This document shows positions 1 to 64,000 of a DNA stretch of 64,000 bases, piece after piece. The stretch's first letter is position 1; the number at the start of each line of letters is the position of its first letter. Below the pieces are notes generated by a model. The model worked only from the letters and a program-made list of their open reading frames with translations. It did not search any database and had not been told where the DNA came from. The position numbers were made by a program, and so were the translations under genes. Source of the DNA: Trissonchulus latispiculum (Eukaryota > Nematoda > Enoplea > Enoplida > Ironidae); assembly GCA_030248195.1 (NCBI GenBank), contig JASAND010023997.1, forward strand, positions 20,258 through 84,257, read 5' to 3'.

Positions 1-1929
1 CACACACAATCTTTGGAAAAGAATTGGTCTTGTTTTTGCAAAAACTACATTTTTTATGATAGCAGCCTACGGGATAGCAGGAAGACGATCATGCGTCGGA
101 TAATTTGCCCCTATGAGTCCTTCTGATCGACGCCCTTAGTTTGATTTTACGGCTTGAGTAGATCAAGAAATGATAGATTATTTGATTTCTGCAAAAATGA
201 CAAGTTTTCAACGCTAAAACAAAAAATCGGTTATATCTCACCTCATGGAAGAGAAAAGCTAGAAAGTTGGTTTAAAAAGCAAAAAATATGAAGCTCAATG
301 AGATCTTTTGAACGAATATAGTCATAACTGTATATAGCTGCTGCCAGACTTTCAGAAATTGGAGAAACCCGAAAACCTCTAATTTTTGAATTGGGCTTGC
401 GCGAAGGGTGTTAGAACGCCAAAAGAGCTTATTTCGGAAAGTTTCGTAAAATTTCATCTTTATTTAAGCCACCAAACAACAACAGGTGCCCAAAAAATCA
501 CAACCTTAAGGTGAGGTATCCTTTTGTGCAGTGCTTTTGTGGTGATTTTTTAAGACGCTATAGCTTTCAGTTCGCAGTTCTGGGAATTGGAAAGAGCTTT
601 ATATATCGTTTTAAAGCTTATAATCAGGACATTCACATGAGCTTTTGAAACTAGCAAAATAAGCAAAAAATCCCAAAAATTTTCTGACGACATCTGAAAG
701 GGTGAATAGAGACCAAAAATTTTTGAACATCGATATCTCGAAACCGTAGAACCTGCCAAAATTTCTTCTTGGGCCAGAATATGAAGGACATATTATGGCC
801 GAGGGAAGTCTCCTTGGATTTGGCCCAGCAGGCTTAACGTTCGAGAAAATCGGCCAAATGCAGGGTAACACGAAATTTCGCAACTTTGTATTCAGTTTTC
901 CCGCAAATGGAGATGTTTTAGCCCAAACCAGGAAATGTGAAAATTCCGACTCTGCCAAAAATCTCTGGATCTGGAATCCGTCGAGTAGTTTTTGAGAAAT
1001 CGATGTTCAAAACAAAATAATAGCAGTTTTGCCAAAACGGTTTTTCGGCCAAAGCAATAAATTCCGGCTAATAGGCATTCATATAAAATGTGCATTTGGA
1101 AGCTGTATCGATTGAGTATAAATAAGCCACGTTTGTCCTTAAGGTGTGGAAGTAATTTTGAAAAAACCTGATTTCCTCGAAAATCGCCATTTTTGACCAT
1201 TTGGATTTTTAACCAGTGGAGATAGCTCAAAGGTTGTAAAAGCAAAAATGCTCATTTTCGTGTCCTATTTGCAGCCATAACAAGCAATCCCGTGTGTCGT
1301 CATTCTACTGAGAGTCTAAACTCTCTTATCTTTTCGCCAAAAATACGGGACTGGTCTCAGAATGTTAAAGAGCACGAAAATAGGTCATTTCGTAAGTTTT
1401 AGCTATTTTCATAAAAGATTAGTCGTATGAGTCAAAAATACCCGAAAGAAAACCAGCACCTTAAGCAGACAATTGTTCAATGACAACTTAAGGGGGGCTA
1501 CGAATTTCGCTAAAACTTCGATGTTGGAAAAGTAGCTAGTCTTTTGCCACATAGGTTTGGGAGTTTAGAGTCTGAAAGAATTCCACATAGCGTAGAGTCC
1601 TGTGGAGCCTTCGCAAGTTTAAACAAAACATTAATTTCTGCGTTCACAGTGCTAGATTACGTTATCGACATTGCAGCTGTTATTTGGTGGCATTCCAAAA
1701 TGTGAGTCCATTACTCCAAAGTATTTCAAGCCAGTGAACTGTACCAACATGTATTGTGCAGGAAGTTAGGTCACTAAGCCTCGCTCCAGTGTTTAGAAAT
1801 GTTAGATTGCTTTCTCGAGATCTGGGTGACGATCGCTCCAAAAAGCTCTAAGAGTCCAAGACAGTTACAAGCGCATACTGAACAAAGGAAGCGCCATGTT
1901 GAAAAACCCATTTCAAATTAGTAGATTTT
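1..1929. other. Non-genic AT-rich stretch with an old interspersed repeat
   Basis: No convincing coding frame; the short open frames have no family resemblance and low-complexity composition. The part from 125 to about 515 is a copy of an interspersed repeat found again at 15732-16100. The remainder (516-1929) is AT-rich with scattered tttt/aaaa tracts; I see no gene or RNA in it. Confidence 0.6.
125..515 (+). repeat. Interspersed repeat family A, copy 1
   Basis: About 390 bases that align by eye, in the same orientation, with 15732-16100. Both begin gatcgacgccc, share tgatttctgcaaaaatgaca and a following 'ctaaaacaa..atcgg.tatatctca', and end near ccttaagg. Indels and about 10-20% mismatches indicate an old, inactive family. 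No terminal repeats or coding potential seen, so the class is unknown. Confidence 0.7.
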
Positions 1930-2850
1930 ACAGAAATGTATACTTCTTTAACACACGATGATATTTTCTTTTATATGAATGATTTGATAGATCGTTTTAT
2001 GGGAACTAGTGGAATGGTTGCTACTACTAAGAAAGCTTTCTGGAGTAATAACAGAAACCTTTCAAATTTTATTGATAAACAAACTTTAAAGGAATTTATT
2101 AGGTGTGTAGTTAGTAATACGGTTTTTACTGTTGGTGATAAAATTTGCAAACAAAATATATATAGGCATTCCTATGGGCACAGACCGTGCCCCATATTTA
2201 GTAAATCTGTTTCTATTTAACTGCGAATTCAAATTTATTTATAGTTTAATTAAACAAAAAGACTGGGAGCTTACGTACTCGTTAATTTACATTTTTCGAT
2301 ATATGGATGATTTAACGGTTTTTTAATGACAAAGGAAAATTTGAAATCATTAAACCAATGATTTATCCAAAATCTCAAATTTTAAAAAGACAAAATACAG
2401 ACGATAGTTTGGCTGAAGTATTGAATATAGAAATTGCAATTAAAAACGGTTACTTTATAACAAAACCTTTCGATAAAACGGAAAAGTTTAATTTCATTAC
2501 GCTTAAATTTCCACATGCATTTTCTAATTACTCACAAAAAATGGCCGGACAAGTATTTTATAACGAATTGGTACGTTTAACTATGTTAGTACTAATACTT
2601 CTTTTCTCGAACAGTCCGTTATCAAATTGATCCATAAACTTATTTATAGACAATTTTCTAATAATAAATTACGGCAAATTATTTCTAAGTGGCTTTCTAA
2701 AAAATCTCTTTTTACCGACAAAAATATTGATAAAAGTTTATTACTAAAAAATTTTTTAATTAAAAAAATTTTTTTCAATAAAAAATGCTTTCTTTTAAAA
2801 AATTTTCATTATAAAAAATTTTTTATCTTGATTTTTCTGTTGATTTTTTA
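1930..2850 (+). pseudogene. Decayed Penelope-like reverse transcriptase
   Basis: Three overlapping frames (1936-2220, 2132-2326, 2358-2630) read as successive pieces of one reverse transcriptase. Recognisable parts are a finger motif TEMYTSLTHDDI, a palm segment IGIPMGTDRAPYLVNLFLFN, the catalytic box FRYMDD (about 2300) and a thumb segment with IYPKSQILK then NIEIAIKNGYFITKPFDK. The order and the IPMGT...YMDD spacing are those of Penelope-like elements and their relatives. Frameshifts separate the pieces and the C-terminal GIY-YIG nuclease is not found, so this is a dead fragment. It is AT-rich, unlike the GC-balanced LINEs nearby. Assignment to Penelope rather than another RT group is by motif style only. 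Confidence 0.6.
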
Positions 2851-3889
2851 AAAAACAAAAAACTTTTTGTGTATATTCGCATAGCTTTCACTCTTGGAGT
2901 AAATATATATCCACCCCCCAGTTTCCCCATGCCAGGTGCGCACCTGGTGAGGCTGGGTGATGAGACGCATGGGGCTTTGAGCACTCATCTGAGGATATAT
3001 ATTGCCTGTACTCCAAGGCACCAACTATGTTTTGCACTATGTTATTTTACGTATACACATTCATATATTTTGAAAGTGATTGGGGTTTGCAATGTAATGC
3101 ACTACATATATACAATTTATTTTATATTTTGTATTATTTTATGTTTTAGTCTTTTATTTCATATTTGCGATGTCCACTGGACAACGGAATACGTCTGTGT
3201 CGGATGTATCCAGTAATCTAGAATTTGAAACGACTGTATATAACTACAGAAGAGGGTGAGTACGCTTTTTGTGATACTGTGCCTCTTTCTGTGCTTTTCT
3301 TCTCTTCAGCAGGTCAAAGAATGATTTATCTTTTAGGACCTAAGCACCTTTTGGGCAAAATCGGACACAAAAAATTTTTGACCCCATTTTTACGGCGCTT
3401 AGCTCGCTTTTCAGGACTAAAAATAACGTTTATTTCTCAACAAAAAGTGAGCTAGCACAGCACACTAACCGGAAGACCAAAACCCTTAAAACTTAGCAAC
3501 AGTTTGCCCCTATTAGAGCCGAATAACTGGTAGCAGCTTTTTGCCAAATTTCCAACTTTGACCTGTTATTGCTGAAGAAGGAAGTAACGCTCGAAAGTCT
3601 GAATACTTTTTAATATTTAGTACTACGAAGAGTTAACATTCGTAGCAGTTTCAGAACTGATCAAATCGTAAACTCCATCTATGCTAAAAAAGGGTTTTAT
3701 TGAAAACCCCATTTTTGCACCAAAATTTGCACCTCGGCGTCCTTTCAAAACAGTGTCCATATAATGAGATGTTGCTAAACAAAACAGTACAAAACCAAGT
3801 TTGCAAAACCCTCATTGGACTGTAATGACAAAACACTTATTATAAATATTAAAGACTAAATGAATATTAAGGGCACCATTCACACTTAC
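2851..3889. other. Non-coding stretch between PLE remnant and HDGF-type exon 2
   Basis: Open frames at 2869-3216 and 3225-3455 have no recognisable domain. Much of this is presumably intron of the minus-strand HDGF-type gene, since the donor at 3884-3889 (minus) opens into it. The third exon expected of that family was looked for on the minus strand and not found, so it probably lies outside the window. Confidence 0.5.
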
Positions 3890-3963
3890 GTTTCATGAGT
3901 TCCAAAAAAGAATATTTTCAGTTTATTTGATGGGAGTGGCTTTCCAGAAGGGGGAGGCTCCAC
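3890..3963 (-). CDS. HDGF-type PWWP protein, coding exon 2
   Basis: On the minus strand a 74-base exon is bounded by an acceptor (gttacag, just above 3963) and a donor (gtaagt, 3889-3884). It translates in phase 0 from exon 1 and ends KLKIFFFGTHET, the second half of the PWWP domain core of hepatoma-derived growth factor/LEDGF-type proteins, where FFFGTHET is a hallmark. PWWP domains bind methylated histone H3 (H3K36) and DNA in the nucleus. The exon ends in phase 2; the next exon should start the AFLGPKDLFPY-like part and is not in the window. The frame, splice sites and motif all agree, although the exon is too short for ordinary ORF detection. Confidence 0.87.
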
Positions 3964-4936
3964 CTGTAACATGCCACTTATAAAAACTATGTTCATTTTA
4001 CAATATAATAGAGTTATGCGATAGCAAGTGAAAAAGGACAATTATATACTCAAATAATTAGCTACTGTGGTGCATTCAAAACGACACCTTTTTTTAGTAT
4101 TAAGAGTTGCATAGCACGAAATATATCACGGATTTATATATTTGCTTTCAGTGAAAATGATGAATTGTTGATGCTAAAATCAGATAATTGGCCATGTCTC
4201 ACGACACGACAAAGATACATACATGTATAAAACAGATGCTTTCGAAATCAAGTGTAGAGCTCAGTGAGCATGTTCGACTGAGTAAGGGCTTCGAGAAATC
4301 GTTAGCTAGCTAATTTGAGGGGGTTTCCCCATATATATCTACCATAAATTGAAAAAAATGTAAAATTTAGCTTGGACTCAAGATTTGGTGCCTTCGCGAA
4401 GTTCGCTAAAGTTTAGCGAGGTTCGCATAATATACCTAAATTCGCCAAGCTTTTAGCGAATTTCGCGATGATTTTAGCGAAATTCCCTTAAACTTCACTA
4501 AGAAAATTAAGTAAACGCTGGCCAGCAGGCGGATCCACGAAGGATACAAGGCACTAATCATAAAGAAATAATGAAAAACGCCTGCCTGCAGTCACTAAGG
4601 CCGTAGCCTTAGTCCGAACAGGAGAGAGAGCCAATGGGATCAGAAAGATCATAGCGAAATTCTCTAAAATCAGGGCGAATTTTGCGAAATTGTGCGAACT
4701 TCGCTAAACTTTAGCGAATTTCGCGAAAGCACCATATCTTCAGACCAAAATAGATTTAAAAAAATTTTCCCAATTTTGGTTGATAATTTGGGCTAGCAAA
4801 TTCGCGAAGTTTGCTAACGCTTTCTCTGTCACGCACGAACTTCTCTAAATTTAGTGAAGTGTCGCTTGCTTCGCGAAGATCCCAGAGTTTGCGAACTTCG
4901 CAAAAAAGTAACTTTGTTTTGAGTTATATATACTAG
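3964..4936. other. HDGF-type intron 1, part with dense TTCGCGAA-type palindromes
   Basis: Intronic, no coding. From about 4385 to 4910 the sequence is packed with variants of tttagcgaatttcgcgaa and its complement (tcgcgaagttcgctaaa), giving many short overlapping palindromes. The same word family reappears at 12230-12340 (cgccaactttggcgaaattcg). The 11 bases at 4926-4936 (atatatactag) are the left target duplication of the RTE LINE. Confidence 0.6.
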
Positions 4937-5254
4937 TCCGGGCGGGGGCTGTACCGTATCGGACGCGTCGGCAGGTGGCGGATAGCCGGACGACCCTCAG
5001 ATATGAGGGTCAGCTGCGATATAAGCGGGCTATGCCCGGCGAATAAGCAGTCGTGGACCAAACAGCGGCATCATAACGAGGTTGTGGTGGGGGCTCCAAG
5101 TGGCGTTGGTTTCCCTACAAAATACCACACTCAACCGATGACTGTGATGTGACGAGGCGGGTATTGGCCGCCTCCAAATAGGCCAAGCTCCCAGCTATGG
5201 GCTAAATAGTGAAATCCAGCTGCAAGCGACTGTCCAGCATCTGGCGGCTCACTG

Positions 5255-6230
5255 GTGGGGCTCCCTCTGCGTCGGTTGGCATCCAGCGGCAAGGAGTCTT
5301 CGTTCATGGATACCGGAACTGGAGACCCAGATATCCTATATCTCCATGAAACTTTTGCTATGGATATTACGACAAAGGTAAATAAGACAAATGCTACCGC
5401 GTCCTGGAAAGACGACGCACACGGTGTACCCGCGCATTGTGTGGAAAATATGCTAGCGGGAAGAAAGCTTAACCTCTCCAAGGAAGAAATTAAGTTGGCG
5501 GCGTGGAATGTACGTACATTGCTGAGATGTGGTTACAAGGAACTGCTCGCGGATTCCTTATCCTCAAAGCGAATAGACATTGCCTGTGTGTCAGAGCATC
5601 GCATGTCTTTAAGTGGTACAGTAGATCTGCCAATGTCCGCAGCAGGACCAACGAGCAATATCTACAAGCTGTACTTCTCTGGAACAGATGGCGTACAGCA
5701 AAAAGGAGTTCTTGGAGTTGGCTTTGCGGTACACAGAGACTTGGTCTCATCCGTAATGGAATTCGTACCCCATTCACCGCGAATAGCCACTTTAAGAGTC
5801 AGAGCACGGCCAGCTAATATTACTCTAGTATCCGTTTACGCTCCCACGGATGCCGCTACAGCCGACGAGAAGAACGAGTTCTACAGTGATTTAAGTGATG
5901 TAGTCTCCTGTCTGCACCAACAAGACAGCATCTTCATTGCTGGAGACTTTAATGCTCAGCTGGGTCCGCGTTTAATGGGAGAGCAGTGTGTTGGGCCTTT
6001 CGCGCTTGGGACTCGGACTGACAACGGCTCTAGGCTAATCTCGTTTGCGCAGTTGTTCTCGCTGTTTGTTTGTAGTACTAATTATAAGCACCGACAACGT
6101 CATCTAGAGACATGGGCAAGTCCCGGATGCGGGACTTCTATCAGCTCGACCACGTGCTCACAAACAAACGATGGCGTAGCGCAGTTAACAATTGCAGGTC
6201 TTATTGGGGCAACACCCTCCCTTCTGACCA
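5255..6230 (+). pseudogene. RTE LINE endonuclease region (APE type), 5' part
   Basis: Apurinic/apyrimidinic-type endonuclease that nicks target DNA for target-primed reverse transcription. Motifs in order: AAWNVRTLLRCG (metal-binding Asn), ACVSEHRM (catalytic Glu), VSVYAPTD (Tyr) and IAGDFNAQLG (Asp/Asn). The frame remains open to 6241 but loses the family after about 6120 (HLETWASP). The final QLDHVL and SDHAM motifs are in the next frame (from about 6112), so a one-base indel broke the gene here. The start could be Met at 5255 or at 5307; the leader before AAWNVR is not conserved. Confidence 0.85.
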
Positions 6231-7288
6231 TGCAATGGTAGTGTTTAGAGTTCGTTTCAAACTGAGCACAGCTAGGACTGCCTCAACGAATGCAACGCCA
6301 AATGCAGCCCCGTTGAAAATTCCTGAAATCCGCGATCGCTTCCAACTCAACCTTCGGAATCGCTTCGGTGCTCTTTCAGATGTTTCAGATGATAACATTA
6401 ATGTTGCGTGGGACAGCTTCTCTCAAATCATTAAATCAGAGCTTCAGTCTCTCCCCCGTAGACCTAAGAAACAAGTCCGGTGGGTTACGGAAGACACTGT
6501 TCAAGTAGCAAAACGTTTCGCCTCGGCAGAACAAAGCAAGCGCCCGACTGTGAAGAAACATCTAGACGGCGGCATGCAGCGTGACCTAGAAGAATTTTGG
6601 AAACACGCAGCCATTGACCTCAACCGTTGTGCTACGACCCATGACTATGGAAAGTTATTCGACAAAATCAGACATTTGTCAAAATGCAATTCACGGCTAA
6701 CTTGTCCCATCAGAGATAAAAATGGGGTCATTCTGAGTAAACCAGAAGATCAAGCAAAGCGGTGGCAAGGTCACTTTGAAGATCTGTTGAATGCTGCACC
6801 GCCTAACGATCCACTGAGCGATGAAGATCTGCCGTACAAAGGGGAATACGATGCTGTCGATCACTCCCTGCCACCCAGTCGAGAAGAGATTATTACTGTG
6901 GTAAATGCTCTAAAGGCAAATAAAGCTGCTGGAACCGACGGGATCCCCCCGGAGGTATTTATGGCAGGTGGAGATTCGATTGTTGACATCCTGGTCAAGT
7001 TGTTCCGACTGATCTGGCGTAGCGAGTCCATCCCAGACGCTTGGAGAACTGCTGTCATCGTGCCCATACACAAGAAAGGAGATCGCAGTAATTGTGGGAA
7101 CTACAGGGGCATTTCTCTGCTTTGCATTGCCCTAAAAATCTTTGAGGCCATCGTGCTGAATAGATTCAGGAAGAAATGCAATGAGCTAACTAGAGAAAAT
7201 CAAGCTGGATTCCGACCTGGTAGAGGATGTGTAGATCAGATCTTTACGTTGCGGCAAGTCCTTCAGCGAAGACATGAATTCCGAAGAC
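6112..7288 (+). pseudogene. RTE LINE: end of endonuclease, linker and RT fingers
   Basis: Begins with the last endonuclease motifs (FYQLDHVL, then PSDHAMVVF). A linker of about 160 residues follows, then the reverse transcriptase start: LKANKAAGTDGIPPEVF, AVIVPIHKKGDRSNCGNYRG and ENQAGFRPGRGCVDQIF. These are RT blocks 0-2 of non-LTR elements. The frame runs into a hAT-like element at 7289, whose 8-bp target duplication is ccgaagac; the RT resumes after 10417 in the same register. What is translated after 7288 is transposon sequence, not LINE. Confidence 0.87.
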
Positions 7289-7562
7289 CAGTGGCGCAGC
7301 CAGAACTTTGTGACGGGGCATGCGGATATGGGCGTATCCAAGCGGGGGCTGGGTTTTCTTAAGTGGGGGGGAGGGCCCCTCCACTCGACCCCTCCCCCCC
7401 ACTCACATAAGGGGCCCAGAAATGCCAAATTTTAAGGATTTTTGGTCAACAGTTCTAAAATTTTTCCGGCTTTGCCGGAATTTTTCTGTCAAAAATCGTC
7501 TATTTTGGTACAAAAACTTGATTTTTGAGCACTTTCGAGCTTAGTTGTAGCAGTATGTAGAA

Positions 7563-9156
7563 CAGGGGCGCACCCAAGGGGGGGGCGGGGGTGGCGGCCG
7601 CCCCCCCTGTCAGCTTTCGAAGGTACTTGTACTTGATCCGTCTTCATCGCTGCTTCAGCCATCTGACGGGCTCCGGTCCATACCAATGCGCCTGATCATG
7701 CTTCTCCATTGTACCCTATCCATTGCTAGGTCCCGGACTACCACTTCCCAAGGAAACCCAGCGTGCCTGTACGGAGCAAGGGTAGTCCACAGATCCTGTT
7801 CAACCAATTTACTCCACGGTAAGGGGGGACGCCCAGGAGGCCTCCTCCAGTTTGGTGGAACGGGTTTGAATAGGTTAGTGACTAGTGTAGACAATTCCAG
7901 TCTGGTGGGAACGAGATACATGCCCCAGCCAGCGAAGCTTGGCTCGTTGTATCACCGTCGACAGGGGACTTCGCTGGTGGCATCTGGTATACAGCTCTTC
8001 ATTTCGGATGCGGTCACTTCTTTTAATCCCAAGGATGCTGCGGAGGCACTGCCTTTCAAACACCTCCAGCTTTCGCTTATCACTTCGTTTGACAGACCAG
8101 GTTTCTGTCAGGTCAGGTCAGGAAGGTCAGGAAAACTAAGATGCAGAAAGGAGGAAAAGCAGGAAAAACAAAAATTTTCGCGCCTTCGGCGCGAATTAAC
8201 CATTTTCGTTGTGTGTTTTGAGGGTAGCATACGAAGTGGGGTGGGTTGGGTGACTTTCAATTATGTAGACGTTTCTTTCTGTTTTAGACATTAGCCGCTA
8301 ATGTTTTCAAATCATGGTTTTTCTGCATTTGATTTTGCATAATATTAGCGATCAATTTCTTCTAAAACATTTCTGAATGAAAGATTGGGGCTTGCCTGTA
8401 TGATAGAAATTCGCAGCGTACCAAAAAATGACAGAAAAATTAAAATTTTAACTGCAAAATCAAAAAATTTTCTTGAGCTTAAGTTTCGAATAGGCGGATT
8501 ATATACCAGATATCCGGATATGTTAACGTAAAATAGGCGGATAATCCGATATAAAAGAATATCATTTACCTACCACTAGTGCATATGTACACCTTTTTTA
8601 CAAAATGCAATTTAAAAATGCATACGTACACAAATGCTCAGTCAAATTTTGATTCCGCTTTCCACAAAATGGCTCTAAAAATTTCCAAACTGGTGCAATT
8701 TTTTTAGAAAGAACTCTAGCTTTTAGCTGGGGGCTACCGCCTCCAGGCCCCCGGTTTATTATTGCTACGTTGCGTTGCTTAGTTTGAATTTTATCAACTT
8801 GAGTTATATATATATATATTATATACCTTATCTGGTGAAACCATGGCGCCAGACAGAAGACAACGAAGATAATTTGAAACAGTAAATGTGGGCAGAAAAA
8901 ATTGCTTTCATGTCTAGATTGCAAAAAATTCTCAACTTCTGGGGGCTGCGCCCCCCAGACCCCCTGCTTTCCTGTTTATATGAATGTTTATTATATTTAA
9001 CTACCTCAATCAATGAAACCAACTACTACATGTTTGTTCTCTAAGTGAAACTTGTATGTATATATATATAAAACATGTGTAGAAATAAATAAATTTGAAC
9101 AAAATTTCATCTTTGGTGCCGCCCCCCCCTGTCAGAAAACTCTGGGTGCGCCACTG
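7563..9156. mobile_element. hAT-like element, CAGGGGCGCACCC family, copy 1
   Basis: Starts CAGGGGCGCACCCAAGG and ends GGGTGCGCCACTG, with the exact 8-bp duplication atgtagaa on both sides (7555-7562, 9157-9164). The second copy is at 54170-55450. Inside lie a G-run/C-run hairpin at the 5' end, the 19-bp palindrome TTCGCGCCTTCGGCGCGAA-type at about 8178-8196, and a LINE fragment (7625-8121). No transposase frame, so it must have been moved in trans. Sequence between 8385 and 8545 recurs at 61968-62130. Confidence 0.88.
7625..8121 (-). pseudogene. 5'-truncated RTE-type LINE 3' fragment
   Basis: Minus-strand frames 8063-7875 and 7921-7655 together read as the RT C-terminal region of an RTE-type LINE: FERQCLRSILGIKRSDRIRN, then KLRWLGHVSR, then RRPPGRPP and DRVQWRSMI. 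This is the CLR..G..R..H.RWLGHV.R signature also seen in the larger LINE at 11160-11310, but from a different subfamily. It ends in a short caagta-type repeat and appears to be flanked by gaaggt, which fits a 5'-truncated LINE inserted into the hAT-like element. Confidence 0.75.
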
Positions 9157-9903
9157 ATGTAGAAAACACGTAATGTTTACGCAATTTTTGGCATTTGTAG
9201 CCCATTTTATTCGCCCCCCATTTTTGGTCTTCCCCTCCCACAAGTGGGTGGAGGCGTCCCCCCCTTTTTTGGCCGAGAAAACCCAAGGGGAGGGTTGGAA
9301 CATCCTCTTTCCGTCTGACCCTTCTGGATTTTTGGGGGGATAATAAAAAATTGAGCTCTTTTCTGATATTTTTTAGGATTTTGAAACTGGGACGCTTCGC
9401 TTCCCTACACGGGGGAAACGGGGGATGTACCAAAAATAATTGGAGGCCAAGCAAGACCAAGCTACAAATATATACCCCAGTTTTCATGTAAAAAGCTACA
9501 ATGCGCATTAAAATTATTTTGAGGCCAAAATTTATGGGGGGAGCGATATGAGGTGGGGCTCAAAGTTGCCCCCCATCGATAGGGGGAGCGATATGGGGTG
9601 GGGCTCAAAGTTGCCCCCCATGGACGGGGGGCTCACCAAAAATGGGGAGGGGCATATTTTTGACAAAAAGTTTGCAAATTTTAACGTAACGTACAAAAAC
9701 TGCCAAAAATCGCTAAAAAATGCCTAATTTTAGGTGTTTTTTAAACTACTAAAATAACGAAAATTTCGTTAAAAATCCGGCGAAGCCGGCAAATTTTTTG
9801 AAATTTTAGGTTAAAAATGGTAAAATTTGGCAATTTCCAGAGTTATTGGGGGGAGGTCGAAATTTATGGGGGGGAGGTCGCAGTCAGGAACGGATTGTGT
9901 TTA

Positions 9904-10250
9904 AAGTGGTAATTCCTGTTGGAGACATCAAATTTGAACCGGCATTACACACTCATTACTTCGAGTTAAGAAGCCACTTTTATATCAAAGTGTAGCTTAA
10001 CATTTTCCCTTTTTAATGAATACAATGAAACTACCTTTGATTTGAGAAAAGTTTAACGGATTCTTGAAGAAGTGCAATTTTTTTCAGATTTTTCGCAGAT
10101 TGAAGTAAATTTTTTCGTGAGACATCAGTTACATCGTTCGATACCGCTATCAAATAGTTGAAGACCCTTTTTAATTATTCTGAAAACGCTCTTCGTAATG
10201 GAGGAATTAGTTAGGAATTAGTATGCGCAACCTAGATTTTTCCTACTTTT
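9904..10250 (+). repeat. Interspersed repeat family B, copy 1
   Basis: About 345 bases that match 15282-15632 in the same orientation. Shared landmarks are ggtaattcc, gagttaagaag, a 'cacttttatatcaaa' type word, aagtaaattttttcg and the ending tgtgcg/tatgcg-aacct. Divergence is roughly 20% with indels. Lies inside the outer hAT-like element, so may be part of that family's body. Confidence 0.65.
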
Positions 10251-10409
10251 ATCAACTTTGATTTTGATTATGCAGTTTTAATTTAAATTTAATTAGCGCC
10301 GACGGCGCAAAATTAGTGCTTTTCTTCTTGCTTTGTTTTGTAGAAAATAATTTTTTACCTCCGAATCCTGACGGGGCATGCGGCCGCATGCCCCCTGGCT
10401 GCGCCCCTG

Positions 10410-10853
10410 CCGAAGACCTACAGTGACAGCTTTTATCGACTTTAAGGCTGCGTTTGATTCTGTGGATCGCGCATCCCTCTTGTCCATCATGGAGTCTGAG
10501 GGCGTCCCAGTAAAGCTGACCAGACTTATAGGCATGCTTTATTCTGACACTAACTGCAGAGTACGAACAGATTGCCAGCTATCGGACCCCTTCACTATCA
10601 AGACAGGAGTACGCCAGGGTTCCGTACTCTCACCGTCTCTATTTAACTATGCGATTGATTGGGTGATGTCTACTGCCCTAACACCCACTGATGGAGTACA
10701 GATAGGTGAGGGCTGCCGACTCGCGGACTTGGACTATGCAGACGACATTGTTGTCTTTGCTGAATCCGTCCAACAGATGCAGGATACAATTTCACGTATT
10801 GCATCAACAGCCGCCAGAGTTGGCTTGACTATTAGTGCAACAAAACGAAGGTG
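10410..10853 (+). pseudogene. RTE LINE reverse transcriptase palm domain
   Basis: Continuation of the LINE RT after the hAT-like insertion. It shows AFIDFKAAFDSVDR (first catalytic Asp, about 10432), TGVRQGSVLSPSLFNYAID (block 4) and LDYADDIVVF (catalytic YADD box, about 10732). The frame closes at 10854 after ISATK. One A lost from the run at about 10840-10845 explains the shift, because the next frame continues the family without a gap. Confidence 0.87.
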
Positions 10854-11561
10854 ATGTCCTGCTGCTGTCCTGATCCACCCACCATTAACTTATATGGTTC
10901 GCCTTTGGAGGTGGTAAGCGAGTTTTGCTACCTTGGATCTATTGTAACTGCTTCTGGTGACATGGGCACGGAGCTACAGAATAGGATTACAAAAGCGTCT
11001 CGCTGCTTTTCATCATTTAATAAATGTCTGTGGTCGAGGCCTTCTGTAAGCTTAGAAACTAAGCTCGCCGTATTCGACGTTGCAGTTATGCCAACCGTGT
11101 TGTACGGTTGTGAAACCTGGACCACCAGGCATACGGATGCTGCAACCATAAGAACGTTTGAAAATATGTGCCTTAGGCGGATAATGGGTGTGAGTAAGCG
11201 GGATCATCTTCGGACATCTACCATCCATGCTGCTTGTCATCGAACCCTGACTGCTCTTGAAACTGTTAGGAAAAGGCGGATGTGTTGGCTTGGCCATGTA
11301 CTACGTATGCCCACTTCACGGAATGCGAAAATGGCTCTCCTATCTGCCATCCCTAACGATTGGAAACGCCCCAGAGGGAGAGCCGTTGAAACGTGGGCGC
11401 GAACCACCCAGAAAGATATGGAACCGGCATTCAGAGAGGTCTCTTATAAGCGCTGGAAAGCACATCCTTTTCACGATATGTTGGTACATGCTGAGGACCG
11501 CGTGCGTTGGAAGGCCAAAGTAACCATAGCAATGGCACCCCGCAGCCGCGGGGACAGGTGA
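10851..11561 (+). pseudogene. RTE LINE reverse transcriptase thumb and C-terminal region
   Basis: Third frame of the LINE. FCYLGSIVTASGDMGTE is the conserved YLGS block after the palm, followed by PTVLYGCETWT and CLRRIMGVSKRDH...RRMCWLGHVLRM, the C-terminal signature of RTE-type LINEs. Stop at 11561, nine bases before the element's end at 11570, so the 3' UTR is nearly absent, as usual for RTE elements. Confidence 0.85.
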
Positions 11562-11581
11562 ATACAGGTGATATATACTAG

Positions 11582-12687
11582 GCAGAATTCGCCAAGCGCA
11601 CATTGAATTGAAATTTTTGCTGAACTTTAGTTTATCCAGGTCTCGGCGCGCGACCGAGATCTTTGCCTTGGCGAGACTGGCCAAGTCTTGGTTTTTGCGC
11701 TTACCGTGACTCCCAAACCTGGGAAACACCCCACCCCACCTCCCAGATAATATAAGCCATGTTTTCCAAACGTCTATTCTTGTAGCCTATTTATTTAACC
11801 ACAACGTGTACATACATATCGGCTGCAGGCCCTTGACAACAAATGCTAAATAACATTTTGCCCAAATTGAATTATGATGTGTATCAGCATGAGAAAACCT
11901 ATAAAAATGTTTTGGCGAAAATCTAAGTAATCCGATGCATATGGCAAACGTGACAGCAATTTCTGGTTATATTTACTCAAGCTAAAACTTTCAATGAAAA
12001 TGCAAGTACGTATATATATACGCATTTTTTCTTGAGACAAAATATTTTGAGTGACCCATCTGAACGAAAAATCGAATTCTTGTCTACGAGCAAAAAAATT
12101 GTAGTCAGGTTCCCAAAAAACCAATTGACAGTTTTTTGCTCCAAACTTTTGCAGCGTTACGTGGCTCGAAACAAATTTAGCTCGAAACGGTCGAAGTACA
12201 AAGTACAAAGTATTAAGAAGCCAAAATTGGCGAAAAGTCTTGTTTAATTGGCGACAATTCTTGTTTTTTCGCCAACTTTGTTTGAAGTTTTCGCCAACTT
12301 TGGCGAAATTCGCTAATACTTCGCGACATTTTGCTGTTTTCGCCAATTTGGAAATTACGCCACCAGTCCTGGATTTCATGAAATGTATATACTGTATATA
12401 CCTGGGAGATCTAGCACTGGTTTTTGGGAACTTTGTCACCGATTCTTTTGGGAAAGTGGCTATACGAAGTGCTTTTCGCGATATCCCAGTTTGACATGCG
12501 TAATTGACAGTGTTTTACTGGAGACCTCTGCTTCCCAGGTAACGACATAAAACAAATTTTTTAAACACCAACTGACGGCGCAAAGCAACACTGACCCATC
12601 CCGGCGGTCTAGGCCATCTCAAGGTAAAACGAGGAATAAAGAAAATTTTCCTTCCCATCTAAAGTGGTGGCAACCCGACAAACATAC
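11582..12687. other. HDGF-type intron 1, proximal part
   Basis: Non-coding. The minus-strand open frame 12439-11846 is composed of AT-rich and cgccaa-rich repeats and has no domain. Words such as cgccaactttggcgaaattcg (12290-12330) belong to the same palindromic family as 4385-4910, and both lie in this intron on either side of the LINE. The bases at 12687-12682 are the donor (gtatgt on the minus strand) of exon 1. Confidence 0.55.
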
Positions 12688-12780
12688 CCTTGCAGGCCAA
12701 TGAGGATAGCCTTTCATTTTGGCAAACACAAAGTCTCCCGGCTGGAATGTAGGCTTCTTAGCATTGCCTTTCTTAGTCAT
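12688..12780 (-). CDS. HDGF-type PWWP protein, coding exon 1
   Basis: Minus-strand 93-base exon of 31 codons from ATG (12780-12778) to the donor gtatgt. The protein starts [10 protein letters not shown], then [20 protein letters not shown], which is the N-terminal half of a PWWP domain of the HDGF/LEDGF type. In human HDGF the first coding exon also ends at PHWPAR (established gene structure), so the intron position is conserved. The next exon is at 3963-3890, 8.7 kb away. These proteins read H3K36 methylation and act as chromatin-bound growth or transcription cofactors. The gene continues beyond the left edge. Which HDGF-family member it is cannot be decided from 55 residues. Confidence 0.9.
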
Positions 12781-13308
12781 CCTGAAGCAAAAAAACAAGT
12801 TTAAAAATTTTTTATACCAGATTTATTTGCAAATCGAGACTCTGTTAACATTGTGTCCAGGCTGGGTTTACTTTTGTGGGGAGGCGGGGGTACCCCCACT
12901 CGATCTCTTCCCACCCACTCGGCCCCACACCCACTTTTTTGGGCTTCCTCCCCCCACTCACTACAAGGTGCCCAGAAAACGCCAAATTTTAAGGATTTTT
13001 GGTCAAAAACCGTCTATTTTGGTATTCCAACTCAAGTTTTGAGCACTCTTTAGCAGTTATAGCAGTATACGTATGTAGAAAACTGTCTTTTTTTCTTTAC
13101 ATTTTTGGCATTTTTAAGACGATGCCCACCCTACTATTGGACCTCCTCCCCCACAGGGTTGTGGGGGACCGCTCCCCCCCCACTTTTTTCGCCTACAATA
13201 AACCCAGTCCAGGTAGTAGCAGAGCAGGGGCCAACTAACAACCCTTCCTACCATGGGCGTGGCTGTCGAAAAAGAGTGGGGGTGGGGGTTCGAATAGATG
13301 GGTCTGGC
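12781..13308. other. Upstream region of the HDGF-type gene, with repeat
   Basis: Presumed 5' UTR and promoter side of the minus-strand HDGF-type gene; no clear promoter element identified. From about 12858 to 13100 the sequence resembles 7330-7550 plus 9157-9200 (shared words include ccccactcac, aattttaaggatttttggtc, gtctattttggta and tatgtagaaaac). It is therefore another copy of the body of the outer hAT-like family. Confidence 0.55.
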
Positions 13309-13708
13309 CAGGGGCGGATCCAGGGGGGGGGCGGGGGGGGGCCGCCCCCCCCGTCGCGATTCGAAGGTAGAAAAAATTAAGGAGAGAGAAGGGGAAAAGG
13401 GCAAAAAACCAAAAAATTTCGCGCCTTCGGCGCGAATTTTATGCTTTTAAACCGCATATTTATTGCATTTATGAAGAAAAAGCTTGAAATGCGTCCGATT
13501 TTTCGGAGAAAATTACCATTTTTGCCTAAAAATGTCAATAATTTTAAAAAATTTTCTCAGTTCTTCTGTATGAAAAGAATTAAAGATCCGAAGACCAATT
13601 TTATTGCAAAAACAAAAATTTTCTTCAACTTCTGGGGGGCTCCACCCTCAGACCCCCGCGCTGAAAAAATTTTACCGCCCCCGTCACGAAATCCTGGATC
13701 CGCCAGTG
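13309..13708. mobile_element. hAT-like MITE, CAGGGGCGGATCC family, copy 1
   Basis: A 400-base element with ends CAGGGGCGGATCCAGG and GGATCCGCCAGTG and the exact 8-bp duplication ggtctggc (13301-13308, 13709-13716). Contains a G-run/C-run hairpin near the left end and the palindrome TTCGCGCCTTCGGCGCGAA at about 13418. It is nearly identical to 50291-50693, so the family moved recently. No coding capacity that matters for mobility. Confidence 0.9.
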
Positions 13709-13716
13709 GGTCTGGC

Positions 13717-15281
13717 TAGGACTTTTCACACATATTTCTAGATCTTAATGCTTCACACATTAAAGTCGGCTTTATTGATGCAAAATTTGAAAAACAGATG
13801 GAAAATGTGTTTAATGCTGTGTATTGATAAGTTAAATATTGGTTAAACATTAAAATGTTTAAAATACTTATAAAATTGTTTAAAATTAAACTTATTTTTT
13901 GACGCAGTGCATAGTTTCCTTTGGGGGGGGGGGGGTTGGGGGGGATCCCCCCCCCCCCAAATATAAAGCATCTCCCCCACAATTTTCGACCACCTTTATC
14001 TACCCCCCCCCAGACTTTTTGACTTACCCTCCCCCAACTGTTGGCTACCCCCCAGGGTTTTTTATTTCGTTGCCGACCTTTAGGCCAAATGGAGAGGTTC
14101 GCCAACCCCCCCCCCCAGGTACACCTAATGCCCCTCCATGGGCGTAGCGTGTCCAGGGGAGGGGTTTTGGCTTTGGGGGTTGAAACTATAGGTGTAACGG
14201 GGATCTGGGTTGAGGGGGCCCCTCTCCAGGAATTTTGGGGGGGGCCCTTTAGACCTCCCACCCCACGACCCCGCCAAACCTCCCCCAAAAAAATTTTTCT
14301 ATTTTTATGTCAAAAATCGCATTTTCAGCCATTGCTAATGCCAAAAACATTCAACTATGAAGTAATTCTGACATTAGACAGGGGTTTTAAACTAGAAAAC
14401 TTGTTTGGCAACATGTTGCTAAGTCTAAAATAAGTTCAATATTGAGCCAGAAAGTCCATGAAACAGCTAAAAATTGTGTATTTCTTGCAATAATAACCAC
14501 ATTAAGCCAAAAATTTGGACTTTTTGAAAAATCTTGCAGAATTTACCTAAAAATACCCAATTTTTCGCGCCTTCGGGAGGGGGCGGGGCCGCCAAAAATG
14601 TTTGGGGGTTGTAAAAACGGCTGGGGGGCGGGGCCCCCAAGCCCCAACCCCCCCAAATTACACCTATGGTTGAAACCCCCCCCCCCAAATTACACCTATG
14701 GTTGAACCCCCCCCCCGCCCCCCCACCAAATTACACCTATGGTTGAAACCCCCCCACCTGCTTTTGGGTTGTATATATTTTAGCACTTTTCCATTACAAA
14801 ATGAGTAAATTTTTGCCAAAATTCCCTCTTTTCAGTAAAATTTTGTCAAAATGATAAACCCAGGAACGATAAAATTAGTAATTCTCACAACAACTATTAC
14901 GGTAAATTTCGACTCCATATATGAGTGGTTCAGTTAAACTATTTCTCACATAAACGCATTTTGCCTAATGAAACAGAGTACGTAACGTTCAGCAACAGAG
15001 CAATAGCAACACATACGTCCGATTGCACAAAATCGGACTAGCTATTCTGAGAATAAAGTTATTCCGGAATAACTATTCCTATTCTCACATTTAATCTGAT
15101 CTTCCATTGCACCAAATAAGAATAGGATTAGCTGAGCTAATACTATTTTATTCTTAGAATAAAACATAAAGAGATCTACCTATCAGGGGCATTACGGCTG
15201 CATTACAGCCCGTGGCCCGGGCCGTCGGCCGACAGCACGACCTGCATATTAATGTTTTGAAATTTTATTAGATGCTGTTAA
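13717..15281. repeat. Intergenic stretch rich in G-runs, C-runs and small repeats
   Basis: No gene. At 13920-14290 long G and C homopolymer runs alternate. At about 14640-14755 a short tandem repeat contains the unit aaattacacctatggttgaa followed by a C run, in three copies. At 14563 a half of the ttcgcgcc palindrome recurs. The segment starting catgggcgtagcg (14146) resembles a hAT-like terminus, but no partner end or duplication was found. 14760-15281 is featureless AT-rich sequence. Confidence 0.55.
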
Positions 15282-15632
15282 GATGGTAATTCCCTTTGGT
15301 CACATAAAGTTTGCACCATTGTTACTCATTCATTACTTGGAATTATGGAGTTAAGAAGTCATTTTTATATCAAATGCAGCTTGACATTTTCACTTTTTAA
15401 TGCATACGACGAAACTAGTGTTGCTTTTCTAAAATGTTTTTAACACATTTTAGAAGAAGCAGAATTTTCCAGCTTTTTGCAGACTCAAGTAAATTTTTTC
15501 GCGAGACATTGATTATATCATTCGATACCTCCATCAAATAGCTGGGGACAATTTTTTATTTATTGTAGAATCGCTCTTCTTTATAGAGAAATAAGCTGAA
15601 ATGTGTGCGTAACCTGTATTTTGCCTACTTTC
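15282..15632 (+). repeat. Interspersed repeat family B, copy 2
   Basis: Matches 9904-10250 in the same orientation with many mismatches. Shared landmarks include gagttaagaagtc and a following 'tttttatatcaaa', then cagactcaagtaaattt with the ttttcgcgagaca word. No ends or coding frame recognisable. Confidence 0.65.
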
Positions 15633-15731
15633 TCCAAATTTGTCAAGCGATTACCTTAGCTAGAAAGCAGTAATCGCGGCAACTAAAAAACGTCCCTGGG
15701 TATATTTGTGCACAACACATCTACATCTTCA

Positions 15732-16100
15732 GATCGACGCCCCTAGTTTGATTTTACGGCGTGCATAGTTCAAAAAATGATGGATTATTTGATTTCTGCA
15801 AAAATGACAAGTTTTCGACGCTAAAACAAGAAAATCGGCTATATCTCACGACAGAGAAAAGCCAGAACGCTGCTTTAAAAAGCAAAAATATGCTCGTTCG
15901 AATGAATATAGCCAGAACTGTATAGCTGCTGCCAAGCTCTCAGAAATTGGGTAAAACCGCCCTGACTGGAAATCTCGAATTTTTGAATCAGGATTGCGCG
16001 GAGGTGTTAGAACGCAAAAAGAACGTATTTTGGAAAGCTTCGTCAAATTTCAGCTTAACTTACCAACCAACTATATGATCCCAAAAGGAATCACCACCTT
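15732..16100 (+). repeat. Interspersed repeat family A, copy 2
   Basis: Second copy of the repeat at 125-515, starting at gatcgacgcccctag. It directly abuts the TTAA-flanked inverted-repeat element that starts at 16103, and its last bases (ccttaagg) are shared with copy 1. The boundary between the two repeats is therefore uncertain. Confidence 0.7.
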
Positions 16101-16102
16101 AA

Positions 16103-17210
16103 GGCGGTAGTACCACTACCGGGGTGGACTTTGAACAGTTAGTGTGAACGAAAAACTTTATCAATTGGCTTAAAATTTGGCACATTTGTTCTATATCACG
16201 TTTTGCGTCGAATGCTCTTCTTGCACACTACTGCTTTTTTCAAAAACAAAGAAAACGGCCTGAGCGTATGGAGAAATAAAGCATATCTGGAAACTTTAGT
16301 CAAGTTTTGTTGAAGCAGTAAACGAGAAAATCAAAAACAAAGAATTCGCAACTTTTCATTGTTTGCTTTGGTTTTAGAAATTCGCTATCCATTCAGTCTG
16401 CTGCATATTGTTTATTGTTAAACAATACACGTAAGTAACATACTAACAACCTTTAAAACCCAACAGATTTAATTTTTGGATAAACTGCTATTTCATTGCA
16501 GGTGCAAACGGTCAACGTAAGTCAGCCGTACGTCAAACTATCTATAACGTTTGATAGAAACCACGTATAGTGTTTGAGGCCGGCCGGCCTAAGCCGGCCG
16601 ACGACTTTTGCTCGCCGGCCGGCCGCCGGCTGGGATACAAATCTCCAATCAGAAATTTACAAAATAGAGAAACTAACCGTAAAATGAACTCCAAATCTAG
16701 TTATCTAGTTTCTAGCTAATTTTCTATGCTATGCTGTGCTATTTTTCTAAGATAACATTCGAAAATAAATATCTTACAAGTTATACTACTGCACTGCAAA
16801 TTGCTTTAGGCCGGCAGCCGGCCGGCCGGCTCACCGGCCGGCCGGCCGATGGGCTCGGCCGGGCCGGCCGGCGCACGGCCCGCCGGCAGCCCGCCGGCGG
16901 CCGGCCGGTGAAACTCCGGCCGGCCTCAAACACTAAGTACACGTACAGAAGAGATATGCAACCAATTTACAGCTCTTTTTATGCTCTTTCCCATGCCAGA
17001 TTCAAATTTAGGAAATATGGCTTAAATAAAATTTTGATTATTTGCGCATGCGCAGAGCCATCATGGTAGCTAGCCAATTATGCACTCTCTGAAACCAAAA
17101 CTTTCTGCAAAGATAGCCTGCCAACCAAACGTGTTTCACCAATAATTTCGTCATCTTTGCTTCATTTATATCAAGATTAGGTCAAAAACCCCGCTAGTGG
17201 TACTACCAGC
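16103..17210. mobile_element. TTAA-flanked inverted-repeat element with nested GC palindrome
   Basis: The left end ggcggtagtaccacta and the right end tagtggtactaccagc are imperfect inverted repeats, each flanked by TTAA (16099-16102, 17211-17214). TTAA duplications are used by piggyBac and Kolobok transposons. No transposase frame is visible in 1.1 kb, so this would be a non-autonomous element. A GC-rich inverted-repeat element (16568-16935) sits within it. Confidence 0.5.
16568..16935. mobile_element. GC-rich inverted-repeat element (GGCCGGCC arrays)
   Basis: Begins TAGTGTTTGAGGCCGGCCGG and ends with its complement (ccggcctcaaacacta). Both ends carry arrays of overlapping GGCCGGCC/CCGGCCGG palindromes around an AT-rich centre. 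TAGTG..CACTA ends fit the hAT terminal consensus loosely, but the flanks (accacgta, agtacacg) are not duplicated, so the superfamily is open. Base composition is extreme compared with its surroundings. Confidence 0.6.
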
Positions 17211-17284
17211 TTAAGCTCAAATTTTGGGCATTTCATTACCTAAAGATTTTGTGCTCATTGCCGTTTTTTCGTTCTCACCTTTTG

Positions 17285-17386
<102 letters not shown>

Positions 17387-17426
17387 CCTGGCAATATTAA
17401 AGCATACATTCTTGCTTCATGGCAGT

Positions 17427-17825
17427 ATAACCAAGAGTACATAATGATAAGAGTATGCAGTGAAGGCACAAACTATGCTATGCGCCCTATCGGCTGACCC
17501 CCCACACGAATTGACCCCCTCTCATACGACACACCGCCCCTATATGGGAACCCGGTCCAAACGAGGGTCGCTCACTGGTTTGCATAATTACACGTTGAAA
17601 TTAGTAGCTGCCCAATTTGGGGAGCGGGTTTAAGCATGTATGTTTAACATTTGAATGATAAAACGTGCTAAGCGCGTGTGTTTGCACTATGTACCCATAT
17701 AGGGGCGGTGTGAGAGGGGGTCAATTCGTGCGGGGGTCAGCCGATAGCGCGAATAGCATAGTTTTAGCCTTCACTGCATAAGTGTTAGGCTTGTCATATT
17801 CTTATCATTTTGTACTCTTAGTATA
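17427..17825. repeat. Inverted-repeat (foldback) element between TA tracts
   Basis: Arms 17427-17548 and 17694-17825 are inverted copies. Landmarks are aagagtac, tgataag, gcagtgaagg, tatcggctgaccccc, cgaattgaccccctctca and accgcccctatatggg. The right arm has a 20-base insertion. TA microsatellites flank both outer ends, so the element probably inserted into a TA tract; target duplications cannot be resolved in such sequence. No coding. Confidence 0.7.
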
Positions 17826-17828
17826 ACG

Positions 17829-17901
17829 TATATATATATATTGTATATATATTGTATATATGTATATATATTGTATATATATTGTATATATGTATATATA
17901 T

Positions 17902-17935
<34 letters not shown>
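17829..17935. repeat. TA-rich microsatellite with TATTGTATATA units
   Basis: Repeats of tatatattgtatata followed by pure TA. Confidence 0.9.
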
Positions 17936-17938
<3 letters not shown>

Positions 17939-20390
17939 GCCTTTGGCCATTTTTACTTTTATGCAATTTTTTGGGACCTTCAGACCAGATTTTTAGTCCC
18001 ATAGCATGCGAGGGCTTTCGAGTCACTTTTATTTCAATTTATTTTTATTATTACTATTATTATCTTATTATTTAAAATAAAGGGGCAGCTCATGTAAACC
18101 CCTCCTGTTCGATTGAGGTCTTGAGAATTGCCCCTACTTTTGTTTTTCTGTTTTTATAACCGGGAACCCTCTTATTATTGAGGTTTGCTGACCTTCACCC
18201 TTCGTTATTTCTTTTAATTTTTCGTTCACTTTTTATTTGCACTTTTCGGCCTAACCACAACCATTTCTTTTATCACTTTTAAGGTTTTTGTCCAGAAATT
18301 TGGGGTTTTAAAGTAAAATTCGGGATAATTTAGTGGGGACCCCAATCCCTAAGTCTGAGTTAGAGGGTCCATTTGCTACGGCCCTGAAACGCTGAGTTAG
18401 TTAATAGAAATTTTACACCACAGCCGGCAACTAGGAGTTGCCGGCCATACTGTTTAATCACGGCTTTGTTAAGCCCAAAATTTACTGTTTGTATTTTGTT
18501 TTGTTTTAGCTTTAGGTCGGTATCTACATTAATAGGTATCTAAAGATTAAGGTTAATTCAAAACAGTTCTAAAAACAATCAGCCACTCTTTTACTCTTAA
18601 TTATCAAGCGTTTCAAGGGGAATGACCGGCTTCCCCGCCAATTAATCTAATTATTTGTTAGTAGTTCGTTTTAGTAATGATTGCTTGGCAATCATTACTC
18701 ACGTGGCTTCCTAAAGTTTCAAATTTCCCAAAATATTACAAATTTCTCAAAGTTCTGTGCTAAAAGTCGAGTTTTAAAATCCTAAAACTCGCATCAAAAT
18801 CTTCGCAAAATTTCTTTAAATTAGCTATTACATTAGTAGCTAAGAAGTTAGAATAGAAAGCGTATTTACGATTAGGTTCTGTATGAAATGTTTTATAATC
18901 ATGTTTGTACTTAGGATTAGTTAGGCAGTAATTAACTAAGAAATTGTACGTTTGAGTGTGTGCTTGTGCGTGTGAATGTAAGAATGACGTTTCATGTGGA
19001 ATTGTATGGTGCCGTGACTCGCTGAAACCCCTTCCGTTTGACGAAGGTTGTGAGCACCGCCAGAATGAACAGGACTCAGATAGCAAGCAGGAATAAGGAG
19101 TAACTGTTGTTTGTGTACACAATTGCGTTTGAAGTTGACATGAGTGTGTTCTAGTCTGAATGTTGCATAAGTGTAGCATAAATGTTTATCACTTAGTAGT
19201 TCAGGTGTTTGTGTAAATGCTGTACGATTGTCGTTTAGCTAGGAAATAAATACGTAGTTAAGTATTAGTCTGTCCCAGATATGTGTAAATGTCACTGTCT
19301 ATATGGTAAAATTAACGATAATAGTTGGGAACTGTGACGGTCTGAATGTGTGATAACTGACTGCGCGCGCAGTATAAATGAAACACAAAATTACGCCAGG
19401 ATTCATGTAGTTCGCAGGAAAATAATAGTAGGTAAGTCATGTGTGCATGTCTGGAAGTCCGCGAATGCATGATTGTGTAGGTAATTTAAGTTAGGTCCAA
19501 AATAGCAAATATGCAAACGAGGTTCGGATCACGAGATCTAGGGTCACGGGGACCCCGTATTAGGTCCTTATCAGTCTGGAATGGGATATCCTCGATTTGT
19601 CTGCGTAAGCCACTCTTTGTTAAGAGTGCGGACGAATCGCATGAAAGGAATCTCTCAAATGGTTGATTTTATGCAAAATTAATACAATTCTTGCCTAAAA
19701 GTTATCATTCTCGCAATTTCCGCATAAAAAGTATGAGAATAGTACGTGGGACAAGTAACCAATGTAGTTTTTAGTTATTCGTATCGTCTCTTTTAGTTTG
19801 CAATCAATACATGTCGTTATTGCCATTTTTGGTCGATTTAGTCGTATTCAACTCATGTTTTGTTTGCAATAATGACCGCAACTGCTGTTTAGCACCATTT
19901 CACGTCGGTGCTTGCGTTCACAGACAAATCTAGTGAAATTTAGTTACACAATGATTGGCAAGGTTGAAAAATCAACCTTGCTCAACTAATGATTAATGCA
20001 AATCCAGGTCACGACAATTGTTCAGGAATGGCAATAGTAAGCATCAACTATCAGTAACTTTAATTAACATTAAGCAGTAATTAATAATACATCTGAAATA
20101 AGTAAAAATGACAATTAGTTACGTAATTATTATGGATAGTTTGCTAGAACCATCTTCTAACAAGTGCCGAATTACCAAATCTATGAATTTAATCAGTTTC
20201 CGAAGTTTGATATTTGCTAAAACAGGAAGTTGTTATCTTCCTCATTTAGAACTCTGAAAAACAGAGGCTTTACGTTCAACTTTAGTGTTTTCACTAATTT
20301 CGCGTGCTAGCCATTTCCTAATTAGTTAATACGTGCTAAGAACAGGAAGTTGTCACTCTTCTCGTTAGGAATCAGAAAGTAAAAGGTTCT
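17936..20390. other. Intergenic AT-rich stretch with small hairpins
   Basis: No convincing gene on either strand; the minus-strand frame 19179-18760 has no domain or splice support. A perfect 10-bp stem with a 4-base loop is at about 19957-19980 (gcaaggttga / tcaaccttgc). A similar hairpin is at about 18674-18698 (taatgattgc / gcaatcatta). Direct repeats around aacaggaagttgt occur at 20223 and 20341. Confidence 0.5.
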
Positions 20391-21003
20391 AACGCCAAAA
20401 CCGTTTGAGCCAAACTCCTTAGGTCGAACTGTGATTGAGCCAAGCAAAATTATGATTGAGCCGCTTTTAGTTTATTTGTAAAAAGCATATTATTATGGGA
20501 GTGCTAAATGTCACTTATCACTCCCATGATTGATCCATGATTGGAACTTTGTGAGAAAATGGAAAATGGAAAAATAAGTAACAATTCATTGCCGAGCTCG
20601 AATTCGATTCAATACTTTGTTCCTGATAAATAGAACGCTTTGATGTTTGCTCTTTGAGTCAGTTGCTCAAAATACGAACTGACAATTAAAAAGCCTTTAG
20701 TTAGCTATCTTTCCACTGCATTGGCCGGTTACCAGCTAACTAAAGTTTTGAAATTTCGAAGTTAAATTATTAGTGTAGGACAGGAAGCAACAAGAAATAA
20801 ATTGGTGGCTCAATCAGTATTCATTATGTATAATCTTCTCACAACGTTTCCAATCATGGATCAATCATGGGAGTGATAAGTGACATTTAGCACTCCCCTA
20901 ATAATATGCTTTTTACAAATAAACTAAAAGCGGCTCAATCATAATTTTGCTTGGCGCAATCACAATTCAACCTAAGGAGTTTGGCTCAATCGGTTTTGGC
21001 GTT
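20391..21003. mobile_element. Foldback element with 167-bp inverted arms
   Basis: Arms 20391-20557 and 20836-21003 are near-perfect inverted copies: aacgccaaaaccg at the outer left end and cggttttggcgtt at the outer right. In between are the shared blocks gattgagccgcttttagttt and gggagtg/cactccc. The loop of about 280 bases has no coding frame. Recurrent gattgag words inside the arms give sub-repeats. Target duplication not recognised. Confidence 0.75.
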
Positions 21004-21600
21004 GGCTCATTCAGTGGGCAGGTGTACACACGTATTGCAATCGCAATTTCATGTTGTGAGTGCAAGAAATTGCTCGAAAACCAGTATTTCGTTTAAAACT
21101 AACTTCAAGTGATATGAATTGCTAAAATCGCTCGAAAACAAGGAATAATTCATCGAAATTTCAAGTTGTACGTAATGATTTCGAATTCCAAGTTTAACTC
21201 AAATTCAGAAAGCCATAATGTGAGTAATGGTTGCTGGGTTCGAATCCCTCACCTATAACTTGTACTAATGGGTTTTAACCCATATGATTCAGGTGCGGAA
21301 GGAGACTCACTCTGCGCAAATTCGTATCCTGAATTCCAGTCCTCTGTTGGATCACAGTATAGAGACGATTCTATTTAGATTTGTGATTTCAGTGATTAGT
21401 CCAGGAGAAGGACTCAATTATTGGGAGACTTGCAGTATTTACAGTTTCGTTTGGAATCACACCACCAGACCAGAGAGAGAGAGAGAGAGACGAGCTTCCA
21501 TGTACTCCAAGCGGTTGTCACCCAGAGTCAGAGTCATGTCAGACCAAAGCGGAACGGAACCTGATTAAGAGCATAATCTGAGCCCGATTTTGATCGCTTC
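21004..21600. other. Intergenic, contains a perfect Pol III B-box sequence
   Basis: At about 21238 the sequence ggttcgaatcc matches the B-box/T-loop consensus of tRNA genes. A 3-bp T-stem is possible, but no A box, acceptor stem or anticodon arm could be drawn, so this is at most a tRNA-derived SINE remnant. The frame 21284-21568 shows no domain. A GA microsatellite is at 21474-21490. Confidence 0.4.
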
Positions 21601-23700
21601 ATTACATATTCTAATCTTTTGAAAATCGTCTAGTAAAATCTACTAAAATCTACTAGACGACTTTACTCGCACTTGCAAGTTGCAAGTGAATGTTCCAGCG
21701 AGTTTTATAAAACACTTAGGTGCATTCATAATCGCAAATGCATAGAGACGCGCGTGTACGCACGTCGGCGCGCGTCGACGCGTCTGATTGTAACATGCCA
21801 TTTTAATCGTTTAAAACTAATTGTAGCATATTCATACTCACGAACGCATGAAGACGCTTACGCACGCGGGTCGACGCGCGTCTACGCGCGTCTGCTTGCG
21901 ACAGGAACTATGAATGCACCTTTACTTGCTGCTTGTGTAGAAGCGGACTTGCAACTTGCATCGAACTTGACTCGCAGTTCAAGTGCAAGTGCGGATTCCG
22001 CACTTGACACTTTATGAAACACTTGCAGCTTGCAATTCCGCAACTTGCAGTTGCGAGTTGCGGATTCCGCAACTTGCAAATTTCATAAAAAGTTGCGGAT
22101 TTGCAAGTGCGAGTGTGCTAGTACTCGCACTTGAAACGCAAGTGCGGATTACAAGTGTTCCACAAAACTTTTCCGCAAACTTGCGGAAATTAGCTAAGCA
22201 AGGGCCAATTTCATAAAACATTGCAAGTTGCGGATTCCGCAACTCGCAGCTGCAAGTTGCGGATTTGCAAGCTGCAAGTGTTGCATAAAGGGTCAAGTGC
22301 GGTATCCGCACTTGCACTTTCAATTGCGAGTCAAGTAGGCTGCAAGTTGCGAGTTCGCTTGAACACTAGCAGCAAGTAAGTGTTTCATAAAACCCGCTGG
22401 AACACTCACTTGCAACTTGCAACTGCGAGTAAAGTCGTCTAGTAGATTTTAACTAGACGATTTTCAAAAAAAATGAATATCTTCGTTAATCTTCGTCAGT
22501 TTTTAACCAAATTTAAGAAATAACTGCTTTAACATATTTTGCACACTTTGTGAAAATTTCAGTAAATTTTAAACTGTTTTGAAAAAGTTACGATTTTTTA
22601 AAGAATTACGGTCAATTTTGCTTCTACTCGCACTTGCAATGCAAGTACTCGCAATTGCATTGCAAGTGGGTCAATTTCCGCAACTTGCTTAGCTAATTTC
22701 CGCAAGTTTGTGGAAAAGTTTTATGAAACACTTGTAATCCGCACTTGCGTTTCAAGTGCGAGTACTCGTAAACTCGCACTTGCAAATCCGCAAGACTTTA
22801 TGAAATTGGCCACAAGTAGCGGAACTAGACTCACTTGCAACGCAAGTGCGAGTACTTGCGTTGCAAGTGCGAGTAGAAGAAAAATTTACCATAATTTTTC
22901 AAAAAATTGTAACTCTTTCATCGTTGCGTGAAATTTACTGAAATTTTCATAAAATGTTCAAAACATTTCAAAACAATTAATTCCTAAATTTTTTAAAAAT
23001 CGTCTAGTAAATACCTACTAGACGACTTTACTCGCACTTGCAAATTGCAAGTGAGTGTTCCAGCGAGTTTTATGAAACACTGACTTGCTGCTTGTGTAGA
23101 AGCGGACTTGCAACTTGCATCGAACTTGACTTGCAGTTCAAGTGAAAGTGCAGATTCCGCACTTGGCACTTTATGAAACACTTGCAGCTTGCAATTCCGC
23201 AACATGCAGTTGCGAGTTTCGGAATCCGCAACTTGCAAACTTTTATGAAATTGGCCCCTGGGGCCAGTTTCATAAAACTTCTGTAGTTGAGGAATCCGCA
23301 ACTTGAGGCCTCAAGTACTCGCAACTTGACATCTCAAGTGTTGCATAAAATTTCTCTAGTTCTCAAATTGCAAGTTCTCAAGTTGCAAGTTCTCAAGTTG
23401 CAAGTTCTCGAGTTCTCAAGTTGCGGAAACGTTTTTACACTAGAGTCAAGTGCGTGTTCCGTAAAAGTTCTCGAGTTCTCGAGTTGCAAGTCTCTAGTAG
23501 CCTGCAAGTTCTCTGGTCAAAATTGAGCCTCAAGTTGTCGAGTAGCTAATAATACATGCATTTACGCATGCGCAGAGTATCTATCCTAATGGTAAACTGC
23601 TCTCGAGTTGCAAGTTCCCGAGTTCTCGAGTCTAGTACGTGTTTCATGAAAGTTCTCACGTAATACTGTTTCAGGTTCTCGAGTACTTGAACTTGAGGTG
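21601..23700. repeat. Palindromic repeat domain built on ACTTGCAAGT
   Basis: About 2.1 kb dominated by the self-complementary 10-mer acttgcaagt and variants (cttgcaacttgc, aagtgcgagtactcgcactt, later ctcgagttgcaagttctcgag). Three copies of a module with cgtctagta..tactagacg, a following gactttactcgcacttgcaa and a 'gttccagcgagtttta' type word occur at 21625-21715, 22380-22455 (inverted) and 22998-23075. The region ends exactly at the left Polinton terminus. All apparent coding frames here are Cys/Ser/Ala-rich by-products of the repeat. Confidence 0.75.
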
Positions 23701-23715
23701 GAGTAGTATAGGAGA

Positions 23716-25754
23716 GGACAAATGGGACCTGTTTGGGCTAATTTTGGATTCCATTTATGGACCTCCTGTCAAATTATGACAGTTAGCTGTCAAATGGCTG
23801 TCAAAGATATTAAGCTGTCAAAATTAATGATCTTGAGCTATCAAATTAATGGGTTGGTCCACCATCTGTCTGTGTGGCTAAAATTTTTTCTTACAATCTG
23901 CCTATTAAATTTCTGATACCATCTGTCAGCTACCATCTTTTAATTTCTATATGAATGACTTATGCTTCCAAATAAAATTAATTTCGACTCCTTAATTGCT
24001 TTTGGGTGAATATACGATTCCTCAACTTAATTGCTTTTGGGTAAAGTTTTAATTCCTCAAGTCTAACATGTTTTGGGTAAATGTTCAAAGAATCTAACAA
24101 CATGAAATTGCGTGGGCTAATTCCTCAAAGCTTAACTGCATGAAAGATTAATTACATTTGGGCTAATTTTCAGTTCCTCAAATTTAATTGCAGACAAGAT
24201 TAATTGTTTTTGGGTTGATATAGAATTCCTCAACTTTTGGGTTGAAGTAGGAATCCTCAAAGATTATGTGATTAATTACTTTTGGGCTAATACAGAATTC
24301 CTCAAAACTTAATTGTATGGATGATTAATGACTTTTGGGCAAAGTTCTAATTCCTCAAATAACTTTGGTTGATATGATTAATTACTTTTGGGCTAATATA
24401 GAATTCCTCAAACTTAATATCTTTTGGGTTGATGTAGAATTCCTCAAAGATTATGATTAATTACTTTTGGGCTAATATAGGATTCCTTAAGTCTATGAAC
24501 GACTAACTGTGTGGGCTAATTTCTAATTCCTCACAGTCTATGTTTATCCATGATTAATGACTTATGGGAGAATTTTCGATTCCTCAAGATCATGAAGATT
24601 ATGGGTTGTTACCTCCCAGCTAAAATGGTTAAGTGATTGGGAATACAATTCCTTAAGTTTAGGGCTAACATAGAATTCCTCAAAGCTTATGATTAACGAG
24701 TTTGGGCAAATATTGAATTCCTTCTATGGAGGACTAATATAGGATTCTTCAAACTGAGTTTCTTGAATGATTAATGGGTGTGGGCTAATATAGGATTCCT
24801 CAAAGGTTATGGGAGTGGGCTAATAAATAATTCCTCACATTTTGGGTGAATATATTCCTGGAAGAATAATAGTGTTTTGGAGTGAATAATTCTGCTCATA
24901 AGTAGTAGAATGGAAGCAGTGAAAATGGTTAAATTCTGGAGGTGTGCTAAGTTTCCAGTGGAATAAAACATGACAAACATAAGGTTATCACTATAATTTT
25001 GGTATCATCTTGTAGAGCACGTTTTCAACCACACTGCACGACACTTTCAACCTCATACCACAACTAATTAGTTAGCTATAATAACTTAAAGTTTGTGTAG
25101 GATAGTGAAACTTGTCAAAAATAAGGTGCCAATAATAAAGAAGAATAAATGTAACAAACGACTCCATCCTGTAGAGCAAATTTTCTGCATTGAACTTTGA
25201 AACGATTACCAGTTAGTAATAATTAATTAAAGCTAACAAATTTTAATTAAGAAGACTAACAAAAATGGTGTATAGGAAGACGCACTGTTAAATCTAACAA
25301 CCACATGTGTACAACGCTGGCAATACGTGAAAAATGAATAATTTCAAGAGGAAAGGCAGATGGTAATTATGCATGATTTGAAAATGAAGAAGCAGATGTT
25401 GACTTAAAGAATTCAAAAATATGAGCAGATGTTATGAAGGAATGATCAAAGACACAGTGAGATATATTTGGAAGAAATGTAGAATGATAAGGCGTAGAAC
25501 AAGACTCATGGAGAATATAAATGAGCTATACTATTATTAGTGTTGTGAACGAAATTTTACTTCAAGTATATGATATTTTTGAGTAACTGAAACAACAACC
25601 GAAAACTCACAACACAAATGAGATAACACATTTCAAACATTATTCAACATATTTTATGAAACCTAGCACAAGAATGCAGCAAAATTAATATATAATATAG
25701 TTTATTAGCTTATTTGCTTCATTTATCTCATTTGATTATTCACTGAATTCAACC
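23716..25754. other. Polinton left terminal region with degenerate repeats
   Basis: No protein gene. From about 23960 to 24870 a loose repeat of 35-60 bases recurs about 18 times, built on (t)gggctaat..agaattcctcaaa, often followed by ttaattac. The complement of 38955-38985 at the right end has a related word (aggaatcttcaac), hinting that these are subterminal repeats of the element. The rest (24870-25754) is AT-rich without visible features. Confidence 0.5.
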
Positions 25755-26409
25755 ATGTCAATCTTGGATCTTAGGAATTTGATGATTGCATTTGATGGTA
25801 AGTGAAATATGTAATTAAATTTTTATAATTTCAGGTACTATCTCTTCAAGTATATATTGTCAATTTCCTGATATTAACTATTATGACAATATGTATTTTC
25901 TATCATATATGTTTATTATTCTAGAAACGCCAATTGAGAAAACGATTACGGATAATTTGGTCTTGTTATGCAATGAGATGGAGCCAAATCCAGTTGCCGA
26001 CTACATGGTGGAACACGAGCGCATGACGAAACATTTCCGCGACACAATCAAGGCCGAATCACGATACGAAGGTGCCTTCAGCCTCCTATTAAAGATTAAA
26101 CAACAGCATGACGTTGGACCCCTACTTTACGATTCATTGGTCAAATCCGGACAGTACAATCTGGCGAAGTTGTTTGCGAGTGAACCGGAGGAGCCAGGAG
26201 TTACGTGGAAGATTTTCAGCAAGAGTAAATACATGATTGCTGAATCTAACATCACCTACCCTACCATACCAGCGGCGAAGGAAGATGTAATCACAGTGCT
26301 TGGAACATTACCACCAGACAATCGTTCAATCACCTTTATTGAATGGATTGGAAATTGTATGGTTAAACAGTGGAATGTACCTGAATGTATCGTATCCCCA
26401 CACTATTAA
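25755..26409 (+). CDS. CARD-domain protein, two exons (Polinton cargo)
   Basis: Exon 1 25755-25797 starts at ATG and ends at donor gtaagt in phase 1. Exon 2 25925-26409 follows the acceptor ttattattctag, and the phases match; total about 175 residues. Residues about 15-100 have the six-helix CARD pattern: an amphipathic first helix, PVADYMVEHERMT, KHFRDTIKAE, a helix ending LLLKIKQQH, and LLYDSLVKSGQYNLAKLF, which fits the CARD end '..L..AL..tGQ.hLa.lL'. CARDs make homotypic contacts in apoptosis and innate immune signalling. The last 70 residues are unrecognised. A viral copy could act as a decoy (inference). The intron is unusual for a Polinton gene and suggests host capture. It could instead be a host gene only if the element ended to its right, which the terminus at 23702 argues against. 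Confidence 0.72.
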
Positions 26410-26521
26410 CAATACCGTATCACACTAATCATTATATGCACTGTATGTATTACCTGTTCTACAATAAACGAAATGTTATTGACTAACATTGGACAAATAA
26501 TAGAATAGAATAGAATAGACA

Positions 26522-26890
26522 TTATTCAAGCATCTCAGCTTCCAATTTGTCAAGTTGGTTATAAATGATTTGAATCCGTTGGTGATGTTTCATGATGGAA
26601 CGTAAATCTCTCATCTTATCCCTGACAGCATCAATTTCTGGAACATGAGGTCTTGGTGGTAAACCGCACTCACGTCTGAGAGATTCTTCATCCATATGAC
26701 ATAGTTCATCATAGACCATGCCGGAAACTTGCTCGATAGCGTTACGTGGATGTGGTAGTGGAGCACTTGTCCAGGTCTTACAACCTATCACCATGACTGC
26801 AACCCATCGACCAGTAGTCCATACCTGAACTGGTGGTGGTTGGCGTAGGGTCTTTTGTAGGAATTCGTTTAACTGACTGCGGTTAGACAT
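26522..26890 (-). CDS. Small protein, possible dsRNA-binding-like fold
   Basis: 122 residues on the minus strand; its ATG overlaps the end of the upstream TBP-like gene by 8 bases, so the two form a tight antisense pair. Residues 4-60 can be read as helix (SQLNEFLQKT), strand (PPPVQVW), strand (GRWVAVMVIGCKTWTS) and helix (PRNAIEQVSGMVYDEL), the order of a dsRNA-binding domain. The usual GP.H and KK.A motifs are absent. The C-terminal half (85-122) looks like a coiled coil (MRDLRSIMKHHQRIQIIYNQ). If it binds dsRNA it might counter RNA-based defence, but this is inference. Otherwise unrecognised. Confidence 0.35.
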   Translation of the reverse strand: MSNRSQLNEFLQKTLRQPPPVQVWTTGRWVAVMVIGCKTWTSAPLPHPRNAIEQVSGMVYDELCHMDEESLRRECGLPPRPHVPEIDAVRDKMRDLRSIMKHHQRIQIIYNQLDKLEAEMLE

Positions 26891-27419
26891 GGTAAGATAT
26901 GGATAGGTTAGGGTCAGTCTTCTTATTAACTAGAGTTATCAGCGAGTTTTCAGTAGATTGCAGGTGAAGTGAACATTTAGCGCCAGTAAGAATGACCTTA
27001 CCAGTGTGAAAAATGAGAGCTGTTACTCCATCAATTTTACACGTAAGTCCATTGAAAAGTTCTGGTTCATAGCAAACCTGAAAGTTATTCCTAAGGTGTT
27101 CATATAGTCTGTTCAAATCTATGCACTTGCCAACGCTAAAGGACGAGACAAGATTAACCACTTTACCACCTTGAAGAATTCCAACTCCAAGACTATTGGC
27201 TAGTTGAATTGTACATTGATTGGCCCTTTCGACAGATCTGCATCCAAGACAAACAAAACTACCACTCCGGAATAGTTGAAATGTTGCCTCTTCAAGCTTC
27301 AAACTACCACCAATAAATCCCTTGTACAGCTTAATGTGAGGAATGTCTGATAATCTAAGTTGTTTATCAAAACGCCCATTAAGAACAACGTTGACAATCA
27401 TAACGCATATTCTTCGCAA
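26883..27419 (-). CDS. TATA-binding protein (TBP) homologue encoded by the Polinton
   Basis: 178 residues, the size of the TBP saddle core. Two direct repeats are visible: residues 8-79 and 87-165. Repeat 2 has YEPELFNGL and ALIFHTGKVILTGAK, close to the canonical TBP text; repeat 1 is more diverged (FQLFRSGSFVCLGCRS). The four phenylalanines that kink TATA DNA align at F35, F50, F122 and F137. TBP nucleates transcription initiation on TATA promoters in the nucleus. A viral TBP could redirect the host machinery to viral promoters (inference). There is no N-terminal extension, and helix regions are strongly diverged, so it is not a recent host TBP copy. It lies antisense to the capsid genes, just upstream of the dsRBD-like gene. 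Confidence 0.85.
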   Translation of the reverse strand: MRRICVMIVNVVLNGRFDKQLRLSDIPHIKLYKGFIGGSLKLEEATFQLFRSGSFVCLGCRSVERANQCTIQLANSLGVGILQGGKVVNLVSSFSVGKCIDLNRLYEHLRNNFQVCYEPELFNGLTCKIDGVTALIFHTGKVILTGAKCSLHLQSTENSLITLVNKKTDPNLSISYHV

Positions 27420-27461
27420 TCAGCAACATATTTCTACTTATTTACTGCTTATTTACTCTCC

Positions 27462-27767
27462 ATGAAGGGTTTATGGAATACTAGAATCTCCCCACACGTC
27501 TACATAAAACATGGGAATAGGGCTGATACGAGAACAGCATCAAAATTCTATGGTAATAAGAAGCACATAGAAGGATTGTTATCTCGTATAGTTCAAGACC
27601 CTGACTATGGATACTGGATCAAATTCCCAAGACGAGCAATCCTGTTTAAAAGATTCGAAGCAGCAATTGGTCAAAAAAGCTCCCTGTATAACCGCATGCC
27701 TTCTCATAAAATTTTTATTGTCTATGACTGTATTAGCGATTTTATCGTCACGGCATACCCAGTGTAA
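27462..27767 (+). CDS. Unrecognised small basic protein
   Basis: About 101 residues from the ATG at 27462. The frame extends upstream to 27360, but that part overlaps the divergent TBP-like start, so the later ATG is preferred. Basic N-terminal half (NKKHIEGLLSRIV, then YGYWIKFPRR); C-terminal strands KIFIVYDCISDFIVTAYPV end abruptly. The last strand resembles the terminal strand of small RNase-type domains, but no catalytic set can be assigned. Overlaps the next plus-strand gene by 44 bases in another frame if that starts at 27724. Function unknown. Confidence 0.45.
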   Translation: MKGLWNTRISPHVYIKHGNRADTRTASKFYGNKKHIEGLLSRIVQDPDYGYWIKFPRRAILFKRFEAAIGQKSSLYNRMPSHKIFIVYDCISDFIVTAYPV

Positions 27768-28053
27768 TCTCCCTCCTCAGTTCAACCTGACAACTGACAC
27801 TGCAATCTTCATCCATAATGGTTGGAATGAATACTCACTGACCGCTGACAAGTTCCGTGAAGTCAAGATATTCATCTATCACTGCCTGAATTTTGAATGT
27901 CCAACATATACCGAGGGAACGAAACCATGTCCCTATATTGCTACCCTTGAGGAAACCACCCTATGCCTAGATCATAATAAACGTGTCCTTAATGGATATA
28001 TTGGTACAGTCAGTCTAACAGCTGATCAAATTTATGACCTCTACAGTCATTAA
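27724..28053 (+). CDS. Small putative secreted or membrane-anchored protein
   Basis: Open from 27607. I favour the ATG at 27724, which gives 109 residues starting MTVLAILSSRHTQC, a short signal-like hydrophobic stretch. From the upstream ATG, residues 28-46 (ITACLLIKFLLSMTVLAIL) would form a membrane segment instead. Mature part has four to five cysteines (HCLNFECPTY, KPCPYIA, TTLCLDH) and NLTTD-type glycosylation potential. No family recognised. Another small secreted protein of similar style follows at 34999. Confidence 0.5.
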   Translation: MTVLAILSSRHTQCNLPPQFNLTTDTAIFIHNGWNEYSLTADKFREVKIFIYHCLNFECPTYTEGTKPCPYIATLEETTLCLDHNKRVLNGYIGTVSLTADQIYDLYSH

Positions 28054-28127
28054 GTAGGGGACTGAATCCATCTAATTCTCATCTTAACCCTTCTTCTCAA
28101 CTTCTCTCTTGTATAAGGCTGTACAAG

Positions 28128-28334
28128 ATGTATAAGGCTCTCCAGTCACTGATCCGTCTAAGCCGCTATCACAAGCGTAAATGCAGAAGATACCCGAAAC
28201 AGAAGATCATCATTTCTATTCCTGGTATCGGATGGAGGAGAATTCTGTATGTGGATATGATGCAGCTAATCCAAGAAGAACCTGTTGAAATTGTGGAAGA
28301 ATTGATCCTTGATGAAGAGATGGACGTCAAATAG
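28128..28334 (+). CDS. Small basic-then-acidic protein, unrecognised
   Basis: 68 residues: a very basic first half (RYHKRKCRRYPKQKIII) followed by IPGIGWRRILYVDMM and an acidic tail (EEPVEIVEELILDEEMDVK). The charge split and the position between other Polinton genes make it plausible as a real gene, but no homology can be claimed. TATA-like gtataagg lies about 18 bases before the ATG. Confidence 0.4.
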   Translation: MYKALQSLIRLSRYHKRKCRRYPKQKIIISIPGIGWRRILYVDMMQLIQEEPVEIVEELILDEEMDVK

Positions 28335-28436
28335 AAGATGTTGACATATGAGAAAAACATGAAGAAACAATGACATTATGACATATTGATGACAATTGTT
28401 GTTGTGTATTGGTGTATTAATTGTGACTAGTAAACT

Positions 28437-28450
28437 CATATAAACAGACT
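28437..28450 (+). promoter_or_regulatory. TATA-like promoter motif before the ATPase gene
   Basis: catataaacagact, 37 bases before the ATPase ATG at 28474. Nearly the same word is found before 34999, and relatives occur before 33159 and 29579. Confidence 0.45.
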
Positions 28451-28473
28451 TTGTGTGTACAAGTAGGTTAATA

Positions 28474-29118
28474 ATGGAAAGAGTAAAGACACCTAAATTT
28501 CAACATCCGTTCACATGTATTGTGGCGGCACCAACAAAGGCAGGAAAGACAACATTTGTGTCAAGACTAGTACAACATGCAGATGAAATGATCTCTGTAC
28601 CTCCTGAAAAGATAATTTGGTGTTATACTGAGTGGCAAGAAGCATATGACAACCTTCCACAGGTAGAATTTGTGAAGGGATTGCCTGACCTGGAAATGTT
28701 AAAGACCCCCGATGCAAAACTGGTAGTCCTTGATGATCTAATGAGTGAAATTAAGCAGCAACCTAATTTAGTTCAGCTATTTACTCGTGGATGTCATCAT
28801 TGGTCCTGTAGTGTAGTTAACATTACTCAAGACATCTTTTACGATAGACAGAGAACTAACAGGATAAACAGTCAGTATATTGTCCTGATGAAAAACCCTG
28901 CAGATAAGCTAACACCAATGAACCTTGCAAGACAAATGTATCCTGGTAGAGTGAAGGGTTTTATGGAAGCCTTTGAGCATGCAACTAGTCGACCTCACGG
29001 ATACCTACTAATAGACTTAGACCAGAACACACCAGAAAAACTCCGTCTACGAGGTCACATATTTCCCGATGATCCTTACTCAGATGTATATTCCATAAAA
29101 ACTGACGCAACGAATTAA
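28474..29118 (+). CDS. Packaging ATPase (A32/FtsK-HerA type)
   Basis: 214 residues from ATG 28474, preferred over the upstream in-frame ATG at 28453 because homologues begin close to the P-loop and the TATA-like word lies between. Walker A APTKAGKTT at residues 19-27 and Walker B KLVVLDDLM at 82-90 with adjacent Asp residues; the later NITQDIFYDRQRTNRINSQY is the conserved segment after Walker B in Polinton and NCLDV ATPases. It powers genome packaging into the capsid. Short for the family, as is normal in Polintons. No frame damage. Confidence 0.88.
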   Translation: MERVKTPKFQHPFTCIVAAPTKAGKTTFVSRLVQHADEMISVPPEKIIWCYTEWQEAYDNLPQVEFVKGLPDLEMLKTPDAKLVVLDDLMSEIKQQPNLVQLFTRGCHHWSCSVVNITQDIFYDRQRTNRINSQYIVLMKNPADKLTPMNLARQMYPGRVKGFMEAFEHATSRPHGYLLIDLDQNTPEKLRLRGHIFPDDPYSDVYSIKTDATN

Positions 29119-29127
29119 TAATTAGTC

Positions 29128-29459
29128 ATGGATCGTTTTGAAAGAAACATTGATACTCTACGGCTCCTGTGTCACTGCAAAAGACGCAAACAAAGAGATG
29201 CAATTATTCTGCATGGAAGTCCTGATCTCATAAAAGCCATTTGCGATTGTGCAGAAAATGTCTTATCTGGAAATGTGAAAATATCAAAGAAGGATAAGGA
29301 TAGACTAGCCAGATATAAGCACGCTCTAAGGACACTACGCAAGAAAAGAGTAAGTCTCAAGAAGAAGAAGAAGGTCATAGTCCAACACGGAGGATTCTTA
29401 CCAGCATTACTTGGTCCAATTGTTGGTATTGTCAGTGGACTACTCGGAAATCTCATACG

Positions 29460-29463
<4 letters not shown>
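29128..29463 (+). CDS. Conserved Polinton basic protein with hydrophobic tail
   Basis: 111 residues: a basic region (LRTLRKKRVSLKKKKKVIVQ) followed by GGFLPALLGPIVGIVSGLLG, a hydrophobic, possibly membrane-active segment. This combination recurs next to ATPase and integrase genes in animal Polintons. The basic part suggests nucleic-acid condensation inside the virion and the tail a membrane-disruption or core role (inference). It starts 9 bases after the ATPase stop. The frame closes in a TAA microsatellite (29461-29503). Confidence 0.7.

Positions 29464-29503
<40 letters not shown>
29461..29503 (+). repeat. (TAA)n microsatellite
   Basis: About 14 TAA units directly after the basic-protein gene, whose stop is the first unit. 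A related AAT tract lies within the integrase gene at about 30816-30885. Confidence 0.95.
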
Positions 29504-29505
<2 letters not shown>

Positions 29506-29527
29506 ATATGTGATAAAGAAAATCATA

Positions 29528-29542
29528 GATAATAAAAACTGG
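29528..29542 (+). promoter_or_regulatory. TATA-like motif before the 29579 gene
   Basis: gataataaaaactgg, 51 bases before the ATG at 29579, resembles cataaaaacctgt before the capsid gene at the same distance. Confidence 0.35.
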
Positions 29543-29578
29543 TACTGAGAAAATTGATTAATAAATGATCGAGTAACA

Positions 29579-30106
29579 ATGGAATATTCAATCCTAGTCA
29601 AACCAGACTACTTTGATGAACATAGTAGGGCACTAGAGAAGGAGGCCAGTAATGTTCTCAAGTCAAAACTACCAGCAGATATCAAGAGTAAGCTGTTTAA
29701 ACAGGCAGACTACCGACGAAGAATACTACGGGACAAACCAACAGAGATGACCCTAAAGACTCCTGCACACCCGGACATAGTGTCTACTCTACCTCCAACA
29801 CTACAACAGAAGGGAAGGCATCTGATTGAACATATCATGAGCATACCAAGTCTCAAGGTTAATGGTCGAGGTGAAATAGAGTATCAAGGTCAACCAGTAC
29901 CTGGGTCCAGAATATATGATCTGATTCACGACTTTATTCGCAATAGACCCAGTCAACCACCTGCAACAGGCTGGCAAACACTGGCAAAGGCATTAAGGGA
30001 CAGTAATGTACCACGTGAACTTATCGGAAATCCACGGTACATAAGTACACAGACTGGACAAGGACTTAGATCAGCACTTAGAAAACTGAGATGGAAACGT
30101 CACTAG
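29579..30106 (+). CDS. Conserved Polinton protein of unknown function
   Basis: 175 residues. A middle segment with GEIEYQGQPVPGSRIYDLIH, then ATGWQTLAKALRDSNVPREL and IGN matches a recurrent Polinton protein typically found just before the integrase; I know no function for it. It ends in a basic tail (SALRKLRWKRH) and overlaps the integrase start by 16 bases, implying coupled expression. N-terminal third is charged and probably helical. Confidence 0.65.
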   Translation: MEYSILVKPDYFDEHSRALEKEASNVLKSKLPADIKSKLFKQADYRRRILRDKPTEMTLKTPAHPDIVSTLPPTLQQKGRHLIEHIMSIPSLKVNGRGEIEYQGQPVPGSRIYDLIHDFIRNRPSQPPATGWQTLAKALRDSNVPRELIGNPRYISTQTGQGLRSALRKLRWKRH

Positions 30107-31242
30107 AGAAACGTTTGGAAAATATTTACTACGACCCTAAAAGTCCTGCAGCATTTGGTGGTATTAATCGTGTGTACCAGGAAGCGAAAAGACATGGAAT
30201 TTCAAAGTCAAAGGTACGTCAGTGGTTGGAAAAGCAATATACTTACAGCATCCATAAACCTGTAAGGCACAAATTCCCCACGAGGAGATATGTTGTATCA
30301 GCAATTGACGACCTATGGCAAATAGACTTGGCAGATATGGTATCGATTTCAGAGAAAAATGATGGTTATAAGTATCTATTCACTTGTATTGATGCCTTCT
30401 CTAAGTACGCATGGGTAATACCCGTTAAGAGCAAAGGTGGTGTAGAGATGACAAGAGCGTTCCAGGAAATATTAGCAGACGATCGATCACCCCTTAACCT
30501 TCAGTCTGATAGAGGCAAAGAATTTCTCAATAAGGATTTCCAGAAGCTGCTAAACACCCACCATATCAACTTTTACACGTGTAATAATCCTGTGATTAAG
30601 TGTAGTCTAGTAGAACGTTTCAACCGAACAATCAAGACAAAGATATGGAAATACTTTACCAAGGCAAGATCTTACAGGTACATTGACGCACTACCCGAAC
30701 TCGTCAGTGGCTACAATAATGCACGTCACAGGAGTATTCGTATGTCACCTGTTGAGGCATCTAAACCAGAAAATATGGAAGCTGTTAGAAAAGCTTTATA
30801 CGGGAAGACAAGAAGTAATAATAATAATCATAATAACAATAATAATAATAATAGCAATAAGAATAACAACACTAATAATAATATTAGGCCACCTAAGTTG
30901 AAGGTTGGAGAAATGGTTCGAATAAGTAAAGCAAAAGGACTGTTCGATAAAGGTTATTTACCTAACTGGTCAGAAGAACTGTTCCGAATACGAAAGGTCA
31001 GTACCAATAATCCACCAATGTACCACCTAGAAGATTACGGAGGTGAAGAGATTGAGGGTGGATTCTATGAGCCTGAAGTACAACGGGTTGATGAACCAGA
31101 CACATATTGGGTAGAAAAGGTAATAAAAACAAGAAGGCGTAAGGGTCGTAAAGAGTATTTTGTCAAGTGGCTTGGATACCCTGACAAATTTAACAGTTGG
31201 ATTACAGAAGATAATGGATTTTTACCTGTACCTGCCCAGTAA
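30091..31242 (+). CDS. Retrovirus-like integrase with C-terminal chromodomain
   Basis: 383 residues. The N-terminal 60 residues resemble the helical pre-core region of Polinton integrases. The rve core has catalytic D79 (LWQIDLADM), D140 (LQSDRGKEF) and E175 (VERFNRT), giving D,D-35-E spacing. Residues about 243-264 are an Asn-rich linker encoded by an AAT microsatellite. A small beta-barrel-like segment (KVGEMVRISK) and a chromodomain at about 339-375 (TYWVEKVIKTRRRKGRKEYF, VKWLGYPDKFNSW) follow. It inserts the linear element into host DNA; the chromodomain probably guides it to methylated histones (established for other chromodomain integrases). Overlaps the next gene by 26 bases. Confidence 0.93.
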   Translation: METSLEKRLENIYYDPKSPAAFGGINRVYQEAKRHGISKSKVRQWLEKQYTYSIHKPVRHKFPTRRYVVSAIDDLWQIDLADMVSISEKNDGYKYLFTCIDAFSKYAWVIPVKSKGGVEMTRAFQEILADDRSPLNLQSDRGKEFLNKDFQKLLNTHHINFYTCNNPVIKCSLVERFNRTIKTKIWKYFTKARSYRYIDALPELVSGYNNARHRSIRMSPVEASKPENMEAVRKALYGKTRSNNNNHNNNNNNNSNKNNNTNNNIRPPKLKVGEMVRISKAKGLFDKGYLPNWSEELFRIRKVSTNNPPMYHLEDYGGEEIEGGFYEPEVQRVDEPDTYWVEKVIKTRRRKGRKEYFVKWLGYPDKFNSWITEDNGFLPVPAQ

Positions 31243-31978
31243 TACCGGAGACTACTCCACCAACAAACTAAACAACTACCGAGTCAAACTTCCTCACAGA
31301 GTAGACCTTGAAGGCGAATGGGAAGTGGCATTAGTAGAGCTCGGATATCCTGTCACCTGGTTTAATGTTGGTAATAAGGCTGATGCGAAGCTTGGAGTGA
31401 CTGTTGGCAAAAAGAAGTTCAATGGTCACATACCCCTAAATAACTATGAGTCTATACATCAGCTATGTGATGCCATCAACTATACACTTGAATTGACTAA
31501 GAAAATTAATTGTGAACTAGCCTACGATGAACTTCATAGACGAGTTGGACTGAAACCTACTACCCTAGACGAAGAACCAGACTTTAAGTCGTTGCACTTC
31601 AGTAAGCAGCTAAAGTATATGCTAGGATACTCTGACACAAAGGTTGTACCAAAGGAAAAGACAGACTCACCACCTAGATACGCAGTCGCCAATAGTGCAC
31701 CAGACCTGAGAGGCGGACTATATTCCCTGTTCATCTATTGTGACGTGGTAGCACCGCAAATGATAGGAAACACCATCTCACCCATCATTCGTGTTGTTAG
31801 TATAGAAGGAAGGCATAATGATACTATTGATCGAATATACAACAATCCACACTATATACCATTGTTAAGGAAAGAGTTTGATAGTATTGAAATACATATA
31901 AAGGATGATCACGGTAACGCGGTAAACTTTAAGTACGGAAAGGTATTTGCAAAGTTACACTTCCGAAAGCGAAGATGA
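31217..31978 (+). CDS. Penton/minor-capsid-like protein, paralogue 1
   Basis: 253 residues from Met at 31217, giving MDFYLYLPSNTGDY; the frame opens at 31160 inside the integrase gene, but family members begin at FYLYLPSN. Contains LEGEWEVALVELGYPVTW near the N terminus and IYCDVVAPQMIG followed by a C-terminal strand pair. This is the widespread Polinton protein thought to be the penton/minor capsid (single jelly roll). The downstream gene is a full-length paralogue; the stop and the next ATG overlap as ATGA. Confidence 0.75.
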   Translation, partial: DFYLYLPSNTGDYSTNKLNNYRVKLPHRVDLEGEWEVALVELGYPVTWFNVGNKADAKLGVTVGKKKFNGHIPLNNYESIHQLCDAINYTLELTKKINCELAYDELHRRVGLKPTTLDEEPDFKSLHFSKQLKYMLGYSDTKVVPKEKTDSPPRYAVANSAPDLRGGLYSLFIYCDVVAPQMIGNTISPIIRVVSIEGRHNDTIDRIYNNPHYIPLLRKEFDSIEIHIKDDHGNAVNFKYGKVFAKLHFRKRR

Positions 31979-32736
31979 GTTTCTACCTGTATCTAACTGG
32001 AAGTGACGGTACCTTCGAGAATCAATTGGCTCATCCACTACATCTCCATGGTAGGTGGTCGGTTGCAATGGTAGACTTCATTTATCCTCATACATGGAAA
32101 GCCCTTGATTCTGATACATTCATTATAGTCCTATTTGAGGCAAACGAGAGAGCAGTTGGCAATATACCCAGACGGAGGTACTATAACCTTCATGACCTGA
32201 TAAACACCATCAACCTTACCATTCAGTCAATTCTTAATGAACGTCAGGAATCACCTCCTATACGTTTCGTCTATGATCAGGAAATGGATCGGGTTTACCT
32301 GGACTTATACGAGAACCAAGAACACCTTGAAAGACCCAACTTTGGTTTTGTTCAATTTGCACCTACAATTGCACGCATACTTGGCTTTGACTCTCAGAAA
32401 TTTACCGTAGAGGATGGTACGGATGCCCTAAGGACTAAGAAGTTCTACGCACAACGTCCACCTGACCTCAACTATCATTACCTTCAAGTTCATTGTGACA
32501 TTGTGAAAGAACAGTTAATGGGCACAACTACCGGGAATCTACTGGGAATTGTAAAGGCTGGTAATGAGTATGGAGATATCATCCAACATTCTTTTCAACC
32601 CCACTACGTCCCTGTGAATAAACACGTGATTAGCACCATTAAAGTCCATATAAACAACCACATTGGAAGGACTGTACATTTTGAGTATGGTAATATAGTC
32701 ATTAAACTACACTTCAAGAAAAATCATGAGGACTAG
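31975..32736 (+). CDS. Penton/minor-capsid-like protein, paralogue 2
   Basis: 253 residues, exactly as long as paralogue 1. Aligned landmarks are SFYLYLTGSDGTFENQL with HGRWSVAMVDFIYPHTW, VHCDIVKEQLMG (compare IYCDVVAPQMIG) and a matching end, HPHYVP-like then IKVHINNHIGRTVHFEYGN. The two copies are strongly diverged, so the duplication is old. Either two different vertex proteins or a heteromeric penton is possible. Overlaps the next gene by 11 bases. Confidence 0.73.
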   Translation: MSFYLYLTGSDGTFENQLAHPLHLHGRWSVAMVDFIYPHTWKALDSDTFIIVLFEANERAVGNIPRRRYYNLHDLINTINLTIQSILNERQESPPIRFVYDQEMDRVYLDLYENQEHLERPNFGFVQFAPTIARILGFDSQKFTVEDGTDALRTKKFYAQRPPDLNYHYLQVHCDIVKEQLMGTTTGNLLGIVKAGNEYGDIIQHSFQPHYVPVNKHVISTIKVHINNHIGRTVHFEYGNIVIKLHFKKNHED

Positions 32737-33112
32737 ATATCATCCCGAAACCGTTGAGGACTGGCACCTCCACCTGGTTCAGAGGGGTTCTGGATTCTAC
32801 GCCGGTCAAAGGTATCAGCGTGGCGACGGGTTAGGAAGTCTACTGCGAGGTATTGGTCGGTTCATTTGGCCTGTTGTACGTCGTGTGGGACTAGAGGCAG
32901 GTAGACAAGCCTTTCAGACAGCAGGAGAAGTGGCTCGAGATTACCTGAACAGAGGTGAAGATCCGAGAGAATCGTTGAAGCGAAGAGGTAAGGAAGCCAT
33001 TGGACGAATGCTTGAGAACAGTGGTAAGGCAATTCAACACGGTCAAGGTATTGGATCCAGACCGTATAGACGACGAGTTAAGAGATTGAAGCGTGACATA
33101 TACAGCCCATAA
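32726..33112 (+). CDS. Small basic virion-type protein (pVI-like analogue candidate)
   Basis: 128 residues. FYAGQRYQRGDGLGSLLRGI followed by GRFIWPVVRRVG is the recurring 'QRG.GLG..' segment of Polinton proteins encoded just before the major capsid gene. An amphipathic helix follows, and the C-terminal end RPYRRRVKRLKRD is nuclear-localisation-like. By position and composition it may play the part of adenovirus protein VI (membrane lysis, capsid cement) and be cut by the viral protease; that is inference. Overlaps penton paralogue 2 by 11 bases. Confidence 0.6.
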   Translation: MRTRYHPETVEDWHLHLVQRGSGFYAGQRYQRGDGLGSLLRGIGRFIWPVVRRVGLEAGRQAFQTAGEVARDYLNRGEDPRESLKRRGKEAIGRMLENSGKAIQHGQGIGSRPYRRRVKRLKRDIYSP

Positions 33113-33120
33113 AAACCTGT
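33108..33120 (+). promoter_or_regulatory. TATA-like motif before the major capsid gene
   Basis: cataaaaacctgt, overlapping the stop codon of the preceding gene and 51 bases before the capsid ATG; close relative of catataaacctgac at 34957. Confidence 0.45.
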
Positions 33121-33158
33121 AATAATACTGATAATTATATGACTAACACAGTATTAAT

Positions 33159-34478
33159 ATGGCTAAGCAAGTAGATGAAAAGTCAATGCCGGGCTTTAAG
33201 TCCGAGATGGATCTCTTCTCACTACCTCCAACCCAGGTTAGTGTAGAGAGTGGATACATGGCAGAAATTTACCCCCTAAATCCTGTTACAAGTTCAGGTC
33301 CATACCTATTCCAAGTACCTAAGGATTCCTACATGCTTGACCTGAATAGAAATTATCTATACCTGAAGCTACGAATAACAGATAGTGATGGAAAGGCTGT
33401 GGTAAAGGCGGCGGATGGTAGTATCTCAGTAGCACCCATCAATATGCTAGCAAAAACATTCATCAGACGATTGGTAGTCAAACTGTCAGATAAGGAAATT
33501 TACAACAGTGGAGACCTGTATCACTACGGAGCCTACCTAGAGACAATAGCCAACTTTGGGAAGGAAGCCAAGACCACACATCTACAGAGTAACCTATTTG
33601 CGAAGGACAGTGACTTTAACGACATTACATCTACAGCAGCTAAACACAGGGGTATACCCTTCACTGATGATCGATATGTAGTCGTAGCAGGACCCCTTCA
33701 CTGCGATCTATTCAAACAAGACAGATACCTGCTAAGTGAGTGCCAGTTGAGTCTGGAAATACATCGAAATACTGATGATGTACTGTTACAGTCAGCAACC
33801 AGTGGATACAAGCTCATTGTGGACGACATTAGGTGGTGTGTATGGAAGGTCAAACCTCAGGATTCCCTGACCATGGCAATTGAGGGTGTTCTGAGAGATC
33901 ATGAAACTGCCAAATATCCCATTAGAAGAACCAAGCTAGTAACCAGACATATCGCACCCGGAGTACAGACAATAGTTGAAAACTCCATATTCACAGGTCA
34001 ACTTCCACGCAGGGTCTTAGTGGCAATGGTAAAGTCAGAAGCATTCAATGGAAGTCAGAAACATAACCCCCTCGAGTTCCAACACTGTAACGTCAGCGAG
34101 ATTGCACTCAAGTACGGAGATGAGTTTGTACCCAAACAACCTATGAGGATGGCATGGGATAAGTTCCAGTACACAATGCCGTTCATATACCTGTATGAGG
34201 GTAACGACATGGCAGGGTCAACTAAAGGTGCAGATATTTCCTACGAAGATTTTGGTAAGGGATACACGATATTTGCGTTTGATCTAACTCCCGATAACGT
34301 GGATACAGGAGCTATGCAATTGATCAGGGAAGGTGACGTATCACTGAGAATGCAACTAGAGAAAGCCCTACCTACTGCCACTTACCCTCAAGGAGTTGAA
34401 ATCATTATATATGGCGAATTTGATAATCTCATATCAATAGATTATAATCGAACACCATTCTTTGACTACGCACTATGA
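33159..34478 (+). CDS. Major capsid protein (double jelly roll)
   Basis: 439 residues, intact. N-terminal DLFSLPPTQVSVESGYMAEI and the core NYLYLKLRITDSDG are typical of Polinton/adintovirus hexon-type capsid proteins, as are NSGDLYHYGAYLETIANFG and the late ISIDYNRTPFFDYAL end. Two jelly-roll domains are expected over residues about 20-230 and 240-435. Trimers form the capsid facets. The stop codon overlaps the protease ATG (atga). Identification is from motif style and gene order; structure cannot be checked here. Confidence 0.85.
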   Translation: MAKQVDEKSMPGFKSEMDLFSLPPTQVSVESGYMAEIYPLNPVTSSGPYLFQVPKDSYMLDLNRNYLYLKLRITDSDGKAVVKAADGSISVAPINMLAKTFIRRLVVKLSDKEIYNSGDLYHYGAYLETIANFGKEAKTTHLQSNLFAKDSDFNDITSTAAKHRGIPFTDDRYVVVAGPLHCDLFKQDRYLLSECQLSLEIHRNTDDVLLQSATSGYKLIVDDIRWCVWKVKPQDSLTMAIEGVLRDHETAKYPIRRTKLVTRHIAPGVQTIVENSIFTGQLPRRVLVAMVKSEAFNGSQKHNPLEFQHCNVSEIALKYGDEFVPKQPMRMAWDKFQYTMPFIYLYEGNDMAGSTKGADISYEDFGKGYTIFAFDLTPDNVDTGAMQLIREGDVSLRMQLEKALPTATYPQGVEIIIYGEFDNLISIDYNRTPFFDYAL

Positions 34479-34963
34479 ATACCAGAGAAATTCATCTAAC
34501 TCTAAGCAAAGACCGTAGAATTCCCTTCCTGGGAGTATTTGCAAGTGATCAATTACCTGATAGGATACCAAATCAATGTTGTTGTCTTGTTGCAAACACT
34601 GAACGGGCTAATGAACCTGGAGAACACTGGGTTGCAATGTGGTTGGAGGAGGATAGGGTAGAATATTTTGATAGCTATGGATTACCACCTCTACTATTCA
34701 CATCTTTCATTGGAAATAAGATACTAGAATACAATCCTATCCAGCTACAAGATTTTACCACTGATGTTTGTGGAGAATACTGTATCTACTTCCTTCACCA
34801 CCGAGCTAGAGGAAGATCAATGGACTCCATTATCAGATATCTCAGGAAGCGGAGTGATACCAATGATAGTATTGTCAAGACATTTGTTGATTCCCTGAGA
34901 ATTAGAACACCACCTACACCTAATTGCCAGATATGCCATAAAAAGTATCACAATATCATATAA
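34475..34963 (+). CDS. Adenain-like cysteine protease
   Basis: 162 residues. Catalytic set visible: His51 in GEHWVAMW, Asp66 in EYFDSYG, the oxyanion Gln92 in QLQDF and Cys99 in DVCGEYC, the order of C5/Ulp1-type proteases. It matures capsid proteins during assembly. Starts on the capsid gene's stop by a 4-base overlap, so the two are probably co-expressed. C-terminal NCQICHKKYH could bind metal. Intact. Confidence 0.9.
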   Translation: MNTREIHLTLSKDRRIPFLGVFASDQLPDRIPNQCCCLVANTERANEPGEHWVAMWLEEDRVEYFDSYGLPPLLFTSFIGNKILEYNPIQLQDFTTDVCGEYCIYFLHHRARGRSMDSIIRYLRKRSDTNDSIVKTFVDSLRIRTPPTPNCQICHKKYHNII

Positions 34964-34970
34964 ACCTGAC
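34957..34970 (+). promoter_or_regulatory. TATA-like motif before the 34999 gene
   Basis: catataaacctgac, overlapping the protease stop and 42 bases before the ATG at 34999. Matches catataaacagact before the ATPase gene at 11 of 14 positions. Confidence 0.45.
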
Positions 34971-34998
34971 TTATCACTTAACCTAACCATACCTTACC

Positions 34999-35343
34999 AT
35001 GCATCTGCTAATACTTTTAGCACTTACAACCCTAGCACACTCTGTTATCGTCACAGAAACAGATGAGGGTATAAGGCTATCTCAGAACAATGTTACCACA
35101 ACACTAGACACTGACCATCTATACCATAGATTGACTGATTGTAGCTTACATCTATGTCGAGAGAATGAACTCAGTCATAGAACCAATTCCTGTCACTATG
35201 TTGAATGGGAACACTGTTGGGAATACTGCTACGATAATACTAGAAGTCTACAGTCAATTCATGATAAAATGACTGGATTTAAGATAGATAATGCCACAGA
35301 ACTTGAATATTTACGTTCAGCACTAAGAGAATATTACCACTAA
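34999..35343 (+). CDS. Small secreted Cys-rich protein
   Basis: 114 residues with a clear signal peptide (MHLLILLALTTLAHS) and six further Cys in DCSLHLCRENE, NSCHY, HCWEYCYDN, enough for three disulphides. One N-glycosylation site near NNVTTT. No known domain. Lies between protease and polymerase with its own TATA-like word, so it is probably transcribed separately. A secreted viral effector or receptor decoy is possible but unproven. Confidence 0.6.
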   Translation: MHLLILLALTTLAHSVIVTETDEGIRLSQNNVTTTLDTDHLYHRLTDCSLHLCRENELSHRTNSCHYVEWEHCWEYCYDNTRSLQSIHDKMTGFKIDNATELEYLRSALREYYH

Positions 35344-35586
35344 TAATGTGCTAATGTTGTACTAATGTTATACTTGCAGTTAATGTACATACATTTCGTG
35401 TTGGTAACTTTATGTAAATCTAGAGTTATTCAAAGCAGCCTTTTGTAATATCTCTGTTTTCTTATATCAGCTTTTTTTGTATTGCCATGGTAAATGTAAA
35501 CTTATGTGTTTGTTGTTTGTTGCTTCATGTAATGACATTTTGAATTCGGGGGTATTAAGAAGGGTAATTAGTTTTGAGAGTTAGTA
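35344..35586. other. Gap before the polymerase gene
   Basis: AT-rich, non-coding; presumably holds the polymerase promoter, but I see no TATA-like word of the type found before other genes. Confidence 0.4.
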
Positions 35587-38500
35587 TTGAAAATGAGTTT
35601 GCAACGTCAAGCGGTTTCTTTAAGAGGTTATTATCGGTGGTACCGGATAACCCCAGATGAAGCTACTAATGATCCGAAACAATTCCTACTGGAATCAACC
35701 GAGACTGTTCAGAATCTCATCAGTGATCAAGCCATGAAGATGCAGCTAAGACTACATATTCTATTCATCAATGAGATCACCAATGAAACAATGAGCAGCT
35801 ATTTTGCCAGCAAACAGACCATCATCATGCCTGGAGAAGATGTACCCATGAATTCAATGATTAACCACATTCTATCCAATGTCGAAGAGTTTCAGCGTAA
35901 TGGATCTGGCTGGATAATTGATCATGTACGATACCTGGACATTCACCTTGCCAAATACCGACCATTATTTGGATCAACCTACATACCATTGCCTAAGAAG
36001 CTTCAAAGCAAGAAGGCAATCATCAATCCGAAGAATAGTGACAATAAATGCTTCATGTGGAGTATTTTGGCAGGACTACATCCAGTGAAGACTAATGCGA
36101 ATAGAGTTTTCAAATATCAACAATTTGTGGATAATCTGAACTTTGAAGGTCTGGAGTTCCCAGTTAAACTAACCGATATACCCAAATTTGAACGACAGAA
36201 CGATATATCCATCAATGTCTATGGTTACGACAAATCAGTTCATATCCTATACCTATCGAAGACCAGACGTGAGAAACATATCCACCTATTGCTCCTGAAT
36301 AACCAACATTACTGCCTTATCAAGGACCTTGGAAGATTTCTTCATGATCAGCGGAAAGAAAAAGGAAGAAAGTGGTTTTGCAATCATTGTCTATTTCCAT
36401 TTGGCACAGAAGAACGACGTAATGAACATCAGAACCTTTGTAGTACTGATAATGTACAGATTACAGTAATGCCATCATTGACAAAGCTTAAATTTCAGAA
36501 TGATCATAGGCGTTTAATGCGACCTTACGTGATTTATGCAGATTTTGAGTGTTTATTAGAGAAGGTAGACACATGCCAGCCTAACCCAATGTCCTCTTTC
36601 ACAAACAGTTACGAGCGACATAAACCATGCGCATACGGGCTAGTAGATGTTCTCCAATGTTGTGAGGGAAAGCCAGTGGTTAGGGGAGATCCGATAATTT
36701 ATCGAGGGGAAGACGCAGTGCAGCAATTCCTTAGGACCGTCATACAGAAGGGTCAACAGTACCAGGAAGTTCTGAATAAGTATCCGAGGTTACCCAAGCG
36801 ACTTCTTCAACATGGTACAGAATGTCATCTATGTCATGGCACGATTGCGGAGGGTGAGTCTACAAGGGATCATTGTCATATTTGCGGCACAATCAGAGGT
36901 TATGCACACAGGCGGTGTAATCTCAAGTATAAGCTTGGACGAACGGTGACTGTAATGTTCCACAACCTAAGGCGGTACGATGGGCACCTAATAATGCAGG
37001 AAGTTGGGAAGATCAGTAAGGAGTTTAAGCTTGACATCACGTGCGTACCGAAGGGATTAGAAGATTACCTATGTTTTGAGTTGAATGTCGAACAGGAATG
37101 GCGTATCAGGTTCATTGACAGCTATCAATTCCTGAACAGGTCACTGGATACATTAGCAGGTGGATTGGCTGACGAGGACTTTCAATTCACATCCAGTATC
37201 TACGGTGACAAGCTAGCACTGATGAGAAGGAAGGGCGTATATCCGTATGAATACATGGATTCATGGGCAAGATTCGAGGAGCAGCAGTTACCACCCATTG
37301 AAGCCTTCCACAGTACATTGACAGACAGTGACATCAGTAGCAGCGACTACGAACATGCAGTCAATGTATGGCAGAGTCTAGGAATTCAGAATATGGGACA
37401 GTATCACGATGAATACCTGAGAACAGATGTCCTATTGCTTGCAGATGTGGTAGAGAATTTTCGCAGAACCAGTCTGAAAACATATGGTTTAGATCCATGT
37501 CATTATTGTACTCTACCTTCATTTGCATGGGACGCCTGTCTCAAGTACACAGGACAAGAGCTAGATCTATTGACTGACCCAGATATGTACAAGTTTTTTG
37601 AAGATGGGATTAGGGGTGGAGTGGCTATGGTTGCTCAACGGTACGCTAAGGCTAATAATCCCCTGTTGGATGACTATAATCCCAATCTTCCAACATCCTA
37701 TATAACCTACGTAGACATGAATAATTTATACGGATGGTCAATGGTCCAGAAGTTACCCGTACGCAATTTTAGGTGGATGACAGACTTAGATCAGTGGAGA
37801 GACGTTCCATGTATCCTTGAAGTTGACCTTGACTATCCACACAATCTACATCATGCACACAATGACTATCCACTTGCACCAGAGCGAATTACCATCAGCG
37901 AGGGTATGATATCACCATACAGTAAGCAACAGGGAGGATATATGAGGTGTGAGAAGTTAGTACCGAATTTACAGAATAAGACTCGTTACATCGTACACAA
38001 GCATACCCTAGAACAGTATTTAGATCAGGGTTTAGTGCTAAGGAAGATACATAGGGGAGTAACATTTGAGGAAGAAGCATGGATGAAACCCTACATTGAG
38101 TTGAATATGGTGAAGAGGGCAGCCGCTAAGAGTAGGTTCGAGGAAGATTTATACAAGCTCATGAATAATGCGGTATTTGGGAAGACAATGGAGAATGTAC
38201 GCAATCATGTAGACGTAAGGCTAGTTACCAGTCCAGAGAAGTTTGAGAAGTTAGTTGCAAACCCTAGGTATAAGGCATGTGAAGCCTTTTCAGGGGATTT
38301 GGTAGCAGTTCAGATGCAGAAACGTACAGTAAAGCTATGCAAGCCAGTATATGTAGGATTTACCGTACTGGAATTATCGAAGTATCTCATGTATAATTTT
38401 CACTACAATTACATGAGACAGAAGTACGGTGATAGAGCAAGCCTACTGTATACTGACACTGATAGCTTCTGTTACCACGTGACAACACCTGACATTTACC

Positions 38501-38916
38501 AAGACATGGCACAGAACATTGACTTATTTGACACCAGCAATTACCCTAAGGAACATCCACTGTACAGCACAGCCAACAAGAAGGTAATTGGTAAGATGAA
38601 GGATGAAGTTAAGGGGAAGCCTATAAGTGAATTTGTTGGACTGAGAGCGAAGATGTACAGTATCCGGTGTGAAGGAGATGATAAGTCAGCAGCTAAGGGA
38701 CTAAGTAGGTCGGTGAGATTGAGTCATGAAGATTATAAGCGAATTCTATTTGAAGGAGGTCAGACTAGACATATTATGAGTAGCATTGACAGGAAGGGAC
38801 ATCAGTTGACTACAGTACAGAGGTGTAAGGTAGGATTAAGCGCCTATGACGACAAACGTTATATACTTGATGATGGCATTCATTCACTTGCTTATGGTCA
38901 TGTATTGATTGATTGA
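35587..38916 (+). CDS. Protein-primed family B DNA polymerase
   Basis: 1109 residues, intact. The N-terminal part has the NSDNKCFMWSILAGLHP segment and a Cys/His finger (CNHCLF..EHQNLC) usual in Polinton polymerases; residues about 413-449 form an endonuclease VII-like CxxC...DHCHICGTIRGYAHRRCN motif. Exonuclease motifs: D319/E321 (YADFE), N460/D465 (HNLRRYDGH), Y610/D614 (YLRTD). Polymerase motifs: A at D710 (DMNNLYGWS), B at 860-866 (NNAVFGK) and C at 957-960 (YTDTDS). It replicates the linear element with a protein primer. Intact motifs suggest recent activity. Confidence 0.95.
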   Translation: MKMSLQRQAVSLRGYYRWYRITPDEATNDPKQFLLESTETVQNLISDQAMKMQLRLHILFINEITNETMSSYFASKQTIIMPGEDVPMNSMINHILSNVEEFQRNGSGWIIDHVRYLDIHLAKYRPLFGSTYIPLPKKLQSKKAIINPKNSDNKCFMWSILAGLHPVKTNANRVFKYQQFVDNLNFEGLEFPVKLTDIPKFERQNDISINVYGYDKSVHILYLSKTRREKHIHLLLLNNQHYCLIKDLGRFLHDQRKEKGRKWFCNHCLFPFGTEERRNEHQNLCSTDNVQITVMPSLTKLKFQNDHRRLMRPYVIYADFECLLEKVDTCQPNPMSSFTNSYERHKPCAYGLVDVLQCCEGKPVVRGDPIIYRGEDAVQQFLRTVIQKGQQYQEVLNKYPRLPKRLLQHGTECHLCHGTIAEGESTRDHCHICGTIRGYAHRRCNLKYKLGRTVTVMFHNLRRYDGHLIMQEVGKISKEFKLDITCVPKGLEDYLCFELNVEQEWRIRFIDSYQFLNRSLDTLAGGLADEDFQFTSSIYGDKLALMRRKGVYPYEYMDSWARFEEQQLPPIEAFHSTLTDSDISSSDYEHAVNVWQSLGIQNMGQYHDEYLRTDVLLLADVVENFRRTSLKTYGLDPCHYCTLPSFAWDACLKYTGQELDLLTDPDMYKFFEDGIRGGVAMVAQRYAKANNPLLDDYNPNLPTSYITYVDMNNLYGWSMVQKLPVRNFRWMTDLDQWRDVPCILEVDLDYPHNLHHAHNDYPLAPERITISEGMISPYSKQQGGYMRCEKLVPNLQNKTRYIVHKHTLEQYLDQGLVLRKIHRGVTFEEEAWMKPYIELNMVKRAAAKSRFEEDLYKLMNNAVFGKTMENVRNHVDVRLVTSPEKFEKLVANPRYKACEAFSGDLVAVQMQKRTVKLCKPVYVGFTVLELSKYLMYNFHYNYMRQKYGDRASLLYTDTDSFCYHVTTPDIYQDMAQNIDLFDTSNYPKEHPLYSTANKKVIGKMKDEVKGKPISEFVGLRAKMYSIRCEGDDKSAAKGLSRSVRLSHEDYKRILFEGGQTRHIMSSIDRKGHQLTTVQRCKVGLSAYDDKRYILDDGIHSLAYGHVLID

Positions 38917-38998
38917 TTGTATGTATTAAATTACGTATAGAATAAATAATGGTGTTGAAGATTCCTAAGGTTTAGGGTTTGATGTCTCCTATACTACT

Positions 38999-39500
38999 TA
39001 GGTACTTTAAGGTAAAATGAAATTTCAAGGTCACATAAGCAATTACAATGACTTTAAGACTAATTCAAGCCACTTATGACAAGTAATTATTACCAGACAG
39101 CTTTTAACCCCACCAGGGACCACAACTATTAGCTAGGTGTGCCAGAAACTGCTTAGGAAATGTACAACACTTAAAGTCAAGGTAATTCACTTTTTAACAA
39201 AAGGGTAGAGTAGAGTAGTTAAAATTAACTCTTCCAGATTGGGCTAGGAAATGCCACTCAAGCTTTTACTTTCGCTCTCTTAGCTTCTTCGTCTTTACTT
39301 CTTTCTCACACACAGATTTAGTTAACTTTAATTCGTTTAATGCTTTTCTGAAATCTCCACCAAGGTCAACTGGATTCATTCAAGTCTAATATGTTCTCAG
39401 ATCCGAACCCGAAATCAGCGAACAATGCTGGAATCCGATGAAAGATGTCCTTTTCCAGTTTACACCAAAATTTAAATTTGAAATTTATAATAAATTTCAG
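38999..39500. other. Intron sequence between Polinton end and ABCA exon
   Basis: Non-coding, with a pyrimidine-rich and AT-rich run leading to the acceptor taaatttcag at 39491-39500. No ABCA exon was found between the Polinton and 39501, nor upstream of the Polinton within the window. Confidence 0.5.
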
Positions 39501-40793
39501 ATTCGGCGGTGGTTATACGGTCATTTTGAAATTGGGTTGTGCGGAGCCCAAGGTCAGCGAAGCCTCCGAATTTCTGGAAACCACTTTTCCCGGAGCCCAG
39601 AAACAGGAAGTGCATCTCAATCGAGTTCAGTACCTTCTACCGACAGAGAACGTTAAGGTCGGCGACATTTTCCAGGCCCTTCATGATTCCCACGGCAGGT
39701 TGAACATTGAAGACTTTATGGTGACCCAAACAACACTGGATCAGGTAGCGTTAGTGACCCATTTTTTCTCAGAGCCAAAAGTTGAGTTTTGTTGTGCTAT
39801 AATATACATATACGTACATAGATGGAAATCAATTCAGAATGGTGGAAGTCAGTGTTAAGTTCCAGTATGAAATAGAGGAAAGCTTTGTGTTATTATACCA
39901 AATCCAAAGATATATATATATACAAAGCTTCCTATAGCAGTTTGTTCAATTAAAGTCTGCACACCATTAGTTTCGGAATGTATTTGATGGTTTTGGATTT
40001 TTTATTTTAGGTGTTTATCAGATTTGCCCAGCTACAACACACGGTTCCTCATACAAGTAAGTCACCTTCAAACGAGAGCTGTTGGGACTTCAGAAGAGCT
40101 TGGGTTTGGGGGTTTTGATTGTCCTCAAAAACTGGAACTCCACCTCAACCTCAAGAAGTAGCGTGTTTGTCTGCACAATGACAGAAAATCAAACTATATT
40201 TTGGCTAGTTTGTGTCTAACAAACATATTTACCAACAAACGTTAAGGAGAAGATAAGAAGTCAACGAAAATACGGCTCCTTTAGAAGCTTGTGCTAATTT
40301 TGGAAACAGACATATTCTTGTATTCCGGATCTGCCGCAGCACGATAGCAAACACCCTCACTCCCACTAGTTAAATCAGTTTTCAAACGATTGAACTTTAT
40401 ACTTGAAAATCCGTGTCATACTCTTATGTATTATGTACTCTTGCTTGCCAGAGCGGGCATTTTGTTTCAGCCGGTATTTGCTGCAAAAAGACCGTAGAAC
40501 TGAACGAATTGCATCTGCAGTATCAAGAGCAGCAGCAACAACAGCAACAGCAATTTCAGCAACCGCAACCTATTGCCCCATCCAATCCCAACCGATTCAC
40601 GGCCGGAAGTACTAACTCCAGTTCCAACAGTGAAACAACTCTCCTGTCCCAAAGTCCTAGTATTTCGTCGGGATCTGGATCTGGGTACACTGACGACTAC
40701 AAGGTCACCATATCGCTTGGGACAAGATCGAGCAGAAGTAGCCGTCTCTCTACCTCTACGGAAGCTTTTTCGACAGAAACCAGCATATACTAG
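39501..40793 (+). CDS. ABCA-class ABC transporter, last three coding exons
   Basis: Exons 39501-39744, 40011-40056 and 40471-40793 (stop) have matching phases (0 at the first junction, 1 at the second) and GT..AG borders. Exon 1 begins FGGGYTVILKLG and holds FLETTFPG, VQYLLP and LNIEDFMVTQTTLDQ; exon 2 continues VFIRFAQLQH. This is the C-terminal regulatory segment after the second nucleotide-binding domain of ABCA proteins (compare the IEDYSVSQTTLDQVFVNFA end of ABCA1). ABCA proteins move lipids across membranes. The final exon is low complexity (a Gln run, then Ser-rich) and probably cytosolic. The rest of the gene lies left of the window's recognisable exons; the Polinton may sit in its intron. 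Confidence 0.88.
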
Positions 40794-41280
40794 CCTAAAA
40801 GAAATCTTAAACTGTAGTTTAATACTATCACCACTTGACTGCTTATACTAATCCACTTGAGGCTCAATAAACATATTAATATCAATGGTTTACAGTTCAG
40901 ATTGATTTAAACTGAAGATCAAGTTAAAATTAGACTTTCCAAACTTCATCAGTCAGGCTTTTCCTTTTCTAATTCGAAGTTACTGTTAAAATTTCATGAG
41001 TCAAAATTTCGAAACGTTGCTTCTGTGACAGAATTCAGTTCAACCACTGGATACTGCACCACGTTTCGACTGTGCAACTTTTAATTATTCCAAAAATTCA
41101 GGTAAAACTGTAACTTTTGCAAAATAGGATCAATAAATGGACTAAAACGTAATTCCAAATTGAACCTACAGGCCTTAGGAAACGCCCTAGCTAAACCAAC
41201 TGCGTCTAGTCCCTTTATATATCGAATCGAAACACCATTCGTTTATTAAAGAACATTCTAGCTATCCTACACAGTATATA
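40794..41280. other. 3' UTR and downstream of the ABCA gene
   Basis: An aataaa is at 40865-40870 (gctcaataaacat), a plausible polyadenylation signal 72 bases after the stop. The rest is AT-rich with nothing recognised. Confidence 0.55.
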
Positions 41281-43172
41281 TGTCGTAGTACAGTAGATGA
41301 TTCAGTACAGTCACGGATTGTACTAGTACAGTATGTGATCCTACACTGAACTAGTACAGTGCGTGATTATCCTTAGCACAGTGCAAAGTGTAACAAAGAC
41401 GCAATGTATTCGTGGAACCTTCTTCATTGATGCTACAGCATGTTTGGAGCCAGAATAGAAGTTTTGATATTTAAATAATAACTATTTCATAGTTAAAACA
41501 GGGTTTTAATGTACATGCTAAAAGCAATTAATTTTTACACCCGTTTTAACGCTGTAAAAAGCGTACGTAATAAAGTGTAAAAATACGTATGTTAGCGTAA
41601 ACAATTTGTAAAAATGTTTCAACCCTAACAGTAACCTTGATAGCAACAAAATCTAACACTTTTTGCCGTTTTATGATGGAGTGCCGTTTTATGGCTCCAG
41701 CCACGATTAGACGCCTATAGACTCGTGTCGACGCGTCAAACCAATCAAAATGTTGGCTCGGGCAAACACTGCACAACATGCATCTTGTAATTTTTTGTAG
41801 GTTTAGAGAGCCTGAGAAATCGCTTAAAATGGTTAAACACGAATAAGTTCCGAAAAACGAAAAATTTTTTGTTTTGGGCAACGGCAAAAAATTAGTAAAA
41901 CGGGCCCGGGACGGGTCGGGCCTAACTTTTCACCTTACGGGCCGGGCCGAGGTTCAAAATTTTTTTTGAAGGCGGCCGGGCCGGGTCGGGCCGAGCAGAA
42001 ATTTGACGGGCGGGCCGGGCCTGAAAATTCAGGCCCGTGAAGGTCTCTATTACGCAGTATTCTTAACAGGGCATTTTAACAATCAAATATTTATTTAAGA
42101 GGGGGTCACTTTGGTCAAAAATCGATAGTCACGGATTTCGCTCATTTTCACACATATATGCCCCCATATGTTCACAAAAATAACTTAGAATATTAGCGTT
42201 CGAAATCAAACTGTGACAGAGTTATTCAGGTTCAAAGCCGGAAAACTTGAAAATTCTGGTGATGAGCCCTGCAAGGTCAGGTGGAGACCAAACGCTACCG
42301 AAAACAGGGTTAACAGATACATCAAATTAAAGCCTTTGCTAAGGTAATATTTAAGTTTGGTGATTTTTACCACATAATGAGTGAGAAATTATATATCAAA
42401 AGAATGTGAAAATTATGAAAAATGGCCATTTTTAGCAAAATTTGCTGTTTTTGTGGCAAGTTTTTTGAGCTTACTGTAGATGATAGAAAAACGCTAGTAC
42501 TTTCATAAGACGTAGTTTTATTCGTAGAGTGCAGCTAGGTATCTATTGGCAGTTTCTGTAGCTTTTGCCAATCGTTCAGGACAAGCAAAAGAGTCCTGTT
42601 TTTCATTGTCCAAAGATGGCAGATTTTCCAAAATTCTTACTTTAAAAATTCAAAATTCAAAGCCAAAAATCCAATACACAACAGAATCGCTTCAGAGGAG
42701 ACAGCTGCACTCTACAATATGTCCTTAATGGTTTTGAAAAGGTTTCAGAGCTCTGGCTCTTGTACAGCGAAAAAATTTTCTGCCACAAACGTTTTAACCT
42801 AACTTTTTCATTTTCCTATGTTTAACACATGTCGAGGTCACCTTTGAGGGCCTGTACAGAACGATAGAAGCAATATTTCACAAAACGCTCTTGTGTTGTT
42901 TCGCGGACCCAGGGGGACTACAAAATATGTGAAAATGATCAAAATCGGAGATGGTCGAAAAATCGGCAAAAAAGTGACCCCCCCCTTAAACATCTTACTC
43001 AGACCCCAAACATGCTGTTGCATTAGTGAAGAAGGTTCCATAAATACATTGAGTCTTTGTTACACTTTGCACTGTGCTAAGGCTGATCACGCACTGTACT
43101 AGTACAGTGTAGGATCACATACTGTACTAGTACAATCCGTGATTGTACTGAATCATATACTGTACTACGACA
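41281..43172. mobile_element. DNA element with about 175-bp terminal inverted repeats
   Basis: Left end tgtcgtagtacagtagatga and right end (complement) tgtcgtagtacagtatatga extend as inverted copies over 41281-41455 and 42998-43172 with about 10% mismatch. Sub-repeats actagtacagt give further palindromes in each arm. Flanks are tata on both sides, so a TA or TATA duplication. No transposase frame in the interior; a GC-rich segment at 41900-42055 (cgggccgggcc words, ending gtgaaggtctcta) looks like another small element. Class undetermined; Tc1/mariner-like is possible from the TA. Confidence 0.75.
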
Positions 43173-43365
43173 TATACACCACCACTGTTTAAAATAAATA
43201 ACATAGTTGAAACAGACAACAATAAGAAAAGTCCAAAGTTAACACAACAGCAAGAAAGGCGGGGAAAAGGCATAAAAACAAACGGAATGCCAAAAAATCA
43301 GTAATAAATATTTTAACACAACAATACAGATTTGGCCCAGCAAAGTATAGTTCACTTTCATTCAA

Positions 43366-43977
43366 CTACTGATTTCCCAGCCTATGTCCCGTCCCAGCAA
43401 AATGTTGCTGTCTTTTCTGTCGCAACTCTTCCGCCGACACAGAAGAAGTGCCAGCACTGGTGCTACCCCCAGACGAAGTAGACGGGCCCGGATTGCCCAA
43501 ACCTAGGCCTCCGGCAGGCCCAGGCTGGCCCGTCCTGGACCTGGTCCGCGGCGCGCCAGCGCCACTCTGGCCGATCAGGCTGCGCCAGGCCTCACGAGGA
43601 CTGTCAAACTGTGAGACATAGTTGACGGCAAACAGAATCCCCACCAGTAGGATGCCATTCCACCCAAATAGGGCCAGGGATAGCAGCAGGGCACAGGTGA
43701 CCAGGGGTTCCACGCTGCGGCCGGCCACCTGAAATCGGGGAAATCCCCAACTCAGCAGACGCTGATTCAGTGCAGCGAACAGGCTGATCGGGTTCTGTTG
43801 ACCGTAGCCCGGCCCGGCCAGTTGGGCATTGTGAGCCCGAAGGCGCTGCATCTGTTCAGGGGTTAGGTCACCGGCTGGTCCCGGCCCGGGCCCCGTACCA
43901 CTGCTGCTCAGACTTCCCCCTGAACCAAAGCCAAAACTACTGGCGGCGGCAGCGCTATTCGTAGGGTTGCGGGAAAC
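43366..43977 (-). CDS. Membrane protein with C-terminal p97/VCP-binding-type motif, last exon
   Basis: Minus-strand exon open from the acceptor (taattttag just above 43977) to the stop at 43366; the upstream in-frame codon is the TAG of the acceptor, so the exon boundary is sharp. About 203 residues: Ser/Gly-rich start, LTPEQMQRLRAHNAQL, a hydrophobic region PLVTCALLLSLALFGWNGIL followed by LVGILFAVNYV (one long or two short membrane segments), a Gly/Ser/Pro-rich linker and the end HFAGTGHRLGNQ. FAGTGHRLG fits the SHP box (F.G.G..LG) with which derlins, p47 and UFD1 bind p97. An ER-associated-degradation role is inferred. Earlier exons were not found. GC-rich compared with the neighbours. Confidence 0.65.
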   Translation of the reverse strand, partial: VSRNPTNSAAAASSFGFGSGGSLSSSGTGPGPGPAGDLTPEQMQRLRAHNAQLAGPGYGQQNPISLFAALNQRLLSWGFPRFQVAGRSVEPLVTCALLLSLALFGWNGILLVGILFAVNYVSQFDSPREAWRSLIGQSGAGAPRTRSRTGQPGPAGGLGLGNPGPSTSSGGSTSAGTSSVSAEELRQKRQQHFAGTGHRLGNQ

Positions 43978-45841
43978 CTAAAATTAAATAAAAATTAATT
44001 ATATAGTAGACAAAACAAAGAAATACCAAAAATTCCAGAACATATATATACAACATGCCAAAAACTGAGAGCCCCCAACCGTTGCCGAAAGAAATCTGCT
44101 TTATTACGACACCATAATACAGTAGCGTAGATACAAAAAATTTTCAGGGGGGGAACGGTTTGGACCGAAGTAGTTTAAAATTTTCTTTGCTGAACAATTG
44201 TATGAACACTACAAACAAAATTTTTATAAGGTTCTTAGCGTAAATCTAGTCAAGCGGGAAAAAAACCCACTTTCTCTTTCTTGGACCAGAACTTTCGACT
44301 GGTTTGGGCTAGCACGACTCTGATACTATATTTAATTGGGGTTTGCCCTAAGCTTTCGAATGAGGTATAGTTTGTCTCTCTAGGCACTGTCGTTATGGAG
44401 AAATTAAAGTTTTTCGTGTCGGGGAAAACCCCAATGCGATTCGCTCCGCTACGTGTTACAGGAAGGCTGCGTTATTACTTATTTTTGGAACTCAAAATTT
44501 CATGGAAAACTTAGGCCATACATTTTACACCCACTGCTATATATATATACTTCGTTTCTGTTCTCATCAGTTCATCTTATATTTAACTCTTTGCCTCCCT
44601 GACTTCCCTACCTGATCTAACGATCTCGCTCATGCTTACCCTACTGATCTAAAGACAAATTGATCGCCACCGACTTTGCTCAGCTCAACGATCAGTCCTC
44701 TGTAGATTCATGGTTCCAAATACGCCCAGTATTGTGGTCTCACTTCAGCCCCGCCTCTGACAACAACACCGCAATTTTCTACAACCTCGGATCTTCAAAT
44801 GATGTCCAGCCAATTCTGAATGCCCGACACGATAGAATGACGTTCTAAGGACCCTCTTCTTTATTGTGCAGCAACCATAACGCTAAGTTTACTTTCCAAC
44901 ATTTATATAATTTTTCTGACTGTCTTAGTTTCAGAACTAAACGTCGGGAGAATTGAGAAATTTTTAAAAGTATTAAATTTTATCATTGCTACAGACTAGA
45001 AGAATTGACGACTAGGGAAGGGAAGCGCCACACTGGCTACGTACACAGCTTGCCAGCTTAGGCTTGAAGTAAGGACACTAGGTTTCCGGTTGTTTTACTG
45101 TTAGGAAGTTGACGAAGTATCAATGCAACTACTCAGTTTGGCAGAAGACCCCTGTTACGTTTTGCAAATTTCATTTCCAGAACGGATCTGAAAGGTGGTC
45201 CTGAAAGATGATCCGGAAACCAGAAAGGATGGTAAATGTGTTCAATCTCAAATATGGCGCTAGCTGATTACAGCCTGCAGAACTCTGCCAATCGTCCCCC
45301 TCGACTATGCAGTGCTCTCTCCTCTGATCTGGCATCTCTGAATCTCATCCCTATGAAATCATCAAATTTAAACTCCATGACTGTTTTGTTTTGTTTATGA
45401 TGTTGTCTCTAAAGCTGGCACACTCACTGATCTTAGGTGAGCTGACTGGGGAGATAACTGGATGCTCTTCCCGTTTTGCAGCTCAAAACACGAAAGTTTC
45501 AAACTTGTCTGACGGCAGTCGCAGTCATCTTCTGTTTAAATAAAATGGTGCAGAAGCACCAGAATTCCCCCCTCCTCCCCAAATAATTCCTATTGTTTTA
45601 TCCGAGATTTGCAAGGAGTTGACCGCCTACAGGGGAAACCCTGAGGTGGAGCCAACGGGTGCGCACGAATGCAATGTCAGCAGCGTGTTCACTTCTGTTT
45701 CGACAGTAGCCTTGATGACGCCTCGGGTAATTGCATGCGGCAATTATTCAGTGCCAGATCTCTATAATCCTTCTCCCCTCAAAAATTCAAATTTGGATCT
45801 GGCACTACCCCTACAGGCGAAAGCGACTGGGGTGTGGCAAG
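43978..45841. other. Stretch without a recognised gene
   Basis: Includes the intron upstream of the SHP-motif exon (43978 onward, minus strand). A sequence starting cagtagcgtagatac at 44111 resembles a hAT-type end, but no matching partner was found. Frames at 44660-44848 and 45619-45957 have no domain. 45240-45400 reads as a short open frame (MALADYSLQNSANRPPRL) of unknown meaning. Confidence 0.45.
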
Positions 45842-46021
45842 TAGCGAAAAAAAAACCCCAATGCGGAAAAAACCCATCGGTGGGAAAAAACCCACCCGGA
45901 TTTTTTGCTGGAAGCGTGCCAGAACAAAATATTAACCACACGTATGTGTTTATTTAAGGTTTCCTGCTAATGGTTACAAAAATATTCAATTTTGAAAAAT
46001 GGGTTTTTCCCGCCAACTCTA
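45842..46021. mobile_element. Small element with GGGTTTTTTCCC-rich ends
   Basis: Starts tagcgaaaaaaaaacccc and ends gggtttttcccgccaactcta, with gggaaaaaaccc words inverted within; related to 57827-58124. A degenerate, non-coding TA-type MITE. Confidence 0.45.
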
Positions 46022-46072
46022 GGTCACCCCCAGGTCGCACCGGAGGGGTTAGAGCAGTGGGCATATATCATC

Positions 46073-46923
46073 ATGAAGCGCAACATGATACGCTTACTCG
46101 GCTTCGGGAGTACCTTGCCGCGGTGGCCGGGCAGAAACCATCGGGAAGATCCCAGGTCCATAAGGTCCTGTGGATTCCCCGGTGGCAACAAATGGCTCCC
46201 AACAACCCCCTGGCTCCTGGTCGGAGCTTTTCTCCTGGAACGGAGACCCCACAAATGGATGTCCCCAGAGGGACCCCGCCCACCCACTCTGGAATCGGCA
46301 GGGTTTTTGGGTGGAGACGCTGGTAATCCAGCCTACTGGCGTCTCATTCTACTATTGGCTGGAGACGTCGAGCGTAACCCAGGCCCCAAACCGGGGCCGC
46401 GGTGGCCATGTCCCGTATGCGGTGGCAACGCCAAAAGTAACTGCGTTCTCTGTGAAGCCTGCAATGGTTGGGTCCATCTCAAATGCTCAGGACTGCGCAA
46501 TCTCAAAACATATGCCAGGGGCTGGCTATGCCCAACCTGCCTACAATCAACTCCCCCTCCAACCGCCCTACAGGTGTCCGGCTCCAGCCCAATAGCTATG
46601 GCTGCTGCTGCTGCAGCCCCTGTCCCCCAACTACCCTCCATCCCCCCACCAACACAGGCACCGAATACCCCTCCCTCCAGCACCCAGTCAGACACTACCA
46701 GCAACCCGGACACTCGCCAAAGCAGGAAATCCCTTCGCTTCTGGCAGTGGAATGCTGGAGGGTACAACAGGAAGGCCGCCTGGATTGAGAAAACTATAAC
46801 GGATCTGGAAATCGACATCGCTCTAATTCAGGAATCTCACTTCACAGAAGCCTCCAGGCCCCCAAACCTCGCAGGCTTCTCTGCCGAATGGGAGAACGAC
46901 TGGCAGGGCAGCCGGGATGCCCC
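46073..46923 (+). pseudogene. LINE N-terminal region: 2A peptide, PHD-like finger, truncated endonuclease
   Basis: Open from 45992; the ATG at 46073 is within the element. The sequence LLLAGDVERNPGP (46352-46387 region, codons ending at 46387) is a full 2A motif at which ribosomes skip a peptide bond between Gly and Pro. Next is a zinc finger CPVCGG...CVLCEACNGWVHLKCSGL...WLCPTC of PHD type. A Pro/Ser/Thr-rich spacer leads to RFWQWNAGGYN and ALIQESHF, the first two APE-endonuclease motifs. After AGFSAEWENDWQG the endonuclease stops: its GDFN and SDH motifs are missing through an internal deletion. Confidence 0.85.
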
Positions 46924-48235
46924 CTAAAGGTGGTGGAGCACACGGTAGACCCGGGCCCTCAAAACGGAAGAACCGCAGCAACAGATTCAACTACAACAAG
47001 GCAGACTGGAACAAATTTCGACGCCTGCTGGCTGACAGACTCCGGCATGCACCTAGCCCCCGACATATCGGGGTCCACCGTGCTACCGAATTTTCACAGA
47101 AGCTGTCCTGGCAGCGGCGAAGAAGTCTATTCCGACACAGAAGCCTGGGAATCCTGTCCCTTGGTGGTGCCCTGAAGCCGAAACCGCAGTCCGTAGATGC
47201 AAGGAAGCCCGCAGGCGGGCTGCCAACGACCCGGCGGCCAGGCCACTGGTCACTGAAGCAAGAAGGGAAGCAGTAGACATCATCAATCGAGCGAAGAGAG
47301 CAGCCTGGCAGCGGTTTGCGGACGGCCTAACTGTCAAGACAGATTCATCCAGAGTGTGGAAAGTCATCCACTCCCTGGACGGAAAGAAAGCTGCCCAAAA
47401 TCAGGACTTAACCATGGTGCATGGGGACTCCACACTCGTCACGGACCGTCAGAAAGCGGACGCCTTCACGAAAGAATATGCGAAAACAAGCTACGTGAAG
47501 CTGGACAGAAATGGAAAATCCATGGCACGTGAAGCTAAGAAAAACCTCCGTCAGGGCTGCGGCTGCCATACCAACAATGGCAATGTCCTATGCAATAAGT
47601 ACACTATGCTGGAAATGGACAATGCCTTACAGCTTCTACAGACTAAGAAAGGAGTGGGGCCAGACAGCATTTCAAATGAATTGCTGAAGAATCTGCCTGC
47701 ACCGGCCAAGGATTACCTACTGGAGCTGTTTAATGAGTCCTGGCGCACGAAAAATGTCCCGCGACAATGGAAAGAGGCCACCATCATTCCAATATTGAAG
47801 AAAGGAAAACCTGCCAGTGCCATATCTTCCTATCGGCCTGTCAGCCTAACCAGCTGCACGGTGAAGCTGATGGAACGCATGATACAAGCCCGACTACAGT
47901 TCCACCTGGAATCAACAAATCAGCTGGACAGGCGACAGGCAGGCTTTAGAGGTCTGAGAGGAACAGAAGATCAGATCGGGAAGATAATTCAATCCATTGC
48001 GGATGGCTTTCAACGAAAGCCACCAGCTCAGCGCACAGTCCTGGCCCTAATTGACTTTGCCAAAGCCTTTGACACTGTCCTGCGCCCTGCCCTTCTGCTG
48101 AAACTGGGGCGATGTGGAGTCCCGATGTGCTGCGTGAAGTGGATCCACGAATTCTTATCTGACCGAAGAGGCAGTGTCAGGTTCAATGGAACCAAAGGGA
48201 AACGGAAGATTTTTTGGCAAGGAGTCCCCAGGGCT
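46924..48235 (+). pseudogene. LINE post-endonuclease linker and first half of RT
   Basis: The family continues in two frames: a linker with NYNKADWNKFRRLLADRL at about 46990, PVPWWCPEA at about 47155, then from 47354 the RT with QLLQTKKGVGPDSISNELLK, ATIIPILKKGK, SSYRPVSLTSC and RRQAGFRGLRGTEDQI (RT blocks 0-2), and ALIDFAKAFDTVLRPALLL with the first catalytic Asp (about 48050). At about 48225 GVP is followed by a shift: one C is missing from the run before caggg, and QGSVLSP continues in the frame of 48214-50061. Confidence 0.83.
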
Positions 48236-50061
48236 CAGTCCTGTCACCAACACTTTTTATTGTATTCATAAACGACATCCTGGAAGAACTTCCACAGGGA
48301 CTGGAAGCCAGTATCTACGCAGATGACCTTGCCCTGTGGACTTCCGACTCCGACCTGGCAAAGGCTGAAGAGAAACTACAAGCAGCACTGACAGCGATCG
48401 AGAAATGGTCGCTACGATGGAAGCTGAATATCAACACCGATAAATGCCAGTGCTGCATTTTCACAACACAGAACAGCCAAGCCAAACATATCCCTCAGCT
48501 AAGCCTATTCCAGCGGCCTCTTCCATATGATCCTAACCCTGTATTCCTCGGAATTACCTTCGACTGGAAGCTGAATTTCAACCAACACATCCGGAATCTG
48601 AAGGAACGCTGCATGCCCCGACTAGCCATACTAGGTGCTCTAAGCGGTCGACAATGGGGACCATCAAAAGAGGATCTGAGAATTATCTACATTGCCTACA
48701 TTAGATCACTGCTGGATTACAGTATGGGTTCATGGTACCCATCTGTCCCACCCAGCTGGGGAGAGCAGCTGCAGAAGATACAGAACACAGCTGCTCGTAA
48801 AATCACTGGCTGCCTCAGATCTACCCCCACTGACTACCTGCACCTAGAGGCCAACCTACCTCCTATCAAACTAAGAGCCGAAGAACTCACTGCTACCAGC
48901 TACCAGAAAGCTATCAGACTGCCAGAAGATAATCCACGGTTTGAAGCTGTGCAAGCAGAAGTGAGACAGCGGCTGAAAACTCAGGATTCCTGGAGAGAAA
49001 GAGGAAAGTCGGCGGCTAATGAGTGCGGCCTAAGTAATCTTCCGGTTGAACCTCTACGTCTACAAGCTTCCGGCGGATCGTACATCGCAGATGCCAATGC
49101 CGATTTCTCAGACTCCCTTACCCAACGACTGCCATCAAAACGGCTCTGCTCACCAGACGAACTCAAATGCGCCGCTATGGAAACTCTGTCACGCCTACCG
49201 CCTGCCAACCTGATCATCTGGACCGATGGTTCAGTCATGGACTCATGTCGAAACGGAGGGAGCAGTGCTGTTGTCTTCGACGGAAACGGTCACCAGCTGG
49301 CTAACCTCTCAGCGCCAGCCGGACTGCTCTGCTCGAGCTTTAGAGCGGAAATGAATGCAATCAGAATTGGACTGGAGTGGGCAGATCGGCGAAAGCCCCA
49401 ACGGCAAATAATTCGCCTATGCTCTGACTCCCAGTCCGCTGTTCGGCAACTCAGTGCTGGACCATTGGCTCAGAAACTAACAATTGCCATAGAAATCTGG
49501 AATCTCATCAAATCTCTGAGTGATGCTGGCAACCAGCTAACCTTCCAGTGGATACCCAGCCATGTGAGAATCACAGGAAATGATCTAGCCGATCAAGTTG
49601 CCAAAGAAGCATCTGAGATGGACCAAGCGGCCTGCGCCATCGACTTTACAACGGCTAAGGCTGCGGTAAAACGGCTGACACGAGGAAAAATCCAGGCGAT
49701 GAACGAGCGGACAAACTCAGACCAGATATTTCACAACAACAAGTCAGTGGACCCAAACCTCGAGTCCGGACTTACTCGCAGAGAACGCGTTACACTTTCC
49801 CAGTTGCGCTGCCACGGACACTCCTCAATCCTACGCAGTTACCAACACAGGGTGGGGCAGGCAGAGACTGATGTCTGCCCTGACTGTCAGGCCGAACCCG
49901 AGGACCTACGCCACCTCCTCATCAATTGCCCTATCCACGCCACCCGGAGGTCCCGGTGGTTCGGGCGAAGCCCGGCTCTAGATGTCCTTTCAAGGGTCCC
50001 TTCCCAGGTGATTGGCTTTCTCCGGGATGTGAGGCGGCTCCAGCTGCCTCAACCATATTGA
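48214..50061 (+). pseudogene. LINE RT second half, RNase H and zinc knuckle
   Basis: 615 residues open. PQGSVLSPTLFIVFINDI and IYADDLALW (catalytic YADD box) begin it, then FLGITFDWKLNFNQHI, RSLLDYSMGSWYP and the RT thumb. RNase H has IIWTDGSVMD (Asp), SSFRAEMNAI (Glu), LCSDSQSAV (Asp) and FQWIPSHVRITGNDLAD (His/Asp): a complete active site. The end carries a zinc knuckle, CPDCQAEPEDLRHLLINCP. The initiator Met of this frame is accidental; the frame is the RT continuation after a one-base deletion. Confidence 0.87.
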
Positions 50062-50130
50062 GCTCGCTCAGACGGTCCAGGATCAGAAGAAGAAGAAGAA
50101 GCGCAACAGATGCCCTACACATACATACAA

Positions 50131-50290
50131 TCCGCTTTGGTCTAGGTCTTTCCAGTAGTTCAGGGTGGCCAGACAAAGTTTGTCAAATTTCGGCACTTGG
50201 ACGGACCAAAATTTTCGAAAATTTCAAAGTTCCCAAAAATTTGCAGGGAAGCAGCGGGAGCGACAATAATGCAGCCCTGTCACCTTGGAC
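50131..50290. other. LINE downstream flank with CAGGGTGGCCA end
   Basis: At 50162 cagggtggccagacaaagtttgtc resembles a transposon terminus, but its partner end was not found. The MITE at 50291 is inserted into it (ccttggac, 50283-50290). Confidence 0.35.
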
Positions 50291-50693
50291 CAGGGGCGGA
50301 TCCAGGGGGGGGCAAAGGGGGGCGGCCGCCCCCCCCGTCGCGAGTCGAAGGTAGAAAAAATTAAGGAGAGAAAGAGGAAAAAGAGCAAAAAACCAAAAAA
50401 TTTCGCGCCTTCGGCGCGAATTTTCTACTTTTTAACCGCATATTTATTGCATTTGTGAAGAAAAAGCTTGAAATGCATCCGATTTTTCGGAGAAAATTAC
50501 CATTATTGCCTAAAAATGTCAACAATTTTAAAAATTTTGATCAGTTCTTCATTATAGAAAGAATTAAAGATCCGAGTACCAATTTTATTGCAAAAACAAA
50601 AAATTTCTTCAACTTCTGGGGGGCTCCGCCCCCAGACCCCCCTCTGTAAAAATTTTACCGCCCCCCCGTCACGAAATCCTGGATCCGCCAGTG
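50291..50693. mobile_element. hAT-like MITE, CAGGGGCGGATCC family, copy 2
   Basis: 403 bases with the same ends as 13309-13708 and the exact duplication ccttggac (50283-50290, 50694-50701). Internal sequence is almost identical to copy 1, including the palindrome TTCGCGCCTTCGGCGCGAA at about 50402. Recent activity of the family is implied. Confidence 0.92.
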
Positions 50694-50701
50694 CCTTGGA
50701 C

Positions 50702-51128
50702 CATATCTTTCGAGGGTTGACCATATTGGGGATCCAAGTTTGGTTGTCAAGGACACACTACCGATTTGACCAATTCTAACACTTCACTATGTTTCATAGT
50801 ATCCCAGTCACCTTTCCTGAATTCAAGTAGCAGCGGCAAAATTTCTGGTTTACTCTGCCTTTCCCTTGAGGTCTGGGATCTATCAATCGTGATGTCCATC
50901 GTTTCAAACGTTTTTGTGAAATGTCCTACCTAACTGGCAGGTTCTAGGTCGAAGCGACGCTGTTTTGCGCGTAGAGCTTTTGCAGCTTTTTCACTGTTAT
51001 TGAATGGTGACAGTTTCACTTCATCTACGCAGGTATTACTATATCACCGTGTTGATCCACCAACGGGTGGATGGCAGTAGCTCCAAAGGCTCCGACAACA
51101 GAATTATCAAAGATCGCAGCCAATTGGC
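50702..51128. other. Stretch with no recognised gene
   Basis: On the minus strand 51120-51025 is an open segment (NSVVGAFGATAIHPLVDQHG) that reads unusually protein-like and is cut by the element at 51129. It matched no family I know, so it is not called as a gene. Confidence 0.4.
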
Positions 51129-51505
51129 CAGGGTATTTTTTACAGGGAGGGGGGCCCCCCGAAAATGCCTGCCCCCCCCCCGAAATCGCCCCCTCCCGGG
51201 ATTTTTGCTTCCCCCACCGGGATTTTTTGGAGGACCAAATTTTTGCCAAAATAGGCAAATTTTTAAAAAGCTTCCGGCTCTGCCGGAGATTTTTTCGTAA
51301 AAATAGCCATTTTTAGCTTAAATCATGGCATTTTTGAGAACTTTTTGCGTTTCACCATGTAAAATACGCCAACAAATACCATTTTTGGCTCATTTTTGCA
51401 AAAAAATCTGCCCCCCCCCCGAAAATTTCTTCCCCCTCCCGAGCCCGGGGGGGGCCGGGAAGCCCCCCCCCCGAACCCCGAAAAAAATCCCTAAAAAATA
51501 CCCTG
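51129..51505. mobile_element. CAGGGT-type element with 6-bp duplication, small copy
   Basis: Ends cagggtattttttacaggg and ccctaaaaaataccctg are imperfect inverted repeats; flanked by attggc at 51123-51128 and 51506-51511. The interior is C-run/G-run rich, with no coding. CAGGGT termini and the 6-bp duplication are shared with 56168-60670. Confidence 0.7.
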
Positions 51506-51511
51506 ATTGGC

Positions 51512-52963
51512 TGACCTACTTCAAGGCTCGAGAGAGGTCTACATTTTACAAGACTTCGGTACAGTGTGTGCTTTCGCTATTCTAATTCCAGTGGTTTATT
51601 TTCAGCAAATGTTCCCGCCAACACCCAGGTTCGTCGCAATAAAACATTCTTAGAAGGAACTTCCTCAAGAGATGTTTGAAACCGCTCAAAACCGCTCCAA
51701 GTGTTTCGGTGGTGACAGACACTTCGGCTGCAGCTAGATTATTGCAGAAACATTGACCAATACATATTTAACGCTCCAAAAAACCCATTTTATTTCAATG
51801 TTGACTTTGGCCACAACGAAGACAGGCCTGGGGCAACTTTGGCCATTTTTCACTGTAATCAGTACAACATTGGCCACCTCAGATTGGAGATAATCCAGCA
51901 GCAGCTTTGCTTGCAAATCTGTTTAATAAAATGGCGCTTGCGTGGTAGTACTGGCTGCTTTTGAAAGTATAAAGATGACTATTGTCTAGCAGTCTAAAAG
52001 TTTGCTTGAAGATGGAAAATCACCACTTTTGAAAAAGTGAACATTTCGCTAAAAGGGGGGGGGGAATGCAAGATATATACGCCAAATAGAGTAATTGGTA
52101 CTCGATTTTAAACGCGAAACACGTATTATATATAACGGTACAATACACTTATTTCGCGCCAAAGGCGCCAATATTTTTTGAAAAATGGGCGTTTTACACA
52201 TTGCAGGAAAAAATTCCTGGGGGGCAACACAATTTCGGGGGGGGGGGAATTCCCCCCATTCCCCTATACATGGCTATACAACCTAAGGCAAATCTACTTG
52301 CAAATGTAGATCCTGGATTTCTGGATTCCAGAAATTAGGCAACCCTGCGTGTTTGTACAAGTCAAGCTTCACACAAGGCATGTACGCAAATCTAGTTTTA
52401 GGGAAACAACTTCCACCATGCAATACACTCCTCTTAAAATGTTCTGGTTAGTGATGGGCACTAGTCTAGTGGAGTGTTCAACCAAAACTGTTAAAATATA
52501 TATCTGGAATTGTTTACTTTACGAAGCGCGTTACCTACGAGAACCACAAACTAGGCCTAGTAGAATCGCCAAGGTATACAGAAGTCACCTGTCCTTTGCT
52601 TTACAGCGTCACCCGCTGAAAATATTTGATTCCTGTAATCAATACTGGAACCTTTCTAAGCGCTTGGGTATCTGCATTACCCCCATGGGGCTACTAAATA
52701 TCGTGAAAACTGCTTCTGTGCATGCAAAAACATGAAATAACGCAAATTTTAGCACATTGCGTAATTTTTGAGTGACCGGAAAAAAAGGAAAAAAATGGAA
52801 AAAAACGGAAAAAAACCGGAAAAAAAAGGTTTTTTTCCGGCAATCTTTTTTTTCCGGAAAAAAACCAACCCTAGCACTAGATATCAGGATATCCGGATAA
52901 TATTTGATTTGACAAAAATATCCGGATGGATATCCGTTTACATTTCAAACAACGTATATATAT
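51512..52963. other. Repeat remnants, no gene
   Basis: 52045-52270 is a fragment of a G-run family with a variant palindrome ttcgcgccaaaggcgccaa, related to 58235-58320. 52452 (tagtgatgggcac) looks like a hAT terminus, and 52870-52940 has atatccggata repeats related to family C. A run of cggaaaaaa units lies at 52778-52862. The frame 52349-52735 shows no domain. Confidence 0.45.
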
Positions 52964-53874
52964 ACAAGTAGGAAAAAATGCTCCTTGCAGTCGCATGTAA
53001 AATGCAATATGAGCTATGATGGTCAACATTTAAATATGTCAAGGACAAGATTTAAAACGTCTAATATGAGCCAGCATCTAAATCGGTAAAGGACAAGCTG
53101 TAACTGGCTAATATGAGCCGCCACGTTTCTCTTGGGCTCATATTGACGCTCGCTGCCGTGGTTTCAACGGCTTGACATCACGACGACCTCTTACCATCTT
53201 GCCTACAGACTCTACTTTTATTCCCAATCCCAAGTCTGAAAAAATCCTCACCGTCTAAAATTAATGTCATTAGCTTCGTATAATGTTTGGTTATAGGTGT
53301 CCTGTCTGAATCTAATTTCACTAGCTCAAACACCGTATTTAAGGTATATATGTGAACACTTTTAGCAGCTAAAGTTCTCCCCTTTAAAGTTGAATTAAGT
53401 GGCATATACATTTGGTATATACCAGTTTTCTAAATCATAGACACACCGCAAACTAGAAACAAATGCATAAAGCTCCTGTAAACCGGTATTCTTCAAGTCT
53501 TCAGTATCGGCTTACTGTACACAGCACTTATACAATAAAATACACAGCTGATGTGTAAAAATTTGATGTGTGCTTACCCACGGATTGACTTTACTTATTG
53601 TATCAAGACCACACGTATGGCATGACAATTACGTGTACATGCGAATTTGAAAAGTGAAAATAGCTAACTCAACTTAGTATCCTCGCGTCAATATGAGCCC
53701 AAGATAAACGTGGCGGCTCATATTAGCCAGTTACAGCTTGTCCTTTACCGATTTAGATGCTGGCTCATATTAGACGTTTTAAATCTTGTCCTTGACATAT
53801 TTATATAAATGTTGACCATCATAGCTCATATTGCATTTTACATGCGACTGCAAGGAGCATTTTTTCCTACTTGT
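52964..53874. mobile_element. Inverted-repeat element with 185-bp arms
   Basis: Arms 52964-53148 and 53686-53874 are near-identical inverted copies, from acaagtagg at the outer left to cctacttgt at the outer right. Each arm contains four aatatgagc(c) words spaced 40-50 bases apart and caaggacaag/aaaggacaag words. The core of about 540 bases has no clear gene. A diverged relative is at 57340-57500 (aatgctcc, gcaatatggg, taatatgg). Confidence 0.78.
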
Positions 53875-53975
53875 CCTTCTTCCAATTTTTGGGAGCGCTG
53901 CTCTTAGGCAGAAGTAGTCTGCAATTTATTACTCCCAGAAGATTCTCTATTCCAAACAATGACCACTGTCTTCGG

Positions 53976-56167
53976 GGGTTTGACCACTGGTCAATAGACC
54001 ACCTAGCCCGTAGCAACCAGTGATCACTTCAGCCGATTCGGAAAATATGCTCATTGAAACGAGCGTAGTCGATTTACTATATATGCCCCTAACCGAAACC
54101 CCGAAAAACGCTGTTTTATGGGGTTTGACCACTGGTCAATAGGCCGCCTAGGCCATAGTGACCAGTGGTCAGGGGCGCACCCAAGGGGGGGCGGGGGCGG
54201 CCGCCCCCATGTCAGGTTTCGAAGGTCAGAAAAATTAAGAAGCAGAAAGGAGAAAAAGCAGAAAAAACAAAAATTTTCGCGCCTTCGGCGCGAATTAACT
54301 ATTCTTTGGTTGTTTTGTGGATAGCATATGGGGCTGGGTGGGGTGGCTGGTCTTCAATTATTATTCGGTATACGTATATAGCAAGCAGCGGTTGCTATGC
54401 TTTCTGTGCGTACTATGCATAGTATGCGTTGCTGTTTGTTTCTATTTTGATTTAACATATATATAGTAAACTAAAATATTATCTGGTCAAGGCAACATTA
54501 CGTATGTCTAACCAACCAACTATTCACTTACCTATATATACCTATTAAACTGCTCAAGGCAAAGAATTCAAAGTTTTGAAAACAATTTTACTCCGAAATT
54601 TAAAATTTTCTTCTACTTATAGGGGGCAGCGCCCCCAGACACCTGCGTATCTATTTTTCGCCAGCTATTCATACTCTGACACCGCAGTTCGACGAGCATG
54701 CAACGTAAAATGAAGCTAAGGTCCGTAACGTTGTTTAACAACGCAGTAAATCGAAGCTAAAAGCATTTATAGCTTTATACTATATAATTTTTGTAATTTT
54801 ACGCAGTCGAAATTAAAAATACGCATTCTAAAATAAAAATATACGCAAAATTTACGCAGGTGCGTTTTTCAAAAAATTCATTAAAAACCCCTGATATGCA
54901 CGCTTTTTTACAAAATACAATTGAAAACACACAAAAGCTTAGTCAAATTTTGCTACTGCTAACCACAACATGGCTCAAAAAATTTTCAAATAGGTGAAGC
55001 TTTTTAAAAAGAGCTCTAGCTTTTAGCTGGGGGATGCCGCCCCCAGACCCACGCTTCTTCTCAATTTTTCTTATCATAGCTACGTTGCTTTGCTTTGTTT
55101 AGAGTTTTACTAGTTTGAGTTATATATATAGTACGTATATACCTTGTGTATCCGGTGAAACCAGGGCGCTAGCCAGAAGACAATTTTAATCCTTTGAAAC
55201 AACAAAAAGTGGTCAGAAAAAATTGTTTTCAGGTTTAAAATGCAAAAAATTCTCAACTTCTGGGGGGCTGCGCCCCCCAGACCCCCTGCTTTCGCATTTC
55301 TGAGAATGATTAATTCTATTTAACTATCTCAACCAATGTAACCAATTCCTACATGTTTGTTCTCAAAGCACAAAAACATGTGTAGAAATAACTATAAAAA
55401 ATTTCAACATTGTTGCCGCCCCCCGTCAGAAAACGCTGGGTGCGCCACTGCCAGTGGTCACTTCCGTCGGTTCTGAAAATATGCTCATTGAAACGAGCGT
55501 TATGCTCATTGAAACGAGCGTAGTCGATTTACTATATATGCCCCTAACCGAAACCCCGAAAAACGCTGTTTTATGGGGTTTGACCACTGGACAATAGGCC
55601 ACCTAGGCCATAGTGACCAGTGGTCACTTCCGTCGGGTCTGAAAATATGCTCATTGAAACTAGCGTAGTCGATTTACTATATATGCGCCCAACCAAAACC
55701 TCGAAAAACGCTGTTTTAGGGGGTTTGACCACTGGTCAATAGGCCACCTAGGCCATAGTGACCAGTGGTCACCTCCGTCGGTTCTGAAAATATGCTCATT
55801 GAAACTAGCGTAGTCGATTTACTATATATGCGCCCAACCAAAACCTCGAAAAACGCTGTTTTAGGGGACCACTGGTCAATAGGCCACCTAGGCCATAGTG
55901 ACCAGTGGTCACTTCCGTCGGTTCTGAAAATATGCTCATTGAAACGAGCGTAGTCGATTTACTATATATGCTCCTAACCTAACCACCTAAAAACCCTATT
56001 TTTTTGGGTTTGACCACTGGTCAATAGGCCACCTAGGCCATAGTGACCAGTGGTCACTTCCGTCGGTTCTGAAAATATGCTCATTGAAACGAGCGTAGTC
56101 GATTTACTATATATGCCCCCCCAACCAAAACCTCGAAAAACGCTATTTTAGGGGGTTTGACCACTGG
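53976..56167 (+). repeat. 145-bp satellite array, left block
   Basis: Tandem units of about 145 bases, phased on gggtttgacc at 53976, 54121, 55576, 55721, about 55866, 56006 and 56153. A hAT-like element (54170-55450) interrupts the second unit. Each unit has an 11-bp inverted pair gaccactggtc / gaccagtggtc around a cctagg core, and an invariant block tatgctcattgaaac. ORFs across it are satellite translations. Confidence 0.92.
54170..55450. mobile_element. hAT-like element, CAGGGGCGCACCC family, copy 2
   Basis: 1281 bases from CAGGGGCGCACCCAAGG to GGGTGCGCCACTG with exact duplication ccagtggt (54162-54169, 55451-55458). Same family as 7563-9156 but lacking the LINE insertion; contains the palindrome at about 54274-54292. 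No transposase. Confidence 0.92.
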
Positions 56168-57269
56168 CAGGGTTCATGCGGACTTTTCAGTTTCAATTTC
56201 CAGGTTTTTCCAGGTTTTTCAAGGTTTTCAGCGGCAATTTTCCAGGTTTTATAATATTAAATTTTGATCAAATTAGTGTAAATTTGGAGCATTTGTGGAC
56301 CTTAAAACCTGCGATGCACTGGACCCAAGCCCGACAACCACACCCTGTCTCGACATAATTAAAGTAATGGTAAAGCTGGGCTGGGTTTTTCCGGAAAAAA
56401 TGCAAAAAAACTAAGTTTTTCGGCTTTTTCAGTGTTTTCCCCGTTTAATTGTTTTCGATAGCCCCAATGGCTGTAAACGTTTCCGGAGCGCTAAAAAGGT
56501 CAAATTTTAACGAATTAAAGCGTTAAACAGTATATATATATTTTAAAGCTACAAATAAAAATCTAGACCGCTTCAAATAATTTTTAGAATTTTTCCATTT
56601 TTCAAATATAATTTCGAAAACTGTAGGGAAATTTTTTACAGTTTCGCAAAAATGCTCATAAATATTTCGCGTTTTTCGGTGCCCATCATGCGGTAACTAA
56701 TGGCATTTTCAATCAAACTTTTGGAAATATGAAGGCTAAAAATAGGTTAACTCTTTACAAAAGTTGTAATTCGTTAAATCCTAAAAAAGCACTGTTAAGG
56801 GGGGGCGACTAATCTTTTGCCCCGACTTTGTCCGATTGGCCTACTTTTTGGCGAAGTTAAAGAAGATGGGTGTGGTCAAAAAAATACTTGGTCGTTGGTT
56901 CTTAGCTGCCTTCCAGCCATGTGCAGCCGTCGCGTTTATGTGCCCGACCACCCCTTTTTCACAACAACCAACATAATTAATTAAAAATCTCTGCTGGATG
57001 CAAGACCCTAGCTTCAAGCTTGCTATTGTCCAATATGATTTGGCACATGTGCCCCTATCTGCGGAAAAATACTAGATGTTTGTATCTTATCTGCATCTAA
57101 GGGAATTACTGTTCAAAGTTGAAGTTTCGGCAAAAATTTGAAATTTTTTGGCTAACGAAAGGAATATTTTAACATTGGTGCGAGCTATAAGGCTGTAATT
57201 TGGCATAAAAGGAGATCCTATGGCAGTACTCTTTTATGCCAAATGGCAAGAATTTCTGCCGCGTGAAAA

Positions 57270-57697
57270 AATTTTTATGTCAACTTTAATCTTCGCAAAT
57301 TGCCAAAATCGCCTTTTTTGGGCAATATATAACAAGAATAAAAATGCTCCGATGGAGCATGAAAAATGCAATATGGGTGACACTGGGTTTTAAGCAGACA
57401 GAGGACTAGGTTTTAAAACGTTAATAATATGGGAGGGGCAGGTTGTAAATGCCAGGAGGACTAGGTTAAAAGGCACTAATATGGACCAGCTTCGCAGAAC
57501 AACCCATATTCGCGGAAATTGTCCAGGCAAAAATGTTGGCGGCAATCGTTCAATAACAGTTTAACAGTTTAACGATTTCAGCTCCATCAGTGAAGGTTTG
57601 CTACTTCTATGGCTGTAGAAAGACTTTACACAGGATCCGACAGACTGAAAATGGCGATTTTGGCAATTTTTGAAGATTAAAGTTGACATAAAAAATT
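57270..57697. repeat. Inverted-repeat element with 44-bp arms
   Basis: Arms 57270-57313 and 57653-57697 (atgtcaactttaatcttcg / cgattttggcaattt words inverted). The centre (57340-57500) is a diverged relative of the aatatgagc element at 52964. Confidence 0.65.
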
Positions 57698-57826
57698 TGG
57701 CATGGGAAGAAACTAGACCCCACCCCACACATGCTGGGCCATATATATCCGGCATCTCTACGGCAACCCTATAAAAAGTTATCCAAAAAGTTGCCAAATC
57801 GTATTTTTTTTCGAACCTTTACTATA

Positions 57827-58124
57827 TAGCGCGGCGGGAAAAAACCCAAACCGTCGGTCTAGTCAAAACCGTTCTGGCGTGCTTGCAGCAAAAAATTCGG
57901 CTGGGTTTTTTCCCGCCCATGGGTTTTTTTCCCGCATTGGGTTTTTTTCCCATCGGTTTGGTCGAAAATTTCTCGCCAACGGTAAGCGCTAGAGAGACGT
58001 TTTATAGCTCATTTTGAAGCTCTTCGCAAGGCCTCATGGTAGTTATCGTTAGATTTTCGATTTGTCGCTTAATAAAAAAGTTACAGCCAAAATTCGAAAA
58101 TTTGGGTTTTTTCCCGCCGCGCTA
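57827..58124. mobile_element. TA-flanked MITE with TAGCGCGGCGGG ends
   Basis: Ends TAGCGCGGCGGGAAAAAACC and its complement, flanked by TA at both sides. Several gggttttttcccgcc words inside form hairpins. Related to 45842-46021. Confidence 0.65.
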
Positions 58125-58715
58125 TACCCCTAAGAAAAATCGCTGTCACAAGGGGTACCCAAATTTGCTTCCACAGGGGCCAGTGAAATTTGACCTCCCG
58201 TTCAGGTATGATTATGATAGTATATATGTACAATGCACTTGTTTCGCGCCGTCGGCGCGAAAATTTTTTGAAAAATGGGAGTTTTTCACATGGCACGAAA
58301 AATTCCTGGGACGCATGGGCGCATCCAGGGAAGGGGTTTTGGAGGTTGAAACCCCTCCTTTTGGGTCTATTTTATCAATACTCCATTACAAAATATTGTG
58401 TAAAGTTTTGTTAGAACCCCTTTCTTTTCAGGAAACTTTGTCAAAACCCCCTTGTTTTCAAAATACTGCTTACGCCCCTGCGGGACGGTCCACAATTTTG
58501 GGGGGACTTCCACCCATCCCACCCCGGCTATGCACCTGCGCAAGGGTCAGGGGGGAGCAGTCCCCCAAAAGTTGAAGACTATTTTTAATTTAAGAGTATG
58601 TTTGCTCTTAAAAATTTTGAATTCTTTTGCTTGAACGGTTAGTTAAGAAGAGTCTAAAATCCAGTCAACATAGAAACAAAAACAACATATATATATATAT
58701 ACGTATACACATATA

Positions 58716-59978
58716 TAGCAAGGTTCACAAAAAAAATCAAAAATCGAATTTTTGCTGGCAATTTCGCAAATGAAGTCCGATCGAAAAACTTTTGGTACGT
58801 ATGGAACGGCAGTGACCCCCTCTACATATGGTGCAAATTTCATGCCGGTAGCCCTCATGTAGCGTGAGTAATAAAAAATTTTTGTGATTTTTTTTTTGTG
58901 AACGAATTCACAAAAAAAAAATCACTTGTTCACAAAAAAAAAATCACCACCGGATCTGATCTCAGGATATAGCTAGGAAATTTTTCTTTTCATGCATAAA
59001 TAGAGCATAGTCCATAGTGTTATTATGTAAAAAAAATTGGACCCCCAAGTTTTTTTTGCACAGGCTGAACTTCGAATTTTGGTTCTCGACCCTCGGGTCC
59101 AAAGTGGCTTCCCAGGCCAATGTGCTTGACCTTTATTATTGATACCAGGAAGCTAGGAATCCACTTATTTTGTATTCTAGGGCTCTAGTAAGCACAGAAC
59201 AAATAATTTGACGGAGTAATTTCGTATCTGGAATGGTCACGTGACTTGGCCTAGGGTCACGTGACCTGGGTCGGGGTCACGTGACTGACCAAAAATTTTA
59301 TTTCAAGGTCCCAGAAGCCTGAAAACTCGCCTATATAGGTTTTTCGGTGCGTAGAATTCAAATTTGGCATTAGTTTTTAGGTAGCGTTTGCCCAGATAGG
59401 TGATCCTGACCACCCCCTGGGTCCGGAGGGTCCGGGCCGGGTCCATCGGCCGGACCGTCTGTCAGAAGGGGGTTGAGGTACCTAAAACATGCTCTATATA
59501 GGTTTTCTGGGTAGCTGAGCTCGAATTTGGCATTAGTTTTACCCTAGCGGTTGCCCCAGAGGCATTTTATAAAAAGTTGATAGTGATTTTTCTTTTGTGA
59601 ACTTGTTCCAAAAAAAATCACCCGCCGGTGGCGAACCCAGAGGACATGGCAGGGAATCCAATATATGGTTGGATAGCTTAGAGTTAGGACATGTCACATG
59701 CATAATATGGGGTAGCTGCGCAAAGTCCATAGTGAGTACCAGCAAAAATTTCAATTTTGGTCTGGAGTTGTCCGAGGGTCCGATTTTGGGTGGGTCGACT
59801 ATTTTGGGCACCCTAGTCGGAGGAGTTGGACCTCGGCAGCCAAACTTATATATGTTAGGGTTGGGACTTGTGGCTATTACCATGCAAAAAATTTTCCGGC
59901 TGCGGCTTGTTGTTAGCCGTCTAGGTGGGTGATTTTTTTTGTGAATTTTCGGGGTGATTTTTTTTGTGAACCTTGCTA
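58716..59978. mobile_element. TA-flanked element with TAGCAAGGTTCACAAAA ends
   Basis: Ends tagcaaggttcacaaaaaa and its complement (ttttttgtgaaccttgcta), flanked by TA. Internal inverted copies of gtgattttttttgtgaac occur at 58885-58950 and 59588-59622. The palindrome gtcacgtgac occurs three times at 59236-59285. No transposase; open frames such as 59597-59932 show no domain. Confidence 0.65.
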
Positions 59979-60670
59979 TAGTATATACATGTGCTTAGGC
60001 AGAAAACATATAAGCGAGTGTTGACAAATGAATGATTGTAGAATCGAAGAAGCAAGCGATGGTCTGTGGGAGGCAGCACCTAAGAAAAAGCCAGCGTCCA
60101 ATCCAAACTACAGCAAATTGCCTCAAGAAATTAATTTAGACCACCCTTGAAATTCCAACTACGCTGCGTATTTCTACGCTTGATTGCGTAAATGCGTAGA
60201 TTTTACGCAAAAAATCGTGCAACCAACGGGACGTTTGAATGGGTGAGGAGCCCCACAAAAGTAGAAGAATTTTTTAAAGCAGGACCTCCTGGATAAATTT
60301 TCAGCATAAGTAATCGTCGATATTCGTAATTATTGGTAATGTTCGCTTTTTAGGGTAGTTTTCAGTTTTCTGTGTTATGAAAATAAAATTTAAAATAAAA
60401 AGCTTAAGGAAAGGCGTATTGCTATATAACAGACAACACCAAGTAGAAAACTATATACAAACCATGAGTCAAAAGCTGACAAACCGGGCTAAACAAAATT
60501 ATATACAATTCGGGCAATTTTTTTTCAATTTCAATGGTAAATATAAGAAATTTGGCAAAATTTTTCAATCAATCAGCAAATTCCAGGTTTTTCCAGGTTT
60601 TTCCAGGTGTTTGCCCAAATTCCAGGTTTTTCCAGGTATTTCCAGGTTTTTCCAGGTCGCATGAACCCTG

Positions 60671-60960
60671 CACTGGTCAATAGGCCACCTAGGCCATAGT
60701 GACCAGTGGTCACTTCTGTCGGTTCTGAAAATATGCTCATTGAAACGAGCGTAGTCGATTTACTATATATGCCCCCAACCAAAACCCCGAAAAACGCTGT
60801 TTTAGTGACTTTCCCAACTTTGACCCTGGGCGAGGTGCCACGGGGCCATGCTGACCAGTGGTCACTTCGGGCGGTTTCGGCAGTATGCTCATCGTTTTCA
60901 GCGACCCCGATTTACTATATATGCGCACCACCAAATGGCCAAAAAACGCTATTTTAGACG
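60671..60960 (+). repeat. 145-bp satellite array, right block
   Basis: One typical unit (60671-60805), then a strongly diverged unit (60830-60955, still with ccagtggtcacttc, tatgctcat and gatttactatatatgc). The array fades here. Confidence 0.85.
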
Positions 60961-61431
60961 ACTTTTTGACAATTTTCTGTGTTGGGACCTCGAAAAAGTC
61001 CAAACGTCGATTTTTCCATTTTTGACCATCTGTAAAAATCGACCCAGAGCGAAATTCGGAAATCAAACATAAACTTGATCTGGACCATCGCCTAGATAAT
61101 CAAAAATTAGTAAAAAATTTTTTTCTATGGGCCGTTTGAAAAATCGGTGTGCGCAAAAATCGCCCTATAAAAGTTGTCGATACAGAGAAAAAAACCCCAC
61201 TTTTAAACTTGTATCAGAAAGTCGATTTTTTCAAAGTTCATTTTTTCCGGGCAAGTTTGGTATCATTCGAAAGCTCTTGGCCTGGAGATTTCAAAAATGT
61301 AAACTTTAGCTCTCAACTCCTTACCATTAATTAGTTTTTGCTAATTAACAGTTTCCCTAATCCGCAAAGTGCCTTTATAGCTCATATTATGAGGAGCGCT
61401 CCGCGCACCCTCATGATACGTACGTATATAT
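60961..61431. other. Non-coding stretch after the satellite
   Basis: AT-rich, no gene or clear repeat. Last 8 bases (gtatatat, 61424-61431) are the duplication of the next element. Confidence 0.5.
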
Positions 61432-61857
61432 TAGAGATGCACCGGGGCCACCACTACCGGGCGGCACTACCGGGCGCCACTCATCGTGGCCCCGGCCGGG
61501 GCCGGGGCCACCTTGGCCCCGGTACCGGGGCCGGGGATGGGACCGGGGCCTGGAAATTGGGGGTCCAAATCGAAAATTTTCAAAAATTTTCTGGAAAATT
61601 TAAATTTTGCAATAATTTTTGATATACAAACGTTACTATCCTTGTTTTCATTAATATCGGCGTGAAAGCAAACGATTTGTAATACTTTTTGACTTTCGAA
61701 AATTAAAAATTTTGGTCAAAAATCCACAAAATTTTGCTAATTTTTGGCCCCGGTCGGTACCGGGGCCTGGCCACCGGGGCCGGGGCCGGGGCCTGACTAC
61801 CGGGGCCGGGGCCGGAGCCTGGCCCCGGTGCCGGGGCCAGGCCCCGGTGCATCCCTA
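61432..61857. mobile_element. hAT-like MITE with GGGGCC-rich ends
   Basis: 426 bases from TAGAGATGCACCGGGGCC to GGCCCCGGTGCATCCCTA with exact 8-bp duplication gtatatat (61424-61431, 61858-61865). TAGRGATGCACC is a known style of hAT terminus. Both subterminal regions are built from ccggggcc units around an AT-rich core. Confidence 0.88.
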
Positions 61858-61967
61858 GTATATATATATATATACGTACGTATATATATATAATGGAAAA
61901 TAAGCAAACTTTTGACAAAAATTTCGAAAAGCTTAAAATATTTTTGAAACCAAGGTTGTGGCTTTGG

Positions 61968-62150
61968 CTTGGCTGTATATATGATAGAAGTTAGAAGCGT
62001 ACCGAAACATTACCAGAAAGGTTGAAATTTTAACTGCAAAATTGAAACGTTTTCTTTTATAGTTAAGTTTGGAATAGGCGGATAACTGGATATCCGTTAA
62101 CGAAAATCGGCAGATATCCGGATATGAAAAAATACCCGGTGCCCATCACT
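61968..62150 (+). repeat. Interspersed repeat family C, copy 2, ending in a hAT-type terminus
   Basis: Matches 8385-8545 (gtatgatagaa, gcgtacc, attttaactgcaaaat, aataggcggat, atatccg). Ends cggtgcccatcacta, a hAT-type terminus; the opposite end is not seen. Confidence 0.6.
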
Positions 62151-64000
62151 ACGTAATTCTAGTATCACAGTACTGCTAAGTGCCAACATTAGCTACTAGC
62201 TGCTAACCTACCTTGGCTCGAACTCGTGGATCGTCGTCAGAAACAATCTCTCCAGTAGACAAAATTTGAACCATGCTTACCAATCAATATATTATCTAAA
62301 GTATATATATATACATATATATATACATATACACATATATATATGTATATACGTTGGCAGCTGCCTTATTCCTACAGAGATGGGGGTGTGGGTCATAGGT
62401 GTACGTATATATATACCTGGGGGGGAACACCCAACACCCTCCCCCCAAATGGAAAAGTCCCGACCCCACCCTCGAAATTTTGGAGGAAGACCCCACCCCC
62501 AAATGGCCAAATTCCAGACCCCACCCACCCAAATTTGCCAATTGCTAATTTTTGGTTGTATGTGTATAAATATATAGCGGTTTTTAGCAAAGTCGCAAAT
62601 TTTTTCTAAATTTTTTGAAGAAGAATTTTTTACCCCTCACCCAAATTCGATTTCTTCGAACCTGTGTTTTTTTTGCGAAAAAACTGCGAAATTCCGCACT
62701 TTTTTTGAAAATTCCGCAACTTTTTTCGGAGCTCTGCGTAAAGCTCCGCAAAAATTTTTGGCCTCGAGTAGAAATTTTCAGCTATTTCTGATAATAAATC
62801 CACGTGTTCCGGTACTTTTTGCAGAAAATTTCAAAAAATTTTCGCGCCTTCGGCGCATATTTTTGTATTGTATTGTATTTCTATATTGGCGTTGGGCTTC
62901 ATTATGATTGCTCTGTTCTTTGTATTTTTACTACTTTTCCGAAATCTTTCTATCTGCTTTTAATTTTAAAATGTTAGGTAGTGCGCGTCAGCGCACTACC
63001 TAGAATAGGGAAAAAAAGGCGTATTGCGCCTCTTGGAAAATAGTTTTCCCTGTTGCCGGCGGAGGAGTTGAGGTAGAGCCTTCATATTGTACCAGTAGAA
63101 ACCCCTTCACGAGGGGTACATGCTGTGCAAATTTGAGCAAAATCGGCCGAGCCGTTTTTGAGATATGGCAGATTGAATTTTTCAATGCACGACTTTCTCT
63201 CCATTTTTTTTTCTCCCCCCCCCCTAGAGGTCGGAGGTCTTAGATTTCCTATACCATATGGGGTTTTTTTTGAACAACTTTTTCCCCATTTTTGGGGAAA
63301 TGAGTATGGAGTAGGTAGGGCCCCCCCATAGGTCTGTGTACATAGCAGGATTTCGATTTTTTCGAAGATGGTCAAAATTTTTCAAAAATGGTCAATCCTT
63401 CTGTTCGGGTCTTCTTGAACTGGGGCAGGCCGACGGGTCTAAGGTTGTTTGTGGAGCATTGCCCCATGACCCTTATCTGGATGGGCTATATGAATTTTGA
63501 TCTGGCCCCTGTAATTTTCTGGCCGGGGGTCACTAGTTAACGTGTAAAAGGGGGGGTCTGGGCCTACGGAGTAGGGCAGCCCTATACATAAGAGCTGCTG
63601 GGCTGAGGTTTTGTATTCGAATAGGAACCCTATATGGTGAATCTAAAGGGCCCATTAGTTTCGCTGTAGGACCATCCATGTGGCTGGGGGCACCCTGATG
63701 GTGGTGGGTCCTACCGTGACGCAACTCCAACTTTAACCTCTTCTACACAGATATCTACAGTGAGCAGGTCTCTCTTATTTGGGGTTTGGGGTGGGGGTGG
63801 GGGGGGCACTACAGCATCGACTATAGTAGATTTCGCCCCGGACCCCTGTGGCGCCCCGGGCAGGGTCCGGACCTGGTGGATCGTGCCCAAAATGGCCAAA
63901 AATCGATTTTTCTGAAAGTGGCCAAGTTTGGTATCAAATGAAAGCCCTTGGTGAGGCGAACATTTTTTGTCATTGGAGTGACCACTCCCAAGTGGTCCCA
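62151..64000. other. Right-end stretch without a recognised gene
   Basis: Contains a TA-rich microsatellite (62300-62360), C-rich repeats (62415-62530), the palindrome variant ttcgcgccttcggcgc at about 62840, and homopolymer-rich sequence to the end. Open frames have no domains. I see no gene. Confidence 0.5.

Follow-up and report, generated by a model that had tools for sequence, protein, structure and literature searches.

A Polinton that encodes its own TATA-binding protein, with a TATA-like promoter word and a candidate virus-controlled transcription switch

Many eukaryotic DNA viruses are widely considered to have Polintons (Mavericks) near their root. Common to Polintons, adintoviruses and the element described here are a family B DNA polymerase (PolB), an rve integrase, a double-jelly-roll major capsid protein (MCP), homologues of a packaging ATPase and a protease, and a length of about 15 kb (with tentative ends in the present case); to this set the element adds a TATA-binding protein (TBP) gene together with a TATA-like promoter word. 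Archaeal viruses use a small viral TBP together with the host polymerase. In giant viruses (Nucleocytoviricota), virus-encoded two-lobe TBPs with the conserved phenylalanines are known, for example from PMC4602308, PMC12085832 and PMC11464507, and a survey (PMC11410667) counts seven families of large dsDNA viruses with a TBP. CpV-BQ1, a user of the host polymerase, encodes a TBP and two TFIIB proteins according to PMC12085832. As described in PMC7221094, viral TBPs keep their DNA contacts, vary at two TFIIB-contact glutamates (approximately 40% conservation at C.L3.2), almost always occur together with a TFIIB of viral origin, and have lost the N-lobe patch that is bound by TFIIA, TAF1, Brf1 and Mot1. 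A TBP is also recurrent in mirusviruses, with 59% of genomes reported in PMC10132985, but these viruses are far larger (up to approximately 430 kb, PMC10132985) and have an HK97-fold capsid (PMC10675990), whereas the present element is small and of the double-jelly-roll type.

The literature searched, mostly outside subscription journals and without the principal paper on adintoviruses, gave no report of a TBP in a Polinton. Searches for these terms within PMC11071296, PMC11071308, PMC10120064, PMC12220804, PMC10132985, PMC11464507, PMC10675990, PMC7786948, PMC4722103, PMC4602308 and PMC12085832 either gave no mention of TATA or TBP, or gave mentions that referred to other viruses or to a name, primer or reference; PMC10675990 places TBPs among elements linked to mirusviruses and not among its Polinton-like viruses. 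What appears to be new here is a TBP in a Polinton, one that retains and lacks contact surfaces in a combination of its own; the TBP family and the class of element are both known.

The TBP gene is located on the minus strand at 26883..27401 of the window (the whole 64-kb stretch of DNA that was analysed). The original prediction had described a 178-residue minus-strand TBP at this place, containing all four DNA-intercalating Phe; the open reading frame 26883-27419 is present as claimed, with TTG as its first codon, and the first in-frame ATG at 27401 yields a protein of 172 aa with two TBP lobes. The protein matches Pfam PF00352 over two stretches with 88.2 bits, far above the cut-off of 22.9 (E=3.2e-25), and the alignment retains the four Phe as well as both minor-groove Asn. 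The NCBIfam TBP models also match, at scores below their cut-offs. A sequence search of the PDB at E<=10 matched 35 distinct sequences: 34 carry the names TBP, TFIID or TBP fusion, and the remaining one, ECU04_1440, is presumably a microsporidian TBP. An AlphaFold model based on 32 sequences (mean pLDDT 92.7, pTM 0.82) predicts the two-lobe saddle, and all 44 PDB chains recovered with this model at E<=0.001 in a structure search are TBP or TBP-containing chains or fusions. The predicted saddle was compared with human TBP on DNA (1cdw), giving a TM of up to 0.86 and an rmsd of 1.6 A. The Pfam match and the confident model rule out a chance open reading frame. At the level of sequence and modelled fold, the product is confirmed as a true two-lobe TBP, for which binding and bending of DNA are predicted.

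Used alone as a query, the protein gave nothing at E<=1e-3 among 62 candidate proteins, and no family was found for it in PHROGs. Fold matches in BFVD include Heterosigma akashiwo virus, Terrestrivirus, Ectocarpus virus and an asfa-like B263R homologue. The phage collection, when searched for TBP, gave two haloarchaeal viruses (three records) and one weak Escherichia phage match (E=0.5); the archaeal virus TBPs of HJTV-2, a member of the Caudoviricetes, and HRTV-9 are 26-27% identical to the window TBP. Scanning the viral_contigs collection with a TBP profile gave one archaeal-virus-like contig, L003, which is probably an archaeal virus and whose TBP is 28% identical to that of the second Polinton discussed below. 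Single-protein and profile scans of viral_contigs with TBP, MCP, PolB, ATPase and the 128-aa gene detected no Polinton relatives, and the plasmid collection, searched with MCP, gave nothing.

A second TBP-bearing Polinton, L001, was found with a capsid-protein profile on contig JAJRVU010000309.1. This contig is filed in a Planctomycetota MAG; because it carries Polinton genes, it has most likely been mis-binned and comes from a eukaryote or a virus. The L001 TBP (Pfam E=1.9e-45) is encoded on the reverse strand, directly adjoining the forward ATPase gene, and the window TBP is likewise a reverse-strand gene before a forward block, with approximately 1 kb and small ORFs separating it from the ATPase. 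By BLASTP, nine genes of the two elements are paired with order and strand equal: TBP, ATPase, a 111/112-aa protein, a 175/267-aa protein, integrase, penton-like protein, a 128/148-aa protein, MCP and protease, with unmatched ORFs interspersed in both (e.g., the second penton-like gene of the window). Identities of the pairs range from 32 to 51%; the TBP, at 37% over 123 aa, is close to the MCP at 33%, suggesting that the TBP and capsid genes diverged in step. On the L001 contig, PolB was not seen. The other Polinton locus that was fetched, L002, ends short of the TBP region and is therefore neutral on the TBP, so that the lineage claim rests on two elements and the tree. The original prediction had proposed a search for the gene beside Polinton polymerases in other genomes; in L001, a Polinton that is very diverged from that of the window, a TBP was located at the matching position. 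As L001 has its TBP ahead of eight homologous genes on the same strands and in the same order, the TBP is, judged from gene order, a long-carried gene of a Polinton lineage and did not stray there from the host. Its retention at one position in such distant relatives makes it look as if it belonged to the machinery by which the element controls itself.

The element carrying the window TBP is an intact Polinton, and its host genome is apparently animal. The placement of the TBP in a Polinton, as originally claimed, stands: PolB, the rve integrase and the double-jelly-roll MCP occur in the same element and the TBP is flanked by viral genes. Just downstream of the TBP gene, a 122-aa ORF of no known family (26522..26890, minus) has its ATG overlapping the TBP stop by 8 nt. 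The forward block contains the A32-like packaging ATPase (28474..29118; 214 aa), which is 46% and 51% identical to the two overlapping ORFs that make up the L001 ATPase, each compared separately, and matches Pfam Pox_A32 weakly (E=0.1). It is followed by a 111-aa protein (29128..29463; 47% identical in L001) with a presumed virion-like role, a 175-aa protein (29579..30106; 32% identical) and an rve-family integrase with a C-terminal chromodomain (30091..31242; Pfam rve 5e-14, Chromo 7e-10; 36% identical). The product of 31214..31978, homologous to L001 6197-7201, is taken by us to be a minor capsid, penton-like protein (a candidate label), and a tandem paralogue at 31975..32736 is 29% identical to it (E=4e-34). 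Further along the plus strand are a basic 128-aa protein with the motif QRGxGLG (32726..33112; 41% identical to L001), the MCP (33159..34478; 439 aa), an adenain-like cysteine protease (34475..34963; 32% identical to its L001 counterpart), a 114-aa ORF following the protease (34999..35343, with a TATA-like site ahead) and an intact PolB of 1107 aa (35593..38916; Pfam DNA_pol_B_2 5e-16) that has no internal stop. Indeed, none of the 16 listed genes of the window has one. Peptidase_C5 matches the L001 protease just below the cut-off (E=7e-4) and the window protease alone at E=0.1; for both the ATPase and the protease, homology between window and L001 is clear, yet the Pfam matches are below cut-off in both elements.

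Several differences and possible cargo genes were noted along the two elements. The penton-like genes form a tandem pair in the window (31214-32736, plus) as opposed to one gene at the corresponding place in L001, and in the L001 integrase (4974-5930, plus), unlike in that of the window, Pfam detects no chromodomain at E<=1. Within PolB, a sub-threshold Endonuclease VII-like stretch occurs at 36808-36942, plus (residues 408-452 of the ORF counted from 35587; E=4e-4, 20.6 bits, cut-off 23.6). To the left of the 122-aa ORF, a 172-aa ORF at 25891-26409 (plus) has a sub-threshold match to CARD, a death-fold domain (E=0.0029, 18 bits, cut-off 23.9), and is possibly apoptosis-related cargo. Next to the TBP gene of L001, 2272-2520 (plus) encodes a ubiquitin-like DWNN domain (29.1 bits, cut-off 26, E=1.2e-6), presumably of the RBBP6 type, and a 145-aa ORF at L001 11000-11437 (minus) matches CAAP1, a caspase-activity and apoptosis inhibitor, weakly and below cut-off (E=0.011).

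A profile of the window and L001 TBPs detected 31 proteins among 628 candidates, including, as P0123, the L001 TBP. In the full tree of 34 rows the broad grouping is weak (45/93), and the window TBP, which is long-branched, still pairs with P0140 (80/79). After nine fast or far rows (P0141, P0146-P0153) were dropped, the reduced tree of 25 rows split 15 Polinton-type rows from the other 10 with support of 97/98. The 15 comprise the window, L001 and 13 others, with genomic context known for two and the rest typed by the tree; the 10 comprise four TBP-like host-type rows, three TRF2-type rows, the archaeal-type L003, and two further rows, P0135 and P0144, with P0134, P0136 and P0137 being typed as host from sequence alone. 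AU tests on the reduced tree, for groups named after the first (34-row) tree had been seen, gave p=0.014 against the window with host TBP, p=0.010 against the window with TRF2 and p=0.041 against the window with both. The phylogeny with host TBP and TRF that the original prediction had pointed to thus disfavours either as sister in the reduced tree, more weakly so in the full tree, and the window TBP appears to group with the L001-type lineage. A separate set of very diverged TBPs (P0149, P0150, P0152 and P0153), on contigs of up to 14.7 kb, was grouped with 100/98 in the full tree; these proteins are without the first N-lobe Phe and keep YEPELFPAL.

Contact surfaces were counted over the 15 Polinton-type rows and compared with six host-type rows, the latter being left out of the 15-row counts together with eleven far or archaeal-type proteins of the 31 matches (P0135, P0141, P0144, P0146-P0153). 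On the DNA side, the intercalating Phe 197, 214, 288 and 305 are kept in 13, 15, 14 and 15 of the 15 rows, respectively, and the minor-groove Asn167 and Asn257 in 14 (one gap) and 15. The three TRF2-type rows have three of the four Phe changed, whereas the window TBP keeps all four. Among the TFIIB contacts, E284 is found in 14 rows, E286 in 15 and L287 in 12 (M or I in the other three), a conservation that was partly favoured by a search requiring shared 5-residue words such as YEPEL; the window TBP has E, E and L at these C-lobe positions (284/286/287).

The N-lobe displays a different pattern. At positions 184, 189, 191 and 205, which we take to be the TFIIA-contact residues of TBP, E191 is kept in none of the 15 Polinton-type rows (Lys or Arg in 11) vs. 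six of six host-type rows, R205 in none vs. five of six, and A184 and N189 in three each (four gaps) vs. six of six; in the window TBP, E191 and R205 are not kept and positions 184 and 189 fall in a gap. The basic patch of the N-lobe helix, five positions by our own mapping, has zero to two basic residues in the Polinton-type rows and none in the window, compared with five of five in five of the six host-type rows and two in the sixth. The TFIIA residues and, for the most part, the basic patch are features of host-type rows that the window TBP does not share. Ten of the eleven left-out far or archaeal-type rows (P0146 was unaligned) have E284, E286 and L287 in 10/10 each, E191 in 0/10 and F197 in 6/10. 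Combined, the alignments suggest that Polinton-type TBPs have kept the TFIIB contacts and lost the N-lobe patch for TFIIA, Mot1 and TAF1. Loss of this patch is common to Polinton-type and other viral TBPs; the difference is the kept TFIIB contact without a viral TFIIB, as nearly all giant-virus TBPs come with a TFIIB of the virus and the contact is conserved in approximately 40%, whereas it is kept in 14 of 15 Polinton-type rows, and neither TFIIB nor RNA polymerase was found by Pfam (E<=1) in the 19 ORFs scanned in or beside the element.

Recurrent TATA-like words before virion genes were part of the original prediction, and such a word was recovered. When all 8-mers containing no more than one W were enumerated, ATAWAAAC came first, occurring 20-100 nt from the start codon (-100 to -20) of 7 of the 14 forward genes, including those for the ATPase, penton-like protein 1 and MCP; where two ORFs overlap at 27.4-28.0 kb, the count includes the ORF at 27462 and leaves out that at 27607. 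The sites, all on the plus strand, are CATATAAAC before the ATPase (28437..28445), the 128-aa gene (32647..32655; word 78 nt from the ATG) and the 114-aa ORF (34957..34965), CATAAAAAC before the 111-aa gene (29094..29102) and the MCP gene (33108..33116), and AATAAAAAC before the 175-aa gene (29531..29539) and penton-like 1 (31122..31130; word 91 nt from the ATG). The words are located 33-91 nt before the start codons of the seven genes, and no other copy exists on either strand of 25800-38998, giving 7 forward and 0 reverse in the element. In random placements, 0 of 1000 reached 7 (the largest was 5), a permutation that is not fully blind because the upstream window and the idea of a word were set after a first look at the spacers. 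ATAWAAAC is absent upstream of PolB, the integrase, the protease, penton-like 2, three small or left-hand ORFs, and both reverse genes (the TBP and the 122-aa ORF). Over the whole 64 kb, the longer MATAWAAAC is not unusual, with nine copies on both strands (shuffles: mean 6.05, 13/100 reach 9); seven of the nine fall on the element's forward strand.

The same procedure applied to L001 gave TATAAAWA as the top word, upstream of 4 of 10 genes and accounting for all four copies, a count that by itself is not significant (P=0.119). For two of the nine gene pairs, the shorter ATAWAAA occurs at matching distances in window and L001 (-36/-35 for the ATPase and -33/-33 for the 111/112-aa gene); this was reached in 0 of 20000 random placements, but with P=0.055 when real genes were re-paired, suggesting that what the two genomes share is mainly a general placement near -35 and less a match of individual genes. 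Forward and reverse copies of ATAWAAA number 9:2 in the window and 8:0 in L001. With a TATA matrix, the summed score exceeded that of random positions (window 0/5000, L001 P=0.007) and gave P=0.050 (window) and 0.072 (L001) against shuffled upstream bases; the preset score of 8 was reached by none of 16 window genes and by 3 of 11 L001 genes (P=0.002). The upstream region of the window TBP itself has a weak TATA-like TAAATAAG at -54 with a score of 5.6, close to that of some virion genes, and an early/late split is therefore not clean. Additionally, host TBP could serve the same TATA-like words.

We somewhat favour an explanation in which late promoters are served by the viral TBP, which brings in host TFIIB and RNA polymerase II and bypasses the regulators of host TBP. 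The TBP would be made early, from a divergent promoter without ATAWAAAC, and would then bind the TATA-like boxes of the virion genes, where the conserved acidic C-lobe stirrup (YEPELF) would recruit host TFIIB, which in turn would bring in RNA polymerase II of the host. With an N-lobe predicted to be without the residues bound by TFIIA, TAF1, Brf1 and Mot1, the protein would act outside TFIID and escape removal by Mot1. The net effect would be a minimal late transcription switch dependent on the host polymerase, and the virus-controlled switch of the original prediction is in this form supported, by inference, from the promoter word and the kept and lost contact surfaces. That the whole Polinton lineage runs its late genes with a private TBP, using host TFIIB and RNA polymerase II while evading TFIID, TFIIA and Mot1 control, is a tentative extension for which the balance tilts slightly the other way. 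If it holds, one 172-aa protein would suffice for a rewired pre-initiation complex, and the element would be, to our knowledge, the smallest eukaryotic viral genome with its own general transcription factor.

A protein that keeps its TFIIB contacts and loses its regulator contacts would equally suit a competitor that soaks up host TFIIB or blocks TATA boxes and thereby lowers host transcription, with the late genes served by host TBP, which could read the window words ATATAAAC/ATAAAAAC. Such a decoy is unlikely, given that the six checked DNA-contact residues are kept in the window TBP and that TATA-like words are placed before the element's own genes in both genomes, which a mere decoy would not need. 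Another reading retains the TBP but takes the words as ordinary AT-rich spacer, with host genes being the TBP targets; the spacers are indeed AT-rich, and both the matrix test against shuffled upstream bases (P=0.050, 0.072) and the L001 word count (P=0.119) are in keeping with it. The one-sided distribution of ATAWAAAC in the element (7 forward vs. 0 reverse) and the matching distance of ATAWAAA for two genes across two genomes make this reading improbable.

TBP bends DNA, and the left end of the element is AT-rich and repeat-laden, as would suit a protein whose main task, instead of transcription, is to bend AT-rich ends so that the viral DNA can be replicated, packaged or organised as chromatin. 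Such a role would not require the TFIIB contacts to be kept, and the words sit before genes rather than at the ends; it is judged slightly more improbable still. According to a further reading, the element at hand alone captured a TBP or a related factor from its host recently, or a host gene happens to lie next to it. TBP is a host gene in all eukaryotes, and the long branch of the window TBP and the weak full tree fit this reading. It is nevertheless very improbable in view of the position of the TBP between viral genes, the same strand and order with eight following homologous genes in L001, and the AU results in the reduced tree against host TBP (p=0.014), TRF2 (p=0.010) and both (p=0.041).

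The wider interest is that expression of Polintons in animal cells is little known, and a conserved TBP with a TATA-like word offers a concrete and testable answer. A natural TBP in which TFIIB recruitment is seemingly uncoupled from N-lobe regulators would help to separate those functions. Small double-jelly-roll elements also join the viruses known to carry a TBP, which bears on the origin of other viral TBPs.

The ends of the element are tentative. A candidate left terminal inverted repeat, AGTAGTATAGGAG (23702..23714, plus), is matched exactly by a candidate right repeat (38986..38998, minus) that ends 82 bp past the PolB stop. This 13-bp exact inverted pair (23702/38998) is not above chance by itself, and its flanks agree at 4 of 6 bases with a one-base shift; given these ends, the element is approximately 15 kb. 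A BLAST search for terminal repeats gave nothing convincing, and a 31-nt pair at 25094/41243 was dropped as element ends because a host ABCA exon would be enclosed. Near the supposed left end, 23992-24806 (plus) contains eleven diverged copies of a 37-nt unit with TTTTGGG...ATTCCTCAA (family D1). Adjoining the Polinton, 41274-43179 comprises a 184-nt inverted repeat (91% complementary) around 1.5 kb, which is probably another DNA transposon.
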